From a virus, in the IMG/VR virus record IMGVR_UViG_3300049222_000815, positions 1 through 61,231 of that record: a stretch of 61,231 nucleotides of DNA; one strand, 5' to 3'. The notes below the pieces were generated by a model. It saw only the letters and a list, made by a program, of their open reading frames with translations. It was not told the origin of the DNA and did not search any database. Positions within the stretch are counted from its first letter, which is position 1; each line of letters opens with the position of its first letter. The position numbers were made by a program, and so were the translations under genes. Shown one piece after another: positions 1 to 61,231 of this stretch.

Positions 1-7
1 GTATAAA

Positions 8-484
8 TTATAACAAGACATTATTCAAAGAATTAAGATCAAAATCTATTACTTCTTCTTTAGATTCTAGCGTTGCTTTTCTTTGTTTTGATATCTCTTT
101 TTCTGAAAATCCCCAAAATGTAATTTCCCAAAGAATGTGACACAAGGCTTGAGTTAAATCTATTTTAGGATCTACAATAACATCGCCGTCAATAAGTTCA
201 GACCAAGGGACAAAATCCACACCAAACTCTTCATTAGATAATTTGTCCAATAACAAAACATCAATAAATTTTTCACCTTCAGAGCTGACTGATTTTAACA
301 CTAGATCATATTGTATAGATTTACTTTCAGGTAAATTAATTAGTGCTTGATAAACATTTAAGTAAGCTAAATCTAATTCAATAATATCGCTTTGATTGTA
401 GCTTCTATTTAAATAATAATTACTATAGATAGCATTAAAGGTTTTTTTATACGAACATTTTTGAAGTAAATCTCTAAGTTTCAT
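8..484 (-). CDS. Hypothetical protein, 158 aa (possibly DUF6557-like)
   Basis: A soluble protein with no catalytic motif I recognise. The N-terminus (MKLRDLLQKCSYKKTF) followed by a Leu/Tyr-rich stretch resembles small conserved proteins such as DUF6557, but this is a weak impression. A Trp-rich patch near residues 118-126 (ILWEITFWGF) suggests a packed C-terminal helix. The ATG overlaps the stop of the upstream membrane gene by four bases, so the two are probably translationally coupled and form the end of this transcript in the window. Function unknown. Confidence 0.6.
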   Translation of the reverse strand: MKLRDLLQKCSYKKTFNAIYSNYYLNRSYNQSDIIELDLAYLNVYQALINLPESKSIQYDLVLKSVSSEGEKFIDVLLLDKLSNEEFGVDFVPWSELIDGDVIVDPKIDLTQALCHILWEITFWGFSEKEISKQRKATLESKEEVIDFDLNSLNNVLL

Positions 485-714
485 TTTGGATTATCTATAT
501 AATTATAAATTGAATCATAATGATTTTCTAATTGTTGTATATAGAAATTTTGGACAGCTATACTTTGTTTTAAATCTTCTATAGCTTGATGTTGATCCTC
601 ACAAATATTTAATAACTTTTCATTAGCTTTGTGCTTGCCGTATGATATGTATGCAAGAAGCACGCAAGACATAACTAAAACCCAAAAGATAGTTGAGTCG
701 TTATTTCGTTTCAT
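481..714 (-). CDS. Small single-pass membrane protein with coiled coil
   Basis: 77 aa. Residues about 9-26 (IFWVLVMSCVLLAYISYG) form one transmembrane helix. A polar, Glu/Gln-rich segment (residues 30-65) follows that would form a coiled coil. The layout resembles spanin or lysis-accessory proteins, but no lipobox or known lysis motif is visible, so this is only a possibility. It is the first gene after a class II box (737-746) and overlaps the next gene by four bases. Confidence 0.6.
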   Translation of the reverse strand: MKRNNDSTIFWVLVMSCVLLAYISYGKHKANEKLLNICEDQHQAIEDLKQSIAVQNFYIQQLENHYDSIYNYIDNPK

Positions 715-736
715 GAAACTTTGGCATAACTACGTA

Positions 737-746
737 AGTTACACTA
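737..746 (-). promoter_or_regulatory. Class II promoter-like box (TAGTGTAACT)
   Basis: Reads TAGTGTAACT on the minus strand, 22 bases upstream of the ATG at 714. It matches the AGTGTAAT box seen before many virion-type and accessory genes here. No TTGACA-like -35 is present. Confidence 0.4.
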
Positions 747-771
747 AGCCTAGGCAAATTAAAAAAATATT

Positions 772-1062
772 TTACTCTTCTGATTTCTCGTTTTGCTTTT
801 CTTCCATTTCTGCGACTTGTTTTTCGAAGTCAAGCATTCTTTTTAAAATGTCTAATTTGTTTGATTCTGGCATTTTATCACCTTTGATTTGCTCTTCCGC
901 ATATTTCAATGCCTCATTTTGAACAATGCTTAGCATTTGAGGGAGTGTAGTGTTATCAAACAATTCTCTAGCATAAAATGAAATTATTTTATCTTCATTT
1001 TCTTTAGTTATTGTAGACTTTTCAGACTTTGTTGGTTTTGTGGCTTTTTTTGTTTTGCTCAT
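772..1062 (-). CDS. Hypothetical charged protein, 96 aa
   Basis: The first 20 residues are Lys/Thr-rich (MSKTKKATKPTKSEKST), followed by predicted helices and a Glu/Lys-rich C-terminal helix (residues 70-96) likely to be a coiled coil. No recognisable domain. The start codon abuts a 16-bp perfect palindrome. It may be a scaffold-like or DNA-associated protein, but the sequence does not decide this. Confidence 0.55.
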   Translation of the reverse strand: MSKTKKATKPTKSEKSTITKENEDKIISFYARELFDNTTLPQMLSIVQNEALKYAEEQIKGDKMPESNKLDILKRMLDFEKQVAEMEEKQNEKSEE

Positions 1063-1077
1063 ATCATATATATGATA
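1062..1077. promoter_or_regulatory. 16-bp perfect palindrome at a start codon
   Basis: TATCATATATATGATA is identical to its reverse complement and touches the ATG of the 96-aa gene ending at 1062. It contains TATCAT/TATGAT, which are -10-like hexamers used elsewhere in this window. It could be an operator or simply AT-rich promoter DNA. Confidence 0.4.
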
Positions 1078-1089
1078 AAATGAATTTAT

Positions 1090-1947
1090 TTATTTTACAG
1101 TTTTTTTCTTAAGAAGATTATTTACTTTCGTGCTATTTACAAATGCGCATATTTGTTTAGATGTATATTTCTTATTGCACAATTTTGAAAGGTCACTTAA
1201 AGAATATTTATTTGGATTATTTTTTAAAGCGTTTGTTATTTTTTTTACATCTTGCTCTGAAAATGTTTTTGTGGAACGAGATGGGCCAAAAAGATAATTG
1301 ATAGCTTCATTACCTTTTTTAATTTTTGATTTATCAGAATCTTCATCATTTAATTTGATGTTGACATTTGATTTAATCAAGTCAAACATATCCAAAGATA
1401 TAGCAGAAATTGCCTGATGTGTTACTCCTGTAAGATCGCCAACTTCATCAAGCGTGCGCCCCGAAAGCATTAACTCTAAAATATTTTTGTGGTGAGGTGT
1501 TAAAAAATGGCTATAATCAAAAATCCAAGATAGAATGTTTTGAAATTTATCAGAAGAATTTAATTGTTGAAAAAAAGCATCTTCTTTGCCCATTGTGTTG
1601 CAAATAGACTCAAATACAGTTACATCTCCACCTTCAGACTTAACCACTCCATCCTGGCGAGTTGATATGTAACGCTTATCTCTGTTAGAAACTCCGTCAG
1701 CAGTCCATGCAATGTAATTTCGGGCATAACTATATGCCATTTTCTTGAAGTCATTAAAATTTTCAATTTTAGCATCTGAAGCAAAATTCTCTTGATTGAT
1801 TTTTTTTAATAAAGCAATATTTATTTCAGATATAATATCTTCACTAGACAAAACATGTTTGTCATATCGATATTTGTTAACGATTTTTAATAAATCTAAT
1901 TGAAATTCAGATAGCCAAGTATTTAGTTGATTAATTGTTATTGTCAT
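1090..1947 (-). CDS. Sigma-70-like RNA polymerase sigma factor
   Basis: 285 aa. Residues ~15-100 resemble sigma region 2: a helix with SSEDIISEINIALLKK, then an aromatic/basic segment (MAYSYARNYIAW, then RDKRYI) where -10 recognition would lie. Residues ~150-190 form a region-4-like helix-turn-helix (LTPHHKNILELMLSG, then TLDEVGDLTGVTHQAIS). A basic extension follows that may hold another DNA-binding domain (SLSDLSKLCNKKYTSKQICAF). It overlaps the upstream helix-turn-helix gene by 17 bases. By analogy with T4 gp55 it could direct host polymerase to phage promoters; the class II boxes are the natural candidates. Family call fairly secure, timing inferred. Confidence 0.7.
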   Translation of the reverse strand: MTITINQLNTWLSEFQLDLLKIVNKYRYDKHVLSSEDIISEINIALLKKINQENFASDAKIENFNDFKKMAYSYARNYIAWTADGVSNRDKRYISTRQDGVVKSEGGDVTVFESICNTMGKEDAFFQQLNSSDKFQNILSWIFDYSHFLTPHHKNILELMLSGRTLDEVGDLTGVTHQAISAISLDMFDLIKSNVNIKLNDEDSDKSKIKKGNEAINYLFGPSRSTKTFSEQDVKKITNALKNNPNKYSLSDLSKLCNKKYTSKQICAFVNSTKVNNLLKKKTVK

Positions 1948-2797
1948 GATTTAAGTAAGATTTAATTGTACTAGTCGACATGTTTAAAATTTTTGCAATT
2001 TTTTTGCGAGGAACATTTTGTTCAATTAATTTTTTAATTTTAGGTAATGCATTAGCCATTCTTTTCTCAACAGCCTTGCGAATGCCTTCTTTCCTCATTT
2101 TTGAATTATAAGAAGTAGCGATTCTCGTAAGAGGGTATTCTTTGTTCCAATCTATTTCTGTAAATTTATTATCTAATAATTTTTTTAGAGCTTTGGGGGA
2201 TGTATATCCAAGAGCTTTCGCAGTTTTACCCCTGCTATTATTATGAAGTTTAAAATTAATAATAATTTTTTCTTTTAAAGCTTCCCTTTCTGCTCTTGGC
2301 CATTTCCTCCATTTTCCATCTTTGTAAATCATATGAGATTTTTCTTCTGCAGAGTATTTCTTGCGTTTGGGAATGTATGTATGTCCTTTTTTAAATCCAT
2401 TGTTAGGCTTTGGCCCTTGAGTAAGAGCATTAAATCTGTTAGTAAAGCCTTCTGGTCGAGGATTTTCATATCGAAATAAAACATTAACTTCATTAGGAAA
2501 CGCACTCTCTTTAATCGCCGACCAATCTTTAATACATAAAGGGTTGTCATTAATTTCTCCATCTTTGTGGAACATGTAAATCATAACTGATTTAACTTTT
2601 GATTTAGGGAAATCAGATTTTATTTTTTTCTTGAGAATTTCTTTAGCTAGTTCGCAAGATCTTGCCCGAATAACGGTTTTGTAATCTTTTTCAGATCCGT
2701 CTTCTTTTTTCTCAGTATATTGAACATTCCAATATTGATCAAATTGAAATTTTACTGATCTAAATTCTGATTGTTTGCTTTTCTTTTTTCTGCCCAT
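1931..2797 (-). CDS. DNA-binding protein with two HTH-like segments
   Basis: 288 aa, strongly basic. Residues ~185-210 (NNSRGKTAKALGYTSPKAL) look like a Fis-type helix-turn-helix. The C-terminus (residues ~250-284, IKKLIEQNVPRKKIAKIL then NMSTSTIKSYL) looks like a resolvase or LuxR-type one. The N-terminal half (residues 10-110) is an uncharacterised mixed alpha/beta region. It has its own near-perfect sigma-70 promoter with a dyad over the -10 and is co-transcribed with the downstream sigma factor, suggesting a transcription-regulator pair. Exact role unknown. Confidence 0.6.
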   Translation of the reverse strand: MGRKKKSKQSEFRSVKFQFDQYWNVQYTEKKEDGSEKDYKTVIRARSCELAKEILKKKIKSDFPKSKVKSVMIYMFHKDGEINDNPLCIKDWSAIKESAFPNEVNVLFRYENPRPEGFTNRFNALTQGPKPNNGFKKGHTYIPKRKKYSAEEKSHMIYKDGKWRKWPRAEREALKEKIIINFKLHNNSRGKTAKALGYTSPKALKKLLDNKFTEIDWNKEYPLTRIATSYNSKMRKEGIRKAVEKRMANALPKIKKLIEQNVPRKKIAKILNMSTSTIKSYLNHDNNN

Positions 2798-2809
2798 AAT
2801 ATGCTATGC

Positions 2810-2838
2810 AGTATAGCATGGGATGGGCGAAATGTCAA
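2810..2838 (-). promoter_or_regulatory. Class I (sigma-70) promoter
   Basis: Minus strand: TTGACA (2833-2838), 17-base spacer, TATACT (2810-2815), with TGC just upstream as an extended -10. Only 12 bases separate the -10 from the ATG at 2797, so the leader would be about 5 bases. A dyad, ATGCTAT-ACTGC-ATAGCAT (2801-2819), covers the -10 and may be an operator. Confidence 0.8.
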
Positions 2839-2839
2839 G

Positions 2840-3007
2840 CTATTTCCATTTGCAATAATTTGGGTCTTGCATTCTTTTGCGTCTCATATACTCCCTTTTT
2901 TGAATGCGTCTTTTTTCTTTATTTTCTTCTTCGTATTTTTTTTGAGCTTTTTTTATAGCTTCTTTACCCTTAGGGCTTGATTGATATTTTTTTTGTCTAT
3001 CGTCCAC
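2840..3007 (-). CDS. Small basic Lys/Arg-rich protein, 55 aa (GTG start)
   Basis: Opens with GTG at 3005-3007 (VDDRQKKYQSSPKGKEAI) and ends at a TAG next to the -35 of the downstream promoter. The sequence is almost entirely Lys/Arg/Glu/Gln with a C-terminal YMRRKRMQDPNYCKWK. It fills an otherwise empty interval and resembles the small 'QKKYxxxxKGKEA..' phage proteins. The GTG lies inside the conserved 41-bp repeat (2998-3038), which complicates the start call: the second copy of that repeat has the same GTG but no matching frame. Confidence 0.5.
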   Translation of the reverse strand: MDDRQKKYQSSPKGKEAIKKAQKKYEEENKEKRRIQKREYMRRKRMQDPNYCKWK

Positions 3008-3038
3008 TGTGACTTAGTTTTTTGTCGAAAATTTTTTT
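2998..3038 (-). repeat. 41-bp bipartite intergenic motif, copy 1
   Basis: On the minus strand the element is AAAAAAATTTTCG, 13 variable bases, TCACAGTGGACGATA. Both blocks recur exactly, with the same spacing, at 3895-3935. It begins 14 bases after the stop of the dNMP kinase gene. It could be a promoter or protein-binding site. Confidence 0.65.
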
Positions 3039-3051
3039 TAAAAAATCAAAT

Positions 3052-3630
3052 TTATGCAGGAAATAGAGATGCAGAATTTTGAAAAAGATGATCAATCATT
3101 GATTGAGCATAAGAATTACATAAATATAAATCAGATTCGCCAAATGTATCCCAGAATATATTATATTTAAAATAAGTTTTCATTAAATGAAGCTGTCGCC
3201 TTTCTTCGTGATTAGCTGGGCCGATTGAATCTCTCGCAACATTAACTAAGAAACCTCCATTTGATTGAATCCATTCCGCTTCATTTTTAAATCTTACATC
3301 AGTAACAAAAACATAGTATCCTTTGCTTAAATGATCCGTCACTCTATCTTGAATAGTTTTAATCCAGCAATTTTCATCTAACTTGCGTCGAATATCAGTA
3401 CCATAAGTTACTAAAAAAGGGCGAATAATTTCTTTTTCTTCGTTTTTTTCTGTGAATGCAGATATTCCAACATTATCTAATAAAAATTTATCGCACTCTT
3501 CTTTTAAAGCATCCGCAAAGGCGAAACGTACTGTTTTTTCTCCTCGATCTTCTAAAATTTTAGAGCAACTCTTATAAAGAGTATCTTTTCCTGATCTCGC
3601 AAAACCTGTTATACCTATTAATTTATTCAT
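3052..3630 (-). CDS. Deoxynucleoside monophosphate kinase (T4 gp1-like)
   Basis: 192 aa. Phosphorylates dNMPs to dNDPs for phage DNA synthesis. The N-terminal P-loop reads GFARSGKDT (residues 8-16), as in T4-type dNMP kinases, followed by FAFADALKEE and a TYGTDIRRK motif of the nucleotide-binding region; VTDVRFKNEAEWI (from about residue 109) matches the family's conserved mid-region. Six bases separate it from the upstream acidic small gene. It fits with the window's other precursor genes (dCMP deaminase, dUTPase, NrdA/B). Confidence 0.85.
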   Translation of the reverse strand: MNKLIGITGFARSGKDTLYKSCSKILEDRGEKTVRFAFADALKEECDKFLLDNVGISAFTEKNEEKEIIRPFLVTYGTDIRRKLDENCWIKTIQDRVTDHLSKGYYVFVTDVRFKNEAEWIQSNGGFLVNVARDSIGPANHEERRQLHLMKTYFKYNIFWDTFGESDLYLCNSYAQSMIDHLFQNSASLFPA

Positions 3631-3636
3631 TTTAAT

Positions 3637-3852
3637 TTATTCTAATTCTATATCTGATTCAAATTCTATATTACCTTCATTAGATAATTCTTCTATTTTT
3701 TCTTGTAATGCTCCAATAATAGTAATTGTATTAATATCATATTCATCAATATATCTGTAGATTAAATTTTCTAAGTCCATTCTGAATGAATCTGTTTGCT
3801 CATCATAATCTCTTGGACCGCTAAAGTAAACTTCATCTTCTTCGTCTGCCAT
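3637..3852 (-). CDS. Small acidic protein, 71 aa
   Basis: Very acidic (MADEEDEVYFSGPRDYDEQTD...), predicted mostly helical, no known motif. It lies between the second copy of the 41-bp motif and the dNMP kinase gene and is probably co-transcribed with the latter. Such acidic phage proteins sometimes mimic DNA, but nothing here shows that. Confidence 0.55.
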   Translation of the reverse strand: MADEEDEVYFSGPRDYDEQTDSFRMDLENLIYRYIDEYDINTITIIGALQEKIEELSNEGNIEFESDIELE

Positions 3853-3894
3853 TATACATTATAATAAATAATAAAAGTTTTTTTTCTAAAAAAA

Positions 3895-3935
3895 TATCGT
3901 CCACTGTGATTTGATTTTACTCCGAAAATTTTTTT
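3895..3935 (-). repeat. 41-bp bipartite intergenic motif, copy 2
   Basis: Same two blocks as 2998-3038 (AAAAAAATTTTCG and TCACAGTGGACGATA) with an unrelated 13-base spacer of identical length. It lies directly after the stop of the 3938-4666 gene and 43 bases upstream of the acidic gene's ATG. The embedded GTG is out of frame with that gene, so the conservation is unlikely to be coding. Confidence 0.65.
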
Positions 3936-3937
3936 CG

Positions 3938-4666
3938 CTAATACTTTCTTGCAATATCTAAAACTGAAGGTTTAAAATGAATACGTACAGCTCCTTCACC
4001 TCCCCAAGAATTATTTTTTGGTAGTATTTCTTCTTTTAAAATGTGTTTTTCAATTTGATTAAAATTTTTAATTGATATGTAGTTGCTATGATCTACTAAA
4101 ATATGAACATAATACTCTTTATTTTTAATTGATTGATATTCTGGATTCTTTCCACCACGTAGTGTTAATTTTTGTTCGCGAAGAAAAGAATTATTGGCTT
4201 TAATATGAATATTAATGGGAGTATTTTTGACTGTGACTTTAAGGTCAGGTCCACGAGTAATGAACCTGCCTGGCTTAGTGTAAATTTCGCGTTTATTGCT
4301 GTCAGAATTAAATTCAGGAGTAATTATATCAATTTTATAATCAGGATATAACTTTGACAGTTTTTTAGCATGTAAGGCTTCTTTTAGATAGCCATTAACT
4401 TGATTTGCTAAATAAATATGAGGACAACGTTTATTTCTATTGCCTGTGCTAACAAACAATCTATCGCATAGATTTAAAAACCTATCGTCAGGATCTTTCA
4501 ATAAAGATATACAAGCAAACCAATTATAAACCTCAATAGGTGATCGAGAATTTCGACTTTCCTTAATGTCTATGTTATCCCTAATCCATTCGCAAATATT
4601 GCATCCAAATTCTTTTTCAAATTCATCCTTAAAAGATTGAAAGTTTTCATGCACAAATTTATTCAT
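3938..4666 (-). CDS. Unknown protein paired with the cytosine methyltransferase; possible nuclease
   Basis: 242 aa, overlapping the end of the upstream methyltransferase gene by eight bases. The central region has RGPDLKVTVKNTPINIHIKAN (around residues 138-158, split here as RGPDLKVTV and KNTPINIHIKAN). The PD followed by a hydrophobic strand and a lone Lys resembles a PD-(D/E)XK core, but the usual acidic residue before xK is His. Position suggests a restriction endonuclease or a specificity/accessory partner of the methyltransferase. I do not recognise the family. Confidence 0.5.
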   Translation of the reverse strand: MNKFVHENFQSFKDEFEKEFGCNICEWIRDNIDIKESRNSRSPIEVYNWFACISLLKDPDDRFLNLCDRLFVSTGNRNKRCPHIYLANQVNGYLKEALHAKKLSKLYPDYKIDIITPEFNSDSNKREIYTKPGRFITRGPDLKVTVKNTPINIHIKANNSFLREQKLTLRGGKNPEYQSIKNKEYYVHILVDHSNYISIKNFNQIEKHILKEEILPKNNSWGGEGAVRIHFKPSVLDIARKY

Positions 4667-6005
4667 AATTAAATTCTAATTGTGTGTGGTTATTGGTTTT
4701 TTGTTTTTTTTCTTTAGGTAAAGATTCCATAATTGCAAGACAAACTTTTGGTAAAAATAATTCACCTAATACTTTTCTGATAAAACTGGGGCTATAATCA
4801 TAGCCATATTTGCCAGATGTGAATTCATATTTAATGTCGTCTTGAATTTCGTGAGCAAAGCAATCAAGAATATTTGGAGGCAAACCACATACCAAAAGGA
4901 CTTCTCTAATAGTTAATACTCTAGCATCTGAATATTTGCCATCCGAATCTTTTATTTCTCTTCCTGGATGAACATTGTTTTGGCTTGAAATTGAGCCATT
5001 CGTCATAGTAACAGTTGGAGCTGATTTTGACCAATTCATTCTTTTGTATGCCGTAGTAAAGCCATATATTTCTCTCACAAGCGAGCAGTTGGGTGGAATT
5101 TCAGCGTATAAAACAGGTTTTCCATTTTCCACTACTTGATTTATTGTGGCACGATTTTTAGATCCATCACTATTAATTATAATGGGTGGATTTTTATGCC
5201 ATCCTTTATTTCCATTTTTAATTAATTCTAATTTTGTATCACTTGAATTGTTTTCAATGATGGAGCAGGGATAGTGATCTAGCTCATTAAAATAAGCACT
5301 TTGACCTGATGGAGTATGTCTCATCCAATCTACATGCTTTGGGTTATGTTTGGAGCTGAAATGCCATTTATATTCAGAACTTTGAGCAGCCTCTAAACTA
5401 GGCAAATGGGAGATAGCTGATTCAAGACTAGCTTCTTCTTCATTGATTTCTGGAAACTTCCATGATCCGTCTGGAGATATTAAGGTAATGGAACGCCGTC
5501 TATCTTGAGGAGTGTCAAAATGTTTTCCGTTTAAAATGGATGAGTGGGATTTTAAATTTGCTGGTATGGATTTTTTAATAAACTCAGCAATTTGAATACT
5601 GCCATAATCTTTGTGATGTATGTAAGTATTAGGCATGTTAGTCACATTTTCTATTAACATGTATTTTGCTCCAACTTTATTAAAAATTTCTAAAGCATGT
5701 ATGATTAATGTATTACGCGGATCATCGCTTGCTTTGGATGCATTGGCAAGACTCATGCCTTGACATGGAGGTGTTGCTACAACGACATCAATTGGGCCAA
5801 ACTTATTACAACTTTCTATTATGCTATCTTGAGTTGAAGTTTGTGATATATCACCGCAAATCACACTCTGAGTATTGGGATGAAGTTTTTTATAAAAATT
5901 AACTCTATCTTCTAACAATTCATTAGCAACTACGACATCGAAACCTTTGTCTCTGAGATAAAACTCTCCGAAACCTACATTAGCAAATAAAGATAATATT
6001 TTCAT
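4659..6005 (-). CDS. DNA (cytosine-5) methyltransferase
   Basis: 448 aa. Transfers a methyl group from SAM to C5 of cytosine in DNA. Ordered motifs are visible: I (SLFANVGFGEFY, ~residues 5-16), IV (ATPPCQGMS with the catalytic Cys, ~77-85), VI (IENV, ~118-121), VIII (QDRRRSITLI, ~167-176), IX (ARVLTIREVLLVCGLP) and X (GKYGYDYSPSFIRKVLGE). The stretch before motif IX would be the target-recognition domain. A class I promoter precedes it and the next gene overlaps its 3' end. It could protect phage DNA from host restriction or form a restriction-modification pair. Confidence 0.93.
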   Translation of the reverse strand: MKILSLFANVGFGEFYLRDKGFDVVVANELLEDRVNFYKKLHPNTQSVICGDISQTSTQDSIIESCNKFGPIDVVVATPPCQGMSLANASKASDDPRNTLIIHALEIFNKVGAKYMLIENVTNMPNTYIHHKDYGSIQIAEFIKKSIPANLKSHSSILNGKHFDTPQDRRRSITLISPDGSWKFPEINEEEASLESAISHLPSLEAAQSSEYKWHFSSKHNPKHVDWMRHTPSGQSAYFNELDHYPCSIIENNSSDTKLELIKNGNKGWHKNPPIIINSDGSKNRATINQVVENGKPVLYAEIPPNCSLVREIYGFTTAYKRMNWSKSAPTVTMTNGSISSQNNVHPGREIKDSDGKYSDARVLTIREVLLVCGLPPNILDCFAHEIQDDIKYEFTSGKYGYDYSPSFIRKVLGELFLPKVCLAIMESLPKEKKQKTNNHTQLEFNYE

Positions 6006-6026
6006 ATATAAAAAGAGGAGACTACT

Positions 6027-6055
6027 ATAATAGCAGCCTCCTCCTAAAAAGTCAA
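6027..6055 (-). promoter_or_regulatory. Class I (sigma-70) promoter for the methyltransferase
   Basis: TTGACT (6050-6055), 17-base spacer, TATTAT (6027-6032), extended -10 TGC. An imperfect dyad CTGCTAT-T-ATAGTAG covers the -10. The -10 is 21 bases from the ATG at 6005, giving a leader of about 15 bases. The -35 is contained in the descending arm of the terminator-like hairpin. Confidence 0.8.
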
Positions 6056-6069
6056 GAATAATTTCTTGA
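6045..6069 (-). terminator. Terminator-like hairpin overlapping a -35 box
   Basis: Perfect 7-bp stem TCAAGAA / TTCTTGA (6052-6069) with a 4-base loop, followed on the minus strand by C and five T, ten bases after the stop of the small membrane gene. The second arm plus tail forms TTGACT, the next promoter's -35. The stem is AT-rich, so termination may be weak. Confidence 0.5.
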
Positions 6070-6078
6070 TTTACATAC

Positions 6079-6318
6079 TTACTTATCCTTGCTTAACTTA
6101 GCAATCAAAGCAACAACTAATACCAATGTCACAAAAGATGTGAAATTAGCACCTGCACCAACAAATCCACCAAGTAACCCTTGGAGATTTCCAATTACAT
6201 CAACAGGAGCAGAATCTCCGAAGACAGCTTGAACTACCACAAGTAGACCAAGAACGCTTAATAATGTAGCAGCAATACCTTTTACTGCTCCAGCTATAGT
6301 TTCTAGTGTTTCTTTCAT
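6079..6318 (-). CDS. Small two-helix membrane protein (holin-like size)
   Basis: 79 aa with two hydrophobic segments: residues ~12-33 (KGIAATLLSVLGLLVVVQAVF) and ~52-74, the latter rich in Ala, Val and Leu and ending LVVALIAKLSKDK. The short loop between them is Gly-rich. Size and topology fit a class II holin or another small phage membrane protein, but holins lack diagnostic motifs. It is paired with the upstream porin-like gene; both have a TTAACCCTAATA leader and look GC-richer than their surroundings. Confidence 0.6.
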   Translation of the reverse strand: MKETLETIAGAVKGIAATLLSVLGLLVVVQAVFGDSAPVDVIGNLQGLLGGFVGAGANFTSFVTLVLVVALIAKLSKDK

Positions 6319-6327
6319 ATTTATTTA

Positions 6328-6339
6328 TATTAGGGTTAA
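6328..6339 (-). promoter_or_regulatory. Repeated leader motif TTAACCCTAATA, copy 1
   Basis: The 12-mer TTAACCCTAATA on the minus strand occupies the 21-base gap between the porin-like gene stop and the ATG at 6318. An exact copy sits at 6993-7004 before the porin-like gene itself. TATAAATA, the T4 late promoter core, follows in this copy. Role unknown. Confidence 0.4.
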
Positions 6340-6987
6340 TTAAAATTCGAATGTTAAGGATGTACCAAAAACAAATTCACGATCAATGTCGTCTGCATCA
6401 ACTACATCAACAGACGCAGCAAGAGTCGCTTTATCGCCAACAGACTTTGACAACTCTGTACCTGCTGAATAGTAAGTTCTATCAGTAGAAGCTGTAAGCT
6501 CTGTATTGCCAATAAGACCTCTCAAGCTAACATCTGCAACTTTAGTTTCGATGGAATGAGATAATGCACCTTCAAATGTATAAAGATCATCGTCTGTATC
6601 TCTAAATGCAGAAATAGTTGGACTACCAACCATGTCAACAGAAAGCCTTAATTCAATCTCAGATAATGCTTCGCCAGCAACATCTTCAAAATGATTAAAT
6701 CCACCATAAACAGAAAACAAATCTGATAATGATGTACCTAGTCCTGCAGCAATTTTATAGCTGTCGGAACCACCATCAATTGATTGATTGGTGCATGCAT
6801 GAAGACTGCCGTTAAGTCCAAGTACTTGAGACTCAAGGTCTACAGCAGCTTGTACTGACTCAAGGGATTTTTGAGCTCCCCTATAGAAAAAATCGGAAGC
6901 ATATCCAATCTTAGCTGAGTTTCCCGCTAATGCGGCGTTAGTAAAAAGCCCGAAGGCTACTAATAATGATGTTATGTTTATTTTCAT
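6340..6987 (-). CDS. Phage-encoded outer-membrane beta-barrel protein, TorF/Gcw_chp porin-like
   Basis: 215 aa. The N-terminus is a Sec signal peptide (MKINITSLLVAFGLFTNAALA, likely cut after ALA at ~residue 21, written as two parts: MKINITSLLVAFG and LFTNAALA). The mature start IGYASDFFYRGAQKS matches the SDYxFRG signature of Gcw_chp/TorF-type proteins. Alternating strands follow and the protein ends in SLTFEF, an aromatic beta-barrel assembly signal. Expected location: host outer membrane. Possible roles are superinfection exclusion, uptake during infection, or lysis. It lies upstream of a small membrane gene with the same leader motif, and base composition suggests acquisition from a Gram-negative genome. 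Confidence 0.75.
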   Translation of the reverse strand: MKINITSLLVAFGLFTNAALAGNSAKIGYASDFFYRGAQKSLESVQAAVDLESQVLGLNGSLHACTNQSIDGGSDSYKIAAGLGTSLSDLFSVYGGFNHFEDVAGEALSEIELRLSVDMVGSPTISAFRDTDDDLYTFEGALSHSIETKVADVSLRGLIGNTELTASTDRTYYSAGTELSKSVGDKATLAASVDVVDADDIDREFVFGTSLTFEF

Positions 6988-6992
6988 ATATT

Positions 6993-7004
6993 TATTAGGG
7001 TTAA
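6993..7004 (-). promoter_or_regulatory. Repeated leader motif TTAACCCTAATA, copy 2
   Basis: Exact second copy of the 12-mer in the 20-base gap between the nuclease gene stop (7008) and the porin-like ATG (6987). Shared only by these two adjacent envelope-protein genes in leader position, suggesting common control or duplication of the leader. Confidence 0.4.
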
Positions 7005-7007
7005 ATT

Positions 7008-7589
7008 TTATTTAATTCTTATTTCTTTCCAATTTACTAATTTAGATTTAACTTGATCTCTGATATGTCTTTGTTTTGCATTGAGTTGACTCTTGCCACT
7101 TTTAACTTCTATAAAAGTAATTTCTTCATCTCCAAATGAGATATAGTCTATAGGCTTGCCTAAAAAAGTACATTCTTCGGGGTTAAATTCAAATTGATCG
7201 AGAAATGGAGCTAATGTTTCTGCAATAGAACCGAGTCGTACTTCACTACTTTTCTTTTGCGATAAAACTTTTTTCCTGTTCTCAGTTTCTTCTTCTAATT
7301 TTTGTTGCAGATCTTCAAAATCTTTTTGTAATTGCTTTTCTCTTGATTGTAATTCAAATTTTGTTTCTTCAATGAATTTTTGCTCAACAGCAAAACTTGA
7401 ATGTAATTTATTTAAATTTTCTTGAAAATAAGTTTCTTTATTTTGAAGTTCTAATTCTTTGTTTTGTAATTTTTTGTTAAGATTCTGTATTGCAGAATCG
7501 GCGTTAAGCTTACTTTTGTTTTGATAAAAAATGTAAATTGTTAAACATATTATACACGCAACGAGTGCAATTTCAAATAAAATATTCAA
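7008..7589 (-). CDS. Membrane-anchored Holliday junction resolvase-related nuclease
   Basis: 193 aa, starting with TTG just after the preceding stop; no ATG precedes the hydrophobic N-terminus. Residues ~3-22 form a transmembrane helix, ~28-115 a long Glu/Lys/Gln coiled coil, and ~117-193 a nuclease domain: GSIAETLAPFLDQF, GKPIDYISFG, ITFIEVKSGKSQL and KQRHIRDQV. The IDY ... EVKSG pattern is the PD-(D/E)XK core of the family related to archaeal Holliday junction resolvases (Endonuc_Holl type). The anchor implies activity at the inner membrane, perhaps on entering or competing DNA. Fold confident, role inferred. Confidence 0.75.
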   Translation of the reverse strand: MNILFEIALVACIICLTIYIFYQNKSKLNADSAIQNLNKKLQNKELELQNKETYFQENLNKLHSSFAVEQKFIEETKFELQSREKQLQKDFEDLQQKLEEETENRKKVLSQKKSSEVRLGSIAETLAPFLDQFEFNPEECTFLGKPIDYISFGDEEITFIEVKSGKSQLNAKQRHIRDQVKSKLVNWKEIRIK

Positions 7590-7591
7590 AA

Positions 7592-7837
7592 TTACTTTTT
7601 GCAGATAGAAATAATACGATCATGTCTAAATGAGCGAATTTGTTTTCTTGCAAAACAGTAAGCTTTGAATCCAACATTATTTCTTTGCATTTTTTGGTTA
7701 CCAAAAGATTGATTTAATTTAATGTTACCAATTTCATAAGTTTTAATTATATTTTTAGTATTTTTATAAACTATATAATATCGTTTGCAAAATAAACAAT
7801 TAAATTTACCTTTTATTGATTTTATAAATCTAATCAT
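7592..7837 (-). CDS. Small basic protein with WYL-like motif
   Basis: 81 aa. Residues ~20-36 (YYIVYKNTKNIIKTYEI) and ~56-76 (VGFKAYCFARKQIRSF then RHDRIISI) echo the strand pattern and the AYCxxRxxxRxFRxDRI signature of WYL domains, a ligand- or nucleic-acid-sensing fold in transcription regulators. Here it would be a free-standing WYL-like minidomain without the usual helix-turn-helix. Overlaps the upstream membrane gene by four bases. Moderate confidence in the fold resemblance. Confidence 0.5.
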   Translation of the reverse strand: MIRFIKSIKGKFNCLFCKRYYIVYKNTKNIIKTYEIGNIKLNQSFGNQKMQRNNVGFKAYCFARKQIRSFRHDRIISICKK

Positions 7838-8034
7838 AATAGATCATGCTTTTCGCAAAAAGCCATACTGTATCCAGCCTTATAATGAAAATTTTGAGAG
7901 AAAAAGAACATGCATAAAATGATGTAGGGCTCCCAAGAATTGAATTCAAAATTCATAAATAATAAAAATGCAACCACAAAAAGTGGGCAAAATTTATGTA
8001 AAGTATAATTGATTATTGCGTTAGTCTGATTCAT
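7834..8034 (-). CDS. Small membrane protein, 66 aa
   Basis: Two hydrophobic segments (residues ~13-27 CPLFVVAFLLFMNF and ~34-47 EPYIILCMFFFSQNF) and a polar C-terminus ending CEKHDLL. No known family. It overlaps the dCMP deaminase gene by 14 bases upstream and the WYL-like gene by 4 bases downstream, so it sits in a translationally coupled string. Confidence 0.5.
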   Translation of the reverse strand: MNQTNAIINYTLHKFCPLFVVAFLLFMNFEFNSWEPYIILCMFFFSQNFHYKAGYSMAFCEKHDLL

Positions 8035-8452
8035 ATTTTTTAATGTTAATGTTAGCTTTTTTTAATAATTTAATTCCATCTTTATTTTTATAATGTTTTT
8101 TGAATACTACCCTACTGATGCCTGACTGTATGATGAGCTTCGCGCAGTCAATACATGGAGCGATTGTGATATACATTGTAGCTCCAAGACTTGATTGAGT
8201 AGATTTAGATAATTTTGTGATAGCATTACTTTCTGCATGTAAAACTTCACGCTTAGTACACAACTTACCATTAGGTAGGGAGTCTTCACAGTTGTTATCG
8301 AAGCCTTTTGGAGTGCCGTTATATCCGTCAGATATAATAGATCCATTTTTGACGATAATACAGCCAACTTTCTTGCGGCGAGCATTAGAAAGTTGAGACC
8401 ATGTTTTACATATTTTAAGGTAAGCTTCATCTAATTTTGATTGAGAAGCCAT
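8021..8452 (-). CDS. dCMP deaminase
   Basis: 143 aa. Converts dCMP to dUMP. Zinc-site motifs are complete: HAESNAI (His ligand and catalytic Glu, ~residues 77-83) and TIAPCIDCAKLI (two Cys, ~97-108). SNARRKKVGCIIVKNG and SDGYNGTPKGF match the substrate-binding region of phage and bacterial dCMP deaminases. It pairs functionally with the dUTPase at 54.9 kb and the dNMP kinase. The best promoter nearby overlaps its own ATG, so translation may depend on read-through from upstream. Confidence 0.92.
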   Translation of the reverse strand: MASQSKLDEAYLKICKTWSQLSNARRKKVGCIIVKNGSIISDGYNGTPKGFDNNCEDSLPNGKLCTKREVLHAESNAITKLSKSTQSSLGATMYITIAPCIDCAKLIIQSGISRVVFKKHYKNKDGIKLLKKANINIKKYESD

Positions 8453-8479
8453 TGTACTATAAAATAATTAAAATGTCAA
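8451..8479 (-). promoter_or_regulatory. Class I (sigma-70-like) promoter overlapping a start codon
   Basis: TTGACA (8474-8479), 17-base spacer, TACAAT (8451-8456). The -10 shares two bases with the dCMP deaminase ATG (8450-8452), so a transcript from it would begin inside the gene. Either the box is fortuitous or it drives downstream genes. Confidence 0.5.
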
Positions 8480-8482
8480 GAA

Positions 8483-8692
8483 CTAATTTATATTTTCTGG
8501 CTCTGTAGTCTCTACAATAACAATACTTTTGTAGCCTGGATCTTTAAATGACTTTAATGAATCCACTAAACTGTCTGCATAAGACCTAGCTTCTTCAATA
8601 GTCCAGTAATCTTTTGGCCAAGCTCTTCTGCCATCTCTAGTGACAACATAAAAAACATCTTTTTTACTTTTTCTTCCAGTTGATTGAGTCAT
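8483..8692 (-). CDS. Hypothetical protein, 69 aa
   Basis: I place the start at the ATG at 8690-8692 (MTQSTGRKSKKDVFYVV) rather than 15 codons upstream, because upstream residues are low-complexity and overlap a small frame ending at 8664. The protein has a strand-rich core (FYVVTRDGRRAWPKDYWTIEE, split as FYVVTRDGRRAW and PKDYWTIEE) resembling small phage proteins of unknown role. No catalytic motif. Confidence 0.5.
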   Translation of the reverse strand: MTQSTGRKSKKDVFYVVTRDGRRAWPKDYWTIEEARSYADSLVDSLKSFKDPGYKSIVIVETTEPENIN

Positions 8693-8825
8693 AATTATTA
8701 TTATATTTGATTTTGGCAAAAGGTCTAGGCTTGTCACCTTTACCGTTTTGCTTTAAATTTTTATAGGCAGCCACACTAGCACTATCACATTTTTTAGACG
8801 AGCAAGATTTAGCTTGTTTACTCAT
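8664..8825 (-). CDS. Small Lys/Ser-rich protein, 53 aa
   Basis: Open frame from ATG at 8823-8825 (MSKQAKSCSSKKCDSASVA) to TAA at 8664-8666. It overlaps the start of the downstream gene by 29 bases, fills the only gap here, and has two Cys in a CSSKKC pattern plus a basic C-terminus (YDSINWKKK). TATAAT lies 16 bases upstream of the ATG. Plausible but unconfirmed. Confidence 0.4.
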   Translation of the reverse strand: MSKQAKSCSSKKCDSASVAAYKNLKQNGKGDKPRPFAKIKYNNNYDSINWKKK

Positions 8826-8862
8826 AATAAATACTAATTAATAAATGTATTATAAATGCAAA

Positions 8863-9342
8863 CTAAGATTTTTTCCACTCTTGAGTGCCTTTAATAGAAA
8901 AAAGATCAGAAACTTTAATTTGCGTAATAGTTTCTAAAGTACCTTTCCTTCTAAATAGTCTGTATTTAGAATTCCAAGCTTTATCTACATATGGTAAGTC
9001 CCAGCGAACTAAATCTGAAGAAGATAGCCAATCTAATAAAGCTTTACGCGGCACTAAAATAAAACTATCCTTGGTTTCAAATGCAACAAATAAAGCTTTA
9101 CCATAAAGCCAGCCTTTATACCCTTTTGAATTTTGATACTCAATGTAAATCCAATTGTTTGGGTTTTTGTTGTTTCTCTTTTTAATATCTAAAGAAAAAA
9201 CACTAGGGTTACCATTGACATGACCTTCTAGTAGAATGTCAATATTATTTTTTCTGTCTCCAGACGAAGGAGGAATAATTTTATAACCTTTACTTGAGGC
9301 TATTTCTTTAAAGAGAGACCTGTAGCTAATATTTTTTGACAT
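8863..9342 (-). CDS. PD-(D/E)XK nuclease-like protein, 159 aa
   Basis: Residues ~30-56 show GDRKNNIDILLEG followed by VFSLDIKKRN, matching D...(D)xK of the PD-(D/E)XK fold, then NNWIYIEYQNSKGYKGWLYG and ALFVAFE, which are typical core strands. Similar small nuclease-like proteins are common in T4-like marine phages; substrate unknown. It ends the uvsE transcript, two bases after that gene's stop, so a repair or recombination role is possible. Confidence 0.6.
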   Translation of the reverse strand: MSKNISYRSLFKEIASSKGYKIIPPSSGDRKNNIDILLEGHVNGNPSVFSLDIKKRNNKNPNNWIYIEYQNSKGYKGWLYGKALFVAFETKDSFILVPRKALLDWLSSSDLVRWDLPYVDKAWNSKYRLFRRKGTLETITQIKVSDLFSIKGTQEWKKS

Positions 9343-9344
9343 TA

Positions 9345-10424
9345 TTAAGAATCATATAAGGCATTAAAAGATCGCGCTGTATCTTTTGACTTTTTGTATT
9401 TATTTTTAGTTATTGCAATAATAACCTCTTCAGTAACTCTATCTTCTTCTTCAGGCATGGTATACTTAATGATAGCTTTATCACGTTTGCGTACATCACA
9501 TTCCCATTTAATGCCATAATTATAATCTGGTATGGCTTGACTAAGATACTCAGTAGAATAACCCTTAGAATCTTTTTCTGACCACAAGAATACTGGCACT
9601 ACGCCCATCCAAGTTTCATGAAATGCTCCTATATTAACATAAGAATCTACAGTTTCAGAACCATCAAATGAGCCAGGATTTTGCTGATCAGCTACATTAT
9701 AATAACTTAAAACCATTCCGTCTTCATATTTTTCATGCAAATAAACATGAAAATATTTAAATAAATTAACACAATTCCAAAAACCTGTGGACTCATTTTG
9801 TATAACAATACGATTTTGAGTTTCTTTATTGAGTGATTTAAAGTTTTTATAAAATAGTTTTAAATCAGAAACAATAGAATCATGTGATTCAGAGTTTGGT
9901 GTGTGATACGGTTTAATAACTATAGGATTAGATGTATTAGAGGGAAATCCAGCATTTTCAAAAAACCAACTATGAAAGTTTAGCTCTTTAAATGTGCGAT
10001 TAATGTCTTCTTCATCTTCAGAAATTAATGTATTTGTGGAGTCAGGGTAAACGGATAAAGTAACATTGTGCTGCCTAGCCGTTACTCCAATAGATCTAAT
10101 CTTAGATAAGATGCTTGAGCTTGATGGCAAATCATCAATAGTTAAATTTAATGAGTCGCTAAAATCAGAAATTAAGCTAAAAATTGAACTACTAATTCTA
10201 TAATGATGAATATTAACCTTGGGGAGAAAATCAATAATATTTTCAGTTAAATCAAGATTGTGGCATATCCTGTTAGATAATTCCTCTAACGCGGATTCTC
10301 TACCACCACTTTCTTCAAGAGCTAAAAAGTTTTTTTGACTTATTCCCGAAAAGGTATAAGAGCCATCTGGGTCTTTTTCTTTAAGTAGTTCTGATGATCC
10401 AATTAATCCATAAAATACATTCAT
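9345..10424 (-). CDS. uvsE: UV damage endonuclease (UvdE/UvsE family)
   Basis: 359 aa. Nicks DNA 5' of UV photoproducts, starting alternative excision repair. A TIM-barrel pattern is visible: NLDLTENIIDFLPKVNIHHYRISSSI (read as NLDLTENIIDFLP and KVNIHHYRISSSI), the family hallmark near residues 56-82; RQHNVTLSVYPD (~115-126); a metal-ligand Glu/Asp strand RIVIQNES (~209-216); and IGAFHETWMG with a late His/Glu ligand. A class II box ends nine bases upstream of its ATG. Photodamage repair fits a surface-water phage. Confidence 0.8.
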   Translation of the reverse strand: MNVFYGLIGSSELLKEKDPDGSYTFSGISQKNFLALEESGGRESALEELSNRICHNLDLTENIIDFLPKVNIHHYRISSSIFSLISDFSDSLNLTIDDLPSSSSILSKIRSIGVTARQHNVTLSVYPDSTNTLISEDEEDINRTFKELNFHSWFFENAGFPSNTSNPIVIKPYHTPNSESHDSIVSDLKLFYKNFKSLNKETQNRIVIQNESTGFWNCVNLFKYFHVYLHEKYEDGMVLSYYNVADQQNPGSFDGSETVDSYVNIGAFHETWMGVVPVFLWSEKDSKGYSTEYLSQAIPDYNYGIKWECDVRKRDKAIIKYTMPEEEDRVTEEVIIAITKNKYKKSKDTARSFNALYDS

Positions 10425-10433
10425 GTGATAATG

Positions 10434-10442
10434 ATTACACTA
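10434..10442 (-). promoter_or_regulatory. Class II promoter-like box (TAGTGTAAT)
   Basis: TAGTGTAAT on the minus strand, 9 bases before the UvdE ATG. The TAA inside it is also the stop codon of the upstream 99-aa gene, so this instance is partly constrained by coding. Confidence 0.4.
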
Positions 10443-10734
10443 AACTATCAGGTATTTCGTCTTTTTTTGAATTATCTTCTGTATTTGATTTAGGTTGATC
10501 TTGTGAAGCTGGTGTAGATTCTTTGTCTTTATTGAGATACAAAACATAGTCTGGCTTCTTGTCTGCATCTTTATATCGATTAGGAAACATGACTACCTTC
10601 ACTTTCTTTTTAACTCCAAGCTCATCAATTTCTATAGAGCCAGATAAATATTTGCCTTTTGCACTTTCTCTAGTCCAAAAAGCCCCTATTTCGCGTTGAG
10701 ACCAATCTGATTTTGTATTTTGTTCTTCTAACAT
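10435..10734 (-). CDS. Conserved small phage protein, 99 aa (DUF736-like core)
   Basis: Residues ~14-65 (REIGAFWTRESAKGKYLSG, SIEIDELGVKKKVKVVMFPN, KKPDYVLYL) form a beta-rich core like small phage or plasmid proteins ending in a PDYxV strand (DUF736-type). The last 30 residues are disordered and acidic (SQDQPKSNTEDNSKKDEIP). OB-like folds of this kind are sometimes nucleic-acid-associated, but no function can be assigned. It starts 15 bases from a divergent plus-strand gene. Confidence 0.6.
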   Translation of the reverse strand: MLEEQNTKSDWSQREIGAFWTRESAKGKYLSGSIEIDELGVKKKVKVVMFPNRYKDADKKPDYVLYLNKDKESTPASQDQPKSNTEDNSKKDEIPDSLV

Positions 10735-10749
10735 AGTGTATATAGTTTT

Positions 10750-11061
10750 ATGGTTATTATATTTGACTGCCAGCTTACTGAACCACCGAGTTCAGTTCAC
10801 TGCTTTAGAGATGTAACTTTGTATAGTGAGGTTTTTTTGAGAAATGAAAATATTATTAAGTGCCCAAGTGGAACTAGATCGTTTTATTGGGAATGGATTA
10901 AAAAATATGGAGCTCATGATTTTGTTAAAGAAATTATATCAAACGAAGAAGATCAAGAAGGTTTAACTATAGGTGAGGGTTGTAACATTAATTTTAAAAT
11001 ACTTAACGAAATTTCAGTAAGTCAATTAATTTTAGCTTTAATAAATACTAGGAAAATTTAG
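10750..11061 (+). CDS. Lone plus-strand gene, hypothetical, 103 aa
   Basis: The 313-base interval has no minus-strand frame, and this frame reads as a normal globular protein (RSFYWEWIKKYGAHDFVKE, then GEGCNINFKILNEISVSQLI). It starts 15 bases from the divergent 99-aa gene and ends overlapping the convergent 11048-11368 gene by 14 bases. TATAGT lies only three bases before the ATG, so the true start may be internal. No family recognised. Confidence 0.5.
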   Translation: MVIIFDCQLTEPPSSVHCFRDVTLYSEVFLRNENIIKCPSGTRSFYWEWIKKYGAHDFVKEIISNEEDQEGLTIGEGCNINFKILNEISVSQLILALINTRKI

Positions 11062-11368
11062 ATACTACTTTAGCGTCTTTATGTAAAGCTGTAGGCTCTC
11101 CGCTTATCACGCCATGTGTTGAGCTTTTTTGGCTAGACGCTTCTGTTTGAGTGTCTGAGTTTAAACTTGGATACATGTCTAGCAACACATTAATCTGAAC
11201 TTCTAATTCTGATATTTGCTTTAGCGTGTTTTTCAGAGAATCACAAAAACCTGCTCCCGAAGGGTTTGAGGAGATAGCTTGAAAATCTGAGACAAGCATA
11301 TTTCTATTACTAACTAAATTGTAATAAATGGATTGAATATATGAAGGAGTTTGATTGTTTTCGCTCAT
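11048..11368 (-). CDS. Hypothetical helical protein, 106 aa
   Basis: N-terminal two thirds predicted helical with a coiled-coil segment (LKNTLKQISELEVQINVLLDMY, read as LKNTLKQISELE and VQINVLLDMY), then a polar Ser/Thr-rich tail with ALHKDAKVVSKFS. No catalytic residues seen. Preceded by TACTATCAT 8-16 bases before the ATG, which may serve as a promoter. Function unknown. Confidence 0.5.
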   Translation of the reverse strand: MSENNQTPSYIQSIYYNLVSNRNMLVSDFQAISSNPSGAGFCDSLKNTLKQISELEVQINVLLDMYPSLNSDTQTEASSQKSSTHGVISGEPTALHKDAKVVSKFS

Positions 11369-11406
11369 TTTAATGATAGTAAAATATTAATTATTTAATT
11401 CTATAT

Positions 11407-11946
11407 TTATCTAAACTTTTTTTGAAGTAATCTCCATCTGTCTGAATCAATAGTTTTGCTACCATTATCTATAGCATAAAGCATATCAACTATTTCATCT
11501 ACAGAATTATAGATATATTTATGGGGAAGCATGCCAAGCATCCAGAGGGGAGTTTTTGTCTTGCCGCCCTCCATACTTACAAAGACGGGCTTTTTTTCTC
11601 TTACCGCAGTAACAATTTCTTCCGCACTTCCCCAAGAAGCAACATCAGGTACTAAGTGAGCAATAATAAAATCAGATCTATCTACTAAGTTTAAGTCGTA
11701 AGCTCTGACCATTCTCATTCTTTCTGTAACTCTATCGTATTGCTTTGTTTTCATCCAAGTGTCCATTTCTTGGCGTGAAACTTCATCTTCTTCAACATCT
11801 TTAATGAAAGGTTTTTCATAAGGATTGAAACATGTTATTGATAGAGGAGATAGTTTTGCGGTTACATCTTTTCTCCAGTCTCTACCGCTAAGATATTGCA
11901 TGTGACCAACTAAGTATGTTTTGGTTTTGAATAGAAGATTTTTCAT
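11407..11946 (-). CDS. Nucleoside 2-deoxyribosyltransferase-like protein
   Basis: 179 aa. Rossmann-like start TYLVGHMQYLSGRDWRKDV (~residues 10-28), then FNPYEKP, a conserved Asp-containing strand DLNLVDRSDFIIAHLVPD (~84-101), and WGSAEEIVTAVREKKPVF (~104-121), all typical of the nucleoside deoxyribosyltransferase-like superfamily. It may move deoxyribose between bases or cleave a nucleotide glycosidic bond, in salvage or base-modification pathways or in defence countermeasures. Own class I promoter lies between it and the tRNA. Confidence 0.7.
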   Translation of the reverse strand: MKNLLFKTKTYLVGHMQYLSGRDWRKDVTAKLSPLSITCFNPYEKPFIKDVEEDEVSRQEMDTWMKTKQYDRVTERMRMVRAYDLNLVDRSDFIIAHLVPDVASWGSAEEIVTAVREKKPVFVSMEGGKTKTPLWMLGMLPHKYIYNSVDEIVDMLYAIDNGSKTIDSDRWRLLQKKFR

Positions 11947-11955
11947 AATATGATT

Positions 11956-11984
11956 ATATTATCATAATAAATTAATTATGTCAA
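11956..11984 (-). promoter_or_regulatory. Class I (sigma-70) promoter downstream of the tRNA
   Basis: TTGACA (11979-11984), 17-base spacer, TAATAT (11956-11961), extended -10 TGA. Nine bases separate the -10 from the ATG at 11946, leaving room for a leader of only 2-3 bases. Confidence 0.75.
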
Positions 11985-11992
11985 GAACAAAT

Positions 11993-12082
11993 TGGCGGAG
12001 AGGACAGGATTTGAACCTGCGGAAGGATTACTCCTTCAACGCTTTAGCAAAGCGCCGCCTTAAACCACTCAGCCACCTCTCC
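11993..12082 (-). tRNA. tRNA-Ser (anticodon GCU), CCA encoded
   Basis: 90 nt. Acceptor GGAGAGG pairs with CCTCTCC, followed by discriminator G and genomic CCA (11993-11995). The anticodon loop is TTGCTAA with stem GCGCT/AGCGT, giving GCU for AGC/AGU codons. A long variable arm (AAGGAGTAATCCTT) and GGTTCAAATCC T-arm confirm a serine tRNA. It lies four bases after the tmRNA and is probably processed from the same transcript. AGU/AGC supply suits an AT-rich phage. Confidence 0.95.
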
Positions 12083-12086
12083 AAAA

Positions 12087-12449
12087 TGGTGGACGTGGCG
12101 GGAGTTGAACCCGCGTCTTTAAATTGTCAGCAATACAAATCTACAAGTTTAGTTAATTTTTTTTTAAGTTGTGATATTAACATCTAACTACTTATTTGAA
12201 TTATTTACAGTTGAGGTAATAAGTAAACCATTCTGGGTCTGCAGATAGATGACCCCACAATCCCTTTATCTGCGTCAAAGGTTGTGAGGTAGCAGGTCTT
12301 AAGCTGCTAGAGCAAGCTCTTGCTTATTAAAAGCGAGGGCTTTAACACGTGACTTGTTGCCAGGTATCAATTTGTGCCTTTTTAAGGAGCCAGACACACT
12401 CCTACTTGCAATGTATAGATTCAACTCAAATCGAATCCAGTACACGCCC
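12087..12449 (-). ncRNA. ssrA: tmRNA (one-piece, standard orientation)
   Basis: About 363 nt. The 5' end GGGCGTG pairs with CACGTCC before the terminal CCA (one G-U pair). The 5' region has the diagnostic CTGGATTCGA and the 3' end the T-arm GACGCGGGTTCAACTCCCGC. The tag frame most likely resumes at GGC and reads GNKSRVKALAFNKQELALAA then TAA (12299-12301). This 20-residue tag ends in ALAA, a canonical protease degron. An upstream AGGAG/CTCCT pairing at ~12380-12405 fits pseudoknot 1. Promoter at 12477-12505; the ~20-base 5' leader needs RNase P. It rescues stalled ribosomes; SmpB is not in the window. Confidence 0.93.
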
Positions 12450-12476
12450 AAAAATTTTTCAAAGAACTTACATACT

Positions 12477-12505
12477 GTTATACAGTAAAAAAACAAAAAT
12501 GTCAA
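12477..12505 (-). promoter_or_regulatory. Class I (sigma-70) promoter of tmRNA and tRNA-Ser
   Basis: TTGACA (12500-12505), 17-base spacer, TATAAC (12477-12482), preceded by CTG. It lies five bases beyond the virion-protein stop codon. It gives the stable RNAs a dedicated strong promoter, about 27 bases before the mature tmRNA 5' end. Confidence 0.8.
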
Positions 12506-12509
12506 GAAA

Positions 12510-13799
12510 TTAAATAGGATTACCCCAATTCAATATCTTTGGCTGATCTGGGAAATGACTTTTACCTAAGATGAACATACCATTTTTTTGATCATCAATA
12601 CTACCAATAGATACATTGAAAGTTAAATTGACTGTTTTGTTTGCTGAGATGCTAGACTCAAAAGATTCAACATCAAAAATTGCACCTTTAAAGTAGTACG
12701 CCATGTTGGTAGTACTTGGGTGTAACTCTCGTTCGCAAGCATGAACTCCTCTGCAATCTTCCATGGATATAACCAAATTATTTAATTCTGTTGGGCATTG
12801 GATGAATTTAGCTAAATTTTTATTATCTTTTAATTCATTTAAAAAAGCAGTTATTTGAATTTGTATGTTGGCTGGAAAATTAAGTACTCTAGCAAAACCA
12901 AAAGTGCTACCAATCTTATGTATTTTTGTATTACCAATAGGCATGTTGATGCTAAATCCTTGTATGTGAGCTGCCCCTAAGTGATAATCACTTAAGTCTA
13001 AAGTTTGTTGAGATAATAAAGCTCCATCATCAAGAGCAATTTTAATATCTCCAGGACGTAAAGCTCCTGCCCCTTCTTGGTATACAATGTCATTCAAGCC
13101 ATTAACTTTTTCATAAACAAAACTTTCATATGTATCAGGAATGCTGAAATGTAAATCACACGCCTGTAAATCTCTGGAGGGGTCGATAGCTGGTAGAGGG
13201 TTATTGCAAACTCCTTTATATGTAGTGATTGTAAATGCGTCAAAGCTCATTCTAGCTTTTGGAGTTGAACCAATTTCAGCATTTACAGCATACTGGTTCA
13301 AAAAAGCATTTCCAATACCGATAACTTTTACTTCGTCACCCATAGACTCTAAATTAGAGTGAACTATTTGGTGGCCTGCAGCCGTAGTAGCGATAAAAAA
13401 GTTGCAACCAAATCTCCCATCTGGAGATAAATGTTTAGCTATTGCTTGATGCTCTCCATCAGTAATAAAACCTAAAACTTGCTCATTATAGCCGTCAGCT
13501 AAACAGTACTCAAAGTCTATGGATACGGACGGAGAATTAAGTATAACATTGTCTACCCTACCCAAACTGCCAAACTGATTGATAGTTTCTCTATCTAAGT
13601 TGATAGAATAATTAATATCTTGTATTCTATGTAATTGGCGAACTAAATTGCCTGAGCAATCTATCCAAGAAGTATTTCTATTTTTGCAATCAGCATCAAA
13701 TTTAACGCCATCATTAAAATGATATCCTGTAGCATCAAAACTGCAGTATAGGAATTCACTTCCATAATTGACATTATTTCTTCCCTGATTTTTTTTCAC
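12510..13799 (-). CDS. Putative virion protein (tail-tube-like), 429 aa
   Basis: GTG start, 26 bases inside the upstream unfoldase gene. Almost entirely beta-rich with Asn/Gly turns. Segments such as VRQLHRIQDINYSINLDRET, VDNVILNSPSVSIDFEYCL and YNEQVLGFI resemble phage tail-tube or other jelly-roll structural proteins, and a C-terminal NKTVNLTFNVSIGS strand is typical of them. No enzymatic motif. Co-transcribed with the unfoldase from a class II box, which supports late expression. Structural assignment is by composition and pattern, not by a known family. Confidence 0.55.
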   Translation of the reverse strand: MKKNQGRNNVNYGSEFLYCSFDATGYHFNDGVKFDADCKNRNTSWIDCSGNLVRQLHRIQDINYSINLDRETINQFGSLGRVDNVILNSPSVSIDFEYCLADGYNEQVLGFITDGEHQAIAKHLSPDGRFGCNFFIATTAAGHQIVHSNLESMGDEVKVIGIGNAFLNQYAVNAEIGSTPKARMSFDAFTITTYKGVCNNPLPAIDPSRDLQACDLHFSIPDTYESFVYEKVNGLNDIVYQEGAGALRPGDIKIALDDGALLSQQTLDLSDYHLGAAHIQGFSINMPIGNTKIHKIGSTFGFARVLNFPANIQIQITAFLNELKDNKNLAKFIQCPTELNNLVISMEDCRGVHACERELHPSTTNMAYYFKGAIFDVESFESSISANKTVNLTFNVSIGSIDDQKNGMFILGKSHFPDQPKILNWGNPI

Positions 13800-16158
13800 T
13801 GCAAATAAATTTACCCTCTTTAAAGTTAACTACAATATCATTGCAGTCATTATGTATAATAAATTTAGAAATTGCAACTTCAACTTCATTTTGGATTATT
13901 CTTCTAATGGGTCTACCACCTAGATTTTGCTCAAGAGTTCTGCGTAATATTTCCGCTCTAGCCTTGGGATTTAAAGTGCATTTAATATCTTTATGTTTTA
14001 ATTTTAATTTAACATTATTAAATTCAATAGTAATAATTTTCTTTAACTCTGACTCTTTAAAATTATTAAATAATACAATACCATCAAATCTATTAACTAA
14101 CTCTGGACTTAATTTCTTTTTAGCTTCTTCAAATATCTTATCTGAATTGTTATCCTCATTTTGAAGAAAACCTACTGAAGATTTTTTATCTACTAGATCT
14201 GCCCCTAAATTACTTGTTAAAATTATAATAGTATTTTTAAAAGAAACTTCTTCTCCAGAATTATCTGTAAGTCTTCCTTCTTCTAGGATCTGCAATAAAG
14301 ATTGAAGAACTATTGGGTGAGCTTTTTCAATTTCATCAAACAATAAAACTGAATGGCCATCCCTTTTAACTTTTTCGGTTAGTAATCCACCTTTTTCATA
14401 ACCAACATAACCTGGCGATGAGCCAGAAAATTTACTAACCGCAGAAGATTCTGAGAACTCACTCATATCAAAGTAAATTAATTTTTTACTTGACCCAAAA
14501 TAATGTCTAGCTAAAGATTTTGATGTAAGAGTTTTACCCACTCCTGTTTTACCTAAAAATAAAAAACTTCCAATAGGTCGCATCGGATCTTTGAGTCCGC
14601 AGTGACTTTTAAACAATGAATTGACAATTTTTTGAACAGCATCTTCTTGCCCAATCACATCTTTATTCATTCTTGATTCAAGTTTTAATAATTTAGAAGA
14701 ATGAGTTTCATTTAATGACTCTATAGGGAGATGCAAGTTTTCAGAAACTACAGACCTAATGTCTGAAATTTTAACTGTAGCCATATTTCTAGCTTTCTTT
14801 TGACCCCATTTAGAAACAAGATTTTTATAAGAATCAAATACTTCATCTTTGACTGATTTTGGTAAGTCATCATTTAATAAAGCTTTTTCCATTTGCTTTG
14901 CCATTTTTGGCTTTTTATAAAATTTAATCTTTAATGCAGCTCCAGCCTGATCTATCAAATCTATAGCTTTGTCGGGCAACTTTTTGTCATTGATATATTT
15001 AATTGAAAGATCGACTGCTTCAACGATGGATTCTGGACTATATATAACTGAGTGATAAACAGAATAACTTGAACATAAATTAGAAATAATTTCAATAGCT
15101 TCCTCTCTTGTTGGCTCATCAACCTTAATCATATTAAATCTTCTTTTTAAAGCGGGATCTTTAGAGAAAGATTTTTTATATTCTTCATATGTAGTTGCAC
15201 CGACACATGTAATTTCACCTCTTGCAATATATGGCTTTAAAATGTTTGCTGCATCCAAAGAGCCTTCTGAGTTTCCTGCTCCAACAATCGTATGAATTTC
15301 ATCGATAAATAAAATTATATTTTTATCTGCTTTGGTTGCATCAATAAAAGATTTAAGCCTTTCTTCAAACTGACCCCTGTATTTTGTGCCTGCAATCATG
15401 GATGACAAATCCAATGCTAGGATTTTTTTATTCAATAAATAGTCATTTGTTTCACATTTAACTATTCTTTTGGCGAGATGTTCAACCAAAGCGGTTTTTC
15501 CAACGCCAGGATCGCCAACCAAAAGAGCGCAAGACTTAGTTTTGCGACATAAAGTTTCTTCTATTTTGTCAATATAAGTACTGTTAGCAGAAATAAAATC
15601 AAATTCGCCCTGTTTAGCTAAAACATTTAGGTCGACGCTATAACTTTTAAGGGGGCTAGCATTTGAAGGTTGTCCTTGTTGGTCTGCATTTTCGTAAGAA
15701 TTCATTAATGCAGGGTTATAAACTATATCGTGAGAAAGAACTTCTTCCAAGAGCAATTCAATCTCATAAATATCTAAATCGCAAACCAAAAAATAATCAG
15801 CTATATGAAAATCTGAAAGCATGACATATAACACATGCTCAACGCTGATATATTCATGACTCTTATTGCTAGACAATTGATTACAAAGGTCTAAACAAGA
15901 AATAACATCAGGACCAAAGGGGACATTATCTTGATGACCGACAGTAGGTAAACTCACAATAGTGTCTACCACTAATCCCTCAATAGGTTCAAAACTAATA
16001 TTGATTCTATCTTCTATAAAAGGAAGTATAAAAGTATCTATCTTAAGAAAAGATAAAAAAACATGGTCTAATGTTACTTCAGGGTTTTCAAATTTTTGTG
16101 CTAGTTGTCTAGCTAAAGATATGATTTCCTGCGATCTAGGAGTTAGATTTGGGTACAT
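13774..16158 (-). CDS. ClpA/ClpC-type AAA+ unfoldase
   Basis: 794 aa, near ClpA/ClpC length. N-terminal Clp repeats (residues ~1-145: LTPRSQEIISLARQLA, LDHVFLSFL; ISVEHVLYVML). AAA1: Walker A GDPGVGKT (215-222), Walker B ILFIDE (282-287), ALKRRF. AAA2: GKTGVGKT (536-543), LLFDE (605-609), NR at 689-690. A VGF tripeptide (662-664) follows SNLGADLVDKK where ClpA/ClpC carry the ClpP-docking loop, so it could feed substrates to host ClpP. No ClpB-type long middle domain. First gene of a class II operon that continues into a virion protein and precedes the tmRNA. Possible roles: degrading tagged or host proteins, or virion assembly. Confidence 0.88.
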   Translation of the reverse strand: MYPNLTPRSQEIISLARQLAQKFENPEVTLDHVFLSFLKIDTFILPFIEDRINISFEPIEGLVVDTIVSLPTVGHQDNVPFGPDVISCLDLCNQLSSNKSHEYISVEHVLYVMLSDFHIADYFLVCDLDIYEIELLLEEVLSHDIVYNPALMNSYENADQQGQPSNASPLKSYSVDLNVLAKQGEFDFISANSTYIDKIEETLCRKTKSCALLVGDPGVGKTALVEHLAKRIVKCETNDYLLNKKILALDLSSMIAGTKYRGQFEERLKSFIDATKADKNIILFIDEIHTIVGAGNSEGSLDAANILKPYIARGEITCVGATTYEEYKKSFSKDPALKRRFNMIKVDEPTREEAIEIISNLCSSYSVYHSVIYSPESIVEAVDLSIKYINDKKLPDKAIDLIDQAGAALKIKFYKKPKMAKQMEKALLNDDLPKSVKDEVFDSYKNLVSKWGQKKARNMATVKISDIRSVVSENLHLPIESLNETHSSKLLKLESRMNKDVIGQEDAVQKIVNSLFKSHCGLKDPMRPIGSFLFLGKTGVGKTLTSKSLARHYFGSSKKLIYFDMSEFSESSAVSKFSGSSPGYVGYEKGGLLTEKVKRDGHSVLLFDEIEKAHPIVLQSLLQILEEGRLTDNSGEEVSFKNTIIILTSNLGADLVDKKSSVGFLQNEDNNSDKIFEEAKKKLSPELVNRFDGIVLFNNFKESELKKIITIEFNNVKLKLKHKDIKCTLNPKARAEILRRTLEQNLGGRPIRRIIQNEVEVAISKFIIHNDCNDIVVNFKEGKFICSEKKSGKK

Positions 16159-16170
16159 AATAATATTATT

Positions 16171-16179
16171 ATATTACAC
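16171..16179 (-). promoter_or_regulatory. Class II promoter-like box (GTGTAATAT)
   Basis: GTGTAATAT, 12 bases before the unfoldase ATG and 2 bases from the polymerase stop codon. No -35-like hexamer 17 bases further upstream. Confidence 0.5.
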
Positions 16180-16181
16180 GC

Positions 16182-18767
16182 TTATTTTAAATCTGCCAAT
16201 TTCATGCAAATTTTTTCATCTACAATCGACATGGAATCAATAAATAAAACATCTTCAGCTTTTCTGCCAACAATAATAACAATATTATCTTTAGATGGAA
16301 CGGAATTGCCAGATTCTAGGTATTGAGTGCAGGTCAAACCCCTTCGTGAATCAACCATTATCCCAGGAAAATTACCTAATTCATCACTTAAAAGTATCTT
16401 AATATACTGATTGCCATTACTACTAGTTTTTCGGAAACCATCTTCAACTACACCTATAAACTTAGCTTTTTGACCAGAGTCCATAGATTCATAGTATAAG
16501 GAATCTCTTAGCATTTCATTACTATCTTCAAAAACATCTTTTAATCTGCATGAATAGCTATATCCTAATAGCTTTTTTTCAAAAAACCAATTTGCAAACT
16601 TTTCGTATTTAACATTTTGCTCATAAATTTTTTTGTATTTATCATACTTTTTCTTAAAAGTTTCAAACCTAGAATCCTTCATTAACAATCTACCATCATC
16701 AGCAATAATTGCATCTTTTTTGGCAGCATGAATTGAAGCTAAAATATCATAATCGTATTTAGAGCCAAGGGAAATAAAATTTCTTTTTTCCCTATCAGTT
16801 AATAAATTAAATGCTTGAGCTTCTAACACTAATCTTGGGCGACTTAGCGTTGAATCTTCACTTAATGCTCCAGCTTGAATTAATGAAGATAGCACCCCTA
16901 TGTTTAACCCTGCTTGCTTGGCAGAAAGAAAAACATCATACTTATTAGAATTATCTGAATCTCTAAATTCAGTCAACGCTTGAAGGGATTTTTCGCTGAC
17001 CCCTTTAATGCTATTCAATCCAAATCTAATATTATTTTTATCAATAGTGAAATCAAATTGAGATTTAATTAAATTTGGTTGCAATAAATTTATATCAAAA
17101 TAAGATAATTCTCTACTAATTTTAGATATTTCATCTTGGGGATTTGGTTCAAATTGAGACATCCTCAATAAACTTAAAAAGAATTCTTTGGGATATTTAA
17201 ATTTTAAATAAGTTGTCCACGCGGCAAGAGTAGAATAAGATATAGAATGAGATTTATTGAATGAATAATTAGCACTGTCTTCAGCTACTTTCCATAATAC
17301 ATCTCCAACTTCTTGCGGTAGATTGTTGGCGGCAATTTTTTCTTCTATCTTGCTTTGCCATTCTGCCATTTTGTCTACCTTTTTCTTGCCTACAATCCTT
17401 CTAAGTTGTTCGGACTCATCTAATGTGAAACCTACTTTTACAGCCATTTTCATAAGCTGTTCTTGGTATAAGGGTATCCCCCCTGTATAATCTAAGACAT
17501 CATCGAAAAAAGGATGTACGCTTTGGAAGTTTGAGGTTTCAATATATTCAGCATAATTATCTAAAAACTCAAGAGCTCCTGGCCTAGCTATAGCTACAAC
17601 CGCACTTAACTGCTCTAAGTTTCTGGGTTTAATTTTTTGACAAACCCTAAAGTTTGTATCAGCTTCAATTTGAAATAATCCTTGAGGATTTTTTAGTGTC
17701 TGTAAGGGTTTGTATAAATTTTTGTCAGATAAATCAATATCATAAACATCAATATCTAAATTGTCACACACATCATAAATAACACTAAGAGTGCGTAAGC
17801 CTAAGATGTCAAACTTAACCATCAATTCAGAGACCCAATTCATGTCGTACCCAGTAACAAAACCACCATCATTGGTTTTTTGTATGGGGCAGATGCTGGA
17901 TATTTCTTGGTGAGATATTGCAATTCCAGAAGGGTGAACTCCTGTATTCTTATTTAAACCTTCTATTTTTAGAGCAACATTAAAGACTCTTTCATTTTCT
18001 TCAACCCACTTTTTAAATTTTTCACTCTCTTCTTTAGCTACTCTTAGTGGAGCAACTTTTCCAAACTTCTTTGGAATAAAAGAACTGACATCATTGACTT
18101 GTTGTTCTGAATATTCGCCGACAATTTTTCCACACTCTTTAACGCAGAGCTTTCCACTTAAAGTGTTTAGTGTTAATATATTAGATGTTCTGCCTGGGTG
18201 TTGCTCCTCAATGTAATTGATAACTTTTTGCCTATGCTCATAAGCTATATCATTATCAATGTCAGCCAACAAACTACCGTCAAGATATGTTACTCCATCT
18301 TTCTCTATTTTTCTAGCTCTACTTTTACTAACAAAACGCTCAAAAAATAAATCATATTTGATTGGATCTACTTTGGTAACGTCAATGAGAAACAAAACTA
18401 GAGAACCTGCAGCAGAACCTCTGCCTGGGCCTGTTGGAATATTATTCGTATGACAATAATTTAATATATCCCAATTCAAGAGAATGTAATCAATGAAACC
18501 TAGCTCTTTTAAAATAGTTAATTCAGATTTAATTCTTTCGTAGTAATCTTCTTTGTTATCGAGCTTGTCAATACCTTTTGATTTTACTCCACTAAAACAT
18601 AGGCGTCTCAAGAAATCATAATTAGAACAATCACTTGGTATGTCTAGCTTTGTATAATAACTGCTAGCTATTTTAATCTCTGGCAGTAAGACCCCAGGTG
18701 GTGCGCAGTCATCATATGAACTAAATTGATCTAAAAAAGAATCCATAACTAAATTTCTATCTCCCAT
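16182..18767 (-). CDS. dnaE: DNA polymerase III alpha subunit, catalytic part (no PHP domain)
   Basis: 861 aa. C-family replicative polymerase. Palm motifs present: GPGRGSAAGSLV (113-124), ADIDND with catalytic Asp169 and Asp171, and VKFDILGLRTL with Asp320. Fingers motifs such as GIPLYQEQLM and NYSFNKSHSISYS are intact, and a C-terminal OB fold (~770-861) is present. The protein starts exactly where DnaE passes from PHP domain to palm; the missing PHP domain is encoded separately at 19563-20315. Start ATG 18767 overlaps the exonuclease gene by 19 bases; Met8 (18746) is an alternative. The tau-binding C-terminal domain appears absent. Predicted to be active. Confidence 0.92.
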   Translation of the reverse strand: MGDRNLVMDSFLDQFSSYDDCAPPGVLLPEIKIASSYYTKLDIPSDCSNYDFLRRLCFSGVKSKGIDKLDNKEDYYERIKSELTILKELGFIDYILLNWDILNYCHTNNIPTGPGRGSAAGSLVLFLIDVTKVDPIKYDLFFERFVSKSRARKIEKDGVTYLDGSLLADIDNDIAYEHRQKVINYIEEQHPGRTSNILTLNTLSGKLCVKECGKIVGEYSEQQVNDVSSFIPKKFGKVAPLRVAKEESEKFKKWVEENERVFNVALKIEGLNKNTGVHPSGIAISHQEISSICPIQKTNDGGFVTGYDMNWVSELMVKFDILGLRTLSVIYDVCDNLDIDVYDIDLSDKNLYKPLQTLKNPQGLFQIEADTNFRVCQKIKPRNLEQLSAVVAIARPGALEFLDNYAEYIETSNFQSVHPFFDDVLDYTGGIPLYQEQLMKMAVKVGFTLDESEQLRRIVGKKKVDKMAEWQSKIEEKIAANNLPQEVGDVLWKVAEDSANYSFNKSHSISYSTLAAWTTYLKFKYPKEFFLSLLRMSQFEPNPQDEISKISRELSYFDINLLQPNLIKSQFDFTIDKNNIRFGLNSIKGVSEKSLQALTEFRDSDNSNKYDVFLSAKQAGLNIGVLSSLIQAGALSEDSTLSRPRLVLEAQAFNLLTDREKRNFISLGSKYDYDILASIHAAKKDAIIADDGRLLMKDSRFETFKKKYDKYKKIYEQNVKYEKFANWFFEKKLLGYSYSCRLKDVFEDSNEMLRDSLYYESMDSGQKAKFIGVVEDGFRKTSSNGNQYIKILLSDELGNFPGIMVDSRRGLTCTQYLESGNSVPSKDNIVIIVGRKAEDVLFIDSMSIVDEKICMKLADLK

Positions 18768-19390
18768 ATCATTTTTTTGAATACTTCGTAATTTTGCTCT
18801 ATATCATACATAGCGTCATGTAATCTAGAAGCATCAATTTTAATATCATAATCTTTACATAAATCAATTAATTTCTTTTTTGTTTTTCTATCAATCATGT
18901 TATTTAATCTGTATTGCCAATTAAAATAATCATCATCTTTTTTGTATTCAATATTATTTTTGATTGCTTTTGCCATGCATAGAGTATCAATCGATCTAAA
19001 TATGTAAGAGTAGTCAGGTTTTTTACCTAAACATCTTCGATATATTCCGTGAATATATATATCAAAACCTAAAATATTGTGACCAACATTAATATAAGAT
19101 TCATCATACAAATACTTTTCAAAGTCAGTAAGGATAGATTTTGCATCTTGAGCTTTTTCTTTGTAAGATTTTTCTGTCCAGCCTGTCATTTTTGCTGCTG
19201 CGTCGGACATTTTTAAATCAGGCCAATGTATCCAGCAATCTTTTTTAGATACAATTTTACCTTTATTTATAACCATATAGCCTAATTGCCAAGGCTTATT
19301 GTCAAGAGAACCTAAATTTAAAGAGCAGGTCTCGAAATCAAAGAACAAATAATTTTGATTCTTATTAAATCTTAATAAATTTTCGTTCAT
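18749..19390 (-). CDS. DnaQ-like 3'-5' proofreading exonuclease
   Basis: 213 aa. DEDDh exonuclease: FFDFETCS (Asp/Glu, ~residues 16-23), NVGHNILGFD (~101-110), and RLHDAMYDIEQN with the catalytic His and Asp (~189-200). It would proofread for polymerase III alpha, the role of epsilon. It lies between the two halves of the split alpha subunit in one operon and overlaps both neighbours by 4-19 bases, implying co-assembly. Confidence 0.9.
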   Translation of the reverse strand: MNENLLRFNKNQNYLFFDFETCSLNLGSLDNKPWQLGYMVINKGKIVSKKDCWIHWPDLKMSDAAAKMTGWTEKSYKEKAQDAKSILTDFEKYLYDESYINVGHNILGFDIYIHGIYRRCLGKKPDYSYIFRSIDTLCMAKAIKNNIEYKKDDDYFNWQYRLNNMIDRKTKKKLIDLCKDYDIKIDASRLHDAMYDIEQNYEVFKKMIWEIEI

Positions 19391-19560
19391 TTTTTATTGC
19401 GACCAGCAAAAAATTCTTCAACCTCTTTTAGGAACTGAGATTTTTGATTATGGCTAAGCTGGGAGTACTGTCTTTTAATTTCTTTTAAGTTTCTTTTTTG
19501 TTCTGGATGACCTTCGTAGGTCATAGCTTTTTTAATCCTTAATAATTGTTTTTTATTCAT
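19387..19560 (-). CDS. Small basic protein in the polymerase operon, 57 aa
   Basis: I take the ATG at 19558-19560 (MNKKQLLRIKKAMTYEG), two bases after the PHP gene stop, rather than an upstream in-frame ATG. The protein is highly basic and helical (NLKEIKRQYSQLSHNQKSQF), with the C-terminus overlapping the exonuclease start by four bases. Position between PHP and exonuclease suggests a small adaptor holding the split polymerase together, but there is no motif evidence. Confidence 0.5.
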   Translation of the reverse strand: MNKKQLLRIKKAMTYEGHPEQKRNLKEIKRQYSQLSHNQKSQFLKEVEEFFAGRNKK

Positions 19561-19562
19561 AA

Positions 19563-20315
19563 TTAATTCTTGTTTTCTAGATAACTTTCCATGCAAAATT
19601 CGGGACTAGCCAAATGATCAAAGTTGGGTACATTAAGAGTTCTTTGTTTGAATTTTTTGCTACATACGCATTTATATGTTTGATAAGACTCAAAATCTTT
19701 TCTCGAATTATAGTATATAGTTTTAGCTTTGGTATAACTATGACCATATTTATCACAATATGCAATTACTTTATTTTGAATGTCTATGTCAAAAGGTAAA
19801 AAATTATCTTCGATAAAAAAATGTAAATCTGTAAACCCAAAATTAGGAATGCAACTACAGAAATGTAGGCTATTCATGAATATAAAAGAGTCGTAAAATG
19901 GTATTGATATAGAAAGGTTTTCGTCATTCCAAAACTTTTTAAGATCTTCAATGTAAATTACTCCTTCGGTCTGACAAAAAGCATGAGAGTAAATTTTATT
20001 GAGTAGCTGACATCCTTGATTGTTTTTTGCAAATATTATAATTTTATGCAAGCACTCATTGCCTTTATCTTTGCTATGAGATTCGTGCGAACAGGATATT
20101 CTTAACCCAAATATTAACTGCTTCCCTAAATTTTGACTAACTTTTAAAGCCTGCAAAAAACCTATCAAAGAATCTTCAACTAAAACTATTTTATCTAAAT
20201 GATCTTGAGCTATTGAGAAAACGCTATCTGGGCCATCTTCTTTTACCTCTGATGGATCATTTAGTGTTAAAATTGACTTTCCTATAGAGTAATGGCTTTT
20301 AAATAATGGTGTCAT
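19563..20315 (-). CDS. Stand-alone PHP domain of DNA polymerase III alpha
   Basis: 250 aa. Start PLFKSHYSIGKSILTLND aligns with the DnaE N-terminus (xHLHxHSxYSLLDG); DKIVLVEDSLIGFLQALK and KQLIFGLRIS match the following PHP strands (where DnaE has AITDHG...G and KPIIGxE). The C-terminus (SPEFCMESYLENKN) matches the YMRSEEEM stretch directly before the DnaE palm. The metal-binding HxH is degenerate (SHY), so it is probably structural. CVCSKKFKQ contains an additional Cys pair. First gene of the operon, with a class I promoter 15 bases upstream. Confidence 0.75.
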   Translation of the reverse strand: MTPLFKSHYSIGKSILTLNDPSEVKEDGPDSVFSIAQDHLDKIVLVEDSLIGFLQALKVSQNLGKQLIFGLRISCSHESHSKDKGNECLHKIIIFAKNNQGCQLLNKIYSHAFCQTEGVIYIEDLKKFWNDENLSISIPFYDSFIFMNSLHFCSCIPNFGFTDLHFFIEDNFLPFDIDIQNKVIAYCDKYGHSYTKAKTIYYNSRKDFESYQTYKCVCSKKFKQRTLNVPNFDHLASPEFCMESYLENKN

Positions 20316-20329
20316 GTATTATGATAAAC

Positions 20330-20358
20330 ATCATAACACAAACAAAAACAAAAGTCAA
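20330..20358 (-). promoter_or_regulatory. Class I (sigma-70) promoter of the polymerase operon
   Basis: TTGACT (20353-20358), 17-base spacer, TATGAT (20330-20335), extended -10 TGT. A dyad TTATGAT-N4-ATCATAA (20319-20336) includes the -10. Fourteen bases separate the -10 from the ATG at 20315. Confidence 0.8.
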
Positions 20359-20359
20359 G

Positions 20360-21352
20360 CTATATTTTGTATTTATCAATAAAAGAATCAACTGGCTTTC
20401 CGTCAGCTAAGTGCATTTCTAACTCTATTAATAAATTATTTCTAAATTCAATAATGTCTTTGGATTCACCGCCAGATAAATCTTTAAATGTAGATGAAGA
20501 AGCTACAACTAAAAGAATGGCAAGAGGGTCAAAAACAAAAATAAGAATCAAGATAACCATGCGAACAGCAACTGAAGAATCTACATCTGGGCCACCAAAA
20601 TCAGAAACAATCTCTGCTATATATTTAATTGGGCCAATTTCAGCTTCAAGTTTTTTAATTTCAGACTCAAGTTTTGTTTTATCTAAAACTATATTTAAAG
20701 ATTCTTCATCAAGAGTTTCTAATTTGGGAAATAATTCATTTTCAATTTTATTTATATAAGAATTAATTCTATTTTGACAGTTTAATTTATTATCATTAAT
20801 TGATAATCTTTCATTTTGTTGAGACTCTTGTACTTCAGCTATCTTTTTACTTACAGAAAATCCACCTTTACTTCGTACTTCTGCAACTAAAGAATCTAAA
20901 ATCTCTAATCTTTCATTCATCTTTAAGATGTAATCTGTATCTTCTTGCTTTTGTTTGTTTATAGATTCAATTTGTTTTTGCGTAGATTGTTTCTTTATGT
21001 CTATCGCATTTAATTTATTATCTAATATAGATATTTGAGAAGATATTGAGCTAGAGCCAGACTCTTGTTCAATATGAGATTTGCTTAAAAAGCCAAAAAT
21101 ACCCATGCTAGTAATCAGAGATAAGACAACCACAGAGAAGGTTAAGTAAAACTTAATACCTCTTTGGCATTTTTTCCAATTCCTGTGAAGCCATACAGCT
21201 GTTACGAGTTTACCTATTTCAAGAGTAGAACCCATGATAAATATAGACCAAAAAGCTCCAGGGAAAATTGTAGTTAAGCCTATAATACTAAAATACGCAG
21301 CAACTGTAGCTAGCGACAATGCAGAAAACATTACTAATATTGCAAAAATCAT
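20360..21352 (-). CDS. Membrane protein with long periplasmic or cytoplasmic coiled coil
   Basis: 330 aa. Hydrophobic segments at residues ~1-25, ~28-48, ~68-90 and ~263-288; between the third and fourth lies a ~160-residue coiled coil (SISSQISILDNKLNAI ... KLESEIKKLEAEIG). The motif GAFWSIFIMGSTLEIGKLV then TAVWLHRNWK near residues 32-60 is one I associate with a membrane protein common in large marine phages; its function is unknown there too. Preceded by a class II box, so probably late expressed. Confidence 0.65.
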   Translation of the reverse strand: MIFAILVMFSALSLATVAAYFSIIGLTTIFPGAFWSIFIMGSTLEIGKLVTAVWLHRNWKKCQRGIKFYLTFSVVVLSLITSMGIFGFLSKSHIEQESGSSSISSQISILDNKLNAIDIKKQSTQKQIESINKQKQEDTDYILKMNERLEILDSLVAEVRSKGGFSVSKKIAEVQESQQNERLSINDNKLNCQNRINSYINKIENELFPKLETLDEESLNIVLDKTKLESEIKKLEAEIGPIKYIAEIVSDFGGPDVDSSVAVRMVILILIFVFDPLAILLVVASSSTFKDLSGGESKDIIEFRNNLLIELEMHLADGKPVDSFIDKYKI

Positions 21353-21359
21353 AAGTAAT

Positions 21360-21368
21360 GTTACACTA
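21360..21368 (-). promoter_or_regulatory. Class II promoter-like box (TAGTGTAAC)
   Basis: TAGTGTAAC, seven bases before the ATG at 21352, in the 26-base gap after the nuclease stop codon. Confidence 0.45.
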
Positions 21369-21378
21369 AATTAGTATT

Positions 21379-22473
21379 TTAACAAAATAAGTCGTTATGC
21401 TCTACTGATTCTGGCACTTTCCAATAAGGACACCCTTCGTATTCGAGAAGCTCTATTGTTTGATTGTCTTTTTTTACTTTAATTAATTCTTCTTTATCTT
21501 CAATAAAACTAGTTTTAATTACCTTGCCAGACTCATCTTTTAAGGCATAATAAGAAAAAGGCTTTCTGTAAGAGCATATGAACGCAGGTATAGGATCGCC
21601 ATTTTTATCTAAAACTGGACTCCCTCTACTCATTTTATAACCATCTTTACCGCATGCTAGAGGACCACCAAAAGTTCCGTCGGAAGGATAAGATTGTGAT
21701 CCCGCAAAATTAGAAATCGCTTTGTCATGATCGAAAGAATCTATATAACTTTGAATTTCTGAAAGTTCATATTCTAAACCAGACAATTCATCATCAGTAA
21801 CCATCTGCATTCTTAACACGCCATTGCCGTAATGGTTGAACATGTCTTTACTTAGATCAAACTTTAAGAAAAGAAATTCACTTTCTCTGCTTTTAAATTC
21901 TGGATACAAATGCTTTACAGCTAACGAGTACATGAGGTGCTGTAAATTATCAGTTACTTCTTTACCTTTAAATACTTGCTTGCTACTTTTAAAATCTCTT
22001 ATTAATGCATAAGAATTATCTTTATATAAAAATAACTTATCAATAAAACCTTTAATTCTGTAGGAAAGATCTCCATTGGATATTGTTATGTCAAAAGATT
22101 TTTCAGAAATTGCTTCATCTGGTTTTTTTGGCTCTTCTCCGAAGAAATCATACCTAAGACCATTAACAGTCATTTTGTCTATAAGATTTATATTTTCTTC
22201 ATCTGCAACATTTAACTTTCTTGCATGATAAAAAGTAAGCCTTTCAATAGCTTTTGACGCAAAAATTGTACCTTCTTTATCAATGATTTCATAATGTTTT
22301 TTATGTCTGTCTTCTCCAAGTAATTCAAAAATAAGGTGACATATCCAACCTCTACTAGCGCCATCATTAGATTTGTCAGGCAATTTTAAAACATAATTAC
22401 ACCAGTATTTCCAACTGCATTGCTGTAGAGTTTTAATTCTACTAGCCGATAATGCTGATGCATGCTTAGTCAT
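21379..22473 (-). CDS. RecB/Cas4-type PD-(D/E)XK exonuclease
   Basis: 364 aa. N-terminal LSASRIKTLQQCSWKYW matches the first helix of RecB/Cas4 nucleases, with a Cys at ~18. Core motifs: GASRGWICHLIFE (His), YRIKGFIDKLFLY (Asp) and YALIRDFKSSK (DxK), then NLQHLMYSLAV (QxxxY). Late Cys residues in ACGKDGYK and FICSYRKPFSYY could complete an iron-sulphur cluster as in Cas4, but spacing is unusual. It is co-transcribed with helicase and primase, supporting a replication or recombination end-processing role. Confidence 0.8.
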   Translation of the reverse strand: MTKHASALSASRIKTLQQCSWKYWCNYVLKLPDKSNDGASRGWICHLIFELLGEDRHKKHYEIIDKEGTIFASKAIERLTFYHARKLNVADEENINLIDKMTVNGLRYDFFGEEPKKPDEAISEKSFDITISNGDLSYRIKGFIDKLFLYKDNSYALIRDFKSSKQVFKGKEVTDNLQHLMYSLAVKHLYPEFKSRESEFLFLKFDLSKDMFNHYGNGVLRMQMVTDDELSGLEYELSEIQSYIDSFDHDKAISNFAGSQSYPSDGTFGGPLACGKDGYKMSRGSPVLDKNGDPIPAFICSYRKPFSYYALKDESGKVIKTSFIEDKEELIKVKKDNQTIELLEYEGCPYWKVPESVEHNDLFC

Positions 22474-23512
22474 TTAAAAGTTTTAGGTTTTTAATTAATA
22501 CTTTTGAAAGCTTTTTGTTTTTGTGCAATTTATTGGCAAAAGATATAACTTTGGGGGTTTGATCTAAATCCTTTATTAATAGTAATTTTTGTTTCCATTT
22601 TTTAAAGTCTAAATCATTCATGTCTCCAAAATCATTTTTATCAGGTAAACAAATTTTGATGTTATCTTTATCATAATAATTTAATAGTTTTAAATAATTT
22701 TTAACTGCCGCGTCCATTCCGCGATTATCTGATTTGGCTGAATCGTTATTAAATGATATGTATATTTGTTTAAAATCAAATCCAACAATTGCACACAGCA
22801 GCTTAGATGAGATATCTAAACCAAAAGAAACTAAAACATTATTAAATCCGTTCTGCATTAGATTTAAACAGTCTCCTATACTTTCAACTATAATTACATA
22901 ATCTCTATCTACTCCATCAAAAAATACTCCTTCATCAGTTGGAACATATGCAGGATAAACCCAATTACTTTTTCTTCCTTTATGTTTCCACTTGGGTCGA
23001 TCTGGTTTATTAGACATGTCCCTGCCAGAAAAACCTATAATTTGAGAGTGCTCATTGTAAATTGGAAAAACAAAACGCTGATACATTGCTCCTTTAGTAG
23101 CTAAGCCAGAGTTTAATTGAATAAGTATATCGGAAGAGATACCTCTATCGTTATAAAATTTATAATGCGGAAATAGTTTAGATAGTAAAGAGCTTGGGTA
23201 TATAGTTTCCATTTCAATTTTTTCTTCTTTATGATTGGATCTTTCAGACAAAAAGAATATTTCCTCCTTGTTGAGATATTCCGATAAGATTTTAGAATCA
23301 TTGGTTTTTAGCGTTAAAGCTAGCAAGTTCTTAAAAGGCATGAATGAAGTTTCTCTAACATAATCTTTCCATGCTCCTGTATCTTTATAAATCTGCAACG
23401 CAGTTTGATTATCACCACCACGGTAAACAGCAGAGCACTGCCAATAAGAACCTTTGTCGCTAAGCTTGTAGCCTAAGCTTTCAAGTATTGATTTTATTTT
23501 AGTGGAATCCAT
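22466..23512 (-). CDS. DNA primase (Toprim, DnaG/gp61-like)
   Basis: 348 aa. The N-terminal segment (SYWQCSAVYRGGDNQTALQI) is a residual zinc-domain-like fold with only one Cys. The catalytic core has FPIYNEHSQIIGFSGRDM (~residues 149-166), the Toprim Glu strand DYVIIVESIGDCLNLM (~204-219), and IYISFNNDSAKSDNRGMDA, in which the first Asp of the usual DxD is Asn, a form I also associate with T4-like marine phage primases. Overlaps the nuclease gene by eight bases and abuts dnaB. Confidence 0.82.
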   Translation of the reverse strand: MDSTKIKSILESLGYKLSDKGSYWQCSAVYRGGDNQTALQIYKDTGAWKDYVRETSFMPFKNLLALTLKTNDSKILSEYLNKEEIFFLSERSNHKEEKIEMETIYPSSLLSKLFPHYKFYNDRGISSDILIQLNSGLATKGAMYQRFVFPIYNEHSQIIGFSGRDMSNKPDRPKWKHKGRKSNWVYPAYVPTDEGVFFDGVDRDYVIIVESIGDCLNLMQNGFNNVLVSFGLDISSKLLCAIVGFDFKQIYISFNNDSAKSDNRGMDAAVKNYLKLLNYYDKDNIKICLPDKNDFGDMNDLDFKKWKQKLLLIKDLDQTPKVISFANKLHKNKKLSKVLIKNLKLLND

Positions 23513-25023
23513 TAAATGTCAGGTAATTCGTTGGGGTTATTATTTAATGCGATATTATCTGTAGCTAATTGAGTTTCCACCCAATCTTGAAGGTCTCCAT
23601 TCTCTGTAATTCTGAAATTTTCAAAAGTAAAAAACAAACAATTTCTTTGAAATGTACTTTCATCAGGCATTCTAACTGGATTTATAGCTCTAGCATAGTC
23701 TTTGCCGAGGTGTCGATTTTTAACACAAGTTAGTTTGTGAGTTCCAAAATCTGGAGAGTCTAACATTTCTTCGTTGGATTTTGGGCGAAGAATAAATAAA
23801 TGAGAACAAATATGTGTTATTCTATCTGATAAAGAGACAATACTTTCATCTTCTATGATATTTTCAGTTCTACGGTTATTAGTTATTCCAGTACGATTAC
23901 TTTGGACACTGGTCATCATTGCAATCATGGGTTTGCCGTCAAATAAAATTTCACTTTTAACCATTCTTTTAAAAGTCTCTAACATTTCTCCAACAATCTG
24001 CCACTCATTTTTATTTCCAGATTTTTCTGATGCAGTTTTTATGTAATCATAGTTAAAGATCATGGGATTGCCTCGACCAACTTTACTATAATAAAAACGC
24101 TTAACTAGGTTTGACATTTCAGTAGCAGACATACCAGCAACATCATAATAATAGAGGTTGAGTTTTTTAATTTTTGGCCAAACCGACCTAACTCTATTAA
24201 CTACATCTTGTCCTGCTTGCCTCCATTTTCCAGTCTCAATTAAATGCAAAGGAACATCGGACATAGAAGAACATAAACGAGCCATTAATTCTTCCTTACT
24301 CATCTCTCCATTATCGAAATGTAAAACAGGGACACCTCCGTTTAACTTAGAGGTCTGTAAGCAAAAATCCAAACACCATTGCGTCTTACCTACTCCAGAC
24401 CTAGCAGTAATAACTGTAATATTACCTTCCCTAAGTAAGGATCCATAAAGGTCGTGCAATCGAGGATGTGGGCATTTTAAGCCAAACTCCTCGATAGGAT
24501 TATTCCCCCTATCTTCAGCCCAATCTTCCATTTCAGAAAATAAATTTTCGGGATTTTCAGAAACACTATCAAAAATGTTCATTCCATTGTTAAAAATTCG
24601 GTCAGCTTTTTCACTTAATAATTCAAACGAATCATTGGGTGAGGCTTTTTCCATTGCATTTTTAACTTCTAATGCACAACTTGCAATTCTACGCCTGGAA
24701 CTTAAAGTTTTTAAATCTTTAGCGACAGATACGATTCCTTTTGCGGATGTCTTTCTAAGCGATAGCGATTGTATATAATCTGCTATATTGATATTGTCTT
24801 CAAACGATATTCCTAAACCAATAGCTCTTTCGGATATCATTACGTAATCAATAGCTTCGCTTGATTCAATTGCATTTTTAATAATGCAAAAAATAGTCCT
24901 ATTTACTTGAGACGTTTTATTATAAAAATCATCTTCATGAATAAATGGAGCTATCTCGACAAACACATCTGGGTGATTAATTAATCCAGCTAAAAGCTGT
25001 TTTTCAAGATCAAAAGAATACAT
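23512..25023 (-). CDS. dnaB: Replicative DNA helicase, DnaB-like
   Basis: 503 aa from the ATG at 25021-25023 (MYSFDLEKQLLAGLINHPD). A longer TTG frame begins inside the -35 of the promoter and is not real. The N-terminal domain (residues ~1-100) is DnaB/gp41-like; then ITVITARSGVGKTQWCLDF (Walker A, ~200-218) with downstream LHFDNGEMSKEEL, the NYDYIKTAS Walker B region, and the sensor-type segment ending VKNRHLGKDYA. ATP-driven 5'-3' unwinding ahead of the fork. First gene of dnaB-primase-nuclease operon. Confidence 0.9.
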   Translation of the reverse strand: MYSFDLEKQLLAGLINHPDVFVEIAPFIHEDDFYNKTSQVNRTIFCIIKNAIESSEAIDYVMISERAIGLGISFEDNINIADYIQSLSLRKTSAKGIVSVAKDLKTLSSRRRIASCALEVKNAMEKASPNDSFELLSEKADRIFNNGMNIFDSVSENPENLFSEMEDWAEDRGNNPIEEFGLKCPHPRLHDLYGSLLREGNITVITARSGVGKTQWCLDFCLQTSKLNGGVPVLHFDNGEMSKEELMARLCSSMSDVPLHLIETGKWRQAGQDVVNRVRSVWPKIKKLNLYYYDVAGMSATEMSNLVKRFYYSKVGRGNPMIFNYDYIKTASEKSGNKNEWQIVGEMLETFKRMVKSEILFDGKPMIAMMTSVQSNRTGITNNRRTENIIEDESIVSLSDRITHICSHLFILRPKSNEEMLDSPDFGTHKLTCVKNRHLGKDYARAINPVRMPDESTFQRNCLFFTFENFRITENGDLQDWVETQLATDNIALNNNPNELPDI

Positions 25024-25033
25024 AATATTCCAA

Positions 25034-25062
25034 ATGATAGCACAAACAAAAAGAAAAGTCAA
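25034..25062 (-). promoter_or_regulatory. Class I (sigma-70) promoter of the helicase operon
   Basis: TTGACT (25057-25062), 17-base spacer, TATCAT (25034-25039), extended -10 TGC. Ten bases to the ATG, predicting a leader of 3-4 bases without a ribosome-binding site. Confidence 0.8.
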
Positions 25063-25068
25063 GTAATA

Positions 25069-25323
25069 TTAATCGTTCTGTCCAAAAGAATTATCAACTT
25101 CTTCAATTTCAGTAAGGTACTGCTCCATAGATTTGCGGATTCCCATTTCTGTAATTTGACTACCTGAACGCGAGTAAACAACAGGTCGGCCATGTTGATC
25201 TGGATAGACTAACAAAAACCCTTTAGATGATTCTGCAGAACCTCCAGTGAACTCATATAATTTTTCAAAAAATCCTTGAGGGATTTGAAATTCAGGCAAA
25301 TTCGAAGGGTCAATATTTTCCAT
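25069..25323 (-). CDS. Conserved small phage protein, 84 aa
   Basis: Start at the ATG 25321-25323 (MENIDPSNLPEFQIPQGF). Predicted beta-rich core GFLLVYPDQHGRPVVYSRSG and helical C-terminus MGIRKSMEQYLTEIEE. The pattern resembles a small protein common in T4-like marine phages with unknown function. Class II box 11 bases upstream. It is the only gene between the recA-glycan and helicase operons. Confidence 0.6.
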   Translation of the reverse strand: MENIDPSNLPEFQIPQGFFEKLYEFTGGSAESSKGFLLVYPDQHGRPVVYSRSGSQITEMGIRKSMEQYLTEIEEVDNSFGQND

Positions 25324-25334
25324 AAACAATATAT

Positions 25335-25343
25335 ATTACACTA
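25335..25343 (-). promoter_or_regulatory. Class II promoter-like box (TAGTGTAATATAT)
   Basis: One of the best class II matches: TAGTGTAATATAT starting one base after the stop codon of the nuclease gene, 11 bases before the ATG at 25323. Confidence 0.5.
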
Positions 25344-25344
25344 A

Positions 25345-25761
25345 TCACAAAAGAATATCCATTTTTTTAAAAAAGGATTTTGATAGTTTAGTTTTATCTT
25401 TTTCAAAAATTTCAATCAACTTAATTTCATTCAATTCACAAAAATCATTTTTTTGATGATCTCTTTTTAATTGCATTAAATAATTACTTTTATAATTACC
25501 ATGAAAAAAGGGAACATATCTAGTATGCTGATCACCTTGAACTTCAATAGCTATTTTTTCATTAGCGTTATATAAATCAAAAGTCATTCTTGTTCCTGCA
25601 ATAGGAAACTCTTCAAACACGACATCTCTATGCCAGTAATCTTTAAAGAAGTCTTTGACTAGTTTTTGAAACTTACTGCGACTATCTCCATCCCAGTCGA
25701 TAATATATTTGTGAGCACCAATAATTTTTCTGGTTGAGCCGTTTAAAGTCTTAAACTTCAA
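25345..25761 (-). CDS. Vsr/homing-like PD-(D/E)XK endonuclease
   Basis: 138 aa, TTG start overlapping the stop of the glycosyltransferase gene. FPIAGTRMTFDLYNANEKIAIEVQGDQH (read as FPIAGTRMTFDLYN and EKIAIEVQGDQH, residues ~52-80) gives the D...ExQ core of Vsr-like nucleases, followed by the QLKRDHQKNDFCELN helix with conserved Asp/Lys typical of that family and KLIEI. Probably cuts or nicks DNA; specificity unknown. Last gene of the long recA-glycan operon. Confidence 0.7.
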   Translation of the reverse strand: MKFKTLNGSTRKIIGAHKYIIDWDGDSRSKFQKLVKDFFKDYWHRDVVFEEFPIAGTRMTFDLYNANEKIAIEVQGDQHTRYVPFFHGNYKSNYLMQLKRDHQKNDFCELNEIKLIEIFEKDKTKLSKSFFKKMDILL

Positions 25762-27443
25762 CCTTCTATTCTTTCTTCTGGTTTATAATGTTTGAATCTA
25801 TCGTGAGTGACGGTAGATGCAAGTAGAACCGCAGGTTTTATTTCACCCTTTTTAGTCTCTTGAAAAATGTGAGACATCCAAGTTTGTTCGTAAGGGTGAG
25901 CCCATTTTGTGTTTATAAACATTTTTTTATTACCTTCTTTACTGGTAATGTGAGGCCAATTAGCATAATATATATCTCCACTAATATATGATAAGCCGTC
26001 GAGAACTTCAATGTGTTTAAATTCTGTCCTAGGGCAATTAGGATCTAAACCTGTAGATGGTAGTTGATCATAATCAGGCCATGTGTCTGTTCTATATTGC
26101 TGAGGAACATTGTACCAACTGACCTGAATATTGTTATCCATATAAACTTCTGTATATGAAAGCTTTAGAAAATCAAACTTTTCTTTAAGCATTATTTGAT
26201 GAATTTTTTTATAAAGGTTTGGAATATATTTATTAAATCCATTTCTACATACACCTTCATCAGGATCAGATATTGTCATGTCATCCTCAAAAAATAAATA
26301 AAAATCAGAATCACTCTCGTCAAAATGCTCTGCAGCAAATTGTCTGCCCCCGCAAATCCCTAAATTTTGATCCATAGAAATGTGCTCAAATCCATATTTA
26401 GATGCAATATTTCTATTCCCCTCTCTAGCCTGCTCATTAGTAGAGTTATCTATAATAATTTTTTGTGTTGGGTGAGTCAGGAACCCTTCATGTTTTTGCA
26501 AAGATTTAATTGTTGCCTCTAGCTGTTCTGGGTAATTAAAAGTAAGAAAATACAAGTTGGTTTTAACATGTGATATATCGTTAATTAAAGGAGTAAATTT
26601 TTTACGCTTAGAAGTAAAACTTTCTAATTTCGCTGATCTATTTTTAATCGCTTCAATAAATTTTACAATTAATCCATTGCTATCTAAGGCATATCGTTTA
26701 TAGTATTCTGGGAATAATTTAGCCATGATTGAAAAAACACTCTCTTCAGTACCAGCCAAGCCTTCATTTATGCTTTGCTCTAACAGGTGATAATACTCAG
26801 CATTAGCTTGACTTAAGAAGTCTTTGTGTCCGCCAAATAAACCACCCCTGCACACATAATCTACTTTTTGTTGCGCATATTTATTAATTGCGTTAAATTC
26901 AAAACCATGAATTTCTTTATCCGCTTCATAGGGATAAGATAAAAATAGAAATGGATCCATATTATCAACGATCCTATTTAAAACTTCCTCATCATAAAAG
27001 TAGTTTTCATAAACAGTTTGAGTGATTCCTGCATCTAGCCATAAAAAATAATCTGTGTCAAACGGGTTCCATATCTTGGAGTCATGTAAGAAAAACATCT
27101 TAGACATAACAATAGGGTTATAGTATTCATTTTTACATTGTGGGCTTTCTGGAAGCCAACCTGCTTGATTTTGCCATGATGGACTATTTCTGATTGATTG
27201 CCACTTATTCCAGAATGGAGAAAACATTCTATTTTTAATGTCCTCCAACTCATAAATGCGAACAAAAGTATTTTCTTTTGATCTACGCTCCCAAACGAAA
27301 GACTCCAGAGATTTAGGGATCCACAGCACCATATTGCATGGAATTTTAAGAAATTTATCAAAGTGTTCTTCGTACCTAGACCAATCGCGCCCAGCGCGAT
27401 TAATGTTCCAGAGACCGCTGACTATAGTTAAATTTTTATTCAT
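25758..27443 (-). CDS. Two-domain glycosyltransferase (HtrL/YibB-like plus GT2-like)
   Basis: 561 aa. Residues ~1-270 resemble HtrL/YibB proteins: IVSGLWNINRAGRDWSRY, then YFLWLDAGITQTVYENYF and VCRGGLFGGHKDF, with a DxG nucleotide-sugar site (WLDAG). Residues ~295-561 are GT2-like: NLYFLTFNYPEQLEATIKSL, KIIIDNSTNE, NLGICGGRQFA and the acidic motif FFEDDM. A fused pair suggests two sequential sugar transfers on the same acceptor. Four-base overlaps on both sides. Confidence 0.78.
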   Translation of the reverse strand: MNKNLTIVSGLWNINRAGRDWSRYEEHFDKFLKIPCNMVLWIPKSLESFVWERRSKENTFVRIYELEDIKNRMFSPFWNKWQSIRNSPSWQNQAGWLPESPQCKNEYYNPIVMSKMFFLHDSKIWNPFDTDYFLWLDAGITQTVYENYFYDEEVLNRIVDNMDPFLFLSYPYEADKEIHGFEFNAINKYAQQKVDYVCRGGLFGGHKDFLSQANAEYYHLLEQSINEGLAGTEESVFSIMAKLFPEYYKRYALDSNGLIVKFIEAIKNRSAKLESFTSKRKKFTPLINDISHVKTNLYFLTFNYPEQLEATIKSLQKHEGFLTHPTQKIIIDNSTNEQAREGNRNIASKYGFEHISMDQNLGICGGRQFAAEHFDESDSDFYLFFEDDMTISDPDEGVCRNGFNKYIPNLYKKIHQIMLKEKFDFLKLSYTEVYMDNNIQVSWYNVPQQYRTDTWPDYDQLPSTGLDPNCPRTEFKHIEVLDGLSYISGDIYYANWPHITSKEGNKKMFINTKWAHPYEQTWMSHIFQETKKGEIKPAVLLASTVTHDRFKHYKPEERIEG

Positions 27444-27955
27444 TTTTTTGAAAAGATTGCTAAGCTGTCTACTATATTAATTTTTTTATATAAACTTTCT
27501 ACGATATTATGATACTTAGGTCTATGAGTATAGTCATGAATCATTAATAAACCATCAATATCTAAATATCCAAACACTTCTACTGCACAGTAAGCTCTAG
27601 CTCTACCGTCAATTAAAATTTTACTGTATTTACTACAAGGAAGTTCATGAACTTTTTTGAAATAAGGTTGCCATTTTAATTTATGGTCTTCACTGGTATA
27701 ATCACAATGAATATTATTATCTAAAAAGAAACATTCGGCATGAAAGATTTTAGTGTTGCTTTGGACTTGAGATGAAACAGTGTCATGCCAAGCCTTCACA
27801 TGCTCAATGCTATAATAATTTTTAACATATTTAGAAAAGTATAATGTGCTTGATCCTGAACCGTACTCTAATACTGTATCGTCTTTATTTAGAATGGAAG
27901 ATATAAAACCGACCTCTTGGGTAGTCATATCCATTGGTTTATTGGGAAGCCTCAT
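27440..27955 (-). CDS. Class I SAM methyltransferase-like protein
   Basis: 171 aa. LNKDDTVLEYGSGSSTLYFS (~residues 22-41) is motif I (GxGxS), followed by YYSIEH (acidic second-strand end) and KILIDGRARAYCA with the post-motif Asp. This matches small-molecule or sugar methyltransferases related to CmcI. Embedded in glycosyltransferase genes with four-base overlaps, so an O-methylation of phage-made glycan is likely. Substrate unknown. Confidence 0.7.
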   Translation of the reverse strand: MRLPNKPMDMTTQEVGFISSILNKDDTVLEYGSGSSTLYFSKYVKNYYSIEHVKAWHDTVSSQVQSNTKIFHAECFFLDNNIHCDYTSEDHKLKWQPYFKKVHELPCSKYSKILIDGRARAYCAVEVFGYLDIDGLLMIHDYTHRPKYHNIVESLYKKINIVDSLAIFSKK

Positions 27956-28539
27956 ATTTTTTCCACCAAAACCCTACCACCAATAGAAATAACTTTAATT
28001 GATTGAGAGTATTCAGACAAAAACATATCGATACCTCTCTTAGTTGTATTTGGGTCATCTGCTGTACCCCAGTTATAGTCGTCAAATAATATTTTGCCAC
28101 CAGAGCGACACAAATTTAAACAACCAACCCCATCAAGGTAAACTGCTTCACACCTGTGGTCTCCATCAATAAAACAGAAGTCTATAGTATTAGATAAATG
28201 ACCCAAGGCTATAAAAGCATCAGAACTAGTTTTACGCACTAATTCTATTTTCCCTGAATCCATATGAGCTTTAGTATTATAAATAAATTTATCATATTGA
28301 CCTGAAAAATATTTCCAACGACCATCATTATCAATAGCATTTTGTTCATTTAAATTTTCTGATAAATAACAATCCAATAAAGGATCAATGCATATAAGCT
28401 TTCCATCGCTAGGCAAATTATCAGCGATTGCATTTGATGTTTGACCTTCAAAGCAACCTATTTCTATGCAATTTTTAACACCTTCTTTACTTGCTAATTG
28501 CAAAATTTGAGAATCGGGACCGAGTACTGTATATTTCAT
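27952..28539 (-). CDS. Class I SAM methyltransferase (Methyltransf_24-like)
   Basis: 195 aa. NCIEIGCFEGQTSNAIAD (motif I, ~residues 22-39), KLICIDP (motif II acid), IDFCFIDGDHRCEAVYLD (~motif IV, metal-binding-like Asp/His) and GGKILFDDYNWG. The DGDH...DDYxWG pattern is typical of sugar or glycan O-methyltransferases of this family. Part of the recA-glycan operon. Confidence 0.8.
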   Translation of the reverse strand: MKYTVLGPDSQILQLASKEGVKNCIEIGCFEGQTSNAIADNLPSDGKLICIDPLLDCYLSENLNEQNAIDNDGRWKYFSGQYDKFIYNTKAHMDSGKIELVRKTSSDAFIALGHLSNTIDFCFIDGDHRCEAVYLDGVGCLNLCRSGGKILFDDYNWGTADDPNTTKRGIDMFLSEYSQSIKVISIGGRVLVEKI

Positions 28540-29459
28540 ATTATATTGGATTTTAAGAGTAAATTAAATGTATTTTTAATCATTAAATCCATTGTAAAAT
28601 TGGATTTATAAAAATTGTAACCATTTAGAGAAATTTTATTTAGGTAATTATAATCTTTTCTGACTGATTGATATTTCTCAATTATGTGTTGAGATAACAA
28701 TTCAATGTTTTGTGGAATTGGAGTTAACGCATTGTAGTTAGGCTCCCAATCTACAGGTATATATGTGTCATCTGGTATATCAATTAATAATTTAGATGTA
28801 AACCTAGGTCTAAGGAAAGGCATGCCTGTTAACCAATATTCAATATCTCGATTGCACATATCTCTGATGCCAGACATAGAAAAAGCTAATCTAGAAGAAG
28901 TTAGTTCTTGTTGGTAATTTTTAGACTTGGTGCTTTCTATATCAATGCCTTGAATTTGTGATTTAGATAAATAATCTAAAAGATTGCGGATTCCAGGTAT
29001 CATTAAACCTCTGAAATAAATATTGTCATTTTTAGGATTATAGCAATTTTCTTTATATAGAGAATTACTCTGCCAAGGTCTAAAATACCAAGGTTTAATT
29101 TTAGGTATAATTTCGGGCCAGTCTCGCTTTATTATTGTTTCGTCATAGTGACCAGAATAAATAGCTGCAATTTTATCAATTGGAAGATTTTGAAAACCGC
29201 CCTTAAGTTGCTTGAGATCAAAAAAAGTTGTAAACAATATACATTTTTCTGTGCTTGGGTTGGCTAAAAGTAGGTTATTTAAATTGAAGTTTACTTCGTG
29301 GCCAAAAATATTTCTAACACCATAACCAGAAGCATTTTTATGACTGAATTCTACATATTGTAGTTTTATTTTTTTTGTTTCTAGAAATTCAAAAAATAAT
29401 TGATTGAAATGCCAGAACCATTCCGACTTACTTGTAGAAATGTCCCCAGCAAATAACAT
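28536..29459 (-). CDS. Putative glycosyltransferase, CAP10/exostosin-like
   Basis: 307 aa. The C-terminal half has IYFRGLMIPGIRNLLDYL, then RLAFSMSGIRDMCNRDIEYW and MPFLRPRFTSKLLID, a pattern of CAP10/exostosin-like GT-B enzymes (RG near the N-side, later Glu/Asp in a nucleotide-sugar site, and PFLRPRF). Family assignment is tentative. Overlaps neighbours by 1-4 bases; likely acts in the same glycan pathway. Confidence 0.6.
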   Translation of the reverse strand: MLFAGDISTSKSEWFWHFNQLFFEFLETKKIKLQYVEFSHKNASGYGVRNIFGHEVNFNLNNLLLANPSTEKCILFTTFFDLKQLKGGFQNLPIDKIAAIYSGHYDETIIKRDWPEIIPKIKPWYFRPWQSNSLYKENCYNPKNDNIYFRGLMIPGIRNLLDYLSKSQIQGIDIESTKSKNYQQELTSSRLAFSMSGIRDMCNRDIEYWLTGMPFLRPRFTSKLLIDIPDDTYIPVDWEPNYNALTPIPQNIELLSQHIIEKYQSVRKDYNYLNKISLNGYNFYKSNFTMDLMIKNTFNLLLKSNII

Positions 29460-30100
29460 TAAGCTAATTTACGAGAACTTAACCAAGCAACAGAACTGAA
29501 TTCATTATCCATAAAAAGCTCTAAGTTATATGTAGAGAAAGATTGTTCTACATCTGAAAATTTAATTTCATGCCAATTCCAAATTTTATCTTTAATATGA
29601 GAGTTGAAGTAATCTAAGTCTTTAGCATAATCGTGGGCCATGATGTGATCACCAGGTTTTAAGAATTCTGACAACACAGGAAACTCTAAACGCTTGCAGC
29701 CACCATCACACAACACAAGTGTTTTACCTGAAGATTGTATGAATTTTACAGGATCTGAATTTCTGTCAAATATCTGCCAAGGATGTATTTTAGTATTAAA
29801 AACATTATCATTAAAAAATTTTACTTTTTCCCCCTTATCTATATAAGATTGAATTGCTGGCGGAGCAGATTTGTGGTTAGTGTCAAATGTCCATACTTCG
29901 CAATTGTTTTGTCCTGCATTATTCAATGCATCAATAACCATCAAAGTGGTTCCACCAAATGCTGATCCAATTTCAATAACCCTACTAAATTGAACTTGAT
30001 CAAAAAGAGATCTAAAGACGTTAGCTGCTTGAGGGACTTGCATTGTGGTAACTTGATGTCCGTGTTTTGAGTGGTATGTAAAATGGCCTTGCACGCTCAT
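29459..30100 (-). CDS. Class I SAM methyltransferase (CmcI-like)
   Basis: 213 aa from the ATG at 30098-30100 (MSVQGHFTYHSKHGH), which lies just after the upstream stop; an earlier TTG frame lacks support. RVIEIGSAFGGTTLMVIDAL is motif I, EVWTFDTNHKSAPP the acidic strand, TLVLCDGGCKRLE and DHIMAHDYAKD (metal-like Asp/His) follow. Cephalosporin hydroxylase/CmcI-type enzymes act on sugars in many polysaccharide loci. Third methyltransferase in this operon. Confidence 0.78.
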   Translation of the reverse strand: MSVQGHFTYHSKHGHQVTTMQVPQAANVFRSLFDQVQFSRVIEIGSAFGGTTLMVIDALNNAGQNNCEVWTFDTNHKSAPPAIQSYIDKGEKVKFFNDNVFNTKIHPWQIFDRNSDPVKFIQSSGKTLVLCDGGCKRLEFPVLSEFLKPGDHIMAHDYAKDLDYFNSHIKDKIWNWHEIKFSDVEQSFSTYNLELFMDNEFSSVAWLSSRKLA

Positions 30101-30105
30101 GGTTT

Positions 30106-31374
30106 TTATCTTTCTACTTGCCTTTCTACTCTTTCTGCCCAACCACGCTTTTTACTATTAGCCCAATAAACTACGCGGCTTGGTTTTTTATCTGTCATAA
30201 ACATTTCTTCGTAATGTATTGGTTTTGAATTTTTCATAAATTGATTTAATTGCTCTCCCTCTATTGATTTAGAAAATATACCTTCTCCATTTTCATCATC
30301 AAATGCAACCAAAATAGATTGGTAATCGTCTTTAGGCATTTCATGACGCTCTAAATTTACTAAATGATAAAAGGAAAACATAAAACTATCTTCCCATTCT
30401 TTTTCGTTCTTGTATGGATAAGGGTTTGGTGGAAAATAATTATCTTTAGTATATTTTTGAAAAGATTTTTTTTTGAAATGTATACCTGCATACTTCTCAT
30501 AATCACGCAAGGTTCTTTTGTTACCTAATCCATATTCACCCAAATCGATTCCATTATCTTCAACTCCAATTAATTGCCTAATCCTAGCTCTTGCGGAATC
30601 ATTTCCTTTCCACCACATATCGTCTCCACGTTTGCTTTGATCGTCCCATACTAACTTGCCAGCCCTCTCTTCTCTCATGGTTGCATGCCAAATGATTACT
30701 TTATGAGGGTGAAACAAATCATATCCATGAGTAAAACTACGCACAGTTAAATTTAATTCTTCTCCAGCAAAAAATATATTTTTATCATGTTTTACATCGC
30801 GTGCCCATTGATTGCTGCCAAAAGCAAAATGACCACTTAAAAACCTAGCGGGATAAGGTTTGGTTAATTTTTTCCAATCTCTAACTCCAGTTGGTCGAAT
30901 AAAAATAGTGTTATGGGGGTAAAAGCATGCAGCTTCAGAAATCCATGGCTCTTGAACTCTGTCTTCTGGGTCGTTAAAAGGGTTGTAATATGGTAAATAT
31001 CCTCCAATTACTGGATTATAGCCATCACATTGTAATTGTTCATGCCAATTAATTAATGTTGAATCCCAATTTTTTGCAAATCTATGATGAGAGTCGAGCT
31101 GGCAGACAAAATCTTCATCAGTTAATAGTTCATCATTAATGATTGCTCTTGCGGTAGCTAAACCTTTAGCTTCTGTATGTGGCATATCATGAATTTTGAA
31201 TCTAGAGTCATCTCTATAGTCATCAAGATTATCAAATCCATCATCTTCGCAATATTGCCTACATATTCCAAAACGGATTCTATCAGGATGCTCAGCATTA
31301 TCAAGAGCACTTTTAATTGTGGGGATTAATTCAGGCTCTCTATATGCAGGTAAGTGAACTAGTATAGTTTTCAT
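30106..31374 (-). CDS. GlcNAc-transferase-like glycosyltransferase (PF11397 type), copy 1
   Basis: 422 aa. Starts TILVHLPAYREPELIPTI, the signature of Skp1-GlcNAc-transferase-like enzymes, with RFGICRQYCEDDG, FVCQLDSHHRFAKNWD (DxH metal/nucleotide site), RFLSGHFAFG and FFAGEELNLTVRSFTHGYDL. It is a close paralogue of the adjacent upstream gene, indicating tandem duplication; the C-termini differ, suggesting different acceptors. Confidence 0.85.
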   Translation of the reverse strand: MKTILVHLPAYREPELIPTIKSALDNAEHPDRIRFGICRQYCEDDGFDNLDDYRDDSRFKIHDMPHTEAKGLATARAIINDELLTDEDFVCQLDSHHRFAKNWDSTLINWHEQLQCDGYNPVIGGYLPYYNPFNDPEDRVQEPWISEAACFYPHNTIFIRPTGVRDWKKLTKPYPARFLSGHFAFGSNQWARDVKHDKNIFFAGEELNLTVRSFTHGYDLFHPHKVIIWHATMREERAGKLVWDDQSKRGDDMWWKGNDSARARIRQLIGVEDNGIDLGEYGLGNKRTLRDYEKYAGIHFKKKSFQKYTKDNYFPPNPYPYKNEKEWEDSFMFSFYHLVNLERHEMPKDDYQSILVAFDDENGEGIFSKSIEGEQLNQFMKNSKPIHYEEMFMTDKKPSRVVYWANSKKRGWAERVERQVER

Positions 31375-32630
31375 GGAGAAGGAACTTCACCCTCTATAAT
31401 AGGCATCCAACCTTTAGATTTTGAGTGTGGCCAAACGAGCCAGGATTTAGGTATTTCAGAAGTCTGAAATTTTCTCCAGAATCTTACGAATTCGTCATTG
31501 GGATCAGAGTTTAGCAAATTAGATACTTCATTTTCATTTGCATCTAGGCGAATCATTTCTTCGCCCGAAGAATTTTTAAACGCCATAACCCAGACATCGT
31601 AATCTTTTTCTGTAAATGTTGGCTTGTGAATATCTATGCAATATTTGAACTCAGACACAAAACCTTTTTCGTATTCAGCTTTAGATTTAAAAGGTGTAGG
31701 TGGTTGCTTCCTGTCAAAAGCATGTTGGTGAACATTGCGATCTTTAAACCTAATCCCAGCATATTTTTCGTAATCTTTTAAAGATCTTATTTTGCCTAAA
31801 CCATATTTTTTAAAATTAGATCTCCTTAATCCATCCATACCTAAAAGTTTTCGATATCGTTGAAAACTTTTTTTATTTAAGTCATTCCACTTTGCGACAT
31901 CATCCCAATGCCTAGACTTGCCTTTGCGAGTGTAGTGATGCCATACCCAAGGTCGATGCAAGTGATAAAGATCATATCCCCATGTAAACGCCCTGACTGC
32001 GAGAGAGCTTTCTTCTCCATGGAAATATAAATTAGGGTCATATGGAACTTCTTCACAGAAAGATCCTAATGTAAAAATAAAATGACCACTTAAAAATCTT
32101 GCTTTTTCGGGACCAAACCGAGACCAGTTTTGTATACTTTCTGGAAAAATAAAAATAGGACCTTCTGGCATAAACCTATCAAGATAAGTCCTCCAGACAT
32201 CATTTAATCGATTTTCATTTTTTTCATCTGGATCATAAGATGGCAAATATGAAGATAATAGAGGTTTGGAACTACCTGATTTAATTAAATCTTTTAATGT
32301 TTTTTTTAATTTTGTGTCCCAACCTTTAACAAATCTATGATGAGAGTCTAACTGAAAATAATATTCTTCTTTATCGTAAAAAGATTGTATCTTACTTCGC
32401 GCTGAACAAACTCCTAAACTTTTTTTATAGGGAGTCTCTATAATGTTAAAGGTTTTTCTTTTTTTATATTTTGAAAGATCATCAAAACCATCTTCTTTTG
32501 AGTACTCTCTTGATATTCCAAATACTAAATTTCTTGGATTGTCTGCATTTTTAATGCAATTTTCAATAGTTGGAATGAGTTCTGGATCTCTGTAGCTGGC
32601 AATTGAAATAAATATTTTATTTTTCTTCAT
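31371..32630 (-). CDS. GlcNAc-transferase-like glycosyltransferase (PF11397 type), copy 2
   Basis: 419 aa. KIFISIASYRDPELIPTIEN, LVFGISREYSKEDGFDDL, YYFQLDSHHRFVKGWD, ARFLSGHFIFTLG and YFHGEESSLAVRAFTWGYDL mirror the downstream paralogue domain by domain. Overlaps recA by 14 bases upstream. The tandem pair would add two related sugars, perhaps GlcNAc-like, to one glycan or protein. Confidence 0.85.
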   Translation of the reverse strand: MKKNKIFISIASYRDPELIPTIENCIKNADNPRNLVFGISREYSKEDGFDDLSKYKKRKTFNIIETPYKKSLGVCSARSKIQSFYDKEEYYFQLDSHHRFVKGWDTKLKKTLKDLIKSGSSKPLLSSYLPSYDPDEKNENRLNDVWRTYLDRFMPEGPIFIFPESIQNWSRFGPEKARFLSGHFIFTLGSFCEEVPYDPNLYFHGEESSLAVRAFTWGYDLYHLHRPWVWHHYTRKGKSRHWDDVAKWNDLNKKSFQRYRKLLGMDGLRRSNFKKYGLGKIRSLKDYEKYAGIRFKDRNVHQHAFDRKQPPTPFKSKAEYEKGFVSEFKYCIDIHKPTFTEKDYDVWVMAFKNSSGEEMIRLDANENEVSNLLNSDPNDEFVRFWRKFQTSEIPKSWLVWPHSKSKGWMPIIEGEVPSP

Positions 32631-33714
32631 CTTCGAAAATCTTATTAATAATATTATAAAAATATTCTTTTAAATTTCCATTAGATTCTATAAGTGATAA
32701 TAATTTATGATCTCCTTGTATTTTGTCTGGACAATCTAGCCCCTCTGATTTTATTTCTTTAGCAAAATCTTCATCAAAAGATATCCAAGCCCCTTTCTTT
32801 TCTATGTAACCCCAAAGATAAAGCATATCGATAATTTCTTTTTCTATCCAAATTGAATTGCCATTAACTCTACCATATTTTATTGGGTAGCGTACTTGAG
32901 CTCCAGTTTTTTCATTAACACTTTTTCTGAATCTAATTTTGCAGTAATGACCTATGGGATTACCTTTATCTTCAATTCTAGAGGCTGAAGGATTTTCCCA
33001 CATAATGTCATTTGTGTAACGCTCTTCAAATTCTAATATAAAATTAGCATAATGTTTAATTGCATTTCCACCTGCCTGTTTAACTTTGGGTCCACCTCTG
33101 GCAGCATAGGGGTTTGATGCAACTTCTACTCTAACTTGAGATGTTAAAAGCATCATGTGACCCATTTTTGTAATTGGTAAAACCATCTTTTTTAGAAATA
33201 CCGAAGTAACTAGAGCTCCTCCTGCCACCTGTTCACTTTCACTAAACGGTTTATCAACATCATTAATTCGACATAATGCATCAACACTATCAATAATGAA
33301 CATGTATTTCTTCTTGTCTTCATTATTGAAAACCAAATCCCTAATGAATTCAAAAACCTTCTCGAAAATATTGCAATCTAAAACAAAAAATCTTTCAGGA
33401 TCAAGATTAACTCCTGTGCGTTTAAGCATCTCTTTACTAAGACGCCCTTCCGACTTAACTACAACAACCATTCCGTTGTCGCCAAAATGCTCTTGAAAGT
33501 TCTTTGCAACGGTTAATGCACAGCTAGTTTTTCCTCCTTCATTAACTCCTGTAAATCGATGAGCTCCAGAAGGTAAGCCACCGCCTAAAGCTAAATCTAA
33601 ATTAAGACTACCGCTTGATATTTTATAATCTTCTTCCTCAAAATTATTAAAATGATACTTTTGATTATCTTTGTTTAAAAGGAATTTATTTATTTGATCT
33701 AATGTTTTACTCAT
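32617..33714 (-). CDS. recA: RecA/UvsX-type recombinase
   Basis: 365 aa. Walker A GVNEGGKTS (~residues 56-64), KYMFIIDSVDAL (Walker B), VRVEVASNPYAARGGPKVKQAGG (read as VRVEVASNPYAA and RGGPKVKQAGG, an L2-loop-like DNA-binding region), and HYCKIRFRKS, all typical of RecA. ATP-dependent strand exchange for recombination-dependent replication and repair. Cotranscribed with a 110-aa partner upstream and, unusually, with eight glycan-related genes and a nuclease downstream. Confidence 0.9.
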   Translation of the reverse strand: MSKTLDQINKFLLNKDNQKYHFNNFEEEDYKISSGSLNLDLALGGGLPSGAHRFTGVNEGGKTSCALTVAKNFQEHFGDNGMVVVVKSEGRLSKEMLKRTGVNLDPERFFVLDCNIFEKVFEFIRDLVFNNEDKKKYMFIIDSVDALCRINDVDKPFSESEQVAGGALVTSVFLKKMVLPITKMGHMMLLTSQVRVEVASNPYAARGGPKVKQAGGNAIKHYANFILEFEERYTNDIMWENPSASRIEDKGNPIGHYCKIRFRKSVNEKTGAQVRYPIKYGRVNGNSIWIEKEIIDMLYLWGYIEKKGAWISFDEDFAKEIKSEGLDCPDKIQGDHKLLSLIESNGNLKEYFYNIINKIFEDEEK

Positions 33715-34043
33715 GATAAAAATTGTCTTATTGTTTTAGGTTTTTTGGTTATGATTTTATCTTCACCAACTTTGTTTGTCAATTTTATTTTAGATTTTGT
33801 TGGAATTTTGTAATTAAACTGTTTGTACTTAGTGTTTAATAAGGACATACCATATTCTGATTGAAAAAACACCAAAGAATCCCAATCATTATTAAAGTTG
33901 ACAGTTTGCCAAAACTTTTCGCTTGGGAATTTTTCCATTAATTTATTTAATATTTTATATTCCCTAGACCAGTAGGGCCCTTTGATTACTTTCGGCGGTG
34001 TAATTAAGTTTAATAAAATTTCTTTTTTATTTAGTTTTGACAC
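33711..34043 (-). CDS. Hypothetical protein upstream of recA, 110 aa
   Basis: GTG start (MSKLNKKEILLNLITPP) six bases from the -10, so probably leaderless. Central KVIKGPYWSREYKILNKLMEKF and WQTVNFNNDWDSLVFFQSEYGMS, basic C-terminus. Four-base overlap with recA implies a functional link, perhaps a recombination accessory protein. No family recognised. Confidence 0.55.
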   Translation of the reverse strand: MSKLNKKEILLNLITPPKVIKGPYWSREYKILNKLMEKFPSEKFWQTVNFNNDWDSLVFFQSEYGMSLLNTKYKQFNYKIPTKSKIKLTNKVGEDKIITKKPKTIRQFLS

Positions 34044-34049
34044 CAGAGT

Positions 34050-34078
34050 ATCATAACATATGAATCAAATAAAGTCAA
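34050..34078 (-). promoter_or_regulatory. Class I (sigma-70) promoter of the recA-glycan operon
   Basis: TTGACT (34073-34078), 17-base spacer, TATGAT (34050-34055), extended -10 TGT. Only six bases from the -10 to the GTG, the shortest spacing in this class apart from the overlapping one at 8451. Confidence 0.8.
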
Positions 34079-34083
34079 GAGAA

Positions 34084-35469
34084 TTATCGATTCATTAAAG
34101 CTCTCCATCCACAAGCTTGATTTTCGTCTTTTGTAGCTCCCAAAGTATGTGTTTTATAGGTACCGCCACAACCACAATCTTCAAAAATATCTACTTTTGC
34201 TCCATAGGCATTTTCACAACCCATTCCAGTATCTGTTAGGCGCCAATGCTTTGTTATATTAAAACTATTTCCATTTTTACAACTATCCAAACAATCTTGC
34301 TCTGCCTCAGGGAGATTAAATAAATCAAAGCAGTCTGAAGGATAGTTTGCAACAACTAAGTCACCACTTCCACGAGTTTCAAGCTGATCGGTCTGATGGT
34401 TAAGGTGCTCAAGGATGTCTAGACCTAAGTTATAGGGTGAATTAATGTCTCTACCAGGAATTATCGTTGGCTCACAATCTAGGTAATCTGGACATGGAGA
34501 TGATAGCCAATTATAAAATGAATGATCCATATTATATGCCCAACATCCGCTACTTAAATAGTCAAAGGCATAACAACTTTCGCCTGTACATGTTATTGTA
34601 TTTCCAGACATCGTTAAATCTGTTAGATCTATGGATAAAGTATTTATAAGCCAACTTTTAAGATAATCCATAACCATAGATTCTACTGGACGATTACACC
34701 CACTGCCCGTAGAGCCTGTATTTGAACAGCTACCTTTAAATTTCCAACCTGTATATTTTAATGTCTTACTACTTTGATATATTTCTACATTTAAACAATA
34801 GTAAACTCTCGCTTTCTCTGGAGTAGCAAAATGAGTAACGCATTTATTTAATCTTTCAGTTTCATAAACACGCCATTTCAAGGCTTTTTCATCGCAGCGA
34901 TCACATTCTTTGATGCTGGTCATATCTTTGTCATTTCTTAAACAAGGCTGTTCAGCATTGTCGGTAAAGTCATCAACTTCCAAAAATTTATCCCAATTGG
35001 GAAATGTAATACCTCCAGCTCCAGGCATATTGCTTTTCATGACTATATTAACCCCATCAGATACTCCAGCGAAATCTGTAATAGATTTCGTTGAAGGTGG
35101 ACCCAATGTAATTGAACCATCTTTATGGTAAATGTTTTTAGGATTTTCTGCTGAACCTATTTTCCAATCAGGAATAGTAAATGGCATATTAAAATAAATA
35201 CCATCTACACCATAACTAGATTTTGATCCAACTGATAGACTAGGAATAGATAGTGAACCGTTATTAATGTCATGATGATATAGTAAATCGTTTTTATTTA
35301 CATCTTCAAGAGGACTATCTTTAGCAAATAAAACATGGTCAATGTTAGGCATTTTGTTAATATCAAAGCAGGGCAATTTTTCAATTACGACAGACTGGTT
35401 ATCTTTAACTAAGTAATACTTTTTAGCATTCCCAGCATATTCCGATAAATTTGTAAGACCATGATTCAT
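34084..35469 (-). CDS. Cys-rich putative virion or tail-fibre protein, 461 aa
   Basis: Beta-rich with many Gly/Asn turns: GVDGIYFNMPFTIPDWKIG, GSITLGPPSTKSITDFAG. About 30 cysteines, including GCWAYNMDHSFYNW, SSPCPDYLDCEP and CGCGGTYKTH. Likely a receptor-binding or adhesin-type virion protein stabilised by disulphides or metals, which is unusual for proteins folded in the cytoplasm. Last of five genes (37101 down) in a class II unit. Confidence 0.5.
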   Translation of the reverse strand: MNHGLTNLSEYAGNAKKYYLVKDNQSVVIEKLPCFDINKMPNIDHVLFAKDSPLEDVNKNDLLYHHDINNGSLSIPSLSVGSKSSYGVDGIYFNMPFTIPDWKIGSAENPKNIYHKDGSITLGPPSTKSITDFAGVSDGVNIVMKSNMPGAGGITFPNWDKFLEVDDFTDNAEQPCLRNDKDMTSIKECDRCDEKALKWRVYETERLNKCVTHFATPEKARVYYCLNVEIYQSSKTLKYTGWKFKGSCSNTGSTGSGCNRPVESMVMDYLKSWLINTLSIDLTDLTMSGNTITCTGESCYAFDYLSSGCWAYNMDHSFYNWLSSPCPDYLDCEPTIIPGRDINSPYNLGLDILEHLNHQTDQLETRGSGDLVVANYPSDCFDLFNLPEAEQDCLDSCKNGNSFNITKHWRLTDTGMGCENAYGAKVDIFEDCGCGGTYKTHTLGATKDENQACGWRALMNR

Positions 35470-35471
35470 GT

Positions 35472-36335
35472 TTATGATATAGGGATAGGAAAAGCAGGAG
35501 TGCTATTAGGATTAGGAACGGGAGGAAGGTTTGATGATGTTGGTAGTGGATCTTGCCTTTCTATTAGATGGGCAAATTGAGAGATGTGGTGACTATTAGA
35601 TAATGAGCAAATTTTTGCTACGCATGTAAAGCTTTCATCAGAATAAGCGATGTCTTTAAAAAAAGCCTGAGAATTAGTTGGAGTATTTTCGTACCGTTTA
35701 AAATCAGAAGTGCAGGGGTAAATGTTTAGGGTTCTCCTGTTTAAGCCAGGCCAGACCTGTACTTCGTGTGCAGTGATTAAAATACTCATATCTTTGCCTT
35801 GATGAAAGTATGCGGTATTTCCTTCTATCTGCTGAAATGAGCCTTCTAGTTTAACAAAATTGGGATTAGGAGAAACAATTTCTAGAGCTTTTACATTCGC
35901 ATTACAAAGAGGAGAGCAATTTTCTGGACCACCTGTTTTTCCTATTGTTATATATGTGTTTTCATCAATAGAGGCGGTTGTATCTGCATTGACTCCAAAA
36001 CATTCTTCCTTAACATCTTCATCTAGTGAATTGTCTACTTCAGGATATTTGCTTACATATGGAAATGTGCCGTTTGGGCCAATTGATCCATGTTTCCCCA
36101 TGAAGGGTCGTTTTTTTTCGCAACAAGAAGACGCTCCATAATTCTCAAGAGCCAAATCTTCAGAACCATTATCACCAACAGCATAATGCTGTTTATCTCC
36201 TTTTACTAGCTCTTCGGAGGGTATTGTTGGACAGTCAGTTAATGTATCTGAAGCTTGACTGAATGCAGAAGAATTCACTGGAGGGCTATACCTTGCTAGA
36301 CCCCCATCGCTGTATAATAAATCTATTAAATCCAT
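35472..36335 (-). CDS. Putative virion protein, 287 aa
   Basis: Pro/Ser/Asn-rich ends (PPVPNPNSTPAFPIPIS) and a beta-rich centre (ENTYITIGKTGGPENC, FQQIEGNTAYFHQGKDMSIL). Cysteines are frequent, as in the adjacent downstream gene. No enzyme motif. Two-base spacing to both neighbours. Probably a tail-fibre or decoration component by context. Confidence 0.45.
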   Translation of the reverse strand: MDLIDLLYSDGGLARYSPPVNSSAFSQASDTLTDCPTIPSEELVKGDKQHYAVGDNGSEDLALENYGASSCCEKKRPFMGKHGSIGPNGTFPYVSKYPEVDNSLDEDVKEECFGVNADTTASIDENTYITIGKTGGPENCSPLCNANVKALEIVSPNPNFVKLEGSFQQIEGNTAYFHQGKDMSILITAHEVQVWPGLNRRTLNIYPCTSDFKRYENTPTNSQAFFKDIAYSDESFTCVAKICSLSNSHHISQFAHLIERQDPLPTSSNLPPVPNPNSTPAFPIPIS

Positions 36336-36337
36336 AA

Positions 36338-36928
36338 TTAAGCTGCATCAGGGCAGTGGTTTAATGTAATATCTGGCAATTCATCAGATGTTGGTTTATG
36401 ACCATTCAACTCCCAATTGCTAGAATTACCAAAAACTGTCACTGGTATTTTAGATATAATTGTATCACCCTGAATAGAAACTACTGGATCTCCATCTTCG
36501 CCTACAATTACGCTGTGAACTGGAGCAGACCAAGAACCCTGTATATCTATGCCGTTTCTAGGTTTAGAAACACCAATACCAAGCTTATCAAAACAAAGTT
36601 CTCCGCCGATATTTTTATCAAAAAAATTTAAAGAAGACATAGAATAAAATGTCCCTTCTTCTTGATTATATTCTAATCCGAACTTTTCGCTATTTTTACC
36701 TTCATGGTTGACTGTTATATATTTTTTATCTTTAAATTTTGTTTTTTTTGGTGATAATAAATCTTTAGTAAAAGCATTGTCGTTATCAGTTTCACTGAAA
36801 ACTAAAAGCTCAAAACCTTTTTCAAGATAATCGGAAATTTCTCTATTATACTGCTTATCGTTAAGAAATTTAATTTCATCAATTTTAATAGAATTTAAAT
36901 ATTCAGGAATGCTTAATATTTTTTTCAC
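36338..36928 (-). CDS. Putative virion protein, 196 aa
   Basis: GTG start (MKKILSIPEYLNSIKI). Central beta-strand-rich segment with GSWSAPVHSVIVGEDGDP, VVSIQGDTIISKIPVTVFG typical of fibre-type folds. No motifs. Start codon follows the stop of the small 36937-37092 gene by eight bases. Confidence 0.45.
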   Translation of the reverse strand: MKKILSIPEYLNSIKIDEIKFLNDKQYNREISDYLEKGFELLVFSETDNDNAFTKDLLSPKKTKFKDKKYITVNHEGKNSEKFGLEYNQEEGTFYSMSSLNFFDKNIGGELCFDKLGIGVSKPRNGIDIQGSWSAPVHSVIVGEDGDPVVSIQGDTIISKIPVTVFGNSSNWELNGHKPTSDELPDITLNHCPDAA

Positions 36929-36936
36929 TACTTTTT

Positions 36937-37092
36937 CTATGTTTGCTTTATCACTGTTTGAGTTATTACTCCACCTTTTAACATTGGTAAGGAGTTTGAT
37001 GTTTGAGCTTGCTTGTCCGCATTAGCAATTTTTGAAATGGTGAAGCCGTTAGGGTTAACGTGTGGCTCGGTATTTTGTATTACTTCTGACAT
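36937..37092 (-). CDS. Small protein in the virion operon, 51 aa
   Basis: ATG at 37090-37092, stop TAG at 36937-36939: MSEVIQNTEPHVNPNGF, then TISKIANADKQAQ and LKGGVITQTVIKQT. Class II box eight bases upstream; it is thus the first gene of the virion unit. Short Thr/Asn/Gln-rich sequence without domains. The clean fit between promoter-like box and next gene supports reality. Confidence 0.55.
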   Translation of the reverse strand: MSEVIQNTEPHVNPNGFTISKIANADKQAQTSNSLPMLKGGVITQTVIKQT

Positions 37093-37100
37093 GATGTTAT

Positions 37101-37109
37101 ATATTACAC
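37101..37109 (-). promoter_or_regulatory. Class II promoter-like box (GTGTAATAT)
   Basis: GTGTAATAT eight bases before the ATG at 37092, in the 18-base gap after the tail-protein stop. Would drive the four genes down to 34084. Confidence 0.5.
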
Positions 37110-37110
37110 A

Positions 37111-38235
37111 TTAACTTAATATTTGTATGGTAGTGCTACTATTTAAATTTGTCAATGTGTCATTGATAGTTAAATAGGTTATTGGATTATGGCTAAACGA
37201 ATCATATAAATGCCATTTGTTATTATATAGCTTAATATACGCAGCACTCTGGCTCCAAGGAGAAGGTAGTAATGAGTCTTTTACGAAAGCTTGTGCGCCG
37301 TGACTCCAGCTGTATGCACCAAGATAATCATTAGTATCATTAAGGTCATGGGTAGTAGCTAAGAAATAAGGGTTTTGAAAAGAGGTGTAATTGCCAGCAA
37401 TATCTAAAATAGGTGTACTACTTAAATCACTAAAGAGAGTCCAATTGTTGTTAACCCATTTAATGTAATAACCATTACTAGAATTAAATTGATCATTAGC
37501 AAAATGAGTATATGTAGTATTATAATCTTCTGTTGTAGCTATCCTTGATAGGCTTCCATCTGGATTTGTTACTGAATTATATGTAACTAATGAGAATCTA
37601 GTATGAAACCGAATTGGTAAAAAAGGACTGAAAGATATTGAAGAAACATTAATTTGCAATGCTGGTGGAACATAAAGATTTGAAGACAATGTTGAGGTTG
37701 GAGTAATTGTTATGCTTGGAGTATTTGTGACAGTTGGCGTTACTGTTGGAGTATTTGTAATAGTTGGTGTTACTGTTGGAGTATTTGTAATAGTTGGTGT
37801 TACTGTTGGGGTTATACTTATTGTTGGAGTCACACTTTGACTGGGAAATACAAGAGGTATTGGATCGGGGGCTGGGGCTGCTGGGGGACTAGATGACGGA
37901 GTTGTTGTGGGAGTTATTGTTGAACTAGGTGTAATTGTTGGAGTGACGCTAGGACATGGAAACATTAAACCTTCAGTAATGGCATCAATAGATTCAAGAG
38001 ATCTAACATCATCATAAACTATAGCTTTATAGTTATATCTAACATTGCAATAATTAACTTGATCGAATCCGCTTACTGCAACGGGGTCACCTTGTACGTC
38101 TGCTGAAATGGTGTCTATTAGGTTGTAATCTCCACTCTCCGAACCAGAAACTTCTTGCCTGTAAATTTCATACTTTACAGCAAGATTAGGGTGTGTATTT
38201 TTATGTAAAAAGCTGTAATATATTTTATAAGACAT
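37111..38235 (-). CDS. Putative tail-fibre protein with Thr-Pro repeats
   Basis: 374 aa. N-terminal domain (residues ~1-90) is a fibronectin-III-like beta region (YEIYRQEVSGSESGDYNL, YNYKAIVYDD). A ~90-residue linker of TPTIT/TPTVT/NTPS repeats follows (residues ~95-185), encoded in part by three tandem 30-bp units. The C-terminal ~190 residues contain repeated YIKWVNNNWTLFSD-like and YIKLYNNKWHLYDS-like strands, likely a sugar- or surface-binding head. The linker probably acts as a flexible stalk and is prone to length change. Confidence 0.6.
   Translation of the reverse strand: MSYKIYYSFLHKNTHPNLAVKYEIYRQEVSGSESGDYNLIDTISADVQGDPVAVSGFDQVNYCNVRYNYKAIVYDDVRSLESIDAITEGLMFPCPSVTPTITPSSTITPTTTPSSSPPAAPAPDPIPLVFPSQSVTPTISITPTVTPTITNTPTVTPTITNTPTVTPTVTNTPSITITPTSTLSSNLYVPPALQINVSSISFSPFLPIRFHTRFSLVTYNSVTNPDGSLSRIATTEDYNTTYTHFANDQFNSSNGYYIKWVNNNWTLFSDLSSTPILDIAGNYTSFQNPYFLATTHDLNDTNDYLGAYSWSHGAQAFVKDSLLPSPWSQSAAYIKLYNNKWHLYDSFSHNPITYLTINDTLTNLNSSTTIQILS
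37711..37800. repeat. Three tandem 30-bp repeats
   Basis: 37741-37770 and 37771-37800 are identical 30-mers beginning TACTGTTGGAG; 37711-37740 is a diverged copy (21 of 30 or better by eye). They encode Thr/Pro-rich decamers in the tail-protein stalk, and are in-frame, so copy changes alter stalk length without frameshift. Confidence 0.85.
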
Positions 38236-38241
38236 AATGTT

Positions 38242-38277
38242 TTAGCAATCAATCTATGGTTGCTAATATATTACACT
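38242..38277 (-). promoter_or_regulatory. Class II box and leader hairpin before the tail-fibre gene
   Basis: AGTGTAATAT (38268-38277) is followed by a perfect dyad TTAGCAA-N11-TTGCTAA (38242-38266) in the 32-base leader before the ATG at 38235. The hairpin might control translation or be an operator. Confidence 0.45.
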
Positions 38278-38296
38278 TTTTTTAAAGATAATTTAA

Positions 38297-39310
38297 TTAA
38301 AAATCATCATCCAGGGAGCCGCTTTGTTGGTATTCTCTGACTCTTCTTTCAAAGAAATTACCCATAGCTTGAACATCAACCACCTCGCCCAACCAAGGAA
38401 AAGGATTTTTATCACTAGGAAATCTGTAGTCCAAACCAATAGCTTCAAGCCTCCTATTACCAATATAATGCATGTAATCAACAAACATTTCAGCATTTAA
38501 ACCCAATATTCCCGTAGGAAGTACATCATGAGCATATTCAATTTCAAGTTCTACTGCTTTTTTGATATGTTCTACGAATTCATTTTGTATGGACTTAGTC
38601 CAAATACTTGGATTTTGCTCAATTAAAGTATTAATTAGGTATGTGCCGAATGCAATATGGGAGCTTTCGTCCCTTAATGTATACTTAATTTGATCAGATA
38701 TTCCTTGTAATTTATTCTGTCTACCTAGAGCGAGAAGCATTGCGAATCCGCTGAAGAAAAATGTACCTTCACATACAATCCAATATGTCAAAAAGTTTCT
38801 CAATATCTCTTGTTTGCCCTCTTTATTGTGAGGGTTGAAATCTTGCCTACTAATATCGTTGGTTATACTCATTAAGAAATCATCTTTAGCTTTAATGCTA
38901 GGAATGTTTTCATATGCAGCAAAAACTTCTTCAATATCCAAATCCAAACTGTCACATATATAAACTACTGTAAGATTGTGAAGGCTTTCTTCAAAGGCTT
39001 GACGCAAAATATATTGACGGCATTCAGCATCTGTAATATACTTAAAAGCACTAAGCAAAAGATTGTTGCCGACCAAAGACTCACTGCCAGCAAAAAATCC
39101 CAAGCAACGCTTGACAAGTAGCTTTTCATCTTCTGTAATTTCATTATTTTTCCATTGTTTTATGTCGTTTTGCATGCTAATTTCTGTAGGCATCCAATTG
39201 TTGGCACAGCTCTTGAGAAATAAATCCCATGCATATTTATGTTTGTGGGGTAAAATTCTATTTACTCCAGCGATATTTTTTGTTAAAAGTTCTCCAGTTT
39301 TGTTGTCCAT
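38297..39310 (-). CDS. nrdB: Ribonucleotide reductase small subunit, class Ic-like
   Basis: 337 aa. Metal ligands in order: Glu77 (FFAGSES, where class Ia has Asp), Glu108 and His111 (AFEESLHN), Glu181 (CEGTFFF), Glu215 and His218 (RDESSHIAFG). The radical-tyrosine position, four residues after His111, is Val115. Glu at the first ligand and a non-Tyr radical site are hallmarks of subclass Ic (Mn/Fe cofactor). Partner NrdA is encoded 8 kb away. Strong class I promoter; 42-base leader. Confidence 0.9.
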   Translation of the reverse strand: MDNKTGELLTKNIAGVNRILPHKHKYAWDLFLKSCANNWMPTEISMQNDIKQWKNNEITEDEKLLVKRCLGFFAGSESLVGNNLLLSAFKYITDAECRQYILRQAFEESLHNLTVVYICDSLDLDIEEVFAAYENIPSIKAKDDFLMSITNDISRQDFNPHNKEGKQEILRNFLTYWIVCEGTFFFSGFAMLLALGRQNKLQGISDQIKYTLRDESSHIAFGTYLINTLIEQNPSIWTKSIQNEFVEHIKKAVELEIEYAHDVLPTGILGLNAEMFVDYMHYIGNRRLEAIGLDYRFPSDKNPFPWLGEVVDVQAMGNFFERRVREYQQSGSLDDDF

Positions 39311-39352
39311 ATTAGTATTGTATAACGAAATGTATTAGATATAAGATCAATT

Positions 39353-39381
39353 ATCTTAGCACACAAAATAAATTATGTCAA
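39353..39381 (-). promoter_or_regulatory. Class I (sigma-70) promoter of nrdB
   Basis: TTGACA (39376-39381), 17-base spacer, TAAGAT (39353-39358), extended -10 TGC. The TGA stop of the upstream glycosyltransferase is inside the -35. A dyad TAAGAT-N5-ATCTTA (39342-39358) includes the -10. Confidence 0.8.
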
Positions 39382-40436
39382 GAATTATCTATTTTACACA
39401 TTATTTTTTTAAAATCTTGTACATCTACAATAATATTTTTGCGTTTATTTTCAATTTCATTTAGCTCATGGTTTTTGCAGATTAAGTATCCATATTTTAA
39501 GTTTAAAATATTGCAAATGTTCCAATATAGAATTGTAAAATAATCTTCATTAAATATTTCAATTACTTTGGTGTTTGGCTGACAAAAACTTAGGTTAGCT
39601 AAAGATGCTCCATGCGGAGCAACAATATGGGATGCAGAGTTAAAAAATTTAGCTTGACGAGATATTGACATGCGGCTAGTGTCAATTTTTTTGTAGCCTT
39701 TGTTTTTCAAAATACTCCAAAGTTCTCGCTCATTTAATATACTCCTACCTACTGCAGGATATCTGGGTATATATAATTTAAGGTTTTGTCTATAATTCTT
39801 TTTAAGGAAGGTCTGCTTTAAAAAATCTAATGACCACTTCGTTAAATAAATATGTCTATTTGGTCTGGAGGGAATAATTAAATTTTTAAATTTGTATACT
39901 TGAGATTCTTCTTGCTGCATGCATTTAGAAAGAGGTACTCGCAATTTATCTAAACTCTCTCTTACAAAGTTGCCAGTAATTTTAGGAATCAAAATATTAG
40001 AAATATCTCTCCAGTTTAAATTAAAGTCTTGCAAGAGCTTAATTCTTGGTAGTATTTGACATAACCAATGAAAATAATTAAAACCAGAATCTAAAGACAA
40101 AAGCACGCATAAGTCATTGTAAGTTGATGTCGAACTCACTGGTAAGTCGAATTGGTATGAAGTTGAAATGTCTTCAAATTTAATTTTATCTTTAATCGCA
40201 GAAATAGAACCAGATTGATTATGTGAGTGTATTTCAATATCACTAACTAAAGCAACAAATGGGTCGTCGTGTTTATATGATTTTACTTTATTAATATAAT
40301 TATTAAAATCAATATTAGAATTGTTATCTATGCTGATTGGCTGTGTGGAAAACTTAACCCCCAGTTCTGACTGGGGCAGTTTGGAGATAGAATCTTTCCA
40401 ATCTGTATTAACGTTGATATAATCTGACAATTTCAT
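39378..40436 (-). CDS. Glycosyltransferase family 61-like (DUF563)
   Basis: 352 aa. NYFHWLCQILPRIKLLQDF (~residues 133-151) and HIVAPHGASLANLSFCQPN (~285-303) are the two hallmark motifs of GT61 enzymes (for example xylosyl- or GlcNAc-transferases). NKGYKKIDTSRMSISRQAKFF matches the region before the second motif. Retains the HGA residues expected for catalysis. Four-base overlap with upstream two-domain transferase. Confidence 0.85.
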   Translation of the reverse strand: MKLSDYINVNTDWKDSISKLPQSELGVKFSTQPISIDNNSNIDFNNYINKVKSYKHDDPFVALVSDIEIHSHNQSGSISAIKDKIKFEDISTSYQFDLPVSSTSTYNDLCVLLSLDSGFNYFHWLCQILPRIKLLQDFNLNWRDISNILIPKITGNFVRESLDKLRVPLSKCMQQEESQVYKFKNLIIPSRPNRHIYLTKWSLDFLKQTFLKKNYRQNLKLYIPRYPAVGRSILNERELWSILKNKGYKKIDTSRMSISRQAKFFNSASHIVAPHGASLANLSFCQPNTKVIEIFNEDYFTILYWNICNILNLKYGYLICKNHELNEIENKRKNIIVDVQDFKKIMCKIDNS

Positions 40437-42064
40437 AAACGATTAATTTTTTTAGAAAGCCAATGAAGTATGTTTGAGTGACTTGGTTGATGATAAACTT
40501 TACTTTCTAAGGGTTCTGATTTGTTAAATCTATAAAGTAGAGAGGAGTCTTCAAGAATGTTAACAGTATTTAAATATTGCCTATCATTAGGAGTAGAAAT
40601 ATTCATTTGTTTTATTTTATTTAAAACTTCATAATTAATTGTATCATGTTCGTTTTGGTAAATATTCCAGTGTGGAGTTGTTGCAAAGAAATCATCCCTT
40701 AGTTTGCCAAAACATAAATTAAGTTTAGATAAATTTAAATTAATTTTATTTAAATAATCTTTTAATACTATTTCTGGATTCCATACATATTTATTATAAT
40801 AACTACTCCATGTTAAATGATTTTGATCATTGTGAAAATCTTGATACCATTCTTGAGTAAAGTAGTCATATATAGACATTCTTTTGCAGGCGTTACTAAA
40901 GTTGGATATAAAAAACCTATCATTGAGTCCATTGAGATGGTTGTCATGACTTGCCGAATAGTAATTATTATTATCTAATAAATTAATATTATCTAATGAA
41001 TTGAAATAGTACAAATCTGGGCGACACCAAATAACCCAATCATAGTCATAGTTTTGATTTAGTGATTTTTCTTGCATTATATTTAAGCAAGATTTCATAG
41101 AACTCCATTGAAGCAAATTACCTTTAACCCCATTGATTTGAAATGCCATATTAATATCAAACTTAAGAAATTCAGAGACATCTGGGTCCGATTCAAACTT
41201 AACAGTGAATTCATTACAATAGCTCTCTAAAGACTTTAATGTAATAATATTTTTGTAAGTTTTACTTGCAGAAGGGAAATGACCAATAAAGTCAGGTTTG
41301 TTTGGTAAACTTTTAATTATTCTGGTAATTAAAGATATTGATGCAAATTCAAAATTACGCAAAAGAGAAGATGTGCATATTAGGATTTTGGGATTTTTGG
41401 TTTTGTATTTATTGAGTTTTAAGGAAGCGGTTTTATTTTTTACAAAATCTAATTGTTTTATTTTGTTTTGAATACCTATACACCAATTTGCGTGATGCAA
41501 GATAATTTCTTTAGGTATAGTTAAGTTGTTGATAGATTCATATTTAAATCCTGGATTCCAAAAATGTTTTCTGTCTAAGTATTTCCATTTAAAATTGATT
41601 TTTGATTCACTTAATAATAAATTATTAATTTCTACTTGTTCTCCACTGCCAGATTTTTTGTTTTTTAGGTTTATTAGAACTAATTCCATAAACTTAATTA
41701 GATCAAGAGAGCATCTGCAGACAAAAAAACCAGAACAGATATCAGGTTTATCATCTGAATTTTTTTGAAAAGCTATGTCATAACCTTTAATTTCTGAAAG
41801 TAGAATGCTTTTACTGCCTTCAAAGAATTGGACATCTACATCTGAACAAACTATAATCTTACCTAAATTCTCTTTCATCGCGGAAATCCACCATTGAACT
41901 TTTTTTGTTTGAGTCTCAATCCAACCTGCATCTGCAAAAAGACCCGTTTTACATACTTGTTTTGATTTTTTTTCTATAATATTAAACTCAGAATTAGCAC
42001 TAGGATAAAAGTATTTCTCAAATAGTAATTTATGAGATTTTGAGTAGAAACAATACAAATTCAT
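40433..42064 (-). CDS. Two-domain glycosyltransferase, 543 aa
   Basis: N-terminal domain (~1-200) resembles nucleotide-diphospho-sugar transferases: KIIVCSDVDVQFFEG (DxD), CSGFFVCRCS, SGSGEQVEIN (late acidic site) and HHANWCIG. C-terminal domain (~225-543) contains WVIWCRPDLYYFNSLDN with an RPDxxYF motif and NDRFFISNFSNA, recalling uncharacterised O-antigen transferases. Two transfers per polypeptide are likely. First gene of its transcript, with no class I promoter seen. Confidence 0.7.
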   Translation of the reverse strand: MNLYCFYSKSHKLLFEKYFYPSANSEFNIIEKKSKQVCKTGLFADAGWIETQTKKVQWWISAMKENLGKIIVCSDVDVQFFEGSKSILLSEIKGYDIAFQKNSDDKPDICSGFFVCRCSLDLIKFMELVLINLKNKKSGSGEQVEINNLLLSESKINFKWKYLDRKHFWNPGFKYESINNLTIPKEIILHHANWCIGIQNKIKQLDFVKNKTASLKLNKYKTKNPKILICTSSLLRNFEFASISLITRIIKSLPNKPDFIGHFPSASKTYKNIITLKSLESYCNEFTVKFESDPDVSEFLKFDINMAFQINGVKGNLLQWSSMKSCLNIMQEKSLNQNYDYDWVIWCRPDLYYFNSLDNINLLDNNNYYSASHDNHLNGLNDRFFISNFSNACKRMSIYDYFTQEWYQDFHNDQNHLTWSSYYNKYVWNPEIVLKDYLNKINLNLSKLNLCFGKLRDDFFATTPHWNIYQNEHDTINYEVLNKIKQMNISTPNDRQYLNTVNILEDSSLLYRFNKSEPLESKVYHQPSHSNILHWLSKKINRL

Positions 42065-42073
42065 GTGTAATAT
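42065..42073 (+). promoter_or_regulatory. Class II box on the plus strand (GTGTAATAT)
   Basis: GTGTAATAT seven bases before the plus-strand ATG at 42081, the same spacing as on the minus strand. It also overlaps the start codon of the divergent transferase gene. Confidence 0.4.
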
Positions 42074-42080
42074 ATTTTAC

Positions 42081-42275
42081 ATGATAGTAACTTTACAGTT
42101 AAAATTTTATAAAGTAATATTAAGAAATCTAGTTCTGTTAAGTATATTAAATAATATATTTAAATCATTTTTAAAAAATGTATTAAATGCTATCAGGATA
42201 GGTAGAGGACTAAGTAAATTCAATAAATTAATTATGCGAGGAGACTCGTCAGCTACGTGCGTTCCTGATTATTGA
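42081..42275 (+). CDS. Small plus-strand protein, 64 aa
   Basis: MIVTLQLKFYKVILRNLVLL at the start may insert in the membrane; a basic segment follows (KNVLNAIRIGRGLSKFNK). It fills a 204-base gap without minus-strand frames and has a class II box. The reading may be chance, but the promoter match supports it. Ends within the convergent gene by seven bases. Confidence 0.4.
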   Translation: MIVTLQLKFYKVILRNLVLLSILNNIFKSFLKNVLNAIRIGRGLSKFNKLIMRGDSSATCVPDY

Positions 42276-43213
42276 TTTAAAAACCAATTAGAAAACCAAG
42301 ATTTATTATCTTCGTTTCTAGATTTTAGGTAAAGAAAAACATACTTATCTAACATTGAGTTTCTAGATTCTAAAACACCAAGATCATTATAGTATAGATC
42401 TTTATTTGGATTAAATGAACTTTTATGTAAATATTTATATCTGTTAGAGTAATTTCTATTTCGTATAGATCCGTGATCTAAAGATGTTGCAAGTTGGTTA
42501 ACGTAAGAAATCTTACCGTCAATTAATTTACCCCACTTACTTGACCAATTTAAGAAGTTAACATAATGGCTGTCTGTACTTAATAACTTAACTGGGTGAT
42601 GACGCATTAATAAATTAATATCATACATACCGTTAAAAGAGCCAAGCCACAATAAACTATCTCCACCTCCAATGATAGAGGTATCGTATAAATTACAATC
42701 GTATAGCACTTCTGATCTAGCAGCCCAACCATAACCCATTGAGTAAGACTCATTAATAGGAAGTATATTTCCAGCATTTAACCAATAATATACACAGCCC
42801 AATTTTGAAATAGGATTAACTGTAGAGAAATAACTATCAGAGCTAGAAAATAATTGACATAAATTATTAGATTGTAAATGCATGATTGTTTTTTTTGGCC
42901 AATCTGTATCGCTGAAAATTATATCTGAATCAAGCCAAGCTATATTCTCATAGCCCTCGCATAATAAAATATCAATTCCAATATTAAGTAAATTTTCTTT
43001 ACGCCACAAGCAACCTTTAGCTCTAACCTTAAATGTATTGAAGTGATCGGGCAGCGATAAATAATTATCATGCCTCAAAAGCTCAACAATTTGTATGTTG
43101 GTAGTTTGAGAACGTAGATGAGAATAAAACTTAAGAAAATTCTTGAATTTGCTTTTATATCCACACGGATTAAAATAACAACATGTAATTCCTAAACCTT
43201 TGTCTTGTGGCAT
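42269..43213 (-). CDS. GT-A-type glycosyltransferase, 314 aa
   Basis: Conserved features include KENLLNIGIDILL, YENIAWLDSDIIFSDTDWPK (DSD as DxD metal site, ~residues 86-105), and a later GGGDSLLWLGSF motif (~192-203), as in viral and bacterial GT-A galactosyltransferase-like enzymes. The gene is preceded by a strong dyad that overlaps its ATG. Confidence 0.7.
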   Translation of the reverse strand: MPQDKGLGITCCYFNPCGYKSKFKNFLKFYSHLRSQTTNIQIVELLRHDNYLSLPDHFNTFKVRAKGCLWRKENLLNIGIDILLCEGYENIAWLDSDIIFSDTDWPKKTIMHLQSNNLCQLFSSSDSYFSTVNPISKLGCVYYWLNAGNILPINESYSMGYGWAARSEVLYDCNLYDTSIIGGGDSLLWLGSFNGMYDINLLMRHHPVKLLSTDSHYVNFLNWSSKWGKLIDGKISYVNQLATSLDHGSIRNRNYSNRYKYLHKSSFNPNKDLYYNDLGVLESRNSMLDKYVFLYLKSRNEDNKSWFSNWFLNQ

Positions 43214-43229
43214 AGCATAAATATGCTAT
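43212..43229. promoter_or_regulatory. Dyad ATAGCATA-AA-TATGCTAT at a start codon
   Basis: Perfect 8-bp arms with two-base centre overlapping the ATG at 43213. It resembles the TGCTAT...ATAGCA dyads over -10 boxes at 2801 and 54652 and may be an operator for the same regulator. Confidence 0.5.
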
Positions 43230-43247
43230 ACTATAAAGCAATAATTT

Positions 43248-43493
43248 CTACTTTTTATACATGTACTTGAATTTATTATACCAATAATGAGAACTTTGGC
43301 GTAATGATTCATTGGACTGCCTTACATATTCAAGCATAGAGTCTGCTAGTATTAGCTTTTGATCTACAAATGTAGAAGTAGTTTCATCTCTAGCTTCCTT
43401 TAGTATTTCTTGAATGAAATCTATATAAGGGCATGTGTTAGTAGGAATTTCTGGAGCTTCTTCAACATATTTTTGGATAGTTTTTTTTCTCAT
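43248..43493 (-). CDS. Hypothetical protein, 81 aa
   Basis: Helical: TCPYIDFIQEILKEARD, FVDQKLILADSMLEYVRQ and YWYNKFKYMYKK. Class II box eight bases upstream of the ATG and an isolated location suggest an independent late transcript. No family recognised; small phage proteins of this 'CPYID' type occur in other marine phages in my recollection. Confidence 0.5.
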   Translation of the reverse strand: MRKKTIQKYVEEAPEIPTNTCPYIDFIQEILKEARDETTSTFVDQKLILADSMLEYVRQSNESLRQSSHYWYNKFKYMYKK

Positions 43494-43501
43494 TAAAATA
43501 A

Positions 43502-43510
43502 TTTACACTT
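43502..43510 (-). promoter_or_regulatory. Class II promoter-like box (AAGTGTAAA)
   Basis: AAGTGTAAA eight bases before the ATG at 43493; a weaker match than others. Confidence 0.35.
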
Positions 43511-43537
43511 AAACATGTAATTTTTATGAGATGATTT

Positions 43538-44251
43538 TTATGCTAACCCAAAGTTTTTAAATAAAAAGTTTTTATCGACTTGCACAATAGGCCCTCGCAT
43601 TTGATTATCTAGATTATCACCATGTACAACTTGAGCCCAAATAGGAATATTTGTTTTTATTGATTCAGAAGGAACGTCGTGATGTATAATCCCGTATGGA
43701 GTTTGGGGGTCGTCTAGTGTAGATTTTCTACTAACGAAAGGACCTTTAGGAAACCTAAAATAGGTTGTGTGATTATGATTTGAATGGTTAATACAAATCC
43801 CTTCAGAAAAAGTTATCCAATCCCTAGTACCTAATAGCTCTTTAACTAAAAGATTATAGTCTCTACCAACCATGTCGTCATTATCCGCTCTACTAACTAA
43901 TAAAATATTACTATTATTTTTTCGTTTAAATTTATATCTATCAATAATTAAATTTAAGGTAGATTTATCAGGCAGGTTTTCTTTATTATATATAAAGTTT
44001 AAAAAATAATATTTAGACTCTAAATCTAAAAATTTTTCTTTATATTTTTTGGGAGTACTAGAATCGCACAAAAGAAAAACATGAAAATCTTTATCGCTCT
44101 GATTGAATAAAGATGGAAGAAAGTATTGCTCGAATAGTTTACATCTTTTATCCATCCAGCAATTATCGCCTTTGTATAGATCTAGAACGTTCTGAGCCTT
44201 AGGCTCAAAGCGTTGCTTGTTGAATTGAGAGACTATTAAATGATTATCAAT
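43538..44251 (-). CDS. Putative rhamnosyltransferase-like glycosyltransferase, probable AUU start
   Basis: 237 codons from the ATT at 44249-44251. The first in-frame ATG (44153-44155) is internal: the 32 codons before it read IDNHLIVSQFNKQRFE... LDLYKGDNCW and continue into MDKRCKLFEQYFLPSLFNQ, the conserved N-terminal pattern (HLIVTRFN ... W...R..LFE.YCLPSL) of rhamnosyltransferase-like GTs. No ATG, GTG or TTG occurs between there and the upstream TAA (44255-44257). TACAAT lies seven bases upstream of the ATT. Later motifs LLVSRADNDDMVGRDY (DxD) support activity. Confidence 0.75.
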   Translation of the reverse strand: MDNHLIVSQFNKQRFEPKAQNVLDLYKGDNCWMDKRCKLFEQYFLPSLFNQSDKDFHVFLLCDSSTPKKYKEKFLDLESKYYFLNFIYNKENLPDKSTLNLIIDRYKFKRKNNSNILLVSRADNDDMVGRDYNLLVKELLGTRDWITFSEGICINHSNHNHTTYFRFPKGPFVSRKSTLDDPQTPYGIIHHDVPSESIKTNIPIWAQVVHGDNLDNQMRGPIVQVDKNFLFKNFGLA

Positions 44252-44258
44252 AACTTAT

Positions 44259-44264
44259 ATTGTA
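44259..44264 (-). promoter_or_regulatory. -10-like box (TACAAT) before the AUU-started gene
   Basis: TACAAT seven bases upstream of ATT 44251, the same distance as in the promoter at 54654. No clear -35; weak support. Confidence 0.3.
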
Positions 44265-44299
44265 TTAATAAATCAAATTATCTACTTTTTATTTTAATA

Positions 44300-45238
44300 T
44301 TATGATCTTAAAGTTTTATTTTGAAGCCTGTAAACGAAATCATTATATGTATCCTTGATGCCTTTTCTTAGTGATATTTTAGGCTTCCATTTTAAATCAT
44401 CCATTAAACTAACATCTAAACGTTTAACTGGGGTGCCATCAGGCATATCCGAATTATAGTGAATGTCGCCTTCAAATTCGACAACTTCTTTTATAATTAA
44501 AGCTAAATCTGAAATAAAAATATCAGAACCCGTTCCGATATTAATTATATCGGGTAAATCTTCTATACCTAACAAAAACAAAATAGCATTTGATAAGTCA
44601 TCCGCATGTAGAAATTCTCTTCTAGCTTTTCCAGTTCCCCATATTTCAACTGAGTCAAGATTGGACTCTTTAGCTTCATGAAACTTACGAATTAAAGCAG
44701 GTAAAACATGAGAATTTTTTAAATTATAATTATCATTATAACCATAAAGATTTGTTGGCATTAATGAATGATAATATCGACCAAATTGACTGCGGTAATG
44801 CCTACACATTTCTAAGCCAGTAATTTTAGCTAAAGCATATGCTTCATTAGTTTTTTCAAGTGGGCCAGTCAATAAGTAATCTTCTTTTAATGGTTGAAGA
44901 GAGTCTCTTGGGTATATGCAAGAACTGCCCAAATTGATTAATCTTGAAATATCATGCTGGTGGCACAATTCAATTAAATTAATATTAATGAAAAGATTAT
45001 CTCTAATAAAATCTGCTGGATATGTTTTATTGGCTAGTATACCGCCAACTTTTGCCGCACAATTGATAACAATATCTGGATTGTGCTTTTTTAAAAAACA
45101 ATTCAAACTGCTAATATCACATAAATTAACTTCAGAACGCGATGTTGGAATGGGTGTATATAGAGGTGAGTTTGATAGTGCGAAAAATACCGAAGAGCCT
45201 ACCATTCCATTACTACCGCAAACTAAAACTTTTTTCAT
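44300..45238 (-). CDS. fcl: GDP-L-fucose synthase
   Basis: 312 aa. NADPH-dependent epimerase/reductase that makes GDP-L-fucose. GSNGMVGSSV (NAD(P) motif, ~8-17), INCAAKVGGI (~58-67), SSCIYPRD (catalytic Ser, ~106-113), ~YALAKITGLEMC (catalytic YxxxK, ~133-144), and SLMPTNLYGYNDNYNLKNSHVLPALIRKFH (read as SLMPTNLYGYNDNY and NLKNSHVLPALIRKFH), the standard WcaG/Fcl motif. Starts four bases into the gmd stop region: a gmd-fcl operon. Works with a phage or host fucosyltransferase. Confidence 0.93.
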   Translation of the reverse strand: MKKVLVCGSNGMVGSSVFFALSNSPLYTPIPTSRSEVNLCDISSLNCFLKKHNPDIVINCAAKVGGILANKTYPADFIRDNLFININLIELCHQHDISRLINLGSSCIYPRDSLQPLKEDYLLTGPLEKTNEAYALAKITGLEMCRHYRSQFGRYYHSLMPTNLYGYNDNYNLKNSHVLPALIRKFHEAKESNLDSVEIWGTGKARREFLHADDLSNAILFLLGIEDLPDIINIGTGSDIFISDLALIIKEVVEFEGDIHYNSDMPDGTPVKRLDVSLMDDLKWKPKISLRKGIKDTYNDFVYRLQNKTLRS

Positions 45239-46284
45239 TTTTTTAATTTCAAATAATCTGCGTCATACATTTTGTAAACCAAAGATTTAAAATCGCAAGC
45301 CCTCACCCAACCAATCTCTTTTTCGGCTAAAGATGAGTCACCACACAATTCATGAACTTCTGCTGGCCTATAAAAAGAAGGATCAACCTCAACAAGTGTT
45401 TTATTGTTTTCGTCTACAAATTTTTCAGACTCATTAGATCCAACGTTTAAATATTTAATTTTAGATCTATCTAAGGACATCTTTACAAAATCTCTAACAG
45501 TATGCATTTCTCCACTAGCTAAAACATAGTTTTTGGGAGATTTTTGGTTCAACATTAGCCAAACTCCAGACATAAAATCTTCTGCATCACTCCAGTCTCT
45601 TTGGGCGTCAAGGTTTCCTAATTTTAAGATTGGTATGTCTTTCCCGTTTTCTATAGCAATTTTAATACTAGCAATTCCATGACTAATTTTTCTAGTAACA
45701 AAATCCAAACCACGTCTTGAGCCTTCATGATTAAATAACCAACCTTGGACAGCATAAAGATTGTAGGATTCTCTGTATACTCTAACTATATGTCGAGCTG
45801 CACATTTTGCGGCTCCATATGGAGATTGCGGTCTTAGTGGATGTTGTTCATCTTGTGGGGAGTACTCCACATCACCAAATTCTTCCGAGGAGCCCGCATT
45901 ATAAAATCGACAATTAGGGGCAAACCTCCTTATGGATTCCAAAATATGAAGTACAGAATCTGCATCAGTACCCCAAGTTTGTATTGGATATTTCCAACTG
46001 CCAGCAACGAAAGATTGGGCTGCAAAATTAATAAAATAGTCGGGTTGAATATCAATAATGACATCTCTAATACTATGAGCATCATTTAAATCCATATCTA
46101 TAAGTTCGAATTTTTTTTCGTTTTTTAGATGTAAAATATTATCATGATTAGTCACACTAAGACGCCTAATCGCTCCATAGATTTTAAAGGATTCTTTTTT
46201 CTTGCTTAAAAAATTAAGTAAATAGTCACACATGTGACTGCCGTCTTGACCCGTGACACCAGTGACAACAATAGTTTTTGTCAT
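45235..46284 (-). CDS. gmd: GDP-mannose 4,6-dehydratase
   Basis: 349 aa from the ATG at 46282-46284 (MTKTIVVTGVTGQDGSH), which shares one base with the upstream stop; a longer in-frame extension lies inside the upstream gene and lacks homology. NAD-binding TGVTGQDGSH, NFAAQSFVAGSW, AGSSEEFG, PYGAAKCAARHIVRVYRES (YxxxK as YGAAK), FNHEGSRRGLDFVTRKI and QRDWSDAEDFM are diagnostic of Gmd. Converts GDP-D-mannose to GDP-4-keto-6-deoxy-mannose for Fcl. Confidence 0.93.
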   Translation of the reverse strand: MTKTIVVTGVTGQDGSHMCDYLLNFLSKKKESFKIYGAIRRLSVTNHDNILHLKNEKKFELIDMDLNDAHSIRDVIIDIQPDYFINFAAQSFVAGSWKYPIQTWGTDADSVLHILESIRRFAPNCRFYNAGSSEEFGDVEYSPQDEQHPLRPQSPYGAAKCAARHIVRVYRESYNLYAVQGWLFNHEGSRRGLDFVTRKISHGIASIKIAIENGKDIPILKLGNLDAQRDWSDAEDFMSGVWLMLNQKSPKNYVLASGEMHTVRDFVKMSLDRSKIKYLNVGSNESEKFVDENNKTLVEVDPSFYRPAEVHELCGDSSLAEKEIGWVRACDFKSLVYKMYDADYLKLKK

Positions 46285-47204
46285 TATTTTTTCTTCTTGA
46301 GAATAGCGTCTTGAATTGGCTTGGGTAACTTTTTTTGACTTTCTGTTAAGCCGTTTTCTGCTGAAGAATATAATGTAGCTTTCATTTTCTTGTACTGCAT
46401 TGCACAAGTAGCATAAGTTTTATCCTTATCCATTCCAGCAGTATTCACTAAATCTTTATCATAAGAAGCACAATGGTTCATAAATGCTTTTTCAAGATAA
46501 TCTCCAGCATATGCCTGTGGGGAATTTTGATTACTTTCTGATTCATGTGTGTAACCAAGTTTTTTCATTTTTAAATGATCTTCATAAGAATTAGCCATAT
46601 ATTTTTTACCATTCTTGTCGTACATAGCGTGAGGCTTAAAATCTTCTTTGGAAAGGGCTTTAGATTTTTTCTTGGGTTCTTGGGCTTTTTTCCAAGCTTT
46701 AGGGTCTGGCCTATCTTTATCTCCAGGTTTTGCTGGTTTATAATTTTTACCTTCTCTTTTCTTTTTGTCTCTTATGTTTTCCCATAAACCTTTTTTAGCT
46801 TCAGACTCATCTAAAAATTCTACCATTTCATCTTCAGCTTCTTCTTCGCCCTTTGTGACTTTAGTTACACTTTTCTTTGACCACATTTTGCAAGACCAAT
46901 ATTTAGCTTTAGTTTTTGGTCCTGGATTATCGCAATTATGTCTAGCTCTAAAGGATTTACGACGAGCAGGATCATCTCTTTTAATTTCCATGTTTGGATC
47001 TCCGAAGTTGACTTTAACAACATTACCTTTTTCGTTTTTAACATAAACCGAAAACTTTTTGGGGCCACCTGGAGTCCTAAAAGGTTTATTTAAGCTCTTG
47101 CCTTTATTTTTTTCTTCAGCCCAAGCTTCTTCGGTTATAATTTCTTCATAACCTACTTCTTTAATAATTCTTGCAATAATTTGGTCGGTAAAATCTAATT
47201 CCAT
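46284..47204 (-). CDS. Conserved phage protein, 306 aa, with basic/Cys core domain
   Basis: Core (residues ~42-115): KPFRTPGGPKKFSVYVKNEK, VKVNFGDPNMEIKRDDPARR and KSFRARHNCDNPGPKTKAKYW then SCKMW. I recall this domain in phage structural and capsid-associated proteins, but its role is unknown. The middle is highly charged and disordered. The C-terminus (SPQAYAGDYLEKAFMNHCASYD) is helical. Class II box upstream and gmd downstream in one unit. Possibly a virion-internal or capsid protein. Confidence 0.6.
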   Translation of the reverse strand: MELDFTDQIIARIIKEVGYEEIITEEAWAEEKNKGKSLNKPFRTPGGPKKFSVYVKNEKGNVVKVNFGDPNMEIKRDDPARRKSFRARHNCDNPGPKTKAKYWSCKMWSKKSVTKVTKGEEEAEDEMVEFLDESEAKKGLWENIRDKKKREGKNYKPAKPGDKDRPDPKAWKKAQEPKKKSKALSKEDFKPHAMYDKNGKKYMANSYEDHLKMKKLGYTHESESNQNSPQAYAGDYLEKAFMNHCASYDKDLVNTAGMDKDKTYATCAMQYKKMKATLYSSAENGLTESQKKLPKPIQDAILKKKK

Positions 47205-47212
47205 AACAAAGC

Positions 47213-47221
47213 ATTATACAC
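47213..47221 (-). promoter_or_regulatory. Class II promoter-like box (GTGTATAAT)
   Basis: GTGTATAAT eight bases before the ATG at 47204 and six bases from the Nudix stop. It would drive the conserved phage protein, gmd and fcl. Confidence 0.45.
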
Positions 47222-47226
47222 ATTAT

Positions 47227-47637
47227 TTAAGGCATAAATCTATTTCTTTTGTATTTTTTTATACATTCAACGTAACTTTTGTCAATGTCTCCAATAAATC
47301 CATCTAAATCATCTATGAAAAACCATCCATATTCTGTATGTTCTGCGTTTAAAATAGGGAAAACAATATCTTCTAATTCTATCACATAAAAATGAATTGT
47401 AACATCTTTTTCGTAAATAATTTTGACAAATTTTAAATCTTCTATATTAAATTTTAATTGAGATTCTTCTTCTAACTCTCGAATCGCACAATGCATTGGG
47501 CTTTCATTTTTCTCGATAGATCCAGAAAATGTTGACCAGTAACCCCCAAATGGAATTGGTTGATCGTTCCATAATTCACATCTTTTAGCAAGCAAAACTG
47601 AATTTCCATGAACTAAAGCTACAGAAGAAACCCTCAT
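47227..47637 (-). CDS. Nudix hydrolase
   Basis: 136 aa from the ATG at 47635-47637, which overlaps the nrdA TAA by one base (TAATG); an earlier TTG is less likely. Nudix box: GSIEKNESPMHCAIRELEEE (residues ~40-59) with SQL following, giving Gx5Ex7RExxEE. FSGSIEKNE and HTEYGWFFIDDL fit the fold. Hydrolyses nucleoside-diphosphate-linked compounds, such as damaged nucleotides or nucleotide sugars. Translational coupling to nrdA suggests nucleotide-pool control. Confidence 0.88.
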   Translation of the reverse strand: MRVSSVALVHGNSVLLAKRCELWNDQPIPFGGYWSTFSGSIEKNESPMHCAIRELEEESQLKFNIEDLKFVKIIYEKDVTIHFYVIELEDIVFPILNAEHTEYGWFFIDDLDGFIGDIDKSYVECIKKYKRNRFMP

Positions 47638-50093
47638 TATTGACAAGATTCACAAATCTCTCCATTTTTCATGGCTTCAATACTGCAAGCAGAAGGCTGT
47701 GTGTCAGAATTGGAATCTCCAGTAGATTTTTCTACTTTTGATGCAGCTCTATTCCTAAGGTAGTATGTGGTTTTTAATCCTTGCTCCCAGCATGCCATAT
47801 AAATATCATTTAAATATTTTAATGATGTGGTTTTATTATATAAATTAAAACTAACAGCTTGATCAATCCATTTTTGTCGAACAGCGTTACTTTCAATTAA
47901 TTTAAACATATCTCTATCAAATGCAGTTTTGTATTTTTCTTTTATATCTTCTGGGATGTTGCCGTTAGCTAGAGATAGATCTCCATCTATACTTTTTACA
48001 AATGCAGCCAACTCAGCATTCCATAAGCCCAAGTTTTTCATGTCGTCTACGAAATGTTCATTAGTAATATAAAAATTGCCACTTTTGTTTTCGTACACAA
48101 AAAGAACAGAAAAGTTTGGCTCAATACTTTGCTCTACACCATTAATGTAACCTATTGTTGCGGTAGGAGCAATAGCCATTACGTTTGAATTCCTCATACC
48201 AAACTCATTAACGTGAGACCTAATTTTATTCCAGTCTTCGAAAGTTTGACCTTTGCCTGATTGTTTAGAAGTTTTCTGTTTGCCTCGATAAACCATTAAG
48301 TTATTGTAGGAGTCTATTGGAAATACTCCTTCACTCCATAACGAACCTTTATAAGTTTCGTATTTTCCGCGTTCGGCAGCCAGTAAAGAGCTGGCATAAA
48401 TTGCATGCATGGAATAAAACTCAAATAATTTATCATTAAATTTTATAGCTTCATCACTATCTATATGAATATTTAATTTATGCAATACATTGTGTATTGC
48501 CATCATACCTAAACCAATTGGTCTATGCTGTAAGTTTGAATTTCTAGCTTCCTGCGTTGGGTAGAAATTAATATCAATAACATTATCTAATATTCTAATA
48601 GCTGTATGAATAGTTTTTTCTAGCTTTATAAAATCTATATCTGATCCATCTTCATTAAGGTGATTAAGTAAGTTAATTGAACCTAAGTTGCAAACGGCAG
48701 TTTCTCCTATTTTAGTTTTTTGTCCGCTTTGATATGTTGACGATTTTGTATGTAAGGTTATCTCTGTACAAAGATTGCTACTGCGAACCACTCCTTCATG
48801 TTGATTAGTATATCGTATATTACAAGCATCTTTAAATGTATTCCATGGATGAGATGTTTCAAATAAAACTTTTAACATTTTTTTCCAAAGATCTTTTGCA
48901 GGTACTACTCTGTAATTTTTAATAAGACCTTCTTTCGCATTATTACATAATTCTGTATAGCGATCATCAAAATCTTTGCCAAAATAATCATGTAACGTTT
49001 TGCCATCTTCATCCATTGTATCTTTAGGGTCGAAGAAATACCAATCACCTTCACTTTGTACTCTACGCATGAATTCATCAGGAACCCAAGATGCTGTATT
49101 CATATCATGGCATCGAAGTCTATCGTCGCCAGTATTACGCCTAAGATTTAAAAAGTCTTCAAAGTCTAAATGCCAAGGTTCTAGATATGCACATCCAGCA
49201 CCTGGTCTTTTACCGCCTTGATTGACGGCAACTAATAAATCGTTATATATTTTAAGCCAAGGAATTAAGCCGCCAGAAATTCCGTTAGTACCTTCTATAT
49301 GTGAACCTGTAGATCGAAATGGTGTAACATCAAAACCTAATCCTCCAGCATATTTAGATTTTCGAGCTTCTTGCCAAGCTCCATCAAAAATACCATCAAT
49401 TGAGTCGTCAAAAGTATTTAAATAGCATGAGCTTAACTGAGAATGGGTAGTCCCACTATTAAAAAGAGTTGGGGTAGATGGTGTGTATAATTGTTTGCTA
49501 ATTAAATCATAAAATTCTATAGCTTTTTCATTTTTATTGACTTCATTTATAGATAACCCCATAGCTACACGCATCCAGAAAGATTGCGGCGTCTCCATAA
49601 TTTTTCCATCAAGTCTGATAAAGTATCTATCGTATAAAATTTGAACACCTAAATACTTTAAGCTCTTATCTCTCGTGATTTTAAGGGCTTCAGAAAGTAA
49701 TGGCAAATCAAAATCTAATAACCTTTTATCTATTTTGTTTTCCTTAACTAATTTTTTTGTATTTTGAATAAAAGATTTTCTATATTGTAATCTAAATGTA
49801 TCTGAGTCAACGCCTTCTTTGAAAACTTCTTTGTATAAATTATTTAATAATAAACCTGCTGCAGCAAAAGAATAATTTGGCTCTTTTTCTATTTTTTCTC
49901 TAGCTGATAATATCAAGGCCTGATCAATTTCTTTTGTTGTAATTTTATCAAAAAGTTGTAATTGGGCATCAAGAACAATTTCACTAGCAGATACGTCATC
50001 TATATTTTCACAAGCTCTTTGAGCGCTCGCATTTATCTTGTCTACATTGAAGTCTTCTAATCTGCCGTTTCTTTTTTTAATTTTGATGTTCAT
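47637..50093 (-). CDS. nrdA: Ribonucleotide reductase large subunit (class I)
   Basis: 818 aa. N-terminal ATP cone (KKRNGRLEDFNVDKINASAQ), then substrate-site motifs TPTLFNSGTTHSQLSSCYL (first redox Cys), NLCTEITLH (Cys and Glu for catalysis), AVCNLGSINL (second redox Cys), APTATIGYINGVEQSIEPNF (split: APTATIGYING and VEQSIEPNF), the Tyr pair TYYLRNRAAS, and a C-terminal thiol tail ICESCQ. All catalytic residues are visible, so it should be active with NrdB. A promoter with TTGCTA/TACAAT lies upstream. Confidence 0.93.
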   Translation of the reverse strand: MNIKIKKRNGRLEDFNVDKINASAQRACENIDDVSASEIVLDAQLQLFDKITTKEIDQALILSAREKIEKEPNYSFAAAGLLLNNLYKEVFKEGVDSDTFRLQYRKSFIQNTKKLVKENKIDKRLLDFDLPLLSEALKITRDKSLKYLGVQILYDRYFIRLDGKIMETPQSFWMRVAMGLSINEVNKNEKAIEFYDLISKQLYTPSTPTLFNSGTTHSQLSSCYLNTFDDSIDGIFDGAWQEARKSKYAGGLGFDVTPFRSTGSHIEGTNGISGGLIPWLKIYNDLLVAVNQGGKRPGAGCAYLEPWHLDFEDFLNLRRNTGDDRLRCHDMNTASWVPDEFMRRVQSEGDWYFFDPKDTMDEDGKTLHDYFGKDFDDRYTELCNNAKEGLIKNYRVVPAKDLWKKMLKVLFETSHPWNTFKDACNIRYTNQHEGVVRSSNLCTEITLHTKSSTYQSGQKTKIGETAVCNLGSINLLNHLNEDGSDIDFIKLEKTIHTAIRILDNVIDINFYPTQEARNSNLQHRPIGLGMMAIHNVLHKLNIHIDSDEAIKFNDKLFEFYSMHAIYASSLLAAERGKYETYKGSLWSEGVFPIDSYNNLMVYRGKQKTSKQSGKGQTFEDWNKIRSHVNEFGMRNSNVMAIAPTATIGYINGVEQSIEPNFSVLFVYENKSGNFYITNEHFVDDMKNLGLWNAELAAFVKSIDGDLSLANGNIPEDIKEKYKTAFDRDMFKLIESNAVRQKWIDQAVSFNLYNKTTSLKYLNDIYMACWEQGLKTTYYLRNRAASKVEKSTGDSNSDTQPSACSIEAMKNGEICESCQ

Positions 50094-50152
50094 TACGATT
50101 AATTTTAAAATTTAGGGTTTAGTCTTTCAATAAATAATAAGAAAGAATTTGC

Positions 50153-50181
50153 ATTGTACCAAAAATAATACACAATAGCAA
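50153..50181 (-). promoter_or_regulatory. Sigma-70-like promoter of nrdA
   Basis: TTGCTA (50176-50181), 17-base spacer, TACAAT (50153-50158). About 50 bases of leader follow, containing AAACCCTAAA. Poorer -35 than class I promoters. Confidence 0.5.
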
Positions 50182-50244
50182 GAATATAATTACAAGAGTT
50201 ATTAACAATTCAATTATATTAAATTTAAATTTAAGGAACTTTGT

Positions 50245-50250
50245 TATAGT
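50245..50250 (+). promoter_or_regulatory. Extended -10 promoter (TGTTATAGT), plus strand
   Basis: TATAGT with TGT upstream, seven bases before the ATG at 50258; no good -35 at 17 bases. Spacing equals that of the plus-strand class I promoter at 54631. The 164-base interval back to nrdA holds only these divergent promoters. Confidence 0.5.
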
Positions 50251-50257
50251 ATATTAA

Positions 50258-51004
50258 ATGAAAAACCTACTAGTTAGCTTGGCGATAGGGGAAAAGTACA
50301 TTAATGAGTATAATAATTTATTCTTCAAGAGCCAATTAAATTATGCAAGAAAACATTCTTATGATTTTAAGTTAGTTAAGGAAAGACCTGATGGAACAAT
50401 TAATCATCCAGATACAATATCTTTTGATAAGGCATTAGTGTTCTCGCAGGATTGGGTTATGGATTACGATAATGTTATTTTTATAGATGCTGATATATTC
50501 ATTAATCCTAATTCTCCGCCTATACATAAAGAAATAGCTGACACTAATAAAATTATGGTAGTAGATGAATACTCTCAGCCAACGCAACACGAGAGAATTA
50601 ATGTGCAAAAAAAAATGGGATGGGAAACTTCTGCTGTAGATTATTATGATTTAGCTGGATTTTCTATTCGAACAAACAAGATGATTAATAGCGGAGTAAT
50701 AATGATGAATCCGAATTTGCATGGAAAATTTATGAAGTCTATCCACTTTAAGTACCACTTAAGGTCTATCAATCACCCCAGAGGCTTTCATTTTGAGCAG
50801 TCAGCAATAGGATACGAAATACAAAAAGAAAATCTTGCGGATTACTTAGATAATAAATTTAATGCCGTGTGGGGAATTTATAAAATAAGTGATCCCGCTA
50901 TGAGTTTAAAAGATTTTGCAGAGAAAAATTATTTTATCCATCTAGCAGGGAAAGTAGATTTTGATAAAGTTAGTGAATTAAATTTACTATTTAATTTAAA
51001 CTAA
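50258..51004 (+). CDS. GT-A glycosyltransferase (GT8-like), 248 aa
   Basis: YARKHSYDFKLVKERPDG, ISFDKALVFSQDWVMDYD and VIFIDADIFINP (DxD metal site, ~residues 72-83) followed by NSGVIMMNP (~148-156) are typical of galactosyl- or mannosyltransferases. C-terminal NYFIHLAGK provides the late His. An isolated plus-strand gene whose end overlaps the convergent GT2 gene by 14 bases. Confidence 0.8.
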   Translation: MKNLLVSLAIGEKYINEYNNLFFKSQLNYARKHSYDFKLVKERPDGTINHPDTISFDKALVFSQDWVMDYDNVIFIDADIFINPNSPPIHKEIADTNKIMVVDEYSQPTQHERINVQKKMGWETSAVDYYDLAGFSIRTNKMINSGVIMMNPNLHGKFMKSIHFKYHLRSINHPRGFHFEQSAIGYEIQKENLADYLDNKFNAVWGIYKISDPAMSLKDFAEKNYFIHLAGKVDFDKVSELNLLFNLN

Positions 51005-51725
51005 ACTCTCTGCGTAGAGAACCAGAAGGAATTAAAACATCTTTAATTTCTTGATGAAATTTTTTAAAATATTTTGGGCGAGTTGTATGGAAATCATACT
51101 TTCTGCATAAATTTTCTTCGTGATATACTCTTTTGTATAAAATATCTTTGTGTTGGTCTAAGAAGTAATCTTTACTTGAGCGACATAAGATTTCAGCTCT
51201 AGTCCAATATTCCGTATCTCCAGAAAATCTAGTATTATCATAATATCCTAGTAAGTCAAATGTTTTTCGGGGAAAAATAGCAATTCCTTCTGATGCATAT
51301 ATATCATATTTATTTGGATCTTCTTGTAGTGTTTGGGGTTCTCCTTTTTCATTAAAAGAAAGGTATGTAGTCTTTAACCCAATCAATCCTTTATCGCTAA
51401 AAGGTTGAATGATTTTATTAAATCTTTCAGGGTCGGAAGTATCATCAGAACCGTGAGCTGTGAAGAAATCCCAATCTGCATCTTTAAACTTATAAAGAGC
51501 ATGGTTTATAGTATAATAGCAACCCATGTTTTGAGGATTAGATAAAACTGTAACATTATCAAGATGATTATATTGTTTGCAGATCTCAAAAGATTTATCG
51601 GTAGATGCATCATCTATTAAAACTAGCTCAAAATTTTTGTAAGTTTGATTTAAAATGCTTTGTATAGCTTTGTCTAAATATTTTTCTCTATTGTAAGTTG
51701 GGATGATTGCTAATATTTTATTCAT
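50991..51725 (-). CDS. Family 2 glycosyltransferase
   Basis: 244 aa. LAIIPTYNREKYLDKAIQSI, NFELVLIDDASTDKSFEICK, NPQNMGCYYTINHAL and DFFTAHGSDDTSDPERF (DxD as SDD) are standard GT2 motifs. FPRKTFDLLGYYDNTRFSGDTEYW matches the acceptor-side motif with catalytic Asp. Likely adds a sugar to the phage-directed glycan. Confidence 0.9.
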   Translation of the reverse strand: MNKILAIIPTYNREKYLDKAIQSILNQTYKNFELVLIDDASTDKSFEICKQYNHLDNVTVLSNPQNMGCYYTINHALYKFKDADWDFFTAHGSDDTSDPERFNKIIQPFSDKGLIGLKTTYLSFNEKGEPQTLQEDPNKYDIYASEGIAIFPRKTFDLLGYYDNTRFSGDTEYWTRAEILCRSSKDYFLDQHKDILYKRVYHEENLCRKYDFHTTRPKYFKKFHQEIKDVLIPSGSLRREFSLN

Positions 51726-51726
51726 C

Positions 51727-52263
51727 TCACTTGGGTTCTCCTATTGGTCTTAATTTATAAATTCCCTTGTGAGTATGTTTCTTTTCTTCTTCTAAATTAA
51801 CAAAAGAAGGATACTCACTCCATTTGTGTAAAACTTCTAAATTGAATTTATTTGAAATTTCATTCTGGATAGTATCAGGGGATTGGATTAAATTTTCATA
51901 TTTGATAGCATAGTCAATATATGAAGAATAATTTTTTGCTTGATCCATGCATGCATCGTATCTAGATTCTTTAACCAATCCATTATCCGATTTAAGAACA
52001 TCTTTTTTATTTCTAGTTACATTTATGATATTAACATTTTTAATTAATTTTAATTGAGAATCAATTTGAGATTGAGGTAATTTATTTGAAAAAATTGAAT
52101 CAAATGATCTTTTTCCTACATCATATCCTGAATTAAGAAAATAAGATAGCCCAATTTCGTCTAGATTATATACTTTAAGATTAAAAGCATTAAATAAACG
52201 TCTTACTAAAGTAGTTCCTGTTTTAGCGCATCCAGTAATAAAAATTGGTTTAAATTGTTTCAT
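51727..52263 (-). CDS. Sulfotransferase-like P-loop protein
   Basis: 178 aa. FITGCAKTGTTLVRRLFNAF (residues ~8-27) is the PAPS 5'-phosphosulfate-binding loop (GxxKxGTT), and NIINVTRNKKDVLKSD matches the 3'-phosphate-binding motif (RxxxxxxxS-like). YDACMDQAKNYSSYIDYAIKYENL then carries the later conserved segment. Smaller than typical (~250-300 aa), so possibly a minimal form. It may sulfate a glycan, or use a related P-loop chemistry. Confidence 0.7.
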   Translation of the reverse strand: MKQFKPIFITGCAKTGTTLVRRLFNAFNLKVYNLDEIGLSYFLNSGYDVGKRSFDSIFSNKLPQSQIDSQLKLIKNVNIINVTRNKKDVLKSDNGLVKESRYDACMDQAKNYSSYIDYAIKYENLIQSPDTIQNEISNKFNLEVLHKWSEYPSFVNLEEEKKHTHKGIYKLRPIGEPK

Positions 52264-52867
52264 AAAATTTATTTTGATTTTCTTGTTTTTTTATACTTTT
52301 AATATGCAGTAACGCATACTCTGGTGTAGATGGTAGTCGGGAGCCTGAGTTAATGCCTTTGATTCTTTCGTGAACTTTGTTTTCCCATTTGATATTGAAA
52401 TTATTTTTAAATATTCTATATTGATAATCAGGCCAGTTAATCCAACCTTTTTCATTGCAAGTCCAGTTCCAGCGTTCTATGTGATCTTTAGTAAGGCCTT
52501 CAACAATATTAATTCTAGGAACGAGAAATAAATCTATATCTAAATTGGATTCAATCAATTTATGCAAATTTGATACAGTTTCTTCTGCAGGAATTTCATC
52601 AGCGTCTATTTGGAAAATGTAATCTCCTTTACAGATTTTTTTTAAATTGTTTTTAAACGAAGCAAAATCATTATTTAAATTAAATTTATTAATTTTTAAT
52701 TTGTTTTTCTTGATTACATTTAAAACTTTTTCGGTTACGGAATTAGAATCAACTTGTACTATAATTTCATCTTCCGATCTCTTGTATTTATTTACAAACT
52801 TAATTAGTTTATCAAGCTCTAAATGCTCGTTGCAAGCTGTTATGGCATATGAAATAGTAAAGTTCAT
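52250..52867 (-). CDS. Family 2 glycosyltransferase (WaaE-like)
   Basis: 205 aa. SYAITACNEHLELDKLIKFV, DEIIVQVDSNSVTEKV, DYIFQIDADEIPAEETV (DADE as metal motif) and WPDYQYRIFKNNFNIKWENKVHE (split WPDYQYRIFKN and NFNIKWENKVHE) are the WaaE/SunS-like GT2 pattern. Overlaps both neighbours by 4-14 bases. Confidence 0.85.
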   Translation of the reverse strand: MNFTISYAITACNEHLELDKLIKFVNKYKRSEDEIIVQVDSNSVTEKVLNVIKKNKLKINKFNLNNDFASFKNNLKKICKGDYIFQIDADEIPAEETVSNLHKLIESNLDIDLFLVPRINIVEGLTKDHIERWNWTCNEKGWINWPDYQYRIFKNNFNIKWENKVHERIKGINSGSRLPSTPEYALLHIKSIKKQENQNKFYETI

Positions 52868-53625
52868 TCTTCTGAAAAAGGTATTTCTTTCTGTTTATTT
52901 AAATCTTTGATTTCTTGTTTGTGTTTTTCTGGATGAAGAGCAATGCAATCTTCTTTATACTTTGTAACTAAAATTCGAAAAATAGAATAACCATAAGATT
53001 TTAGTTTTTTGATAACTTGCTGATCATTTACACAATCTTCATGCCAAGCATAATTTTCAAAGAAAATAATTGGGAGGTTATTTTTAATAGTTTTTGTTGC
53101 ACCTTTTAAAAAATTAATTTCAAAACCTTCTATATCTAATTTAATAAAATCTACAGTATCAAAGGTAAAAGAATCAAGTTTTTTTGTTTCTATTGACCCT
53201 TCTCCTTTTCCCATTGGAACTATTTTTCTCCCACCCCAGTTAATTAAATCACTATTTTTTTCAGCACATTCAGAAAGTGCATTGAATTGCATCATCTCAT
53301 TTGTTTTACCGAGAGCTTCTCTAAACTGCAATACATTTGAGCTTAAGCTATTAAATAGTATGTTAGATGAAAGAATGTTGTATATATCTGGCTGGGGCTC
53401 AAACGCATACACTAACCCACTCTTACAGAGCCTAGCTATATTGACGGTATGCCATCCTATATTAGCTCCAACATCTATGCAGATAAAATCTTCTTTAATG
53501 AATTTACTATAAAGGTTTACTAGCCAAGGCTCCCATGTACCTGCCAGTTTTAGGTTATTGGATATGGAATCTTTATCAATTAATACGAATTGACCACCTT
53601 GGGTTTGATGCATGTATAAGTTCAT
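52864..53625 (-). CDS. FkbM-family methyltransferase
   Basis: 253 aa. FICIDVGANIGWHTVNIARL (motif I, ~residues 46-65), YAFEPQPDIYNIL and VDFIKLDIEGFEINFLKGA (LDIEG, the FkbM signature, ~155-173), then PIIFFEN. O-methylation of sugars in the same glycan is likely. Located between GT2-like genes. Confidence 0.9.
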   Translation of the reverse strand: MNLYMHQTQGGQFVLIDKDSISNNLKLAGTWEPWLVNLYSKFIKEDFICIDVGANIGWHTVNIARLCKSGLVYAFEPQPDIYNILSSNILFNSLSSNVLQFREALGKTNEMMQFNALSECAEKNSDLINWGGRKIVPMGKGEGSIETKKLDSFTFDTVDFIKLDIEGFEINFLKGATKTIKNNLPIIFFENYAWHEDCVNDQQVIKKLKSYGYSIFRILVTKYKEDCIALHPEKHKQEIKDLNKQKEIPFSEE

Positions 53626-53632
53626 TTAGGTA

Positions 53633-54484
53633 TTATATGTGACGACTTTGTGTTTTCAATAAAAACCGATTCCATTTACTTTCAAGCATTTTGTTTTGAT
53701 ATTCTATAACTTTTTTTTCGTGCTGCCAAGAGGATTGTTCTACTTGCACTTGAGGCTTGATTGAGGGTATGAAATATATAGGAGCCAGCTCTCGTAATTT
53801 GTCGCAAAAATACCAATGCTCAAGTTGACCATTTGAGAACCACTCAACCTTGTTAAAATAATCACTTTTAATAAAAACAAAACCACCAAAAGATCTAAAT
53901 ACATCAATGGGTTTATTATTTTTAAATAAATCTCTATCTTGAGATCTGTAGAAAGGATTGGAGCTCCATGTCATACACTGATTTTTATCATGATCAACCA
54001 GGCTCCAGCTATCGTAATAAGAGGTATCATCGCTAGAACCCATTTTGCATGGAACGTTTTGCCTGACATTTGGGGTTAGCATTGAAAAATTTAAATTTAA
54101 ATATTTAAAATATTCATTAATTATATTTGGATCAAATTTTACATCACTATCAAAAACAACCGTATAATCTGAATCAACGGGCTTACCTAAATCTGCCATT
54201 TTATTTCTAATTCTTGCCATTTTTATTACTCTAGAAGGTTCCATTGTAGAGCCATAGGATTTCTCATTAGCATTTTCTGATTTACATATTCCCTTTTTAT
54301 CTTTAATCCATTCTTTTAAAATGGAAGAGGTTTGATCTTTAGAATCATTTTCATAAAAAAAATATTCAAAATCGGCATTTGTAATTTTAGCCATTTGATC
54401 TAATCTATTTAGACAATCATGGATATAATCCTCTGAATCTCTAAATAAGCTAAAAACTGAAATTCGGCATTTTTTTGTTGACAT
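53633..54484 (-). CDS. Glycosyltransferase, CAP59/mannosyltransferase-like
   Basis: 283 aa. ISVFSLFRDSEDYIHDCLNR, FEYFFYENDSKDQTSSILKE, RVIKMARIRNKMADLG, DYTVVFDSDVKFDPN (DSD) and FRSFGGFVFIKSDYFN follow the ANP1/CAP59-like (alpha-mannosyltransferase) pattern. First gene of the minus-strand block from the divergence region. Confidence 0.75.
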   Translation of the reverse strand: MSTKKCRISVFSLFRDSEDYIHDCLNRLDQMAKITNADFEYFFYENDSKDQTSSILKEWIKDKKGICKSENANEKSYGSTMEPSRVIKMARIRNKMADLGKPVDSDYTVVFDSDVKFDPNIINEYFKYLNLNFSMLTPNVRQNVPCKMGSSDDTSYYDSWSLVDHDKNQCMTWSSNPFYRSQDRDLFKNNKPIDVFRSFGGFVFIKSDYFNKVEWFSNGQLEHWYFCDKLRELAPIYFIPSIKPQVQVEQSSWQHEKKVIEYQNKMLESKWNRFLLKTQSRHI

Positions 54485-54607
54485 AATCTATTTTCTATAT
54501 ATAATCTATGGTAATTTATTACTTAAGGTATATATAGTCTATTCTTAATATTATTAATTATATATATATAATCTATTAAAATACGAAGTATTTTATTTCA
54601 AATCTAT
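54485..54607. repeat. Five AATCTAT boxes in the divergence region
   Basis: AATCTAT or AGTCTAT at 54485, 54503, 54536, 54570 and 54601 (all plus-strand orientation); the last four are 31-34 bases apart (about three helical turns), and several are preceded by TATATA. Region is otherwise AT-rich with no gene. Iteron-like spacing suggests a replication origin or cooperative regulator site. Confidence 0.5.
54578..54594. promoter_or_regulatory. Perfect hairpin AAAATAC-GAA-GTATTTT
   Basis: 7-bp arms with GAA loop in the divergence region between the fourth and fifth repeat boxes. It could be an origin hairpin, an operator or an AT-rich terminator; not resolvable here. Confidence 0.45.
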
Positions 54608-54630
54608 CTTAAAAAAATAAAATTTAAATC

Positions 54631-54659
54631 TTGACTAAGTTATTAAAATTTGCTATGAT
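54631..54659 (+). promoter_or_regulatory. Class I (sigma-70) promoter of the plus-strand operon
   Basis: TTGACT (54631-54636), 17-base spacer, TATGAT (54654-54659), extended -10 TGC. A dyad TTGCTAT-G-ATAGCAA (54651-54665) surrounds the -10. Seven bases to the ATG at 54667. Confidence 0.82.
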
Positions 54660-54666
54660 AGCAATC

Positions 54667-54942
54667 ATGAAAATTAAAAACTATATTATTTCTTCCGCCA
54701 ACTGGGATATTGAGGTTGATGGAGATGATTGTAAATCAGCTGCACAATCTGGAGTGATTATGGCTATGAAAAATTATGGTAAAAAATTATTGATGTCTAC
54801 TGTCGTAATGGTCAGATTAAAAAATGATAAGCCTAATGATTTTTCTAATGCTGAATTTTTTGCTTCTCATGAAATATTTAATGATATTGGATATCATTCG
54901 CTAGCAGAAGAATTTAAACAACTCGGTAAATTAATTAAATGA
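54667..54942 (+). CDS. Hypothetical protein, 91 aa, first gene of the plus operon
   Basis: ATG 54667 (MKIKNYIISSANWDIEVDGDD); an in-frame TTG upstream is the promoter's -35. The core (KSAAQSGVIMAMKNYGKKLL, MSTVVMVRLK) suggests a small alpha/beta protein. FASHEIFNDIGYHSLAEEF ends it. Overlaps dUTPase by four bases. Unknown function, possibly an early host-interacting protein given its first position after a leaderless promoter. Confidence 0.65.
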   Translation: MKIKNYIISSANWDIEVDGDDCKSAAQSGVIMAMKNYGKKLLMSTVVMVRLKNDKPNDFSNAEFFASHEIFNDIGYHSLAEEFKQLGKLIK

Positions 54943-55475
54943 TTTTAAATATATTAAATAATTCCGAGTTAATCAATCCAGTAAATGACGGTGATGCAGG
55001 TTACGATGTTGTGTGTAAAAGCGATCCAAAGGTAGTAGGTTCTATATATCAAGGGCTTTACTATACTGCAATATCTCACATAGAATATGATACAGAATTA
55101 AATATTGAACCATCTTCTCTTGATGGTAAATATGACTTTTTTATGCTTCTATACCCTAGATCTAGCATCATAAAAACAAATCTCACGCTAGCTAATTCAG
55201 TTGGGGTTATAGATTCTGGTTACAGAGGTAATATTAAGGTTTGCTTCAAATACTGCATTCAACCAGAAGACATGAAGATAGTCGAAGGTAAAAATATACT
55301 TGGAAAAAATGCCAAAGGGATAGTGTCTTCAATAAATCCTCAAAGGATTTATCAAAAAGGAGATAAGATAGCTCAACTTATTCCTTGCAAACATAATAAA
55401 CTTTCTATAAACTATGTTGATAAATTATCACAATCATCACGAGATACAAAAGGATTCGGGAGTACAGGAAAATGA
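54939..55475 (+). CDS. dut: dUTPase
   Basis: 178 aa. All five trimeric dUTPase motifs: 1 DGDAGYDV (~residues 17-24), 2 LYPRSSIIK (~71-79), 3 NSVGVIDSGYRGNI (~86-99, with catalytic Asp), 4 YQKGDKIAQLI (~138-148), 5 RDTKGFGSTG (~168-177, the nucleotide-covering arm). Converts dUTP to dUMP plus PPi, keeping uracil out of DNA and feeding dTMP synthesis. Slightly longer than bacterial enzymes because of an insert after motif 1. Confidence 0.93.
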   Translation: MILNILNNSELINPVNDGDAGYDVVCKSDPKVVGSIYQGLYYTAISHIEYDTELNIEPSSLDGKYDFFMLLYPRSSIIKTNLTLANSVGVIDSGYRGNIKVCFKYCIQPEDMKIVEGKNILGKNAKGIVSSINPQRIYQKGDKIAQLIPCKHNKLSINYVDKLSQSSRDTKGFGSTGK

Positions 55476-56071
55476 ATAATCTAAACTTAGAAGACGACAA
55501 CTTTTTGGTTGAGTCTATAAAAAATAACAGTAACGCTGAAAAATGTCTTGAAGTATTAATAAATAGACATTCTGGTCTTTGCATTAATATGATCAATGGA
55601 TATATGTCAAAAAATCACAATGATAGCTTAAGGCAAGAATTAATAAAAGAAAAAGACTTTCAAATATATAATTCTGCATTAAAGTACAACCCCCAAAAAG
55701 GTTCAAAATTTAGTACATATCTAGGAAATGAAATAAAATGGAAATGCTTAAATTTATACAATAGAGATAAACGCAGGAAGACAGTTCCAGTTGAAGAAGA
55801 GTTAATAAATTATTTTTCATATCAAAATTCTGAAAATTCAATAGACAATGAGCTTTTTGATAATATTATCAATCAAGCAGAGAATCATTCAGATGAAAGA
55901 ATTGGCAAAATATTCCATTTAAGATATGTTGAAGGTAGTAAAAATTCAGTTATGCCTTGGAAATCTATCAGTTCAATTATGAACATGAGTATACAAGGAT
56001 GCATTAATTTACATAACTCAGCTTTAAAACAATTTAGAAACAAAATAAGAAAGGAAATATCAGATGAATAA
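55472..56071 (+). CDS. Sigma-70-like factor, second
   Basis: 199 aa. YNSALKYNPQKGSKFSTYLG then NEIKWKCLNLYNRDKRRK (~residues 62-99) is the region 2 pattern of sigma factors (YNPxKGxxFsTYl...). C-terminal WKSISSIMNMSIQGCINLHN (~165-184) is a region-4-like helix-turn-helix. AGGA ribosome-binding site six bases upstream; overlaps dut by four bases. In an operon with dUTPase and SSB, hence probably early-to-middle. A second candidate for reading class II boxes. Confidence 0.72.
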   Translation: MNNLNLEDDNFLVESIKNNSNAEKCLEVLINRHSGLCINMINGYMSKNHNDSLRQELIKEKDFQIYNSALKYNPQKGSKFSTYLGNEIKWKCLNLYNRDKRRKTVPVEEELINYFSYQNSENSIDNELFDNIINQAENHSDERIGKIFHLRYVEGSKNSVMPWKSISSIMNMSIQGCINLHNSALKQFRNKIRKEISDE

Positions 56072-56507
56072 ATATATGGCAATAGGAAACTTGACGCAGG
56101 ATCCAAAATGCAGAGATGTAGGAGACAATAAAGTTTGCCTCTTCGGTGTTGCAGTTAATGAATTTTATTATAAAGATAATCAAAAGCAGAAAACTACATT
56201 ATTTATTGATGTAGAGGCTTGGAATAGACAAGCAGAAAATTGCACAAAGTTCCTTACTAAAGGAAAAAAAGTTGCAATTGAGGGAAAACTTAAAACTAAT
56301 TCTTGGGAAAAGAATGGTCAAAAGTTTAGTAAAATATATGTCCAAGCTGACAAAGTTCACTTCTTGGGTGGAGATGATTCTAGCAACTCTCAATCTTCTA
56401 CCACAAGTGCATCTCAATCCAAGCCAGATAAAAAATTAATTAAAGCTCAAGAACAGGTAGTTGAATCTGCTGAAGAGATGGAAGATATTGATGACATACC
56501 TTTTTGA
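56064..56507 (+). CDS. ssb: Single-stranded DNA-binding protein
   Basis: 147 aa. OB fold: YMAIGNLTQDPKCRDVGDN, FGVAVNEFYY, TLFIDVEAWNRQAENCTKFL and KGKKVAIEGKLKTNSWEKNG. Disordered Ser/Lys linker and acidic tail MEDIDDIPF, the bacterial-type protein-interaction tip. AAGGA Shine-Dalgarno precedes the ATG; overlaps sigma gene by eight bases. Coats ssDNA and may recruit replication enzymes. Confidence 0.95.
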   Translation: MNKYMAIGNLTQDPKCRDVGDNKVCLFGVAVNEFYYKDNQKQKTTLFIDVEAWNRQAENCTKFLTKGKKVAIEGKLKTNSWEKNGQKFSKIYVQADKVHFLGGDDSSNSQSSTTSASQSKPDKKLIKAQEQVVESAEEMEDIDDIPF

Positions 56508-56509
56508 TC

Positions 56510-57601
56510 ATGGATAAAATTATTTACAAAGGAGCAATTAATTCTTTAAGTTTCGGTAATGTCTCTTACAATATATTAAGGGAGCTTTACAGAAAAGAAA
56601 TTCAGACAGCGTTCTTTCCTATATCAGATAAACTAGACTTTGAGTCTTTTGATAAAATTGATAAAGACTTTAGAGACTGGATTGTATCTTCAGCTGAAAA
56701 TAGATTTCACTTAATTAATAAAGATTACGATACATTATCTCAATGGCACTTGAATGGTAGTGAAAATAGGGTATCCAAGAAACAAACTTTATTTACATTT
56801 TATGAGTCTGACCAGCCAACTCCTGTAGAAAAATCTATAGTAGATATGCAAGACAACTGCATCTTTGGTAGTTCTCACGCGGCTGATAAATTTAAATATA
56901 TTGGTTGCGATAATGTCGATTATGTTCCTATAGGATTTGATGAAGATTTTAACGAAATAGATGAAGACTTCCTACCCAATAAAATCCATTTTGGATTGAT
57001 GGGTAAGTTTGAAAACAGAAAAAATACAGCACAAATAATTAAAAATTGGGCTAAAACATATGGCAATAATTACGATTATCAATTATCTTGTTGTATAACA
57101 AATCCATTTTTCAAGAATGATCAACTTAATCAACTCATTGCTTCAGCATTAGAAGGTAAGTCATATGGCAATATTAACTTTTTACCAAGACTTAAAACGA
57201 ATTCCGAAGTGAATGAATTTTTAAATGCAATAGATATAGATTTATCTGGACTCAGTGGAGCTGAAGGTTGGAACATTCCTGCGTTTAATTCCACAGCTTT
57301 AGGTAAATGGAGTATCGTTATGAATCATACATCTCATAAAGACTGGGCTGATTCAAAAAATTCAATTCTTATAGAGCCTGATAGCCAAGTTGAAATATAC
57401 GATCAAGCCTTTTTCCATAAAGGTACTGCCTTTAATCAAGGCAATATGAATAAGATTTCAGATGAAACAATGATAAATGCATTTAAAAAATCTGAAAAAA
57501 AATATGGAAAAATCAATAAAGAAGGATTAAAATTAAAAAGTAAATTCACATACGAAAACACACTAAACAAAATATTGGAGATTATATCAAATGAAAAATA
57601 A
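56510..57601 (+). CDS. GT4-like glycosyltransferase
   Basis: 363 aa from ATG 56510 (MDKIIYKGAINSLSFGNVSY), two bases after the SSB stop; the earlier TTG is unlikely. GT-B pattern: SLSFGNVSYNILREL, LFTFYESDQPTPVE, NCIFGSSHAADKF, VDYVPIGFDEDFN, HFGLMGKFENRKN, then LSGLSGAEGWNIPAFNSTAL, the nucleotide-sugar motif (E/G). Retaining mannosyl-type transfer is likely. Confidence 0.8.
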   Translation: MDKIIYKGAINSLSFGNVSYNILRELYRKEIQTAFFPISDKLDFESFDKIDKDFRDWIVSSAENRFHLINKDYDTLSQWHLNGSENRVSKKQTLFTFYESDQPTPVEKSIVDMQDNCIFGSSHAADKFKYIGCDNVDYVPIGFDEDFNEIDEDFLPNKIHFGLMGKFENRKNTAQIIKNWAKTYGNNYDYQLSCCITNPFFKNDQLNQLIASALEGKSYGNINFLPRLKTNSEVNEFLNAIDIDLSGLSGAEGWNIPAFNSTALGKWSIVMNHTSHKDWADSKNSILIEPDSQVEIYDQAFFHKGTAFNQGNMNKISDETMINAFKKSEKKYGKINKEGLKLKSKFTYENTLNKILEIISNEK

Positions 57602-57794
57602 TTATTTCTTAAGAGAAGAAAATGGTAAAGTATTCATGTGCTGCGGAAAAGCTGGTTGCCCAAGCGTTTCTTTTAGCGAAGATGGTTTAATTCAAATTAC
57701 CGATGACTTTGGTAATAGTGTTAAAATGAAACATGAAGAAGCTGAAATGATAAAAGGAGCCGTAGAAAAACTAACCTCCGAAAATGAGGAATAG
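57591..57794 (+). CDS. Small Cys protein, 67 aa, copy 1
   Basis: NGKVFMCCGKAGCPSVSFSE followed by GLIQITDDFGNSVKMKHEEA. Together with the next gene it forms a tandem pair: a CC-x-C cluster, then an IxIxDDxG strand, then a helix. May bind metal or form a redox site; small 'CCGKxxCP' proteins occur in other phages and bacteria without known role. GGAG ribosome-binding site upstream. Confidence 0.6.
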   Translation: MKNNYFLREENGKVFMCCGKAGCPSVSFSEDGLIQITDDFGNSVKMKHEEAEMIKGAVEKLTSENEE

Positions 57795-57990
57795 AGAAGT
57801 AATTCTTTGCCCCCCTCTTTGTGGTCCTACTTCTTGCTGCCCTAAATTAACAATAGAGGGTGAATCTATTAAAATTGAAGATGACTATGGAGACACAGCT
57901 TTAATCAGTATTGCTGATATAGAAAAATTATCTAAAGATGTTGATGAACTTATTAGCAGCTCTAGGTCTAGTTTGGATAATAAAGGATAG
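57784..57990 (+). CDS. Small Cys protein, 68 aa, copy 2
   Basis: REVILCPPLCGPTSCCPKLT then IEGESIKIEDDYGDTALIS, paralogous to the preceding gene (CC..., then strand with DDxG, then helix IADIEKLSKDVDEL). Diverged Cys layout (CPPLCGPTSCC). Overlaps both neighbours (11 and 53 bases). Confidence 0.6.
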   Translation: MRNREVILCPPLCGPTSCCPKLTIEGESIKIEDDYGDTALISIADIEKLSKDVDELISSSRSSLDNKG

Positions 57991-58249
57991 CTACATCCTT
58001 AAAATTCCAAGAGAATATTTAAAGTCTAAATCTAAACACCTACAAGAGTTTTTATCTTGCTCTCTATGCTTAGGTTTTTGGGCTGGTGTTCTACTATCTT
58101 TTTTTGATTATTTTTTATTAAAAAAATATTGTTTATCTATAATACTTTACCCACTCTCAACCGCTGCGTTCTGTTGGTTTTTTGATTCTACTTTAGATAT
58201 GATTCAGGAGATCTGGGTCTCCTTTAAAAAACAAAGAGAAAACAGTTGA
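57938..58249 (+). CDS. Small membrane protein, DUF1360-like
   Basis: 103 aa. Three hydrophobic helices (~residues 3-16, 40-58 LSCSLCLGFWAGVLLSFFDY, 68-85). The SCSLCLGFWAG motif recalls the CxxCxGFWxG of DUF1360-type membrane proteins found in bacteria and phages, role unknown. Start at the first of two nearby ATGs; 53-base overlap with upstream gene argues for the second (57944) as an alternative. Confidence 0.6.
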   Translation: MLMNLLAALGLVWIIKDSYILKIPREYLKSKSKHLQEFLSCSLCLGFWAGVLLSFFDYFLLKKYCLSIILYPLSTAAFCWFFDSTLDMIQEIWVSFKKQRENS

Positions 58250-58278
58250 ATTTATAGTCATCTATAATAATATCCATT

Positions 58279-58707
58279 ATGAAATTAGAAATTGATTCAA
58301 GGTATAGTACATATTCATTATCAATAGTGTTGCACTTAATACATAATAATGAAGATTACAAAAACATGTGGTGTGAAAAATATCCAAACACAAGCAGTTT
58401 TGCAAATAATTTTTTTAAAAATGAAAACTGTGGATGCAGGCCACATTTAGTTAACGCTTACAAAAAAGATCGGTTTAACGCTGATCTCATGACTGTAAAT
58501 TTTATCAACGAAAACCCTGATTCTATTAATTTGGAAGAATTTTTCTCCTCTAACGGTGGTCAAGAATTGCAGGGTCATGTATTCGCTATACCTGCAACAG
58601 AAGGTCACTATAAAGATTTTTTAGCTGCAGTCCAACAAAAAAATGGAATTTTTTCTTACTTCACAACCCTAAGTATAGAAGATAAAATTCTAATTACATT
58701 CTTCTAA
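58279..58707 (+). CDS. Hypothetical protein, 142 aa
   Basis: Mixed alpha/beta: MKLEIDSRYSTYSLSIVLHL, a CGCRP turn (FKNENCGCRPHLVNAYKKDR), NSINLEEFFSSNGGQEL-like region and FSYFTTLSIEDKILITFF. TATAAT lies 16 bases upstream. Similar 'CGCRP' hypothetical proteins occur in T4-like phages in my memory; no function. Confidence 0.5.
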   Translation: MKLEIDSRYSTYSLSIVLHLIHNNEDYKNMWCEKYPNTSSFANNFFKNENCGCRPHLVNAYKKDRFNADLMTVNFINENPDSINLEEFFSSNGGQELQGHVFAIPATEGHYKDFLAAVQQKNGIFSYFTTLSIEDKILITFF

Positions 58708-59087
58708 TGCCTCTGTATACTTTTTCACATCCTGAAACAGGAGAATTGAAAGATATTGTTTTTGGTATGAATGAAGAAAAATCATACATAGATGAATCTG
58801 GAACTAAATGGAATAGAGAGTATGGCTCTTTTCAATTAAATTCTACTGGCTCAGTAGATCCCTGGGATAGTAAAAGCTTTATTGAAAAAACTAATCAAGC
58901 TGGAACTATGGGGGATCTTCTAGATAGAAGTGCCGATCTATCCAGAGAGAGGGCATCCCAAAATGGAGGAGTTGACCCAGTAAGGGAAAAGTATTATTCT
59001 AAATATTCAAAGGAGAGAAATGGAGCCCTCCATCCAGATAAAATGCCTAAAACTTTTGAAAACAAAAATATTAAAATTGAAATATAA
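58707..59087 (+). CDS. FmdB-like small phage protein, 126 aa
   Basis: MPLYTFSHPETGELKDIVF is the start of FmdB-type zinc-ribbon proteins, but the expected Cys residues are absent, so it is probably a structural derivative. The rest is polar (GSVDPWDSKSFIEKTNQAG, DPVREKYYSKYSKERNG). Commonly found near replication genes in T4-like phages. Starts at TAATG with the previous stop. Confidence 0.65.
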   Translation: MPLYTFSHPETGELKDIVFGMNEEKSYIDESGTKWNREYGSFQLNSTGSVDPWDSKSFIEKTNQAGTMGDLLDRSADLSRERASQNGGVDPVREKYYSKYSKERNGALHPDKMPKTFENKNIKIEI

Positions 59088-59641
59088 TGAGCATACAAAT
59101 ATATAAACCAAATAAGAATAATACAGGTTTCGCCTTTAGTTTTTATATTGGCGAACCAAGAGGTAACCATACTCCAAATTTATTTTTAAACGCCATAGCT
59201 CAACACTCCTGGGACAGCTCAAAAAGATTGGGATCTTTTTCTGGAAATAAAAATGATCCAGATAAAAATATTTCAATAAAATTTAATGAGTTTGAATGCG
59301 GTGCGATAATTAATTGCATTAACAATAGATATGAATGGAATACTTATCATGCCTTTGAGCAAAACAAAACTCAAATAAAAATATCCCCTTGGGATAAAAA
59401 AGTTAAAGTAACTAAAATTAATCAACAAACAAAACAGCCATTTGATCAAGAAATTACCGTTCCAGCGTTTGGTTTATCTGTCACAAGAAATGGTAATCAG
59501 AATTTTAAAATTCCACTAGAACCTGGAGAAGCTGAATGTATAAAAATATTATGCGAAACATTAATCCGCAAGGTTTGTGAGACTAAAATATATAAGCCGC
59601 AAAAAGAAAAAGAAGACGTATCATCAGATTACGATTTCTAA
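59087..59641 (+). CDS. Conserved phage protein, possibly ssDNA-binding-like, 184 aa
   Basis: Beta-rich: IQIYKPNKNNTGFAFSFYIG, HSWDSSKRLGSFSGNK, ISIKFNEFECGAIINCI, TQIKISPWDKKVKV. I recall a similar family in large phages ('MSIQLYKPN... GSFSFY') that has no firm function; a PC4/whirly-like DNA-binding fold is possible from pattern only. Acidic tail EKEDVSSDYDF. Confidence 0.55.
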   Translation: MSIQIYKPNKNNTGFAFSFYIGEPRGNHTPNLFLNAIAQHSWDSSKRLGSFSGNKNDPDKNISIKFNEFECGAIINCINNRYEWNTYHAFEQNKTQIKISPWDKKVKVTKINQQTKQPFDQEITVPAFGLSVTRNGNQNFKIPLEPGEAECIKILCETLIRKVCETKIYKPQKEKEDVSSDYDF

Positions 59642-61231
59642 TGAAAAATAAAAAGAAAAAAAAGAAAATTTTAATACACAGCAATCACTCTAGAGCTAAA
59701 ACTGGCTTTGGGAAGCATATGCGTAATCTAATTACATATTTATACAAAACCAAAAAATATGAAATTATTGAATTTGCAAATGGTAGACCTTGGAATGATC
59801 CAGACTTAAATGTTATGCCATGGAAATCTATAGGTTCTCTTCCTATTGAGCCTCAGTTAATTCAAGAAATTAATGCAGATCAACAGAAAGCTAGAAAAGC
59901 TGGTTATGGACATTATAAGATTGACGATGTAATCAAACAAGAAAAGCCAGACATATACTTAGGCATTGAAGACATATGGGGATTGGATGGCATGTGGTCA
60001 AAAAAATGGTGGAAGAAAATCAACTCTATTATATGGACTCCTGTTGATAGTTTGCCTCTTTTAGAAAAACATGAAGATGCAGCCAAAAATACTCAAAATT
60101 TAATTGTTCAAGCTTCATTTGCTAAAAACGCTTTAAACGAAAAAGGTTTCAATAATGTTCATTTAATGCCTGTTCCGTTAGATCACTCTAACTTTTTTAA
60201 ACTAGATGAGCAATCTAAACTTAAATTAAGATCAAAAAATAACATATCAGATAATGATTTTATTATTGGTTTTGTTTTTAGGAATCAATTAAGAAAAAGT
60301 GTCCCTAACCTGCTTGAAGGTTTTAAAATTTTCTTGCAAGAACATCCAGAATCTCAATGCAAGCTCTTGCTTCACACGCATTGGGGTGAGGGCTGGGATA
60401 TTCCTAGACTTTTAAAAGAGAAAAATATTGATCCTAATTTAATTTTAACTACTTATTTTTGCGATAAATGCAAACAGTATGAAGTAAAACCTTTTACAGG
60501 TCAAGATATTGATTGTAGATTATGTGGATCTGAAAAATCTCAACAAACAGCACAAATTTCAAGAGGGGTTTCTGAAACTCAATTAAATGAAATTTATAAT
60601 TTAATGGATGTTTATTGTCATCCATTCACATCTGGAGGTCAAGAAATTCCAATTCAAGAAGCTAAACTCTGTGAGTTGATAACTCTCGTTACAGATTATT
60701 CTTGCGGATCAGATTATGCGTCTAATGAAAGTGGGGGGCTACCCTTATCTTGGACTGAGTATAGAGAGCCTGGAACACAATTTATAAAAGCTTCAACAGA
60801 TTCAAAAGATATAGCTAACCAATTAACAAAAGTCTATAAAATGACTGAATCTAAAAAAAGCAAATTAGGTAAAAAAGCTAGAGACTTTGTAATTGATTTT
60901 TGCTCTATTGATTCAGTTTGTGCTAAGTTTGACGAATTAATTTCATCAATGAATCCCTCAACATGGGATTTTGATTTTTCTTATGTAGAGAAAAACCCTC
61001 AATATGTACCTAAAAATATTAAGGATGACAGAGATTGGATTATTGATTTATATAATAATATATTATTAATTGATGCAGAAAATGAAGATCAAAATGGTAT
61101 TGATCATTGGATGCATAGATTAAAAACAGATCTAAATAGACAGCAAGTTTATGATTATTTTATCAAAGTTGCCAAAGAAGATAATGCAAAAAATAAAAAA
61201 ATGCCATTCACAGACTTACTTAGTGAAGATG
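59641..61231 (+). CDS. GT4-type glycosyltransferase with zinc-ribbon insert, partial at 3' end
   Basis: At least 530 aa, no stop before the window ends; ATG overlaps the preceding stop (TAATG). GT-B pattern: ILIHSNHSRAKTGFGKHMRN, IIWTPVDSLPLLEK, LMPVPLDHSNFFKLDE, IIGFVFRNQLRKSVPNLLEG, then HPFTSGGQEIPIQEAKLCEL (EX7E-type donor motif). Between them is an inserted CDKCKQYEVK...DCRLCGS zinc ribbon. C-terminal LYNNILLIDAENEDQNGIDHW and MHRLKTDLNRQQVYDYF resemble DUF4214. Likely transfers sugar to the same phage- or host-surface target. Confidence 0.8.
   Translation, partial: MKNKKKKKKILIHSNHSRAKTGFGKHMRNLITYLYKTKKYEIIEFANGRPWNDPDLNVMPWKSIGSLPIEPQLIQEINADQQKARKAGYGHYKIDDVIKQEKPDIYLGIEDIWGLDGMWSKKWWKKINSIIWTPVDSLPLLEKHEDAAKNTQNLIVQASFAKNALNEKGFNNVHLMPVPLDHSNFFKLDEQSKLKLRSKNNISDNDFIIGFVFRNQLRKSVPNLLEGFKIFLQEHPESQCKLLLHTHWGEGWDIPRLLKEKNIDPNLILTTYFCDKCKQYEVKPFTGQDIDCRLCGSEKSQQTAQISRGVSETQLNEIYNLMDVYCHPFTSGGQEIPIQEAKLCELITLVTDYSCGSDYASNESGGLPLSWTEYREPGTQFIKASTDSKDIANQLTKVYKMTESKKSKLGKKARDFVIDFCSIDSVCAKFDELISSMNPSTWDFDFSYVEKNPQYVPKNIKDDRDWIIDLYNNILLIDAENEDQNGIDHWMHRLKTDLNRQQVYDYFIKVAKEDNAKNKKMPFTDLLSED

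Follow-up and report, generated by a model that had tools for sequence, protein, structure and literature searches.

Can the PHP domain, which surveys of C-family polymerases call universal (PMC12926913; PMC3666897), exist apart from the rest of the enzyme? The question is raised by four genes in the window, the whole stretch of 61,231 nucleotides of viral DNA analysed here. They form one run on the minus strand, from position 20315 down to 16182, in the order PHP, 57-aa protein, exonuclease and polymerase:

19563..20315, minus strand: PHP subunit of 250 aa, a PHP domain of DnaE type encoded as a protein of its own, by phrog_405, AlphaFold2, Foldseek and a fused-PHP profile
19387..19560, minus strand: basic protein of 57 aa counted from its ATG, from its ORF
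18749..19390, minus strand: DEDDh 3'-5' exonuclease of 213 aa, similar to DnaQ/epsilon but lacking the C-terminal segment present in the E. coli protein, by PF00929 and phrog_192
16182..18767, minus strand: catalytic subunit of 861 aa with palm, thumb, fingers, HhH and OB but no PHP, by PF07733, PF17657, PF14579 and phrog_405
18767..19563, minus strand: break in the DnaE chain, from the end of the PHP gene to the start of the polymerase gene, by alignment with five fused DnaEs; the small basic gene and the exonuclease gene lie in it

An ORF check of the minus strand confirmed the coordinates that an earlier note on this DNA had given for the four genes. The same note had all of the genes overlapping, which holds for the small and exonuclease genes (4 nt) and for the exonuclease and polymerase genes (19 nt), but not for the PHP and small genes, which lie 2 nt apart. 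From the gene spacing we infer an operon, with the PHP, exonuclease and polymerase genes co-produced from one transcript. Elsewhere in the window (11993-16158), a gene for a Clp-type ATP-dependent protease ATPase lies close to tRNA-Ser and to a complete tmRNA whose tag ends in ALAA, a cluster that suggests a phage-encoded tag-and-degrade set. Glycosyltransferase and nucleotide-sugar epimerase genes are numerous (30106-32630, 25758-27443, 40433-42064 and 44300-46407).

Modelled fold and profile both identify the 250-aa protein as the PHP domain of a C-family polymerase of the DnaE type. Its Pfam PHP match is sub-threshold (E 0.019), and it matches positions 51-289 of phrog_405, the phage DnaE family of 1190 positions, at E 1.6e-6. 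With the protein alone, phmmer against the PDB returned just a chance match to DspB and tblastn against phages no meaningful match, while the A1 profile gave marginal Pol III matches in the PDB (E 0.06-0.46). Because the phmmer and A1 results were weak, the identification was based on the fold and on the fused-PHP profile instead. The AlphaFold2 model, built on 53 relatives (pLDDT 89.4, pTM 0.88), had 20 Foldseek matches in the PDB at E<=1e-3, every one of them Pol III alpha or PolC, with E. coli alpha the best (2hnh, E 3.3e-11); against a viral structure library, phage DnaEs make up most matches. A profile made from the PHP domains of fused DnaEs alone matched 237 of the family's 246 PHP ORFs, the best at E ~1e-17. 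The agreement of fold and profile matches bears out the PHP-like appearance recorded in the earlier note and excludes a non-PHP alternative. Model and alignment indicate a complete, uninterrupted domain, with a PFYDS loop that is invariant in the 53 relatives.

The 861-aa protein is the remainder of DnaE. It matches PF07733 (E 1.6e-60), PF17657 (E 1.4e-31) and PF14579, as well as positions 328-1086 of phrog_405 (E 3e-159), and carries the motifs GPGRGS (113-118), DIDND (169-173) and KFDILGL (318-324). The catalytic triad D169, D171 and D320, in the PDxD and KFD motifs, is invariant in 47/47 catalytic sequences, as is the GS of GPGRGS. The fold of its AlphaFold2 model (pLDDT 86.8; best Foldseek match 7pu7, E 1.6e-37) is that of Pol III alpha without PHP. 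The chain is complete from just past the PHP to the OB fold: fingers, HhH and a C-terminal OB fold follow the palm (PF17657, PF14579 and the model), OB-like strands are placed at 767-848, and OB-fold proteins are among the secondary Foldseek matches. In the model the chain ends 13 residues beyond the last OB strand, and the protein probably lacks a tau-binding C-terminal domain. Two other viral loci, L037 (5248-8580) and L048 (216-3263), have a catalytic protein with an extra N-terminal domain of ~150-240 aa replacing PHP.

The exonuclease (PF00929, E 6.4e-11; phrog_192, E 2e-19) keeps all of its DEDDh residues, D18, E20, D110, H191 and D196 being invariant in 39 exonuclease sequences, and travels with the PHP and polymerase genes, in line with its earlier designation. 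Its C-terminus is short: 17 residues follow the last Asp in 39/39 sequences, against 76 in E. coli epsilon. The epsilon tail binds the clamp and PHP (PMC4703070), and this segment is absent from all 39 exonucleases, so that any contact between exonuclease and PHP must differ from that in E. coli or be absent. A Trp stands five residues from the C-terminus in 34/39 (window 18749-18767). In E. coli epsilon a Trp near the C-terminus sits in a PHP pocket (PMC3919608), which the phage Trp may recall, as a lead only. The small basic protein had been proposed as a bridge, a role that fails as a general feature. A homologue is found at this position, after PHP and before the exonuclease, in 14 of 128 loci and elsewhere in the locus in 30; in the other 84 it was not found within the locus, most loci spanning ~6 kb on each side, so the gene could be further away. 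The protein is not a constant member of the polymerase set.

The split-PHP polymerases belong to a large group of phages, uncultured and for the most part marine. In IMG/VR, a first scan found 408 relatives of the polymerase, and the PHP protein has at least 534. Locus order was read from those 128 of the 146 distinct full-length polymerases with at least 2.6 kb upstream. PHP, exonuclease and polymerase follow in this order on one strand in 128/128 loci, much more often than chance would give; the loci are related to each other and are not independent events. The PHP is a separate gene in every locus, not the N-terminal part of the same chain as in C-family DnaE, and fused homologues, which were sought following the earlier note, numbered 0/128. 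The gap between PHP and exonuclease exceeds 20 nt in 41/128, and extra genes can intervene, for example ORFs that look by eye GMP-reductase/IMPDH-like or SET-domain-like. Each of 15 contigs of 107-211 kb (G001-G015) has exactly one PF07733 match; no intact backup DnaE was found in these contigs, nor any beta clamp of the PF00712 family, the type searched for. The split family comes out as a single clade (support 100/100) in a tree built from 60 polymerase domains, with a long stem of 1.02 changes per site. The MAG bins with these contigs are mixed (5/12 Bacteroidota). PHP, exonuclease and polymerase diverge in parallel (r 0.85-0.92), as expected from common descent alone, which weakens the correlation as an argument for a complex.

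The PHP metal site had been described as degenerate, with SHY for HLH. Degenerate it is, but the register was off: HxH falls on L4/K6, and SHYS aligns with SDYS of fused DnaE. At seven usual metal-ligand positions, in a register taken from alignment with divergent fused DnaEs, nearly all of the 53 sequences have L4, K6, K13, R72, K91, S/T199 and Y/F201, and E47-D48 stands where the DH pair would be. Conservation in 53 sequences is high for K6 (51/53), K13 (52/53), R72 (46/53) and K91 (53/53). A metal-dependent PHP nuclease has nine ligands, HHDHEH[C/H]DH (PMC12926913), and the family departs from this signature at the 7 of nine positions checked. Judged from these residues, the protein is very probably inactive as a metal enzyme. 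Since the substitutes are conserved, the site appears replaced, not decaying, and the conserved K/R/S/Y in place of metal ligands make the structural role that the earlier note favoured likely. The E. coli PHP site has lost five ligands and still supports Pol III stability and activity, both of which are lowered by PHP mutations, and variant forms of PHP are correlated with an exonuclease that is separate (PMC3666897).

These observations are best read, with a probability of roughly 0.8, as a real and ancient fission of the gene for a phage C-family DnaE-type polymerase, in which the PHP is a separate subunit that docks on the catalytic protein and offers a platform for the exonuclease; the complex itself, its stoichiometry and the dependence of activity on it are what we infer. 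An ancestral DnaE would have split, its N-terminal PHP becoming a subunit of its own, with the exonuclease gene between the PHP and catalytic genes. The three proteins would be made together from their closely spaced or overlapping genes. By analogy with E. coli Pol III, where the PHP is fused and lacks catalytic activity, the PHP protein would most likely dock non-covalently on the catalytic protein and stabilise it, and the DEDDh exonuclease would proofread beside the docked PHP. Assembly in trans seems the most economical reading; against it count the missing epsilon-type tail of the exonuclease and the chance that the catalytic protein might be independent of PHP.

Such independence is the core of an alternative in which the PHP left the polymerase for another job, for example a regulatory or anion-binding one, leaving the exonuclease as the only partner of the catalytic protein. 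The conservation of K6, K13, R72 and K91 (46-53 of 53) fits a new pocket, and the invariant PFYDS loop points the same way. We nevertheless consider this unlikely, as the PHP is never missing from the exonuclease/polymerase run in the 128 loci, and fused polymerases, too, retain dead PHP domains for structural reasons (PMC3666897). It is a long shot that the former metal site is now a basic pocket (K6, K13, R72 and K91 around E47/D48) for an anion, DNA or a partner, the free PHP being an exchangeable replisome part whose reversible docking toggles the polymerase from synthesis to proofreading, done by the tail-less exonuclease, and back.

In an alignment that includes E. coli DnaE and four phage DnaEs, both the end of the PHP protein and the start of the polymerase fall at E. 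coli DnaE residue ~250, right past the PHP-closing motif; the PHP of E. coli alpha has been taken as residues 1-280 in an eLife 2015 structure paper (PMC4703070). The break is thus collinear, and the clean split at the PHP/polymerase boundary proposed in the earlier note stands. Covalent rejoining, by a split intein like that of cyanobacterial DnaE or by intron splicing, is very improbable. Split inteins do exist in this polymerase family, but within the catalytic gene (L161, L178 and L212). At the break, 0-10 residues lie beyond the end of the PHP profile in the 128 relatives and the polymerase chains begin directly, which rules out a split intein by length and agrees with the earlier impression of none at the junction. 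An Rfam scan of the window matched no intron family, and between complete, nearly gapless genes there is no room for an intron. The inteins of the catalytic gene occupy two sites, NYSFNK/SHS in L161 (7712-11608) and L178 (7980-10964), and GAGRG/SAAGS in L212 (5995-9042); a 315-aa ORF between the intein halves of L161 is perhaps a homing endonuclease.

In phages a gene annotated as split is sometimes the result of a frameshift (possibly so in Bacillus phage BpsS-140), but an assembly error, frameshift or decaying pseudogene has next to no probability here, because the identical arrangement, with residues conserved throughout, recurs in 128 distinct loci from many metagenomes, which also answers the earlier note's concern about an assembly rearrangement.

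The PHP, thought to be a permanent part of the DnaE enzyme, therefore probably works as a separate subunit in these phages. No description of a separate PHP subunit was found in the open-licence literature searched, and an earlier report elsewhere is possible. Two Pol III alpha genes are already known in cluster EF phages, and the present system is a variant of a known enzyme. A clade with a metal-less, separate PHP makes the part of this domain in stability, activity and proofreading testable by omission and add-back. The replicative polymerases of phages withstand splitting at several places, and the PHP boundary has been the site of more than one such event.

Among the closest known systems, the DnaE-type Pol III alpha proteins of E. 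coli and of the phages MTATph1, Wofford, phiKTN6 and RHph_N2_6 share the domains, their order up to the OB fold and the catalytic motifs; a degenerate PHP is found in E. coli and some phages too. The window differs in that its PHP protein stands alone and an exonuclease gene separates the two parts. PolC likewise has PHP, DEDDh exonuclease and polymerase working together, and PolC exonuclease (2p1j) is the sole PDB match of the phage exonuclease profile. In PolC, however, a single chain has an N-terminal OB fold and a PHP into which the exonuclease is inserted (PMC3919608), whereas the PHP of the window is uninterrupted. Cyanobacterial split DnaE also makes one polymerase from two genes (PMC3919608), but that break is healed by an intein and the one in the window has none.

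Other phages spread the DnaE chain over two genes as well (Cuke, phiT1, KLEB27-3, L276 and L281/L282/L284/L291), with the break in the palm or fingers and not at the PHP boundary. In the viral clade of L281, L282, L284 and L291, with L308 (637-2106), L309 (347-1831) and L310 (6596-7969), DnaE is cut inside the palm, into a 457-494 aa protein with PHP and a GPGRGS-type motif and a 901-914 aa protein with PDID and KFD; the two genes are ~4-8 kb apart in the three records read. In Bacillus phage BpsS-140 (L300 1838-5445), unannotated ORFs for PHP and polymerase lie in different frames with an overlap of 43 nt, which may be a natural split or a frameshift.

A precedent is found in Krampusvirus (Microbacterium cluster EF), where a 345-aa PHP protein (gp56; PF02811, E 3.8e-35) adjoins a PHP-less catalytic protein of 767 aa (gp57), with the same boundary as in the window. 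It has no exonuclease gene between the two, and its PHP matches Pfam strongly, unlike that of the window. Cluster EF phages were reported to have two Pol III alpha-related genes where one is typical (PMC7302621, 2020), in a remark that does not name the PHP split. Most of the Krampus region is present in 34 phage records. In the tree of 60 polymerase domains, the polymerase of the Krampusvirus Rachella groups with the fused Gibson and NovaSharks, and this nesting among fused phage DnaEs makes the Krampusvirus split independent. That lytic phages of the Krampus group, which are cultivated, underwent their own split at this boundary shows that the arrangement is viable.
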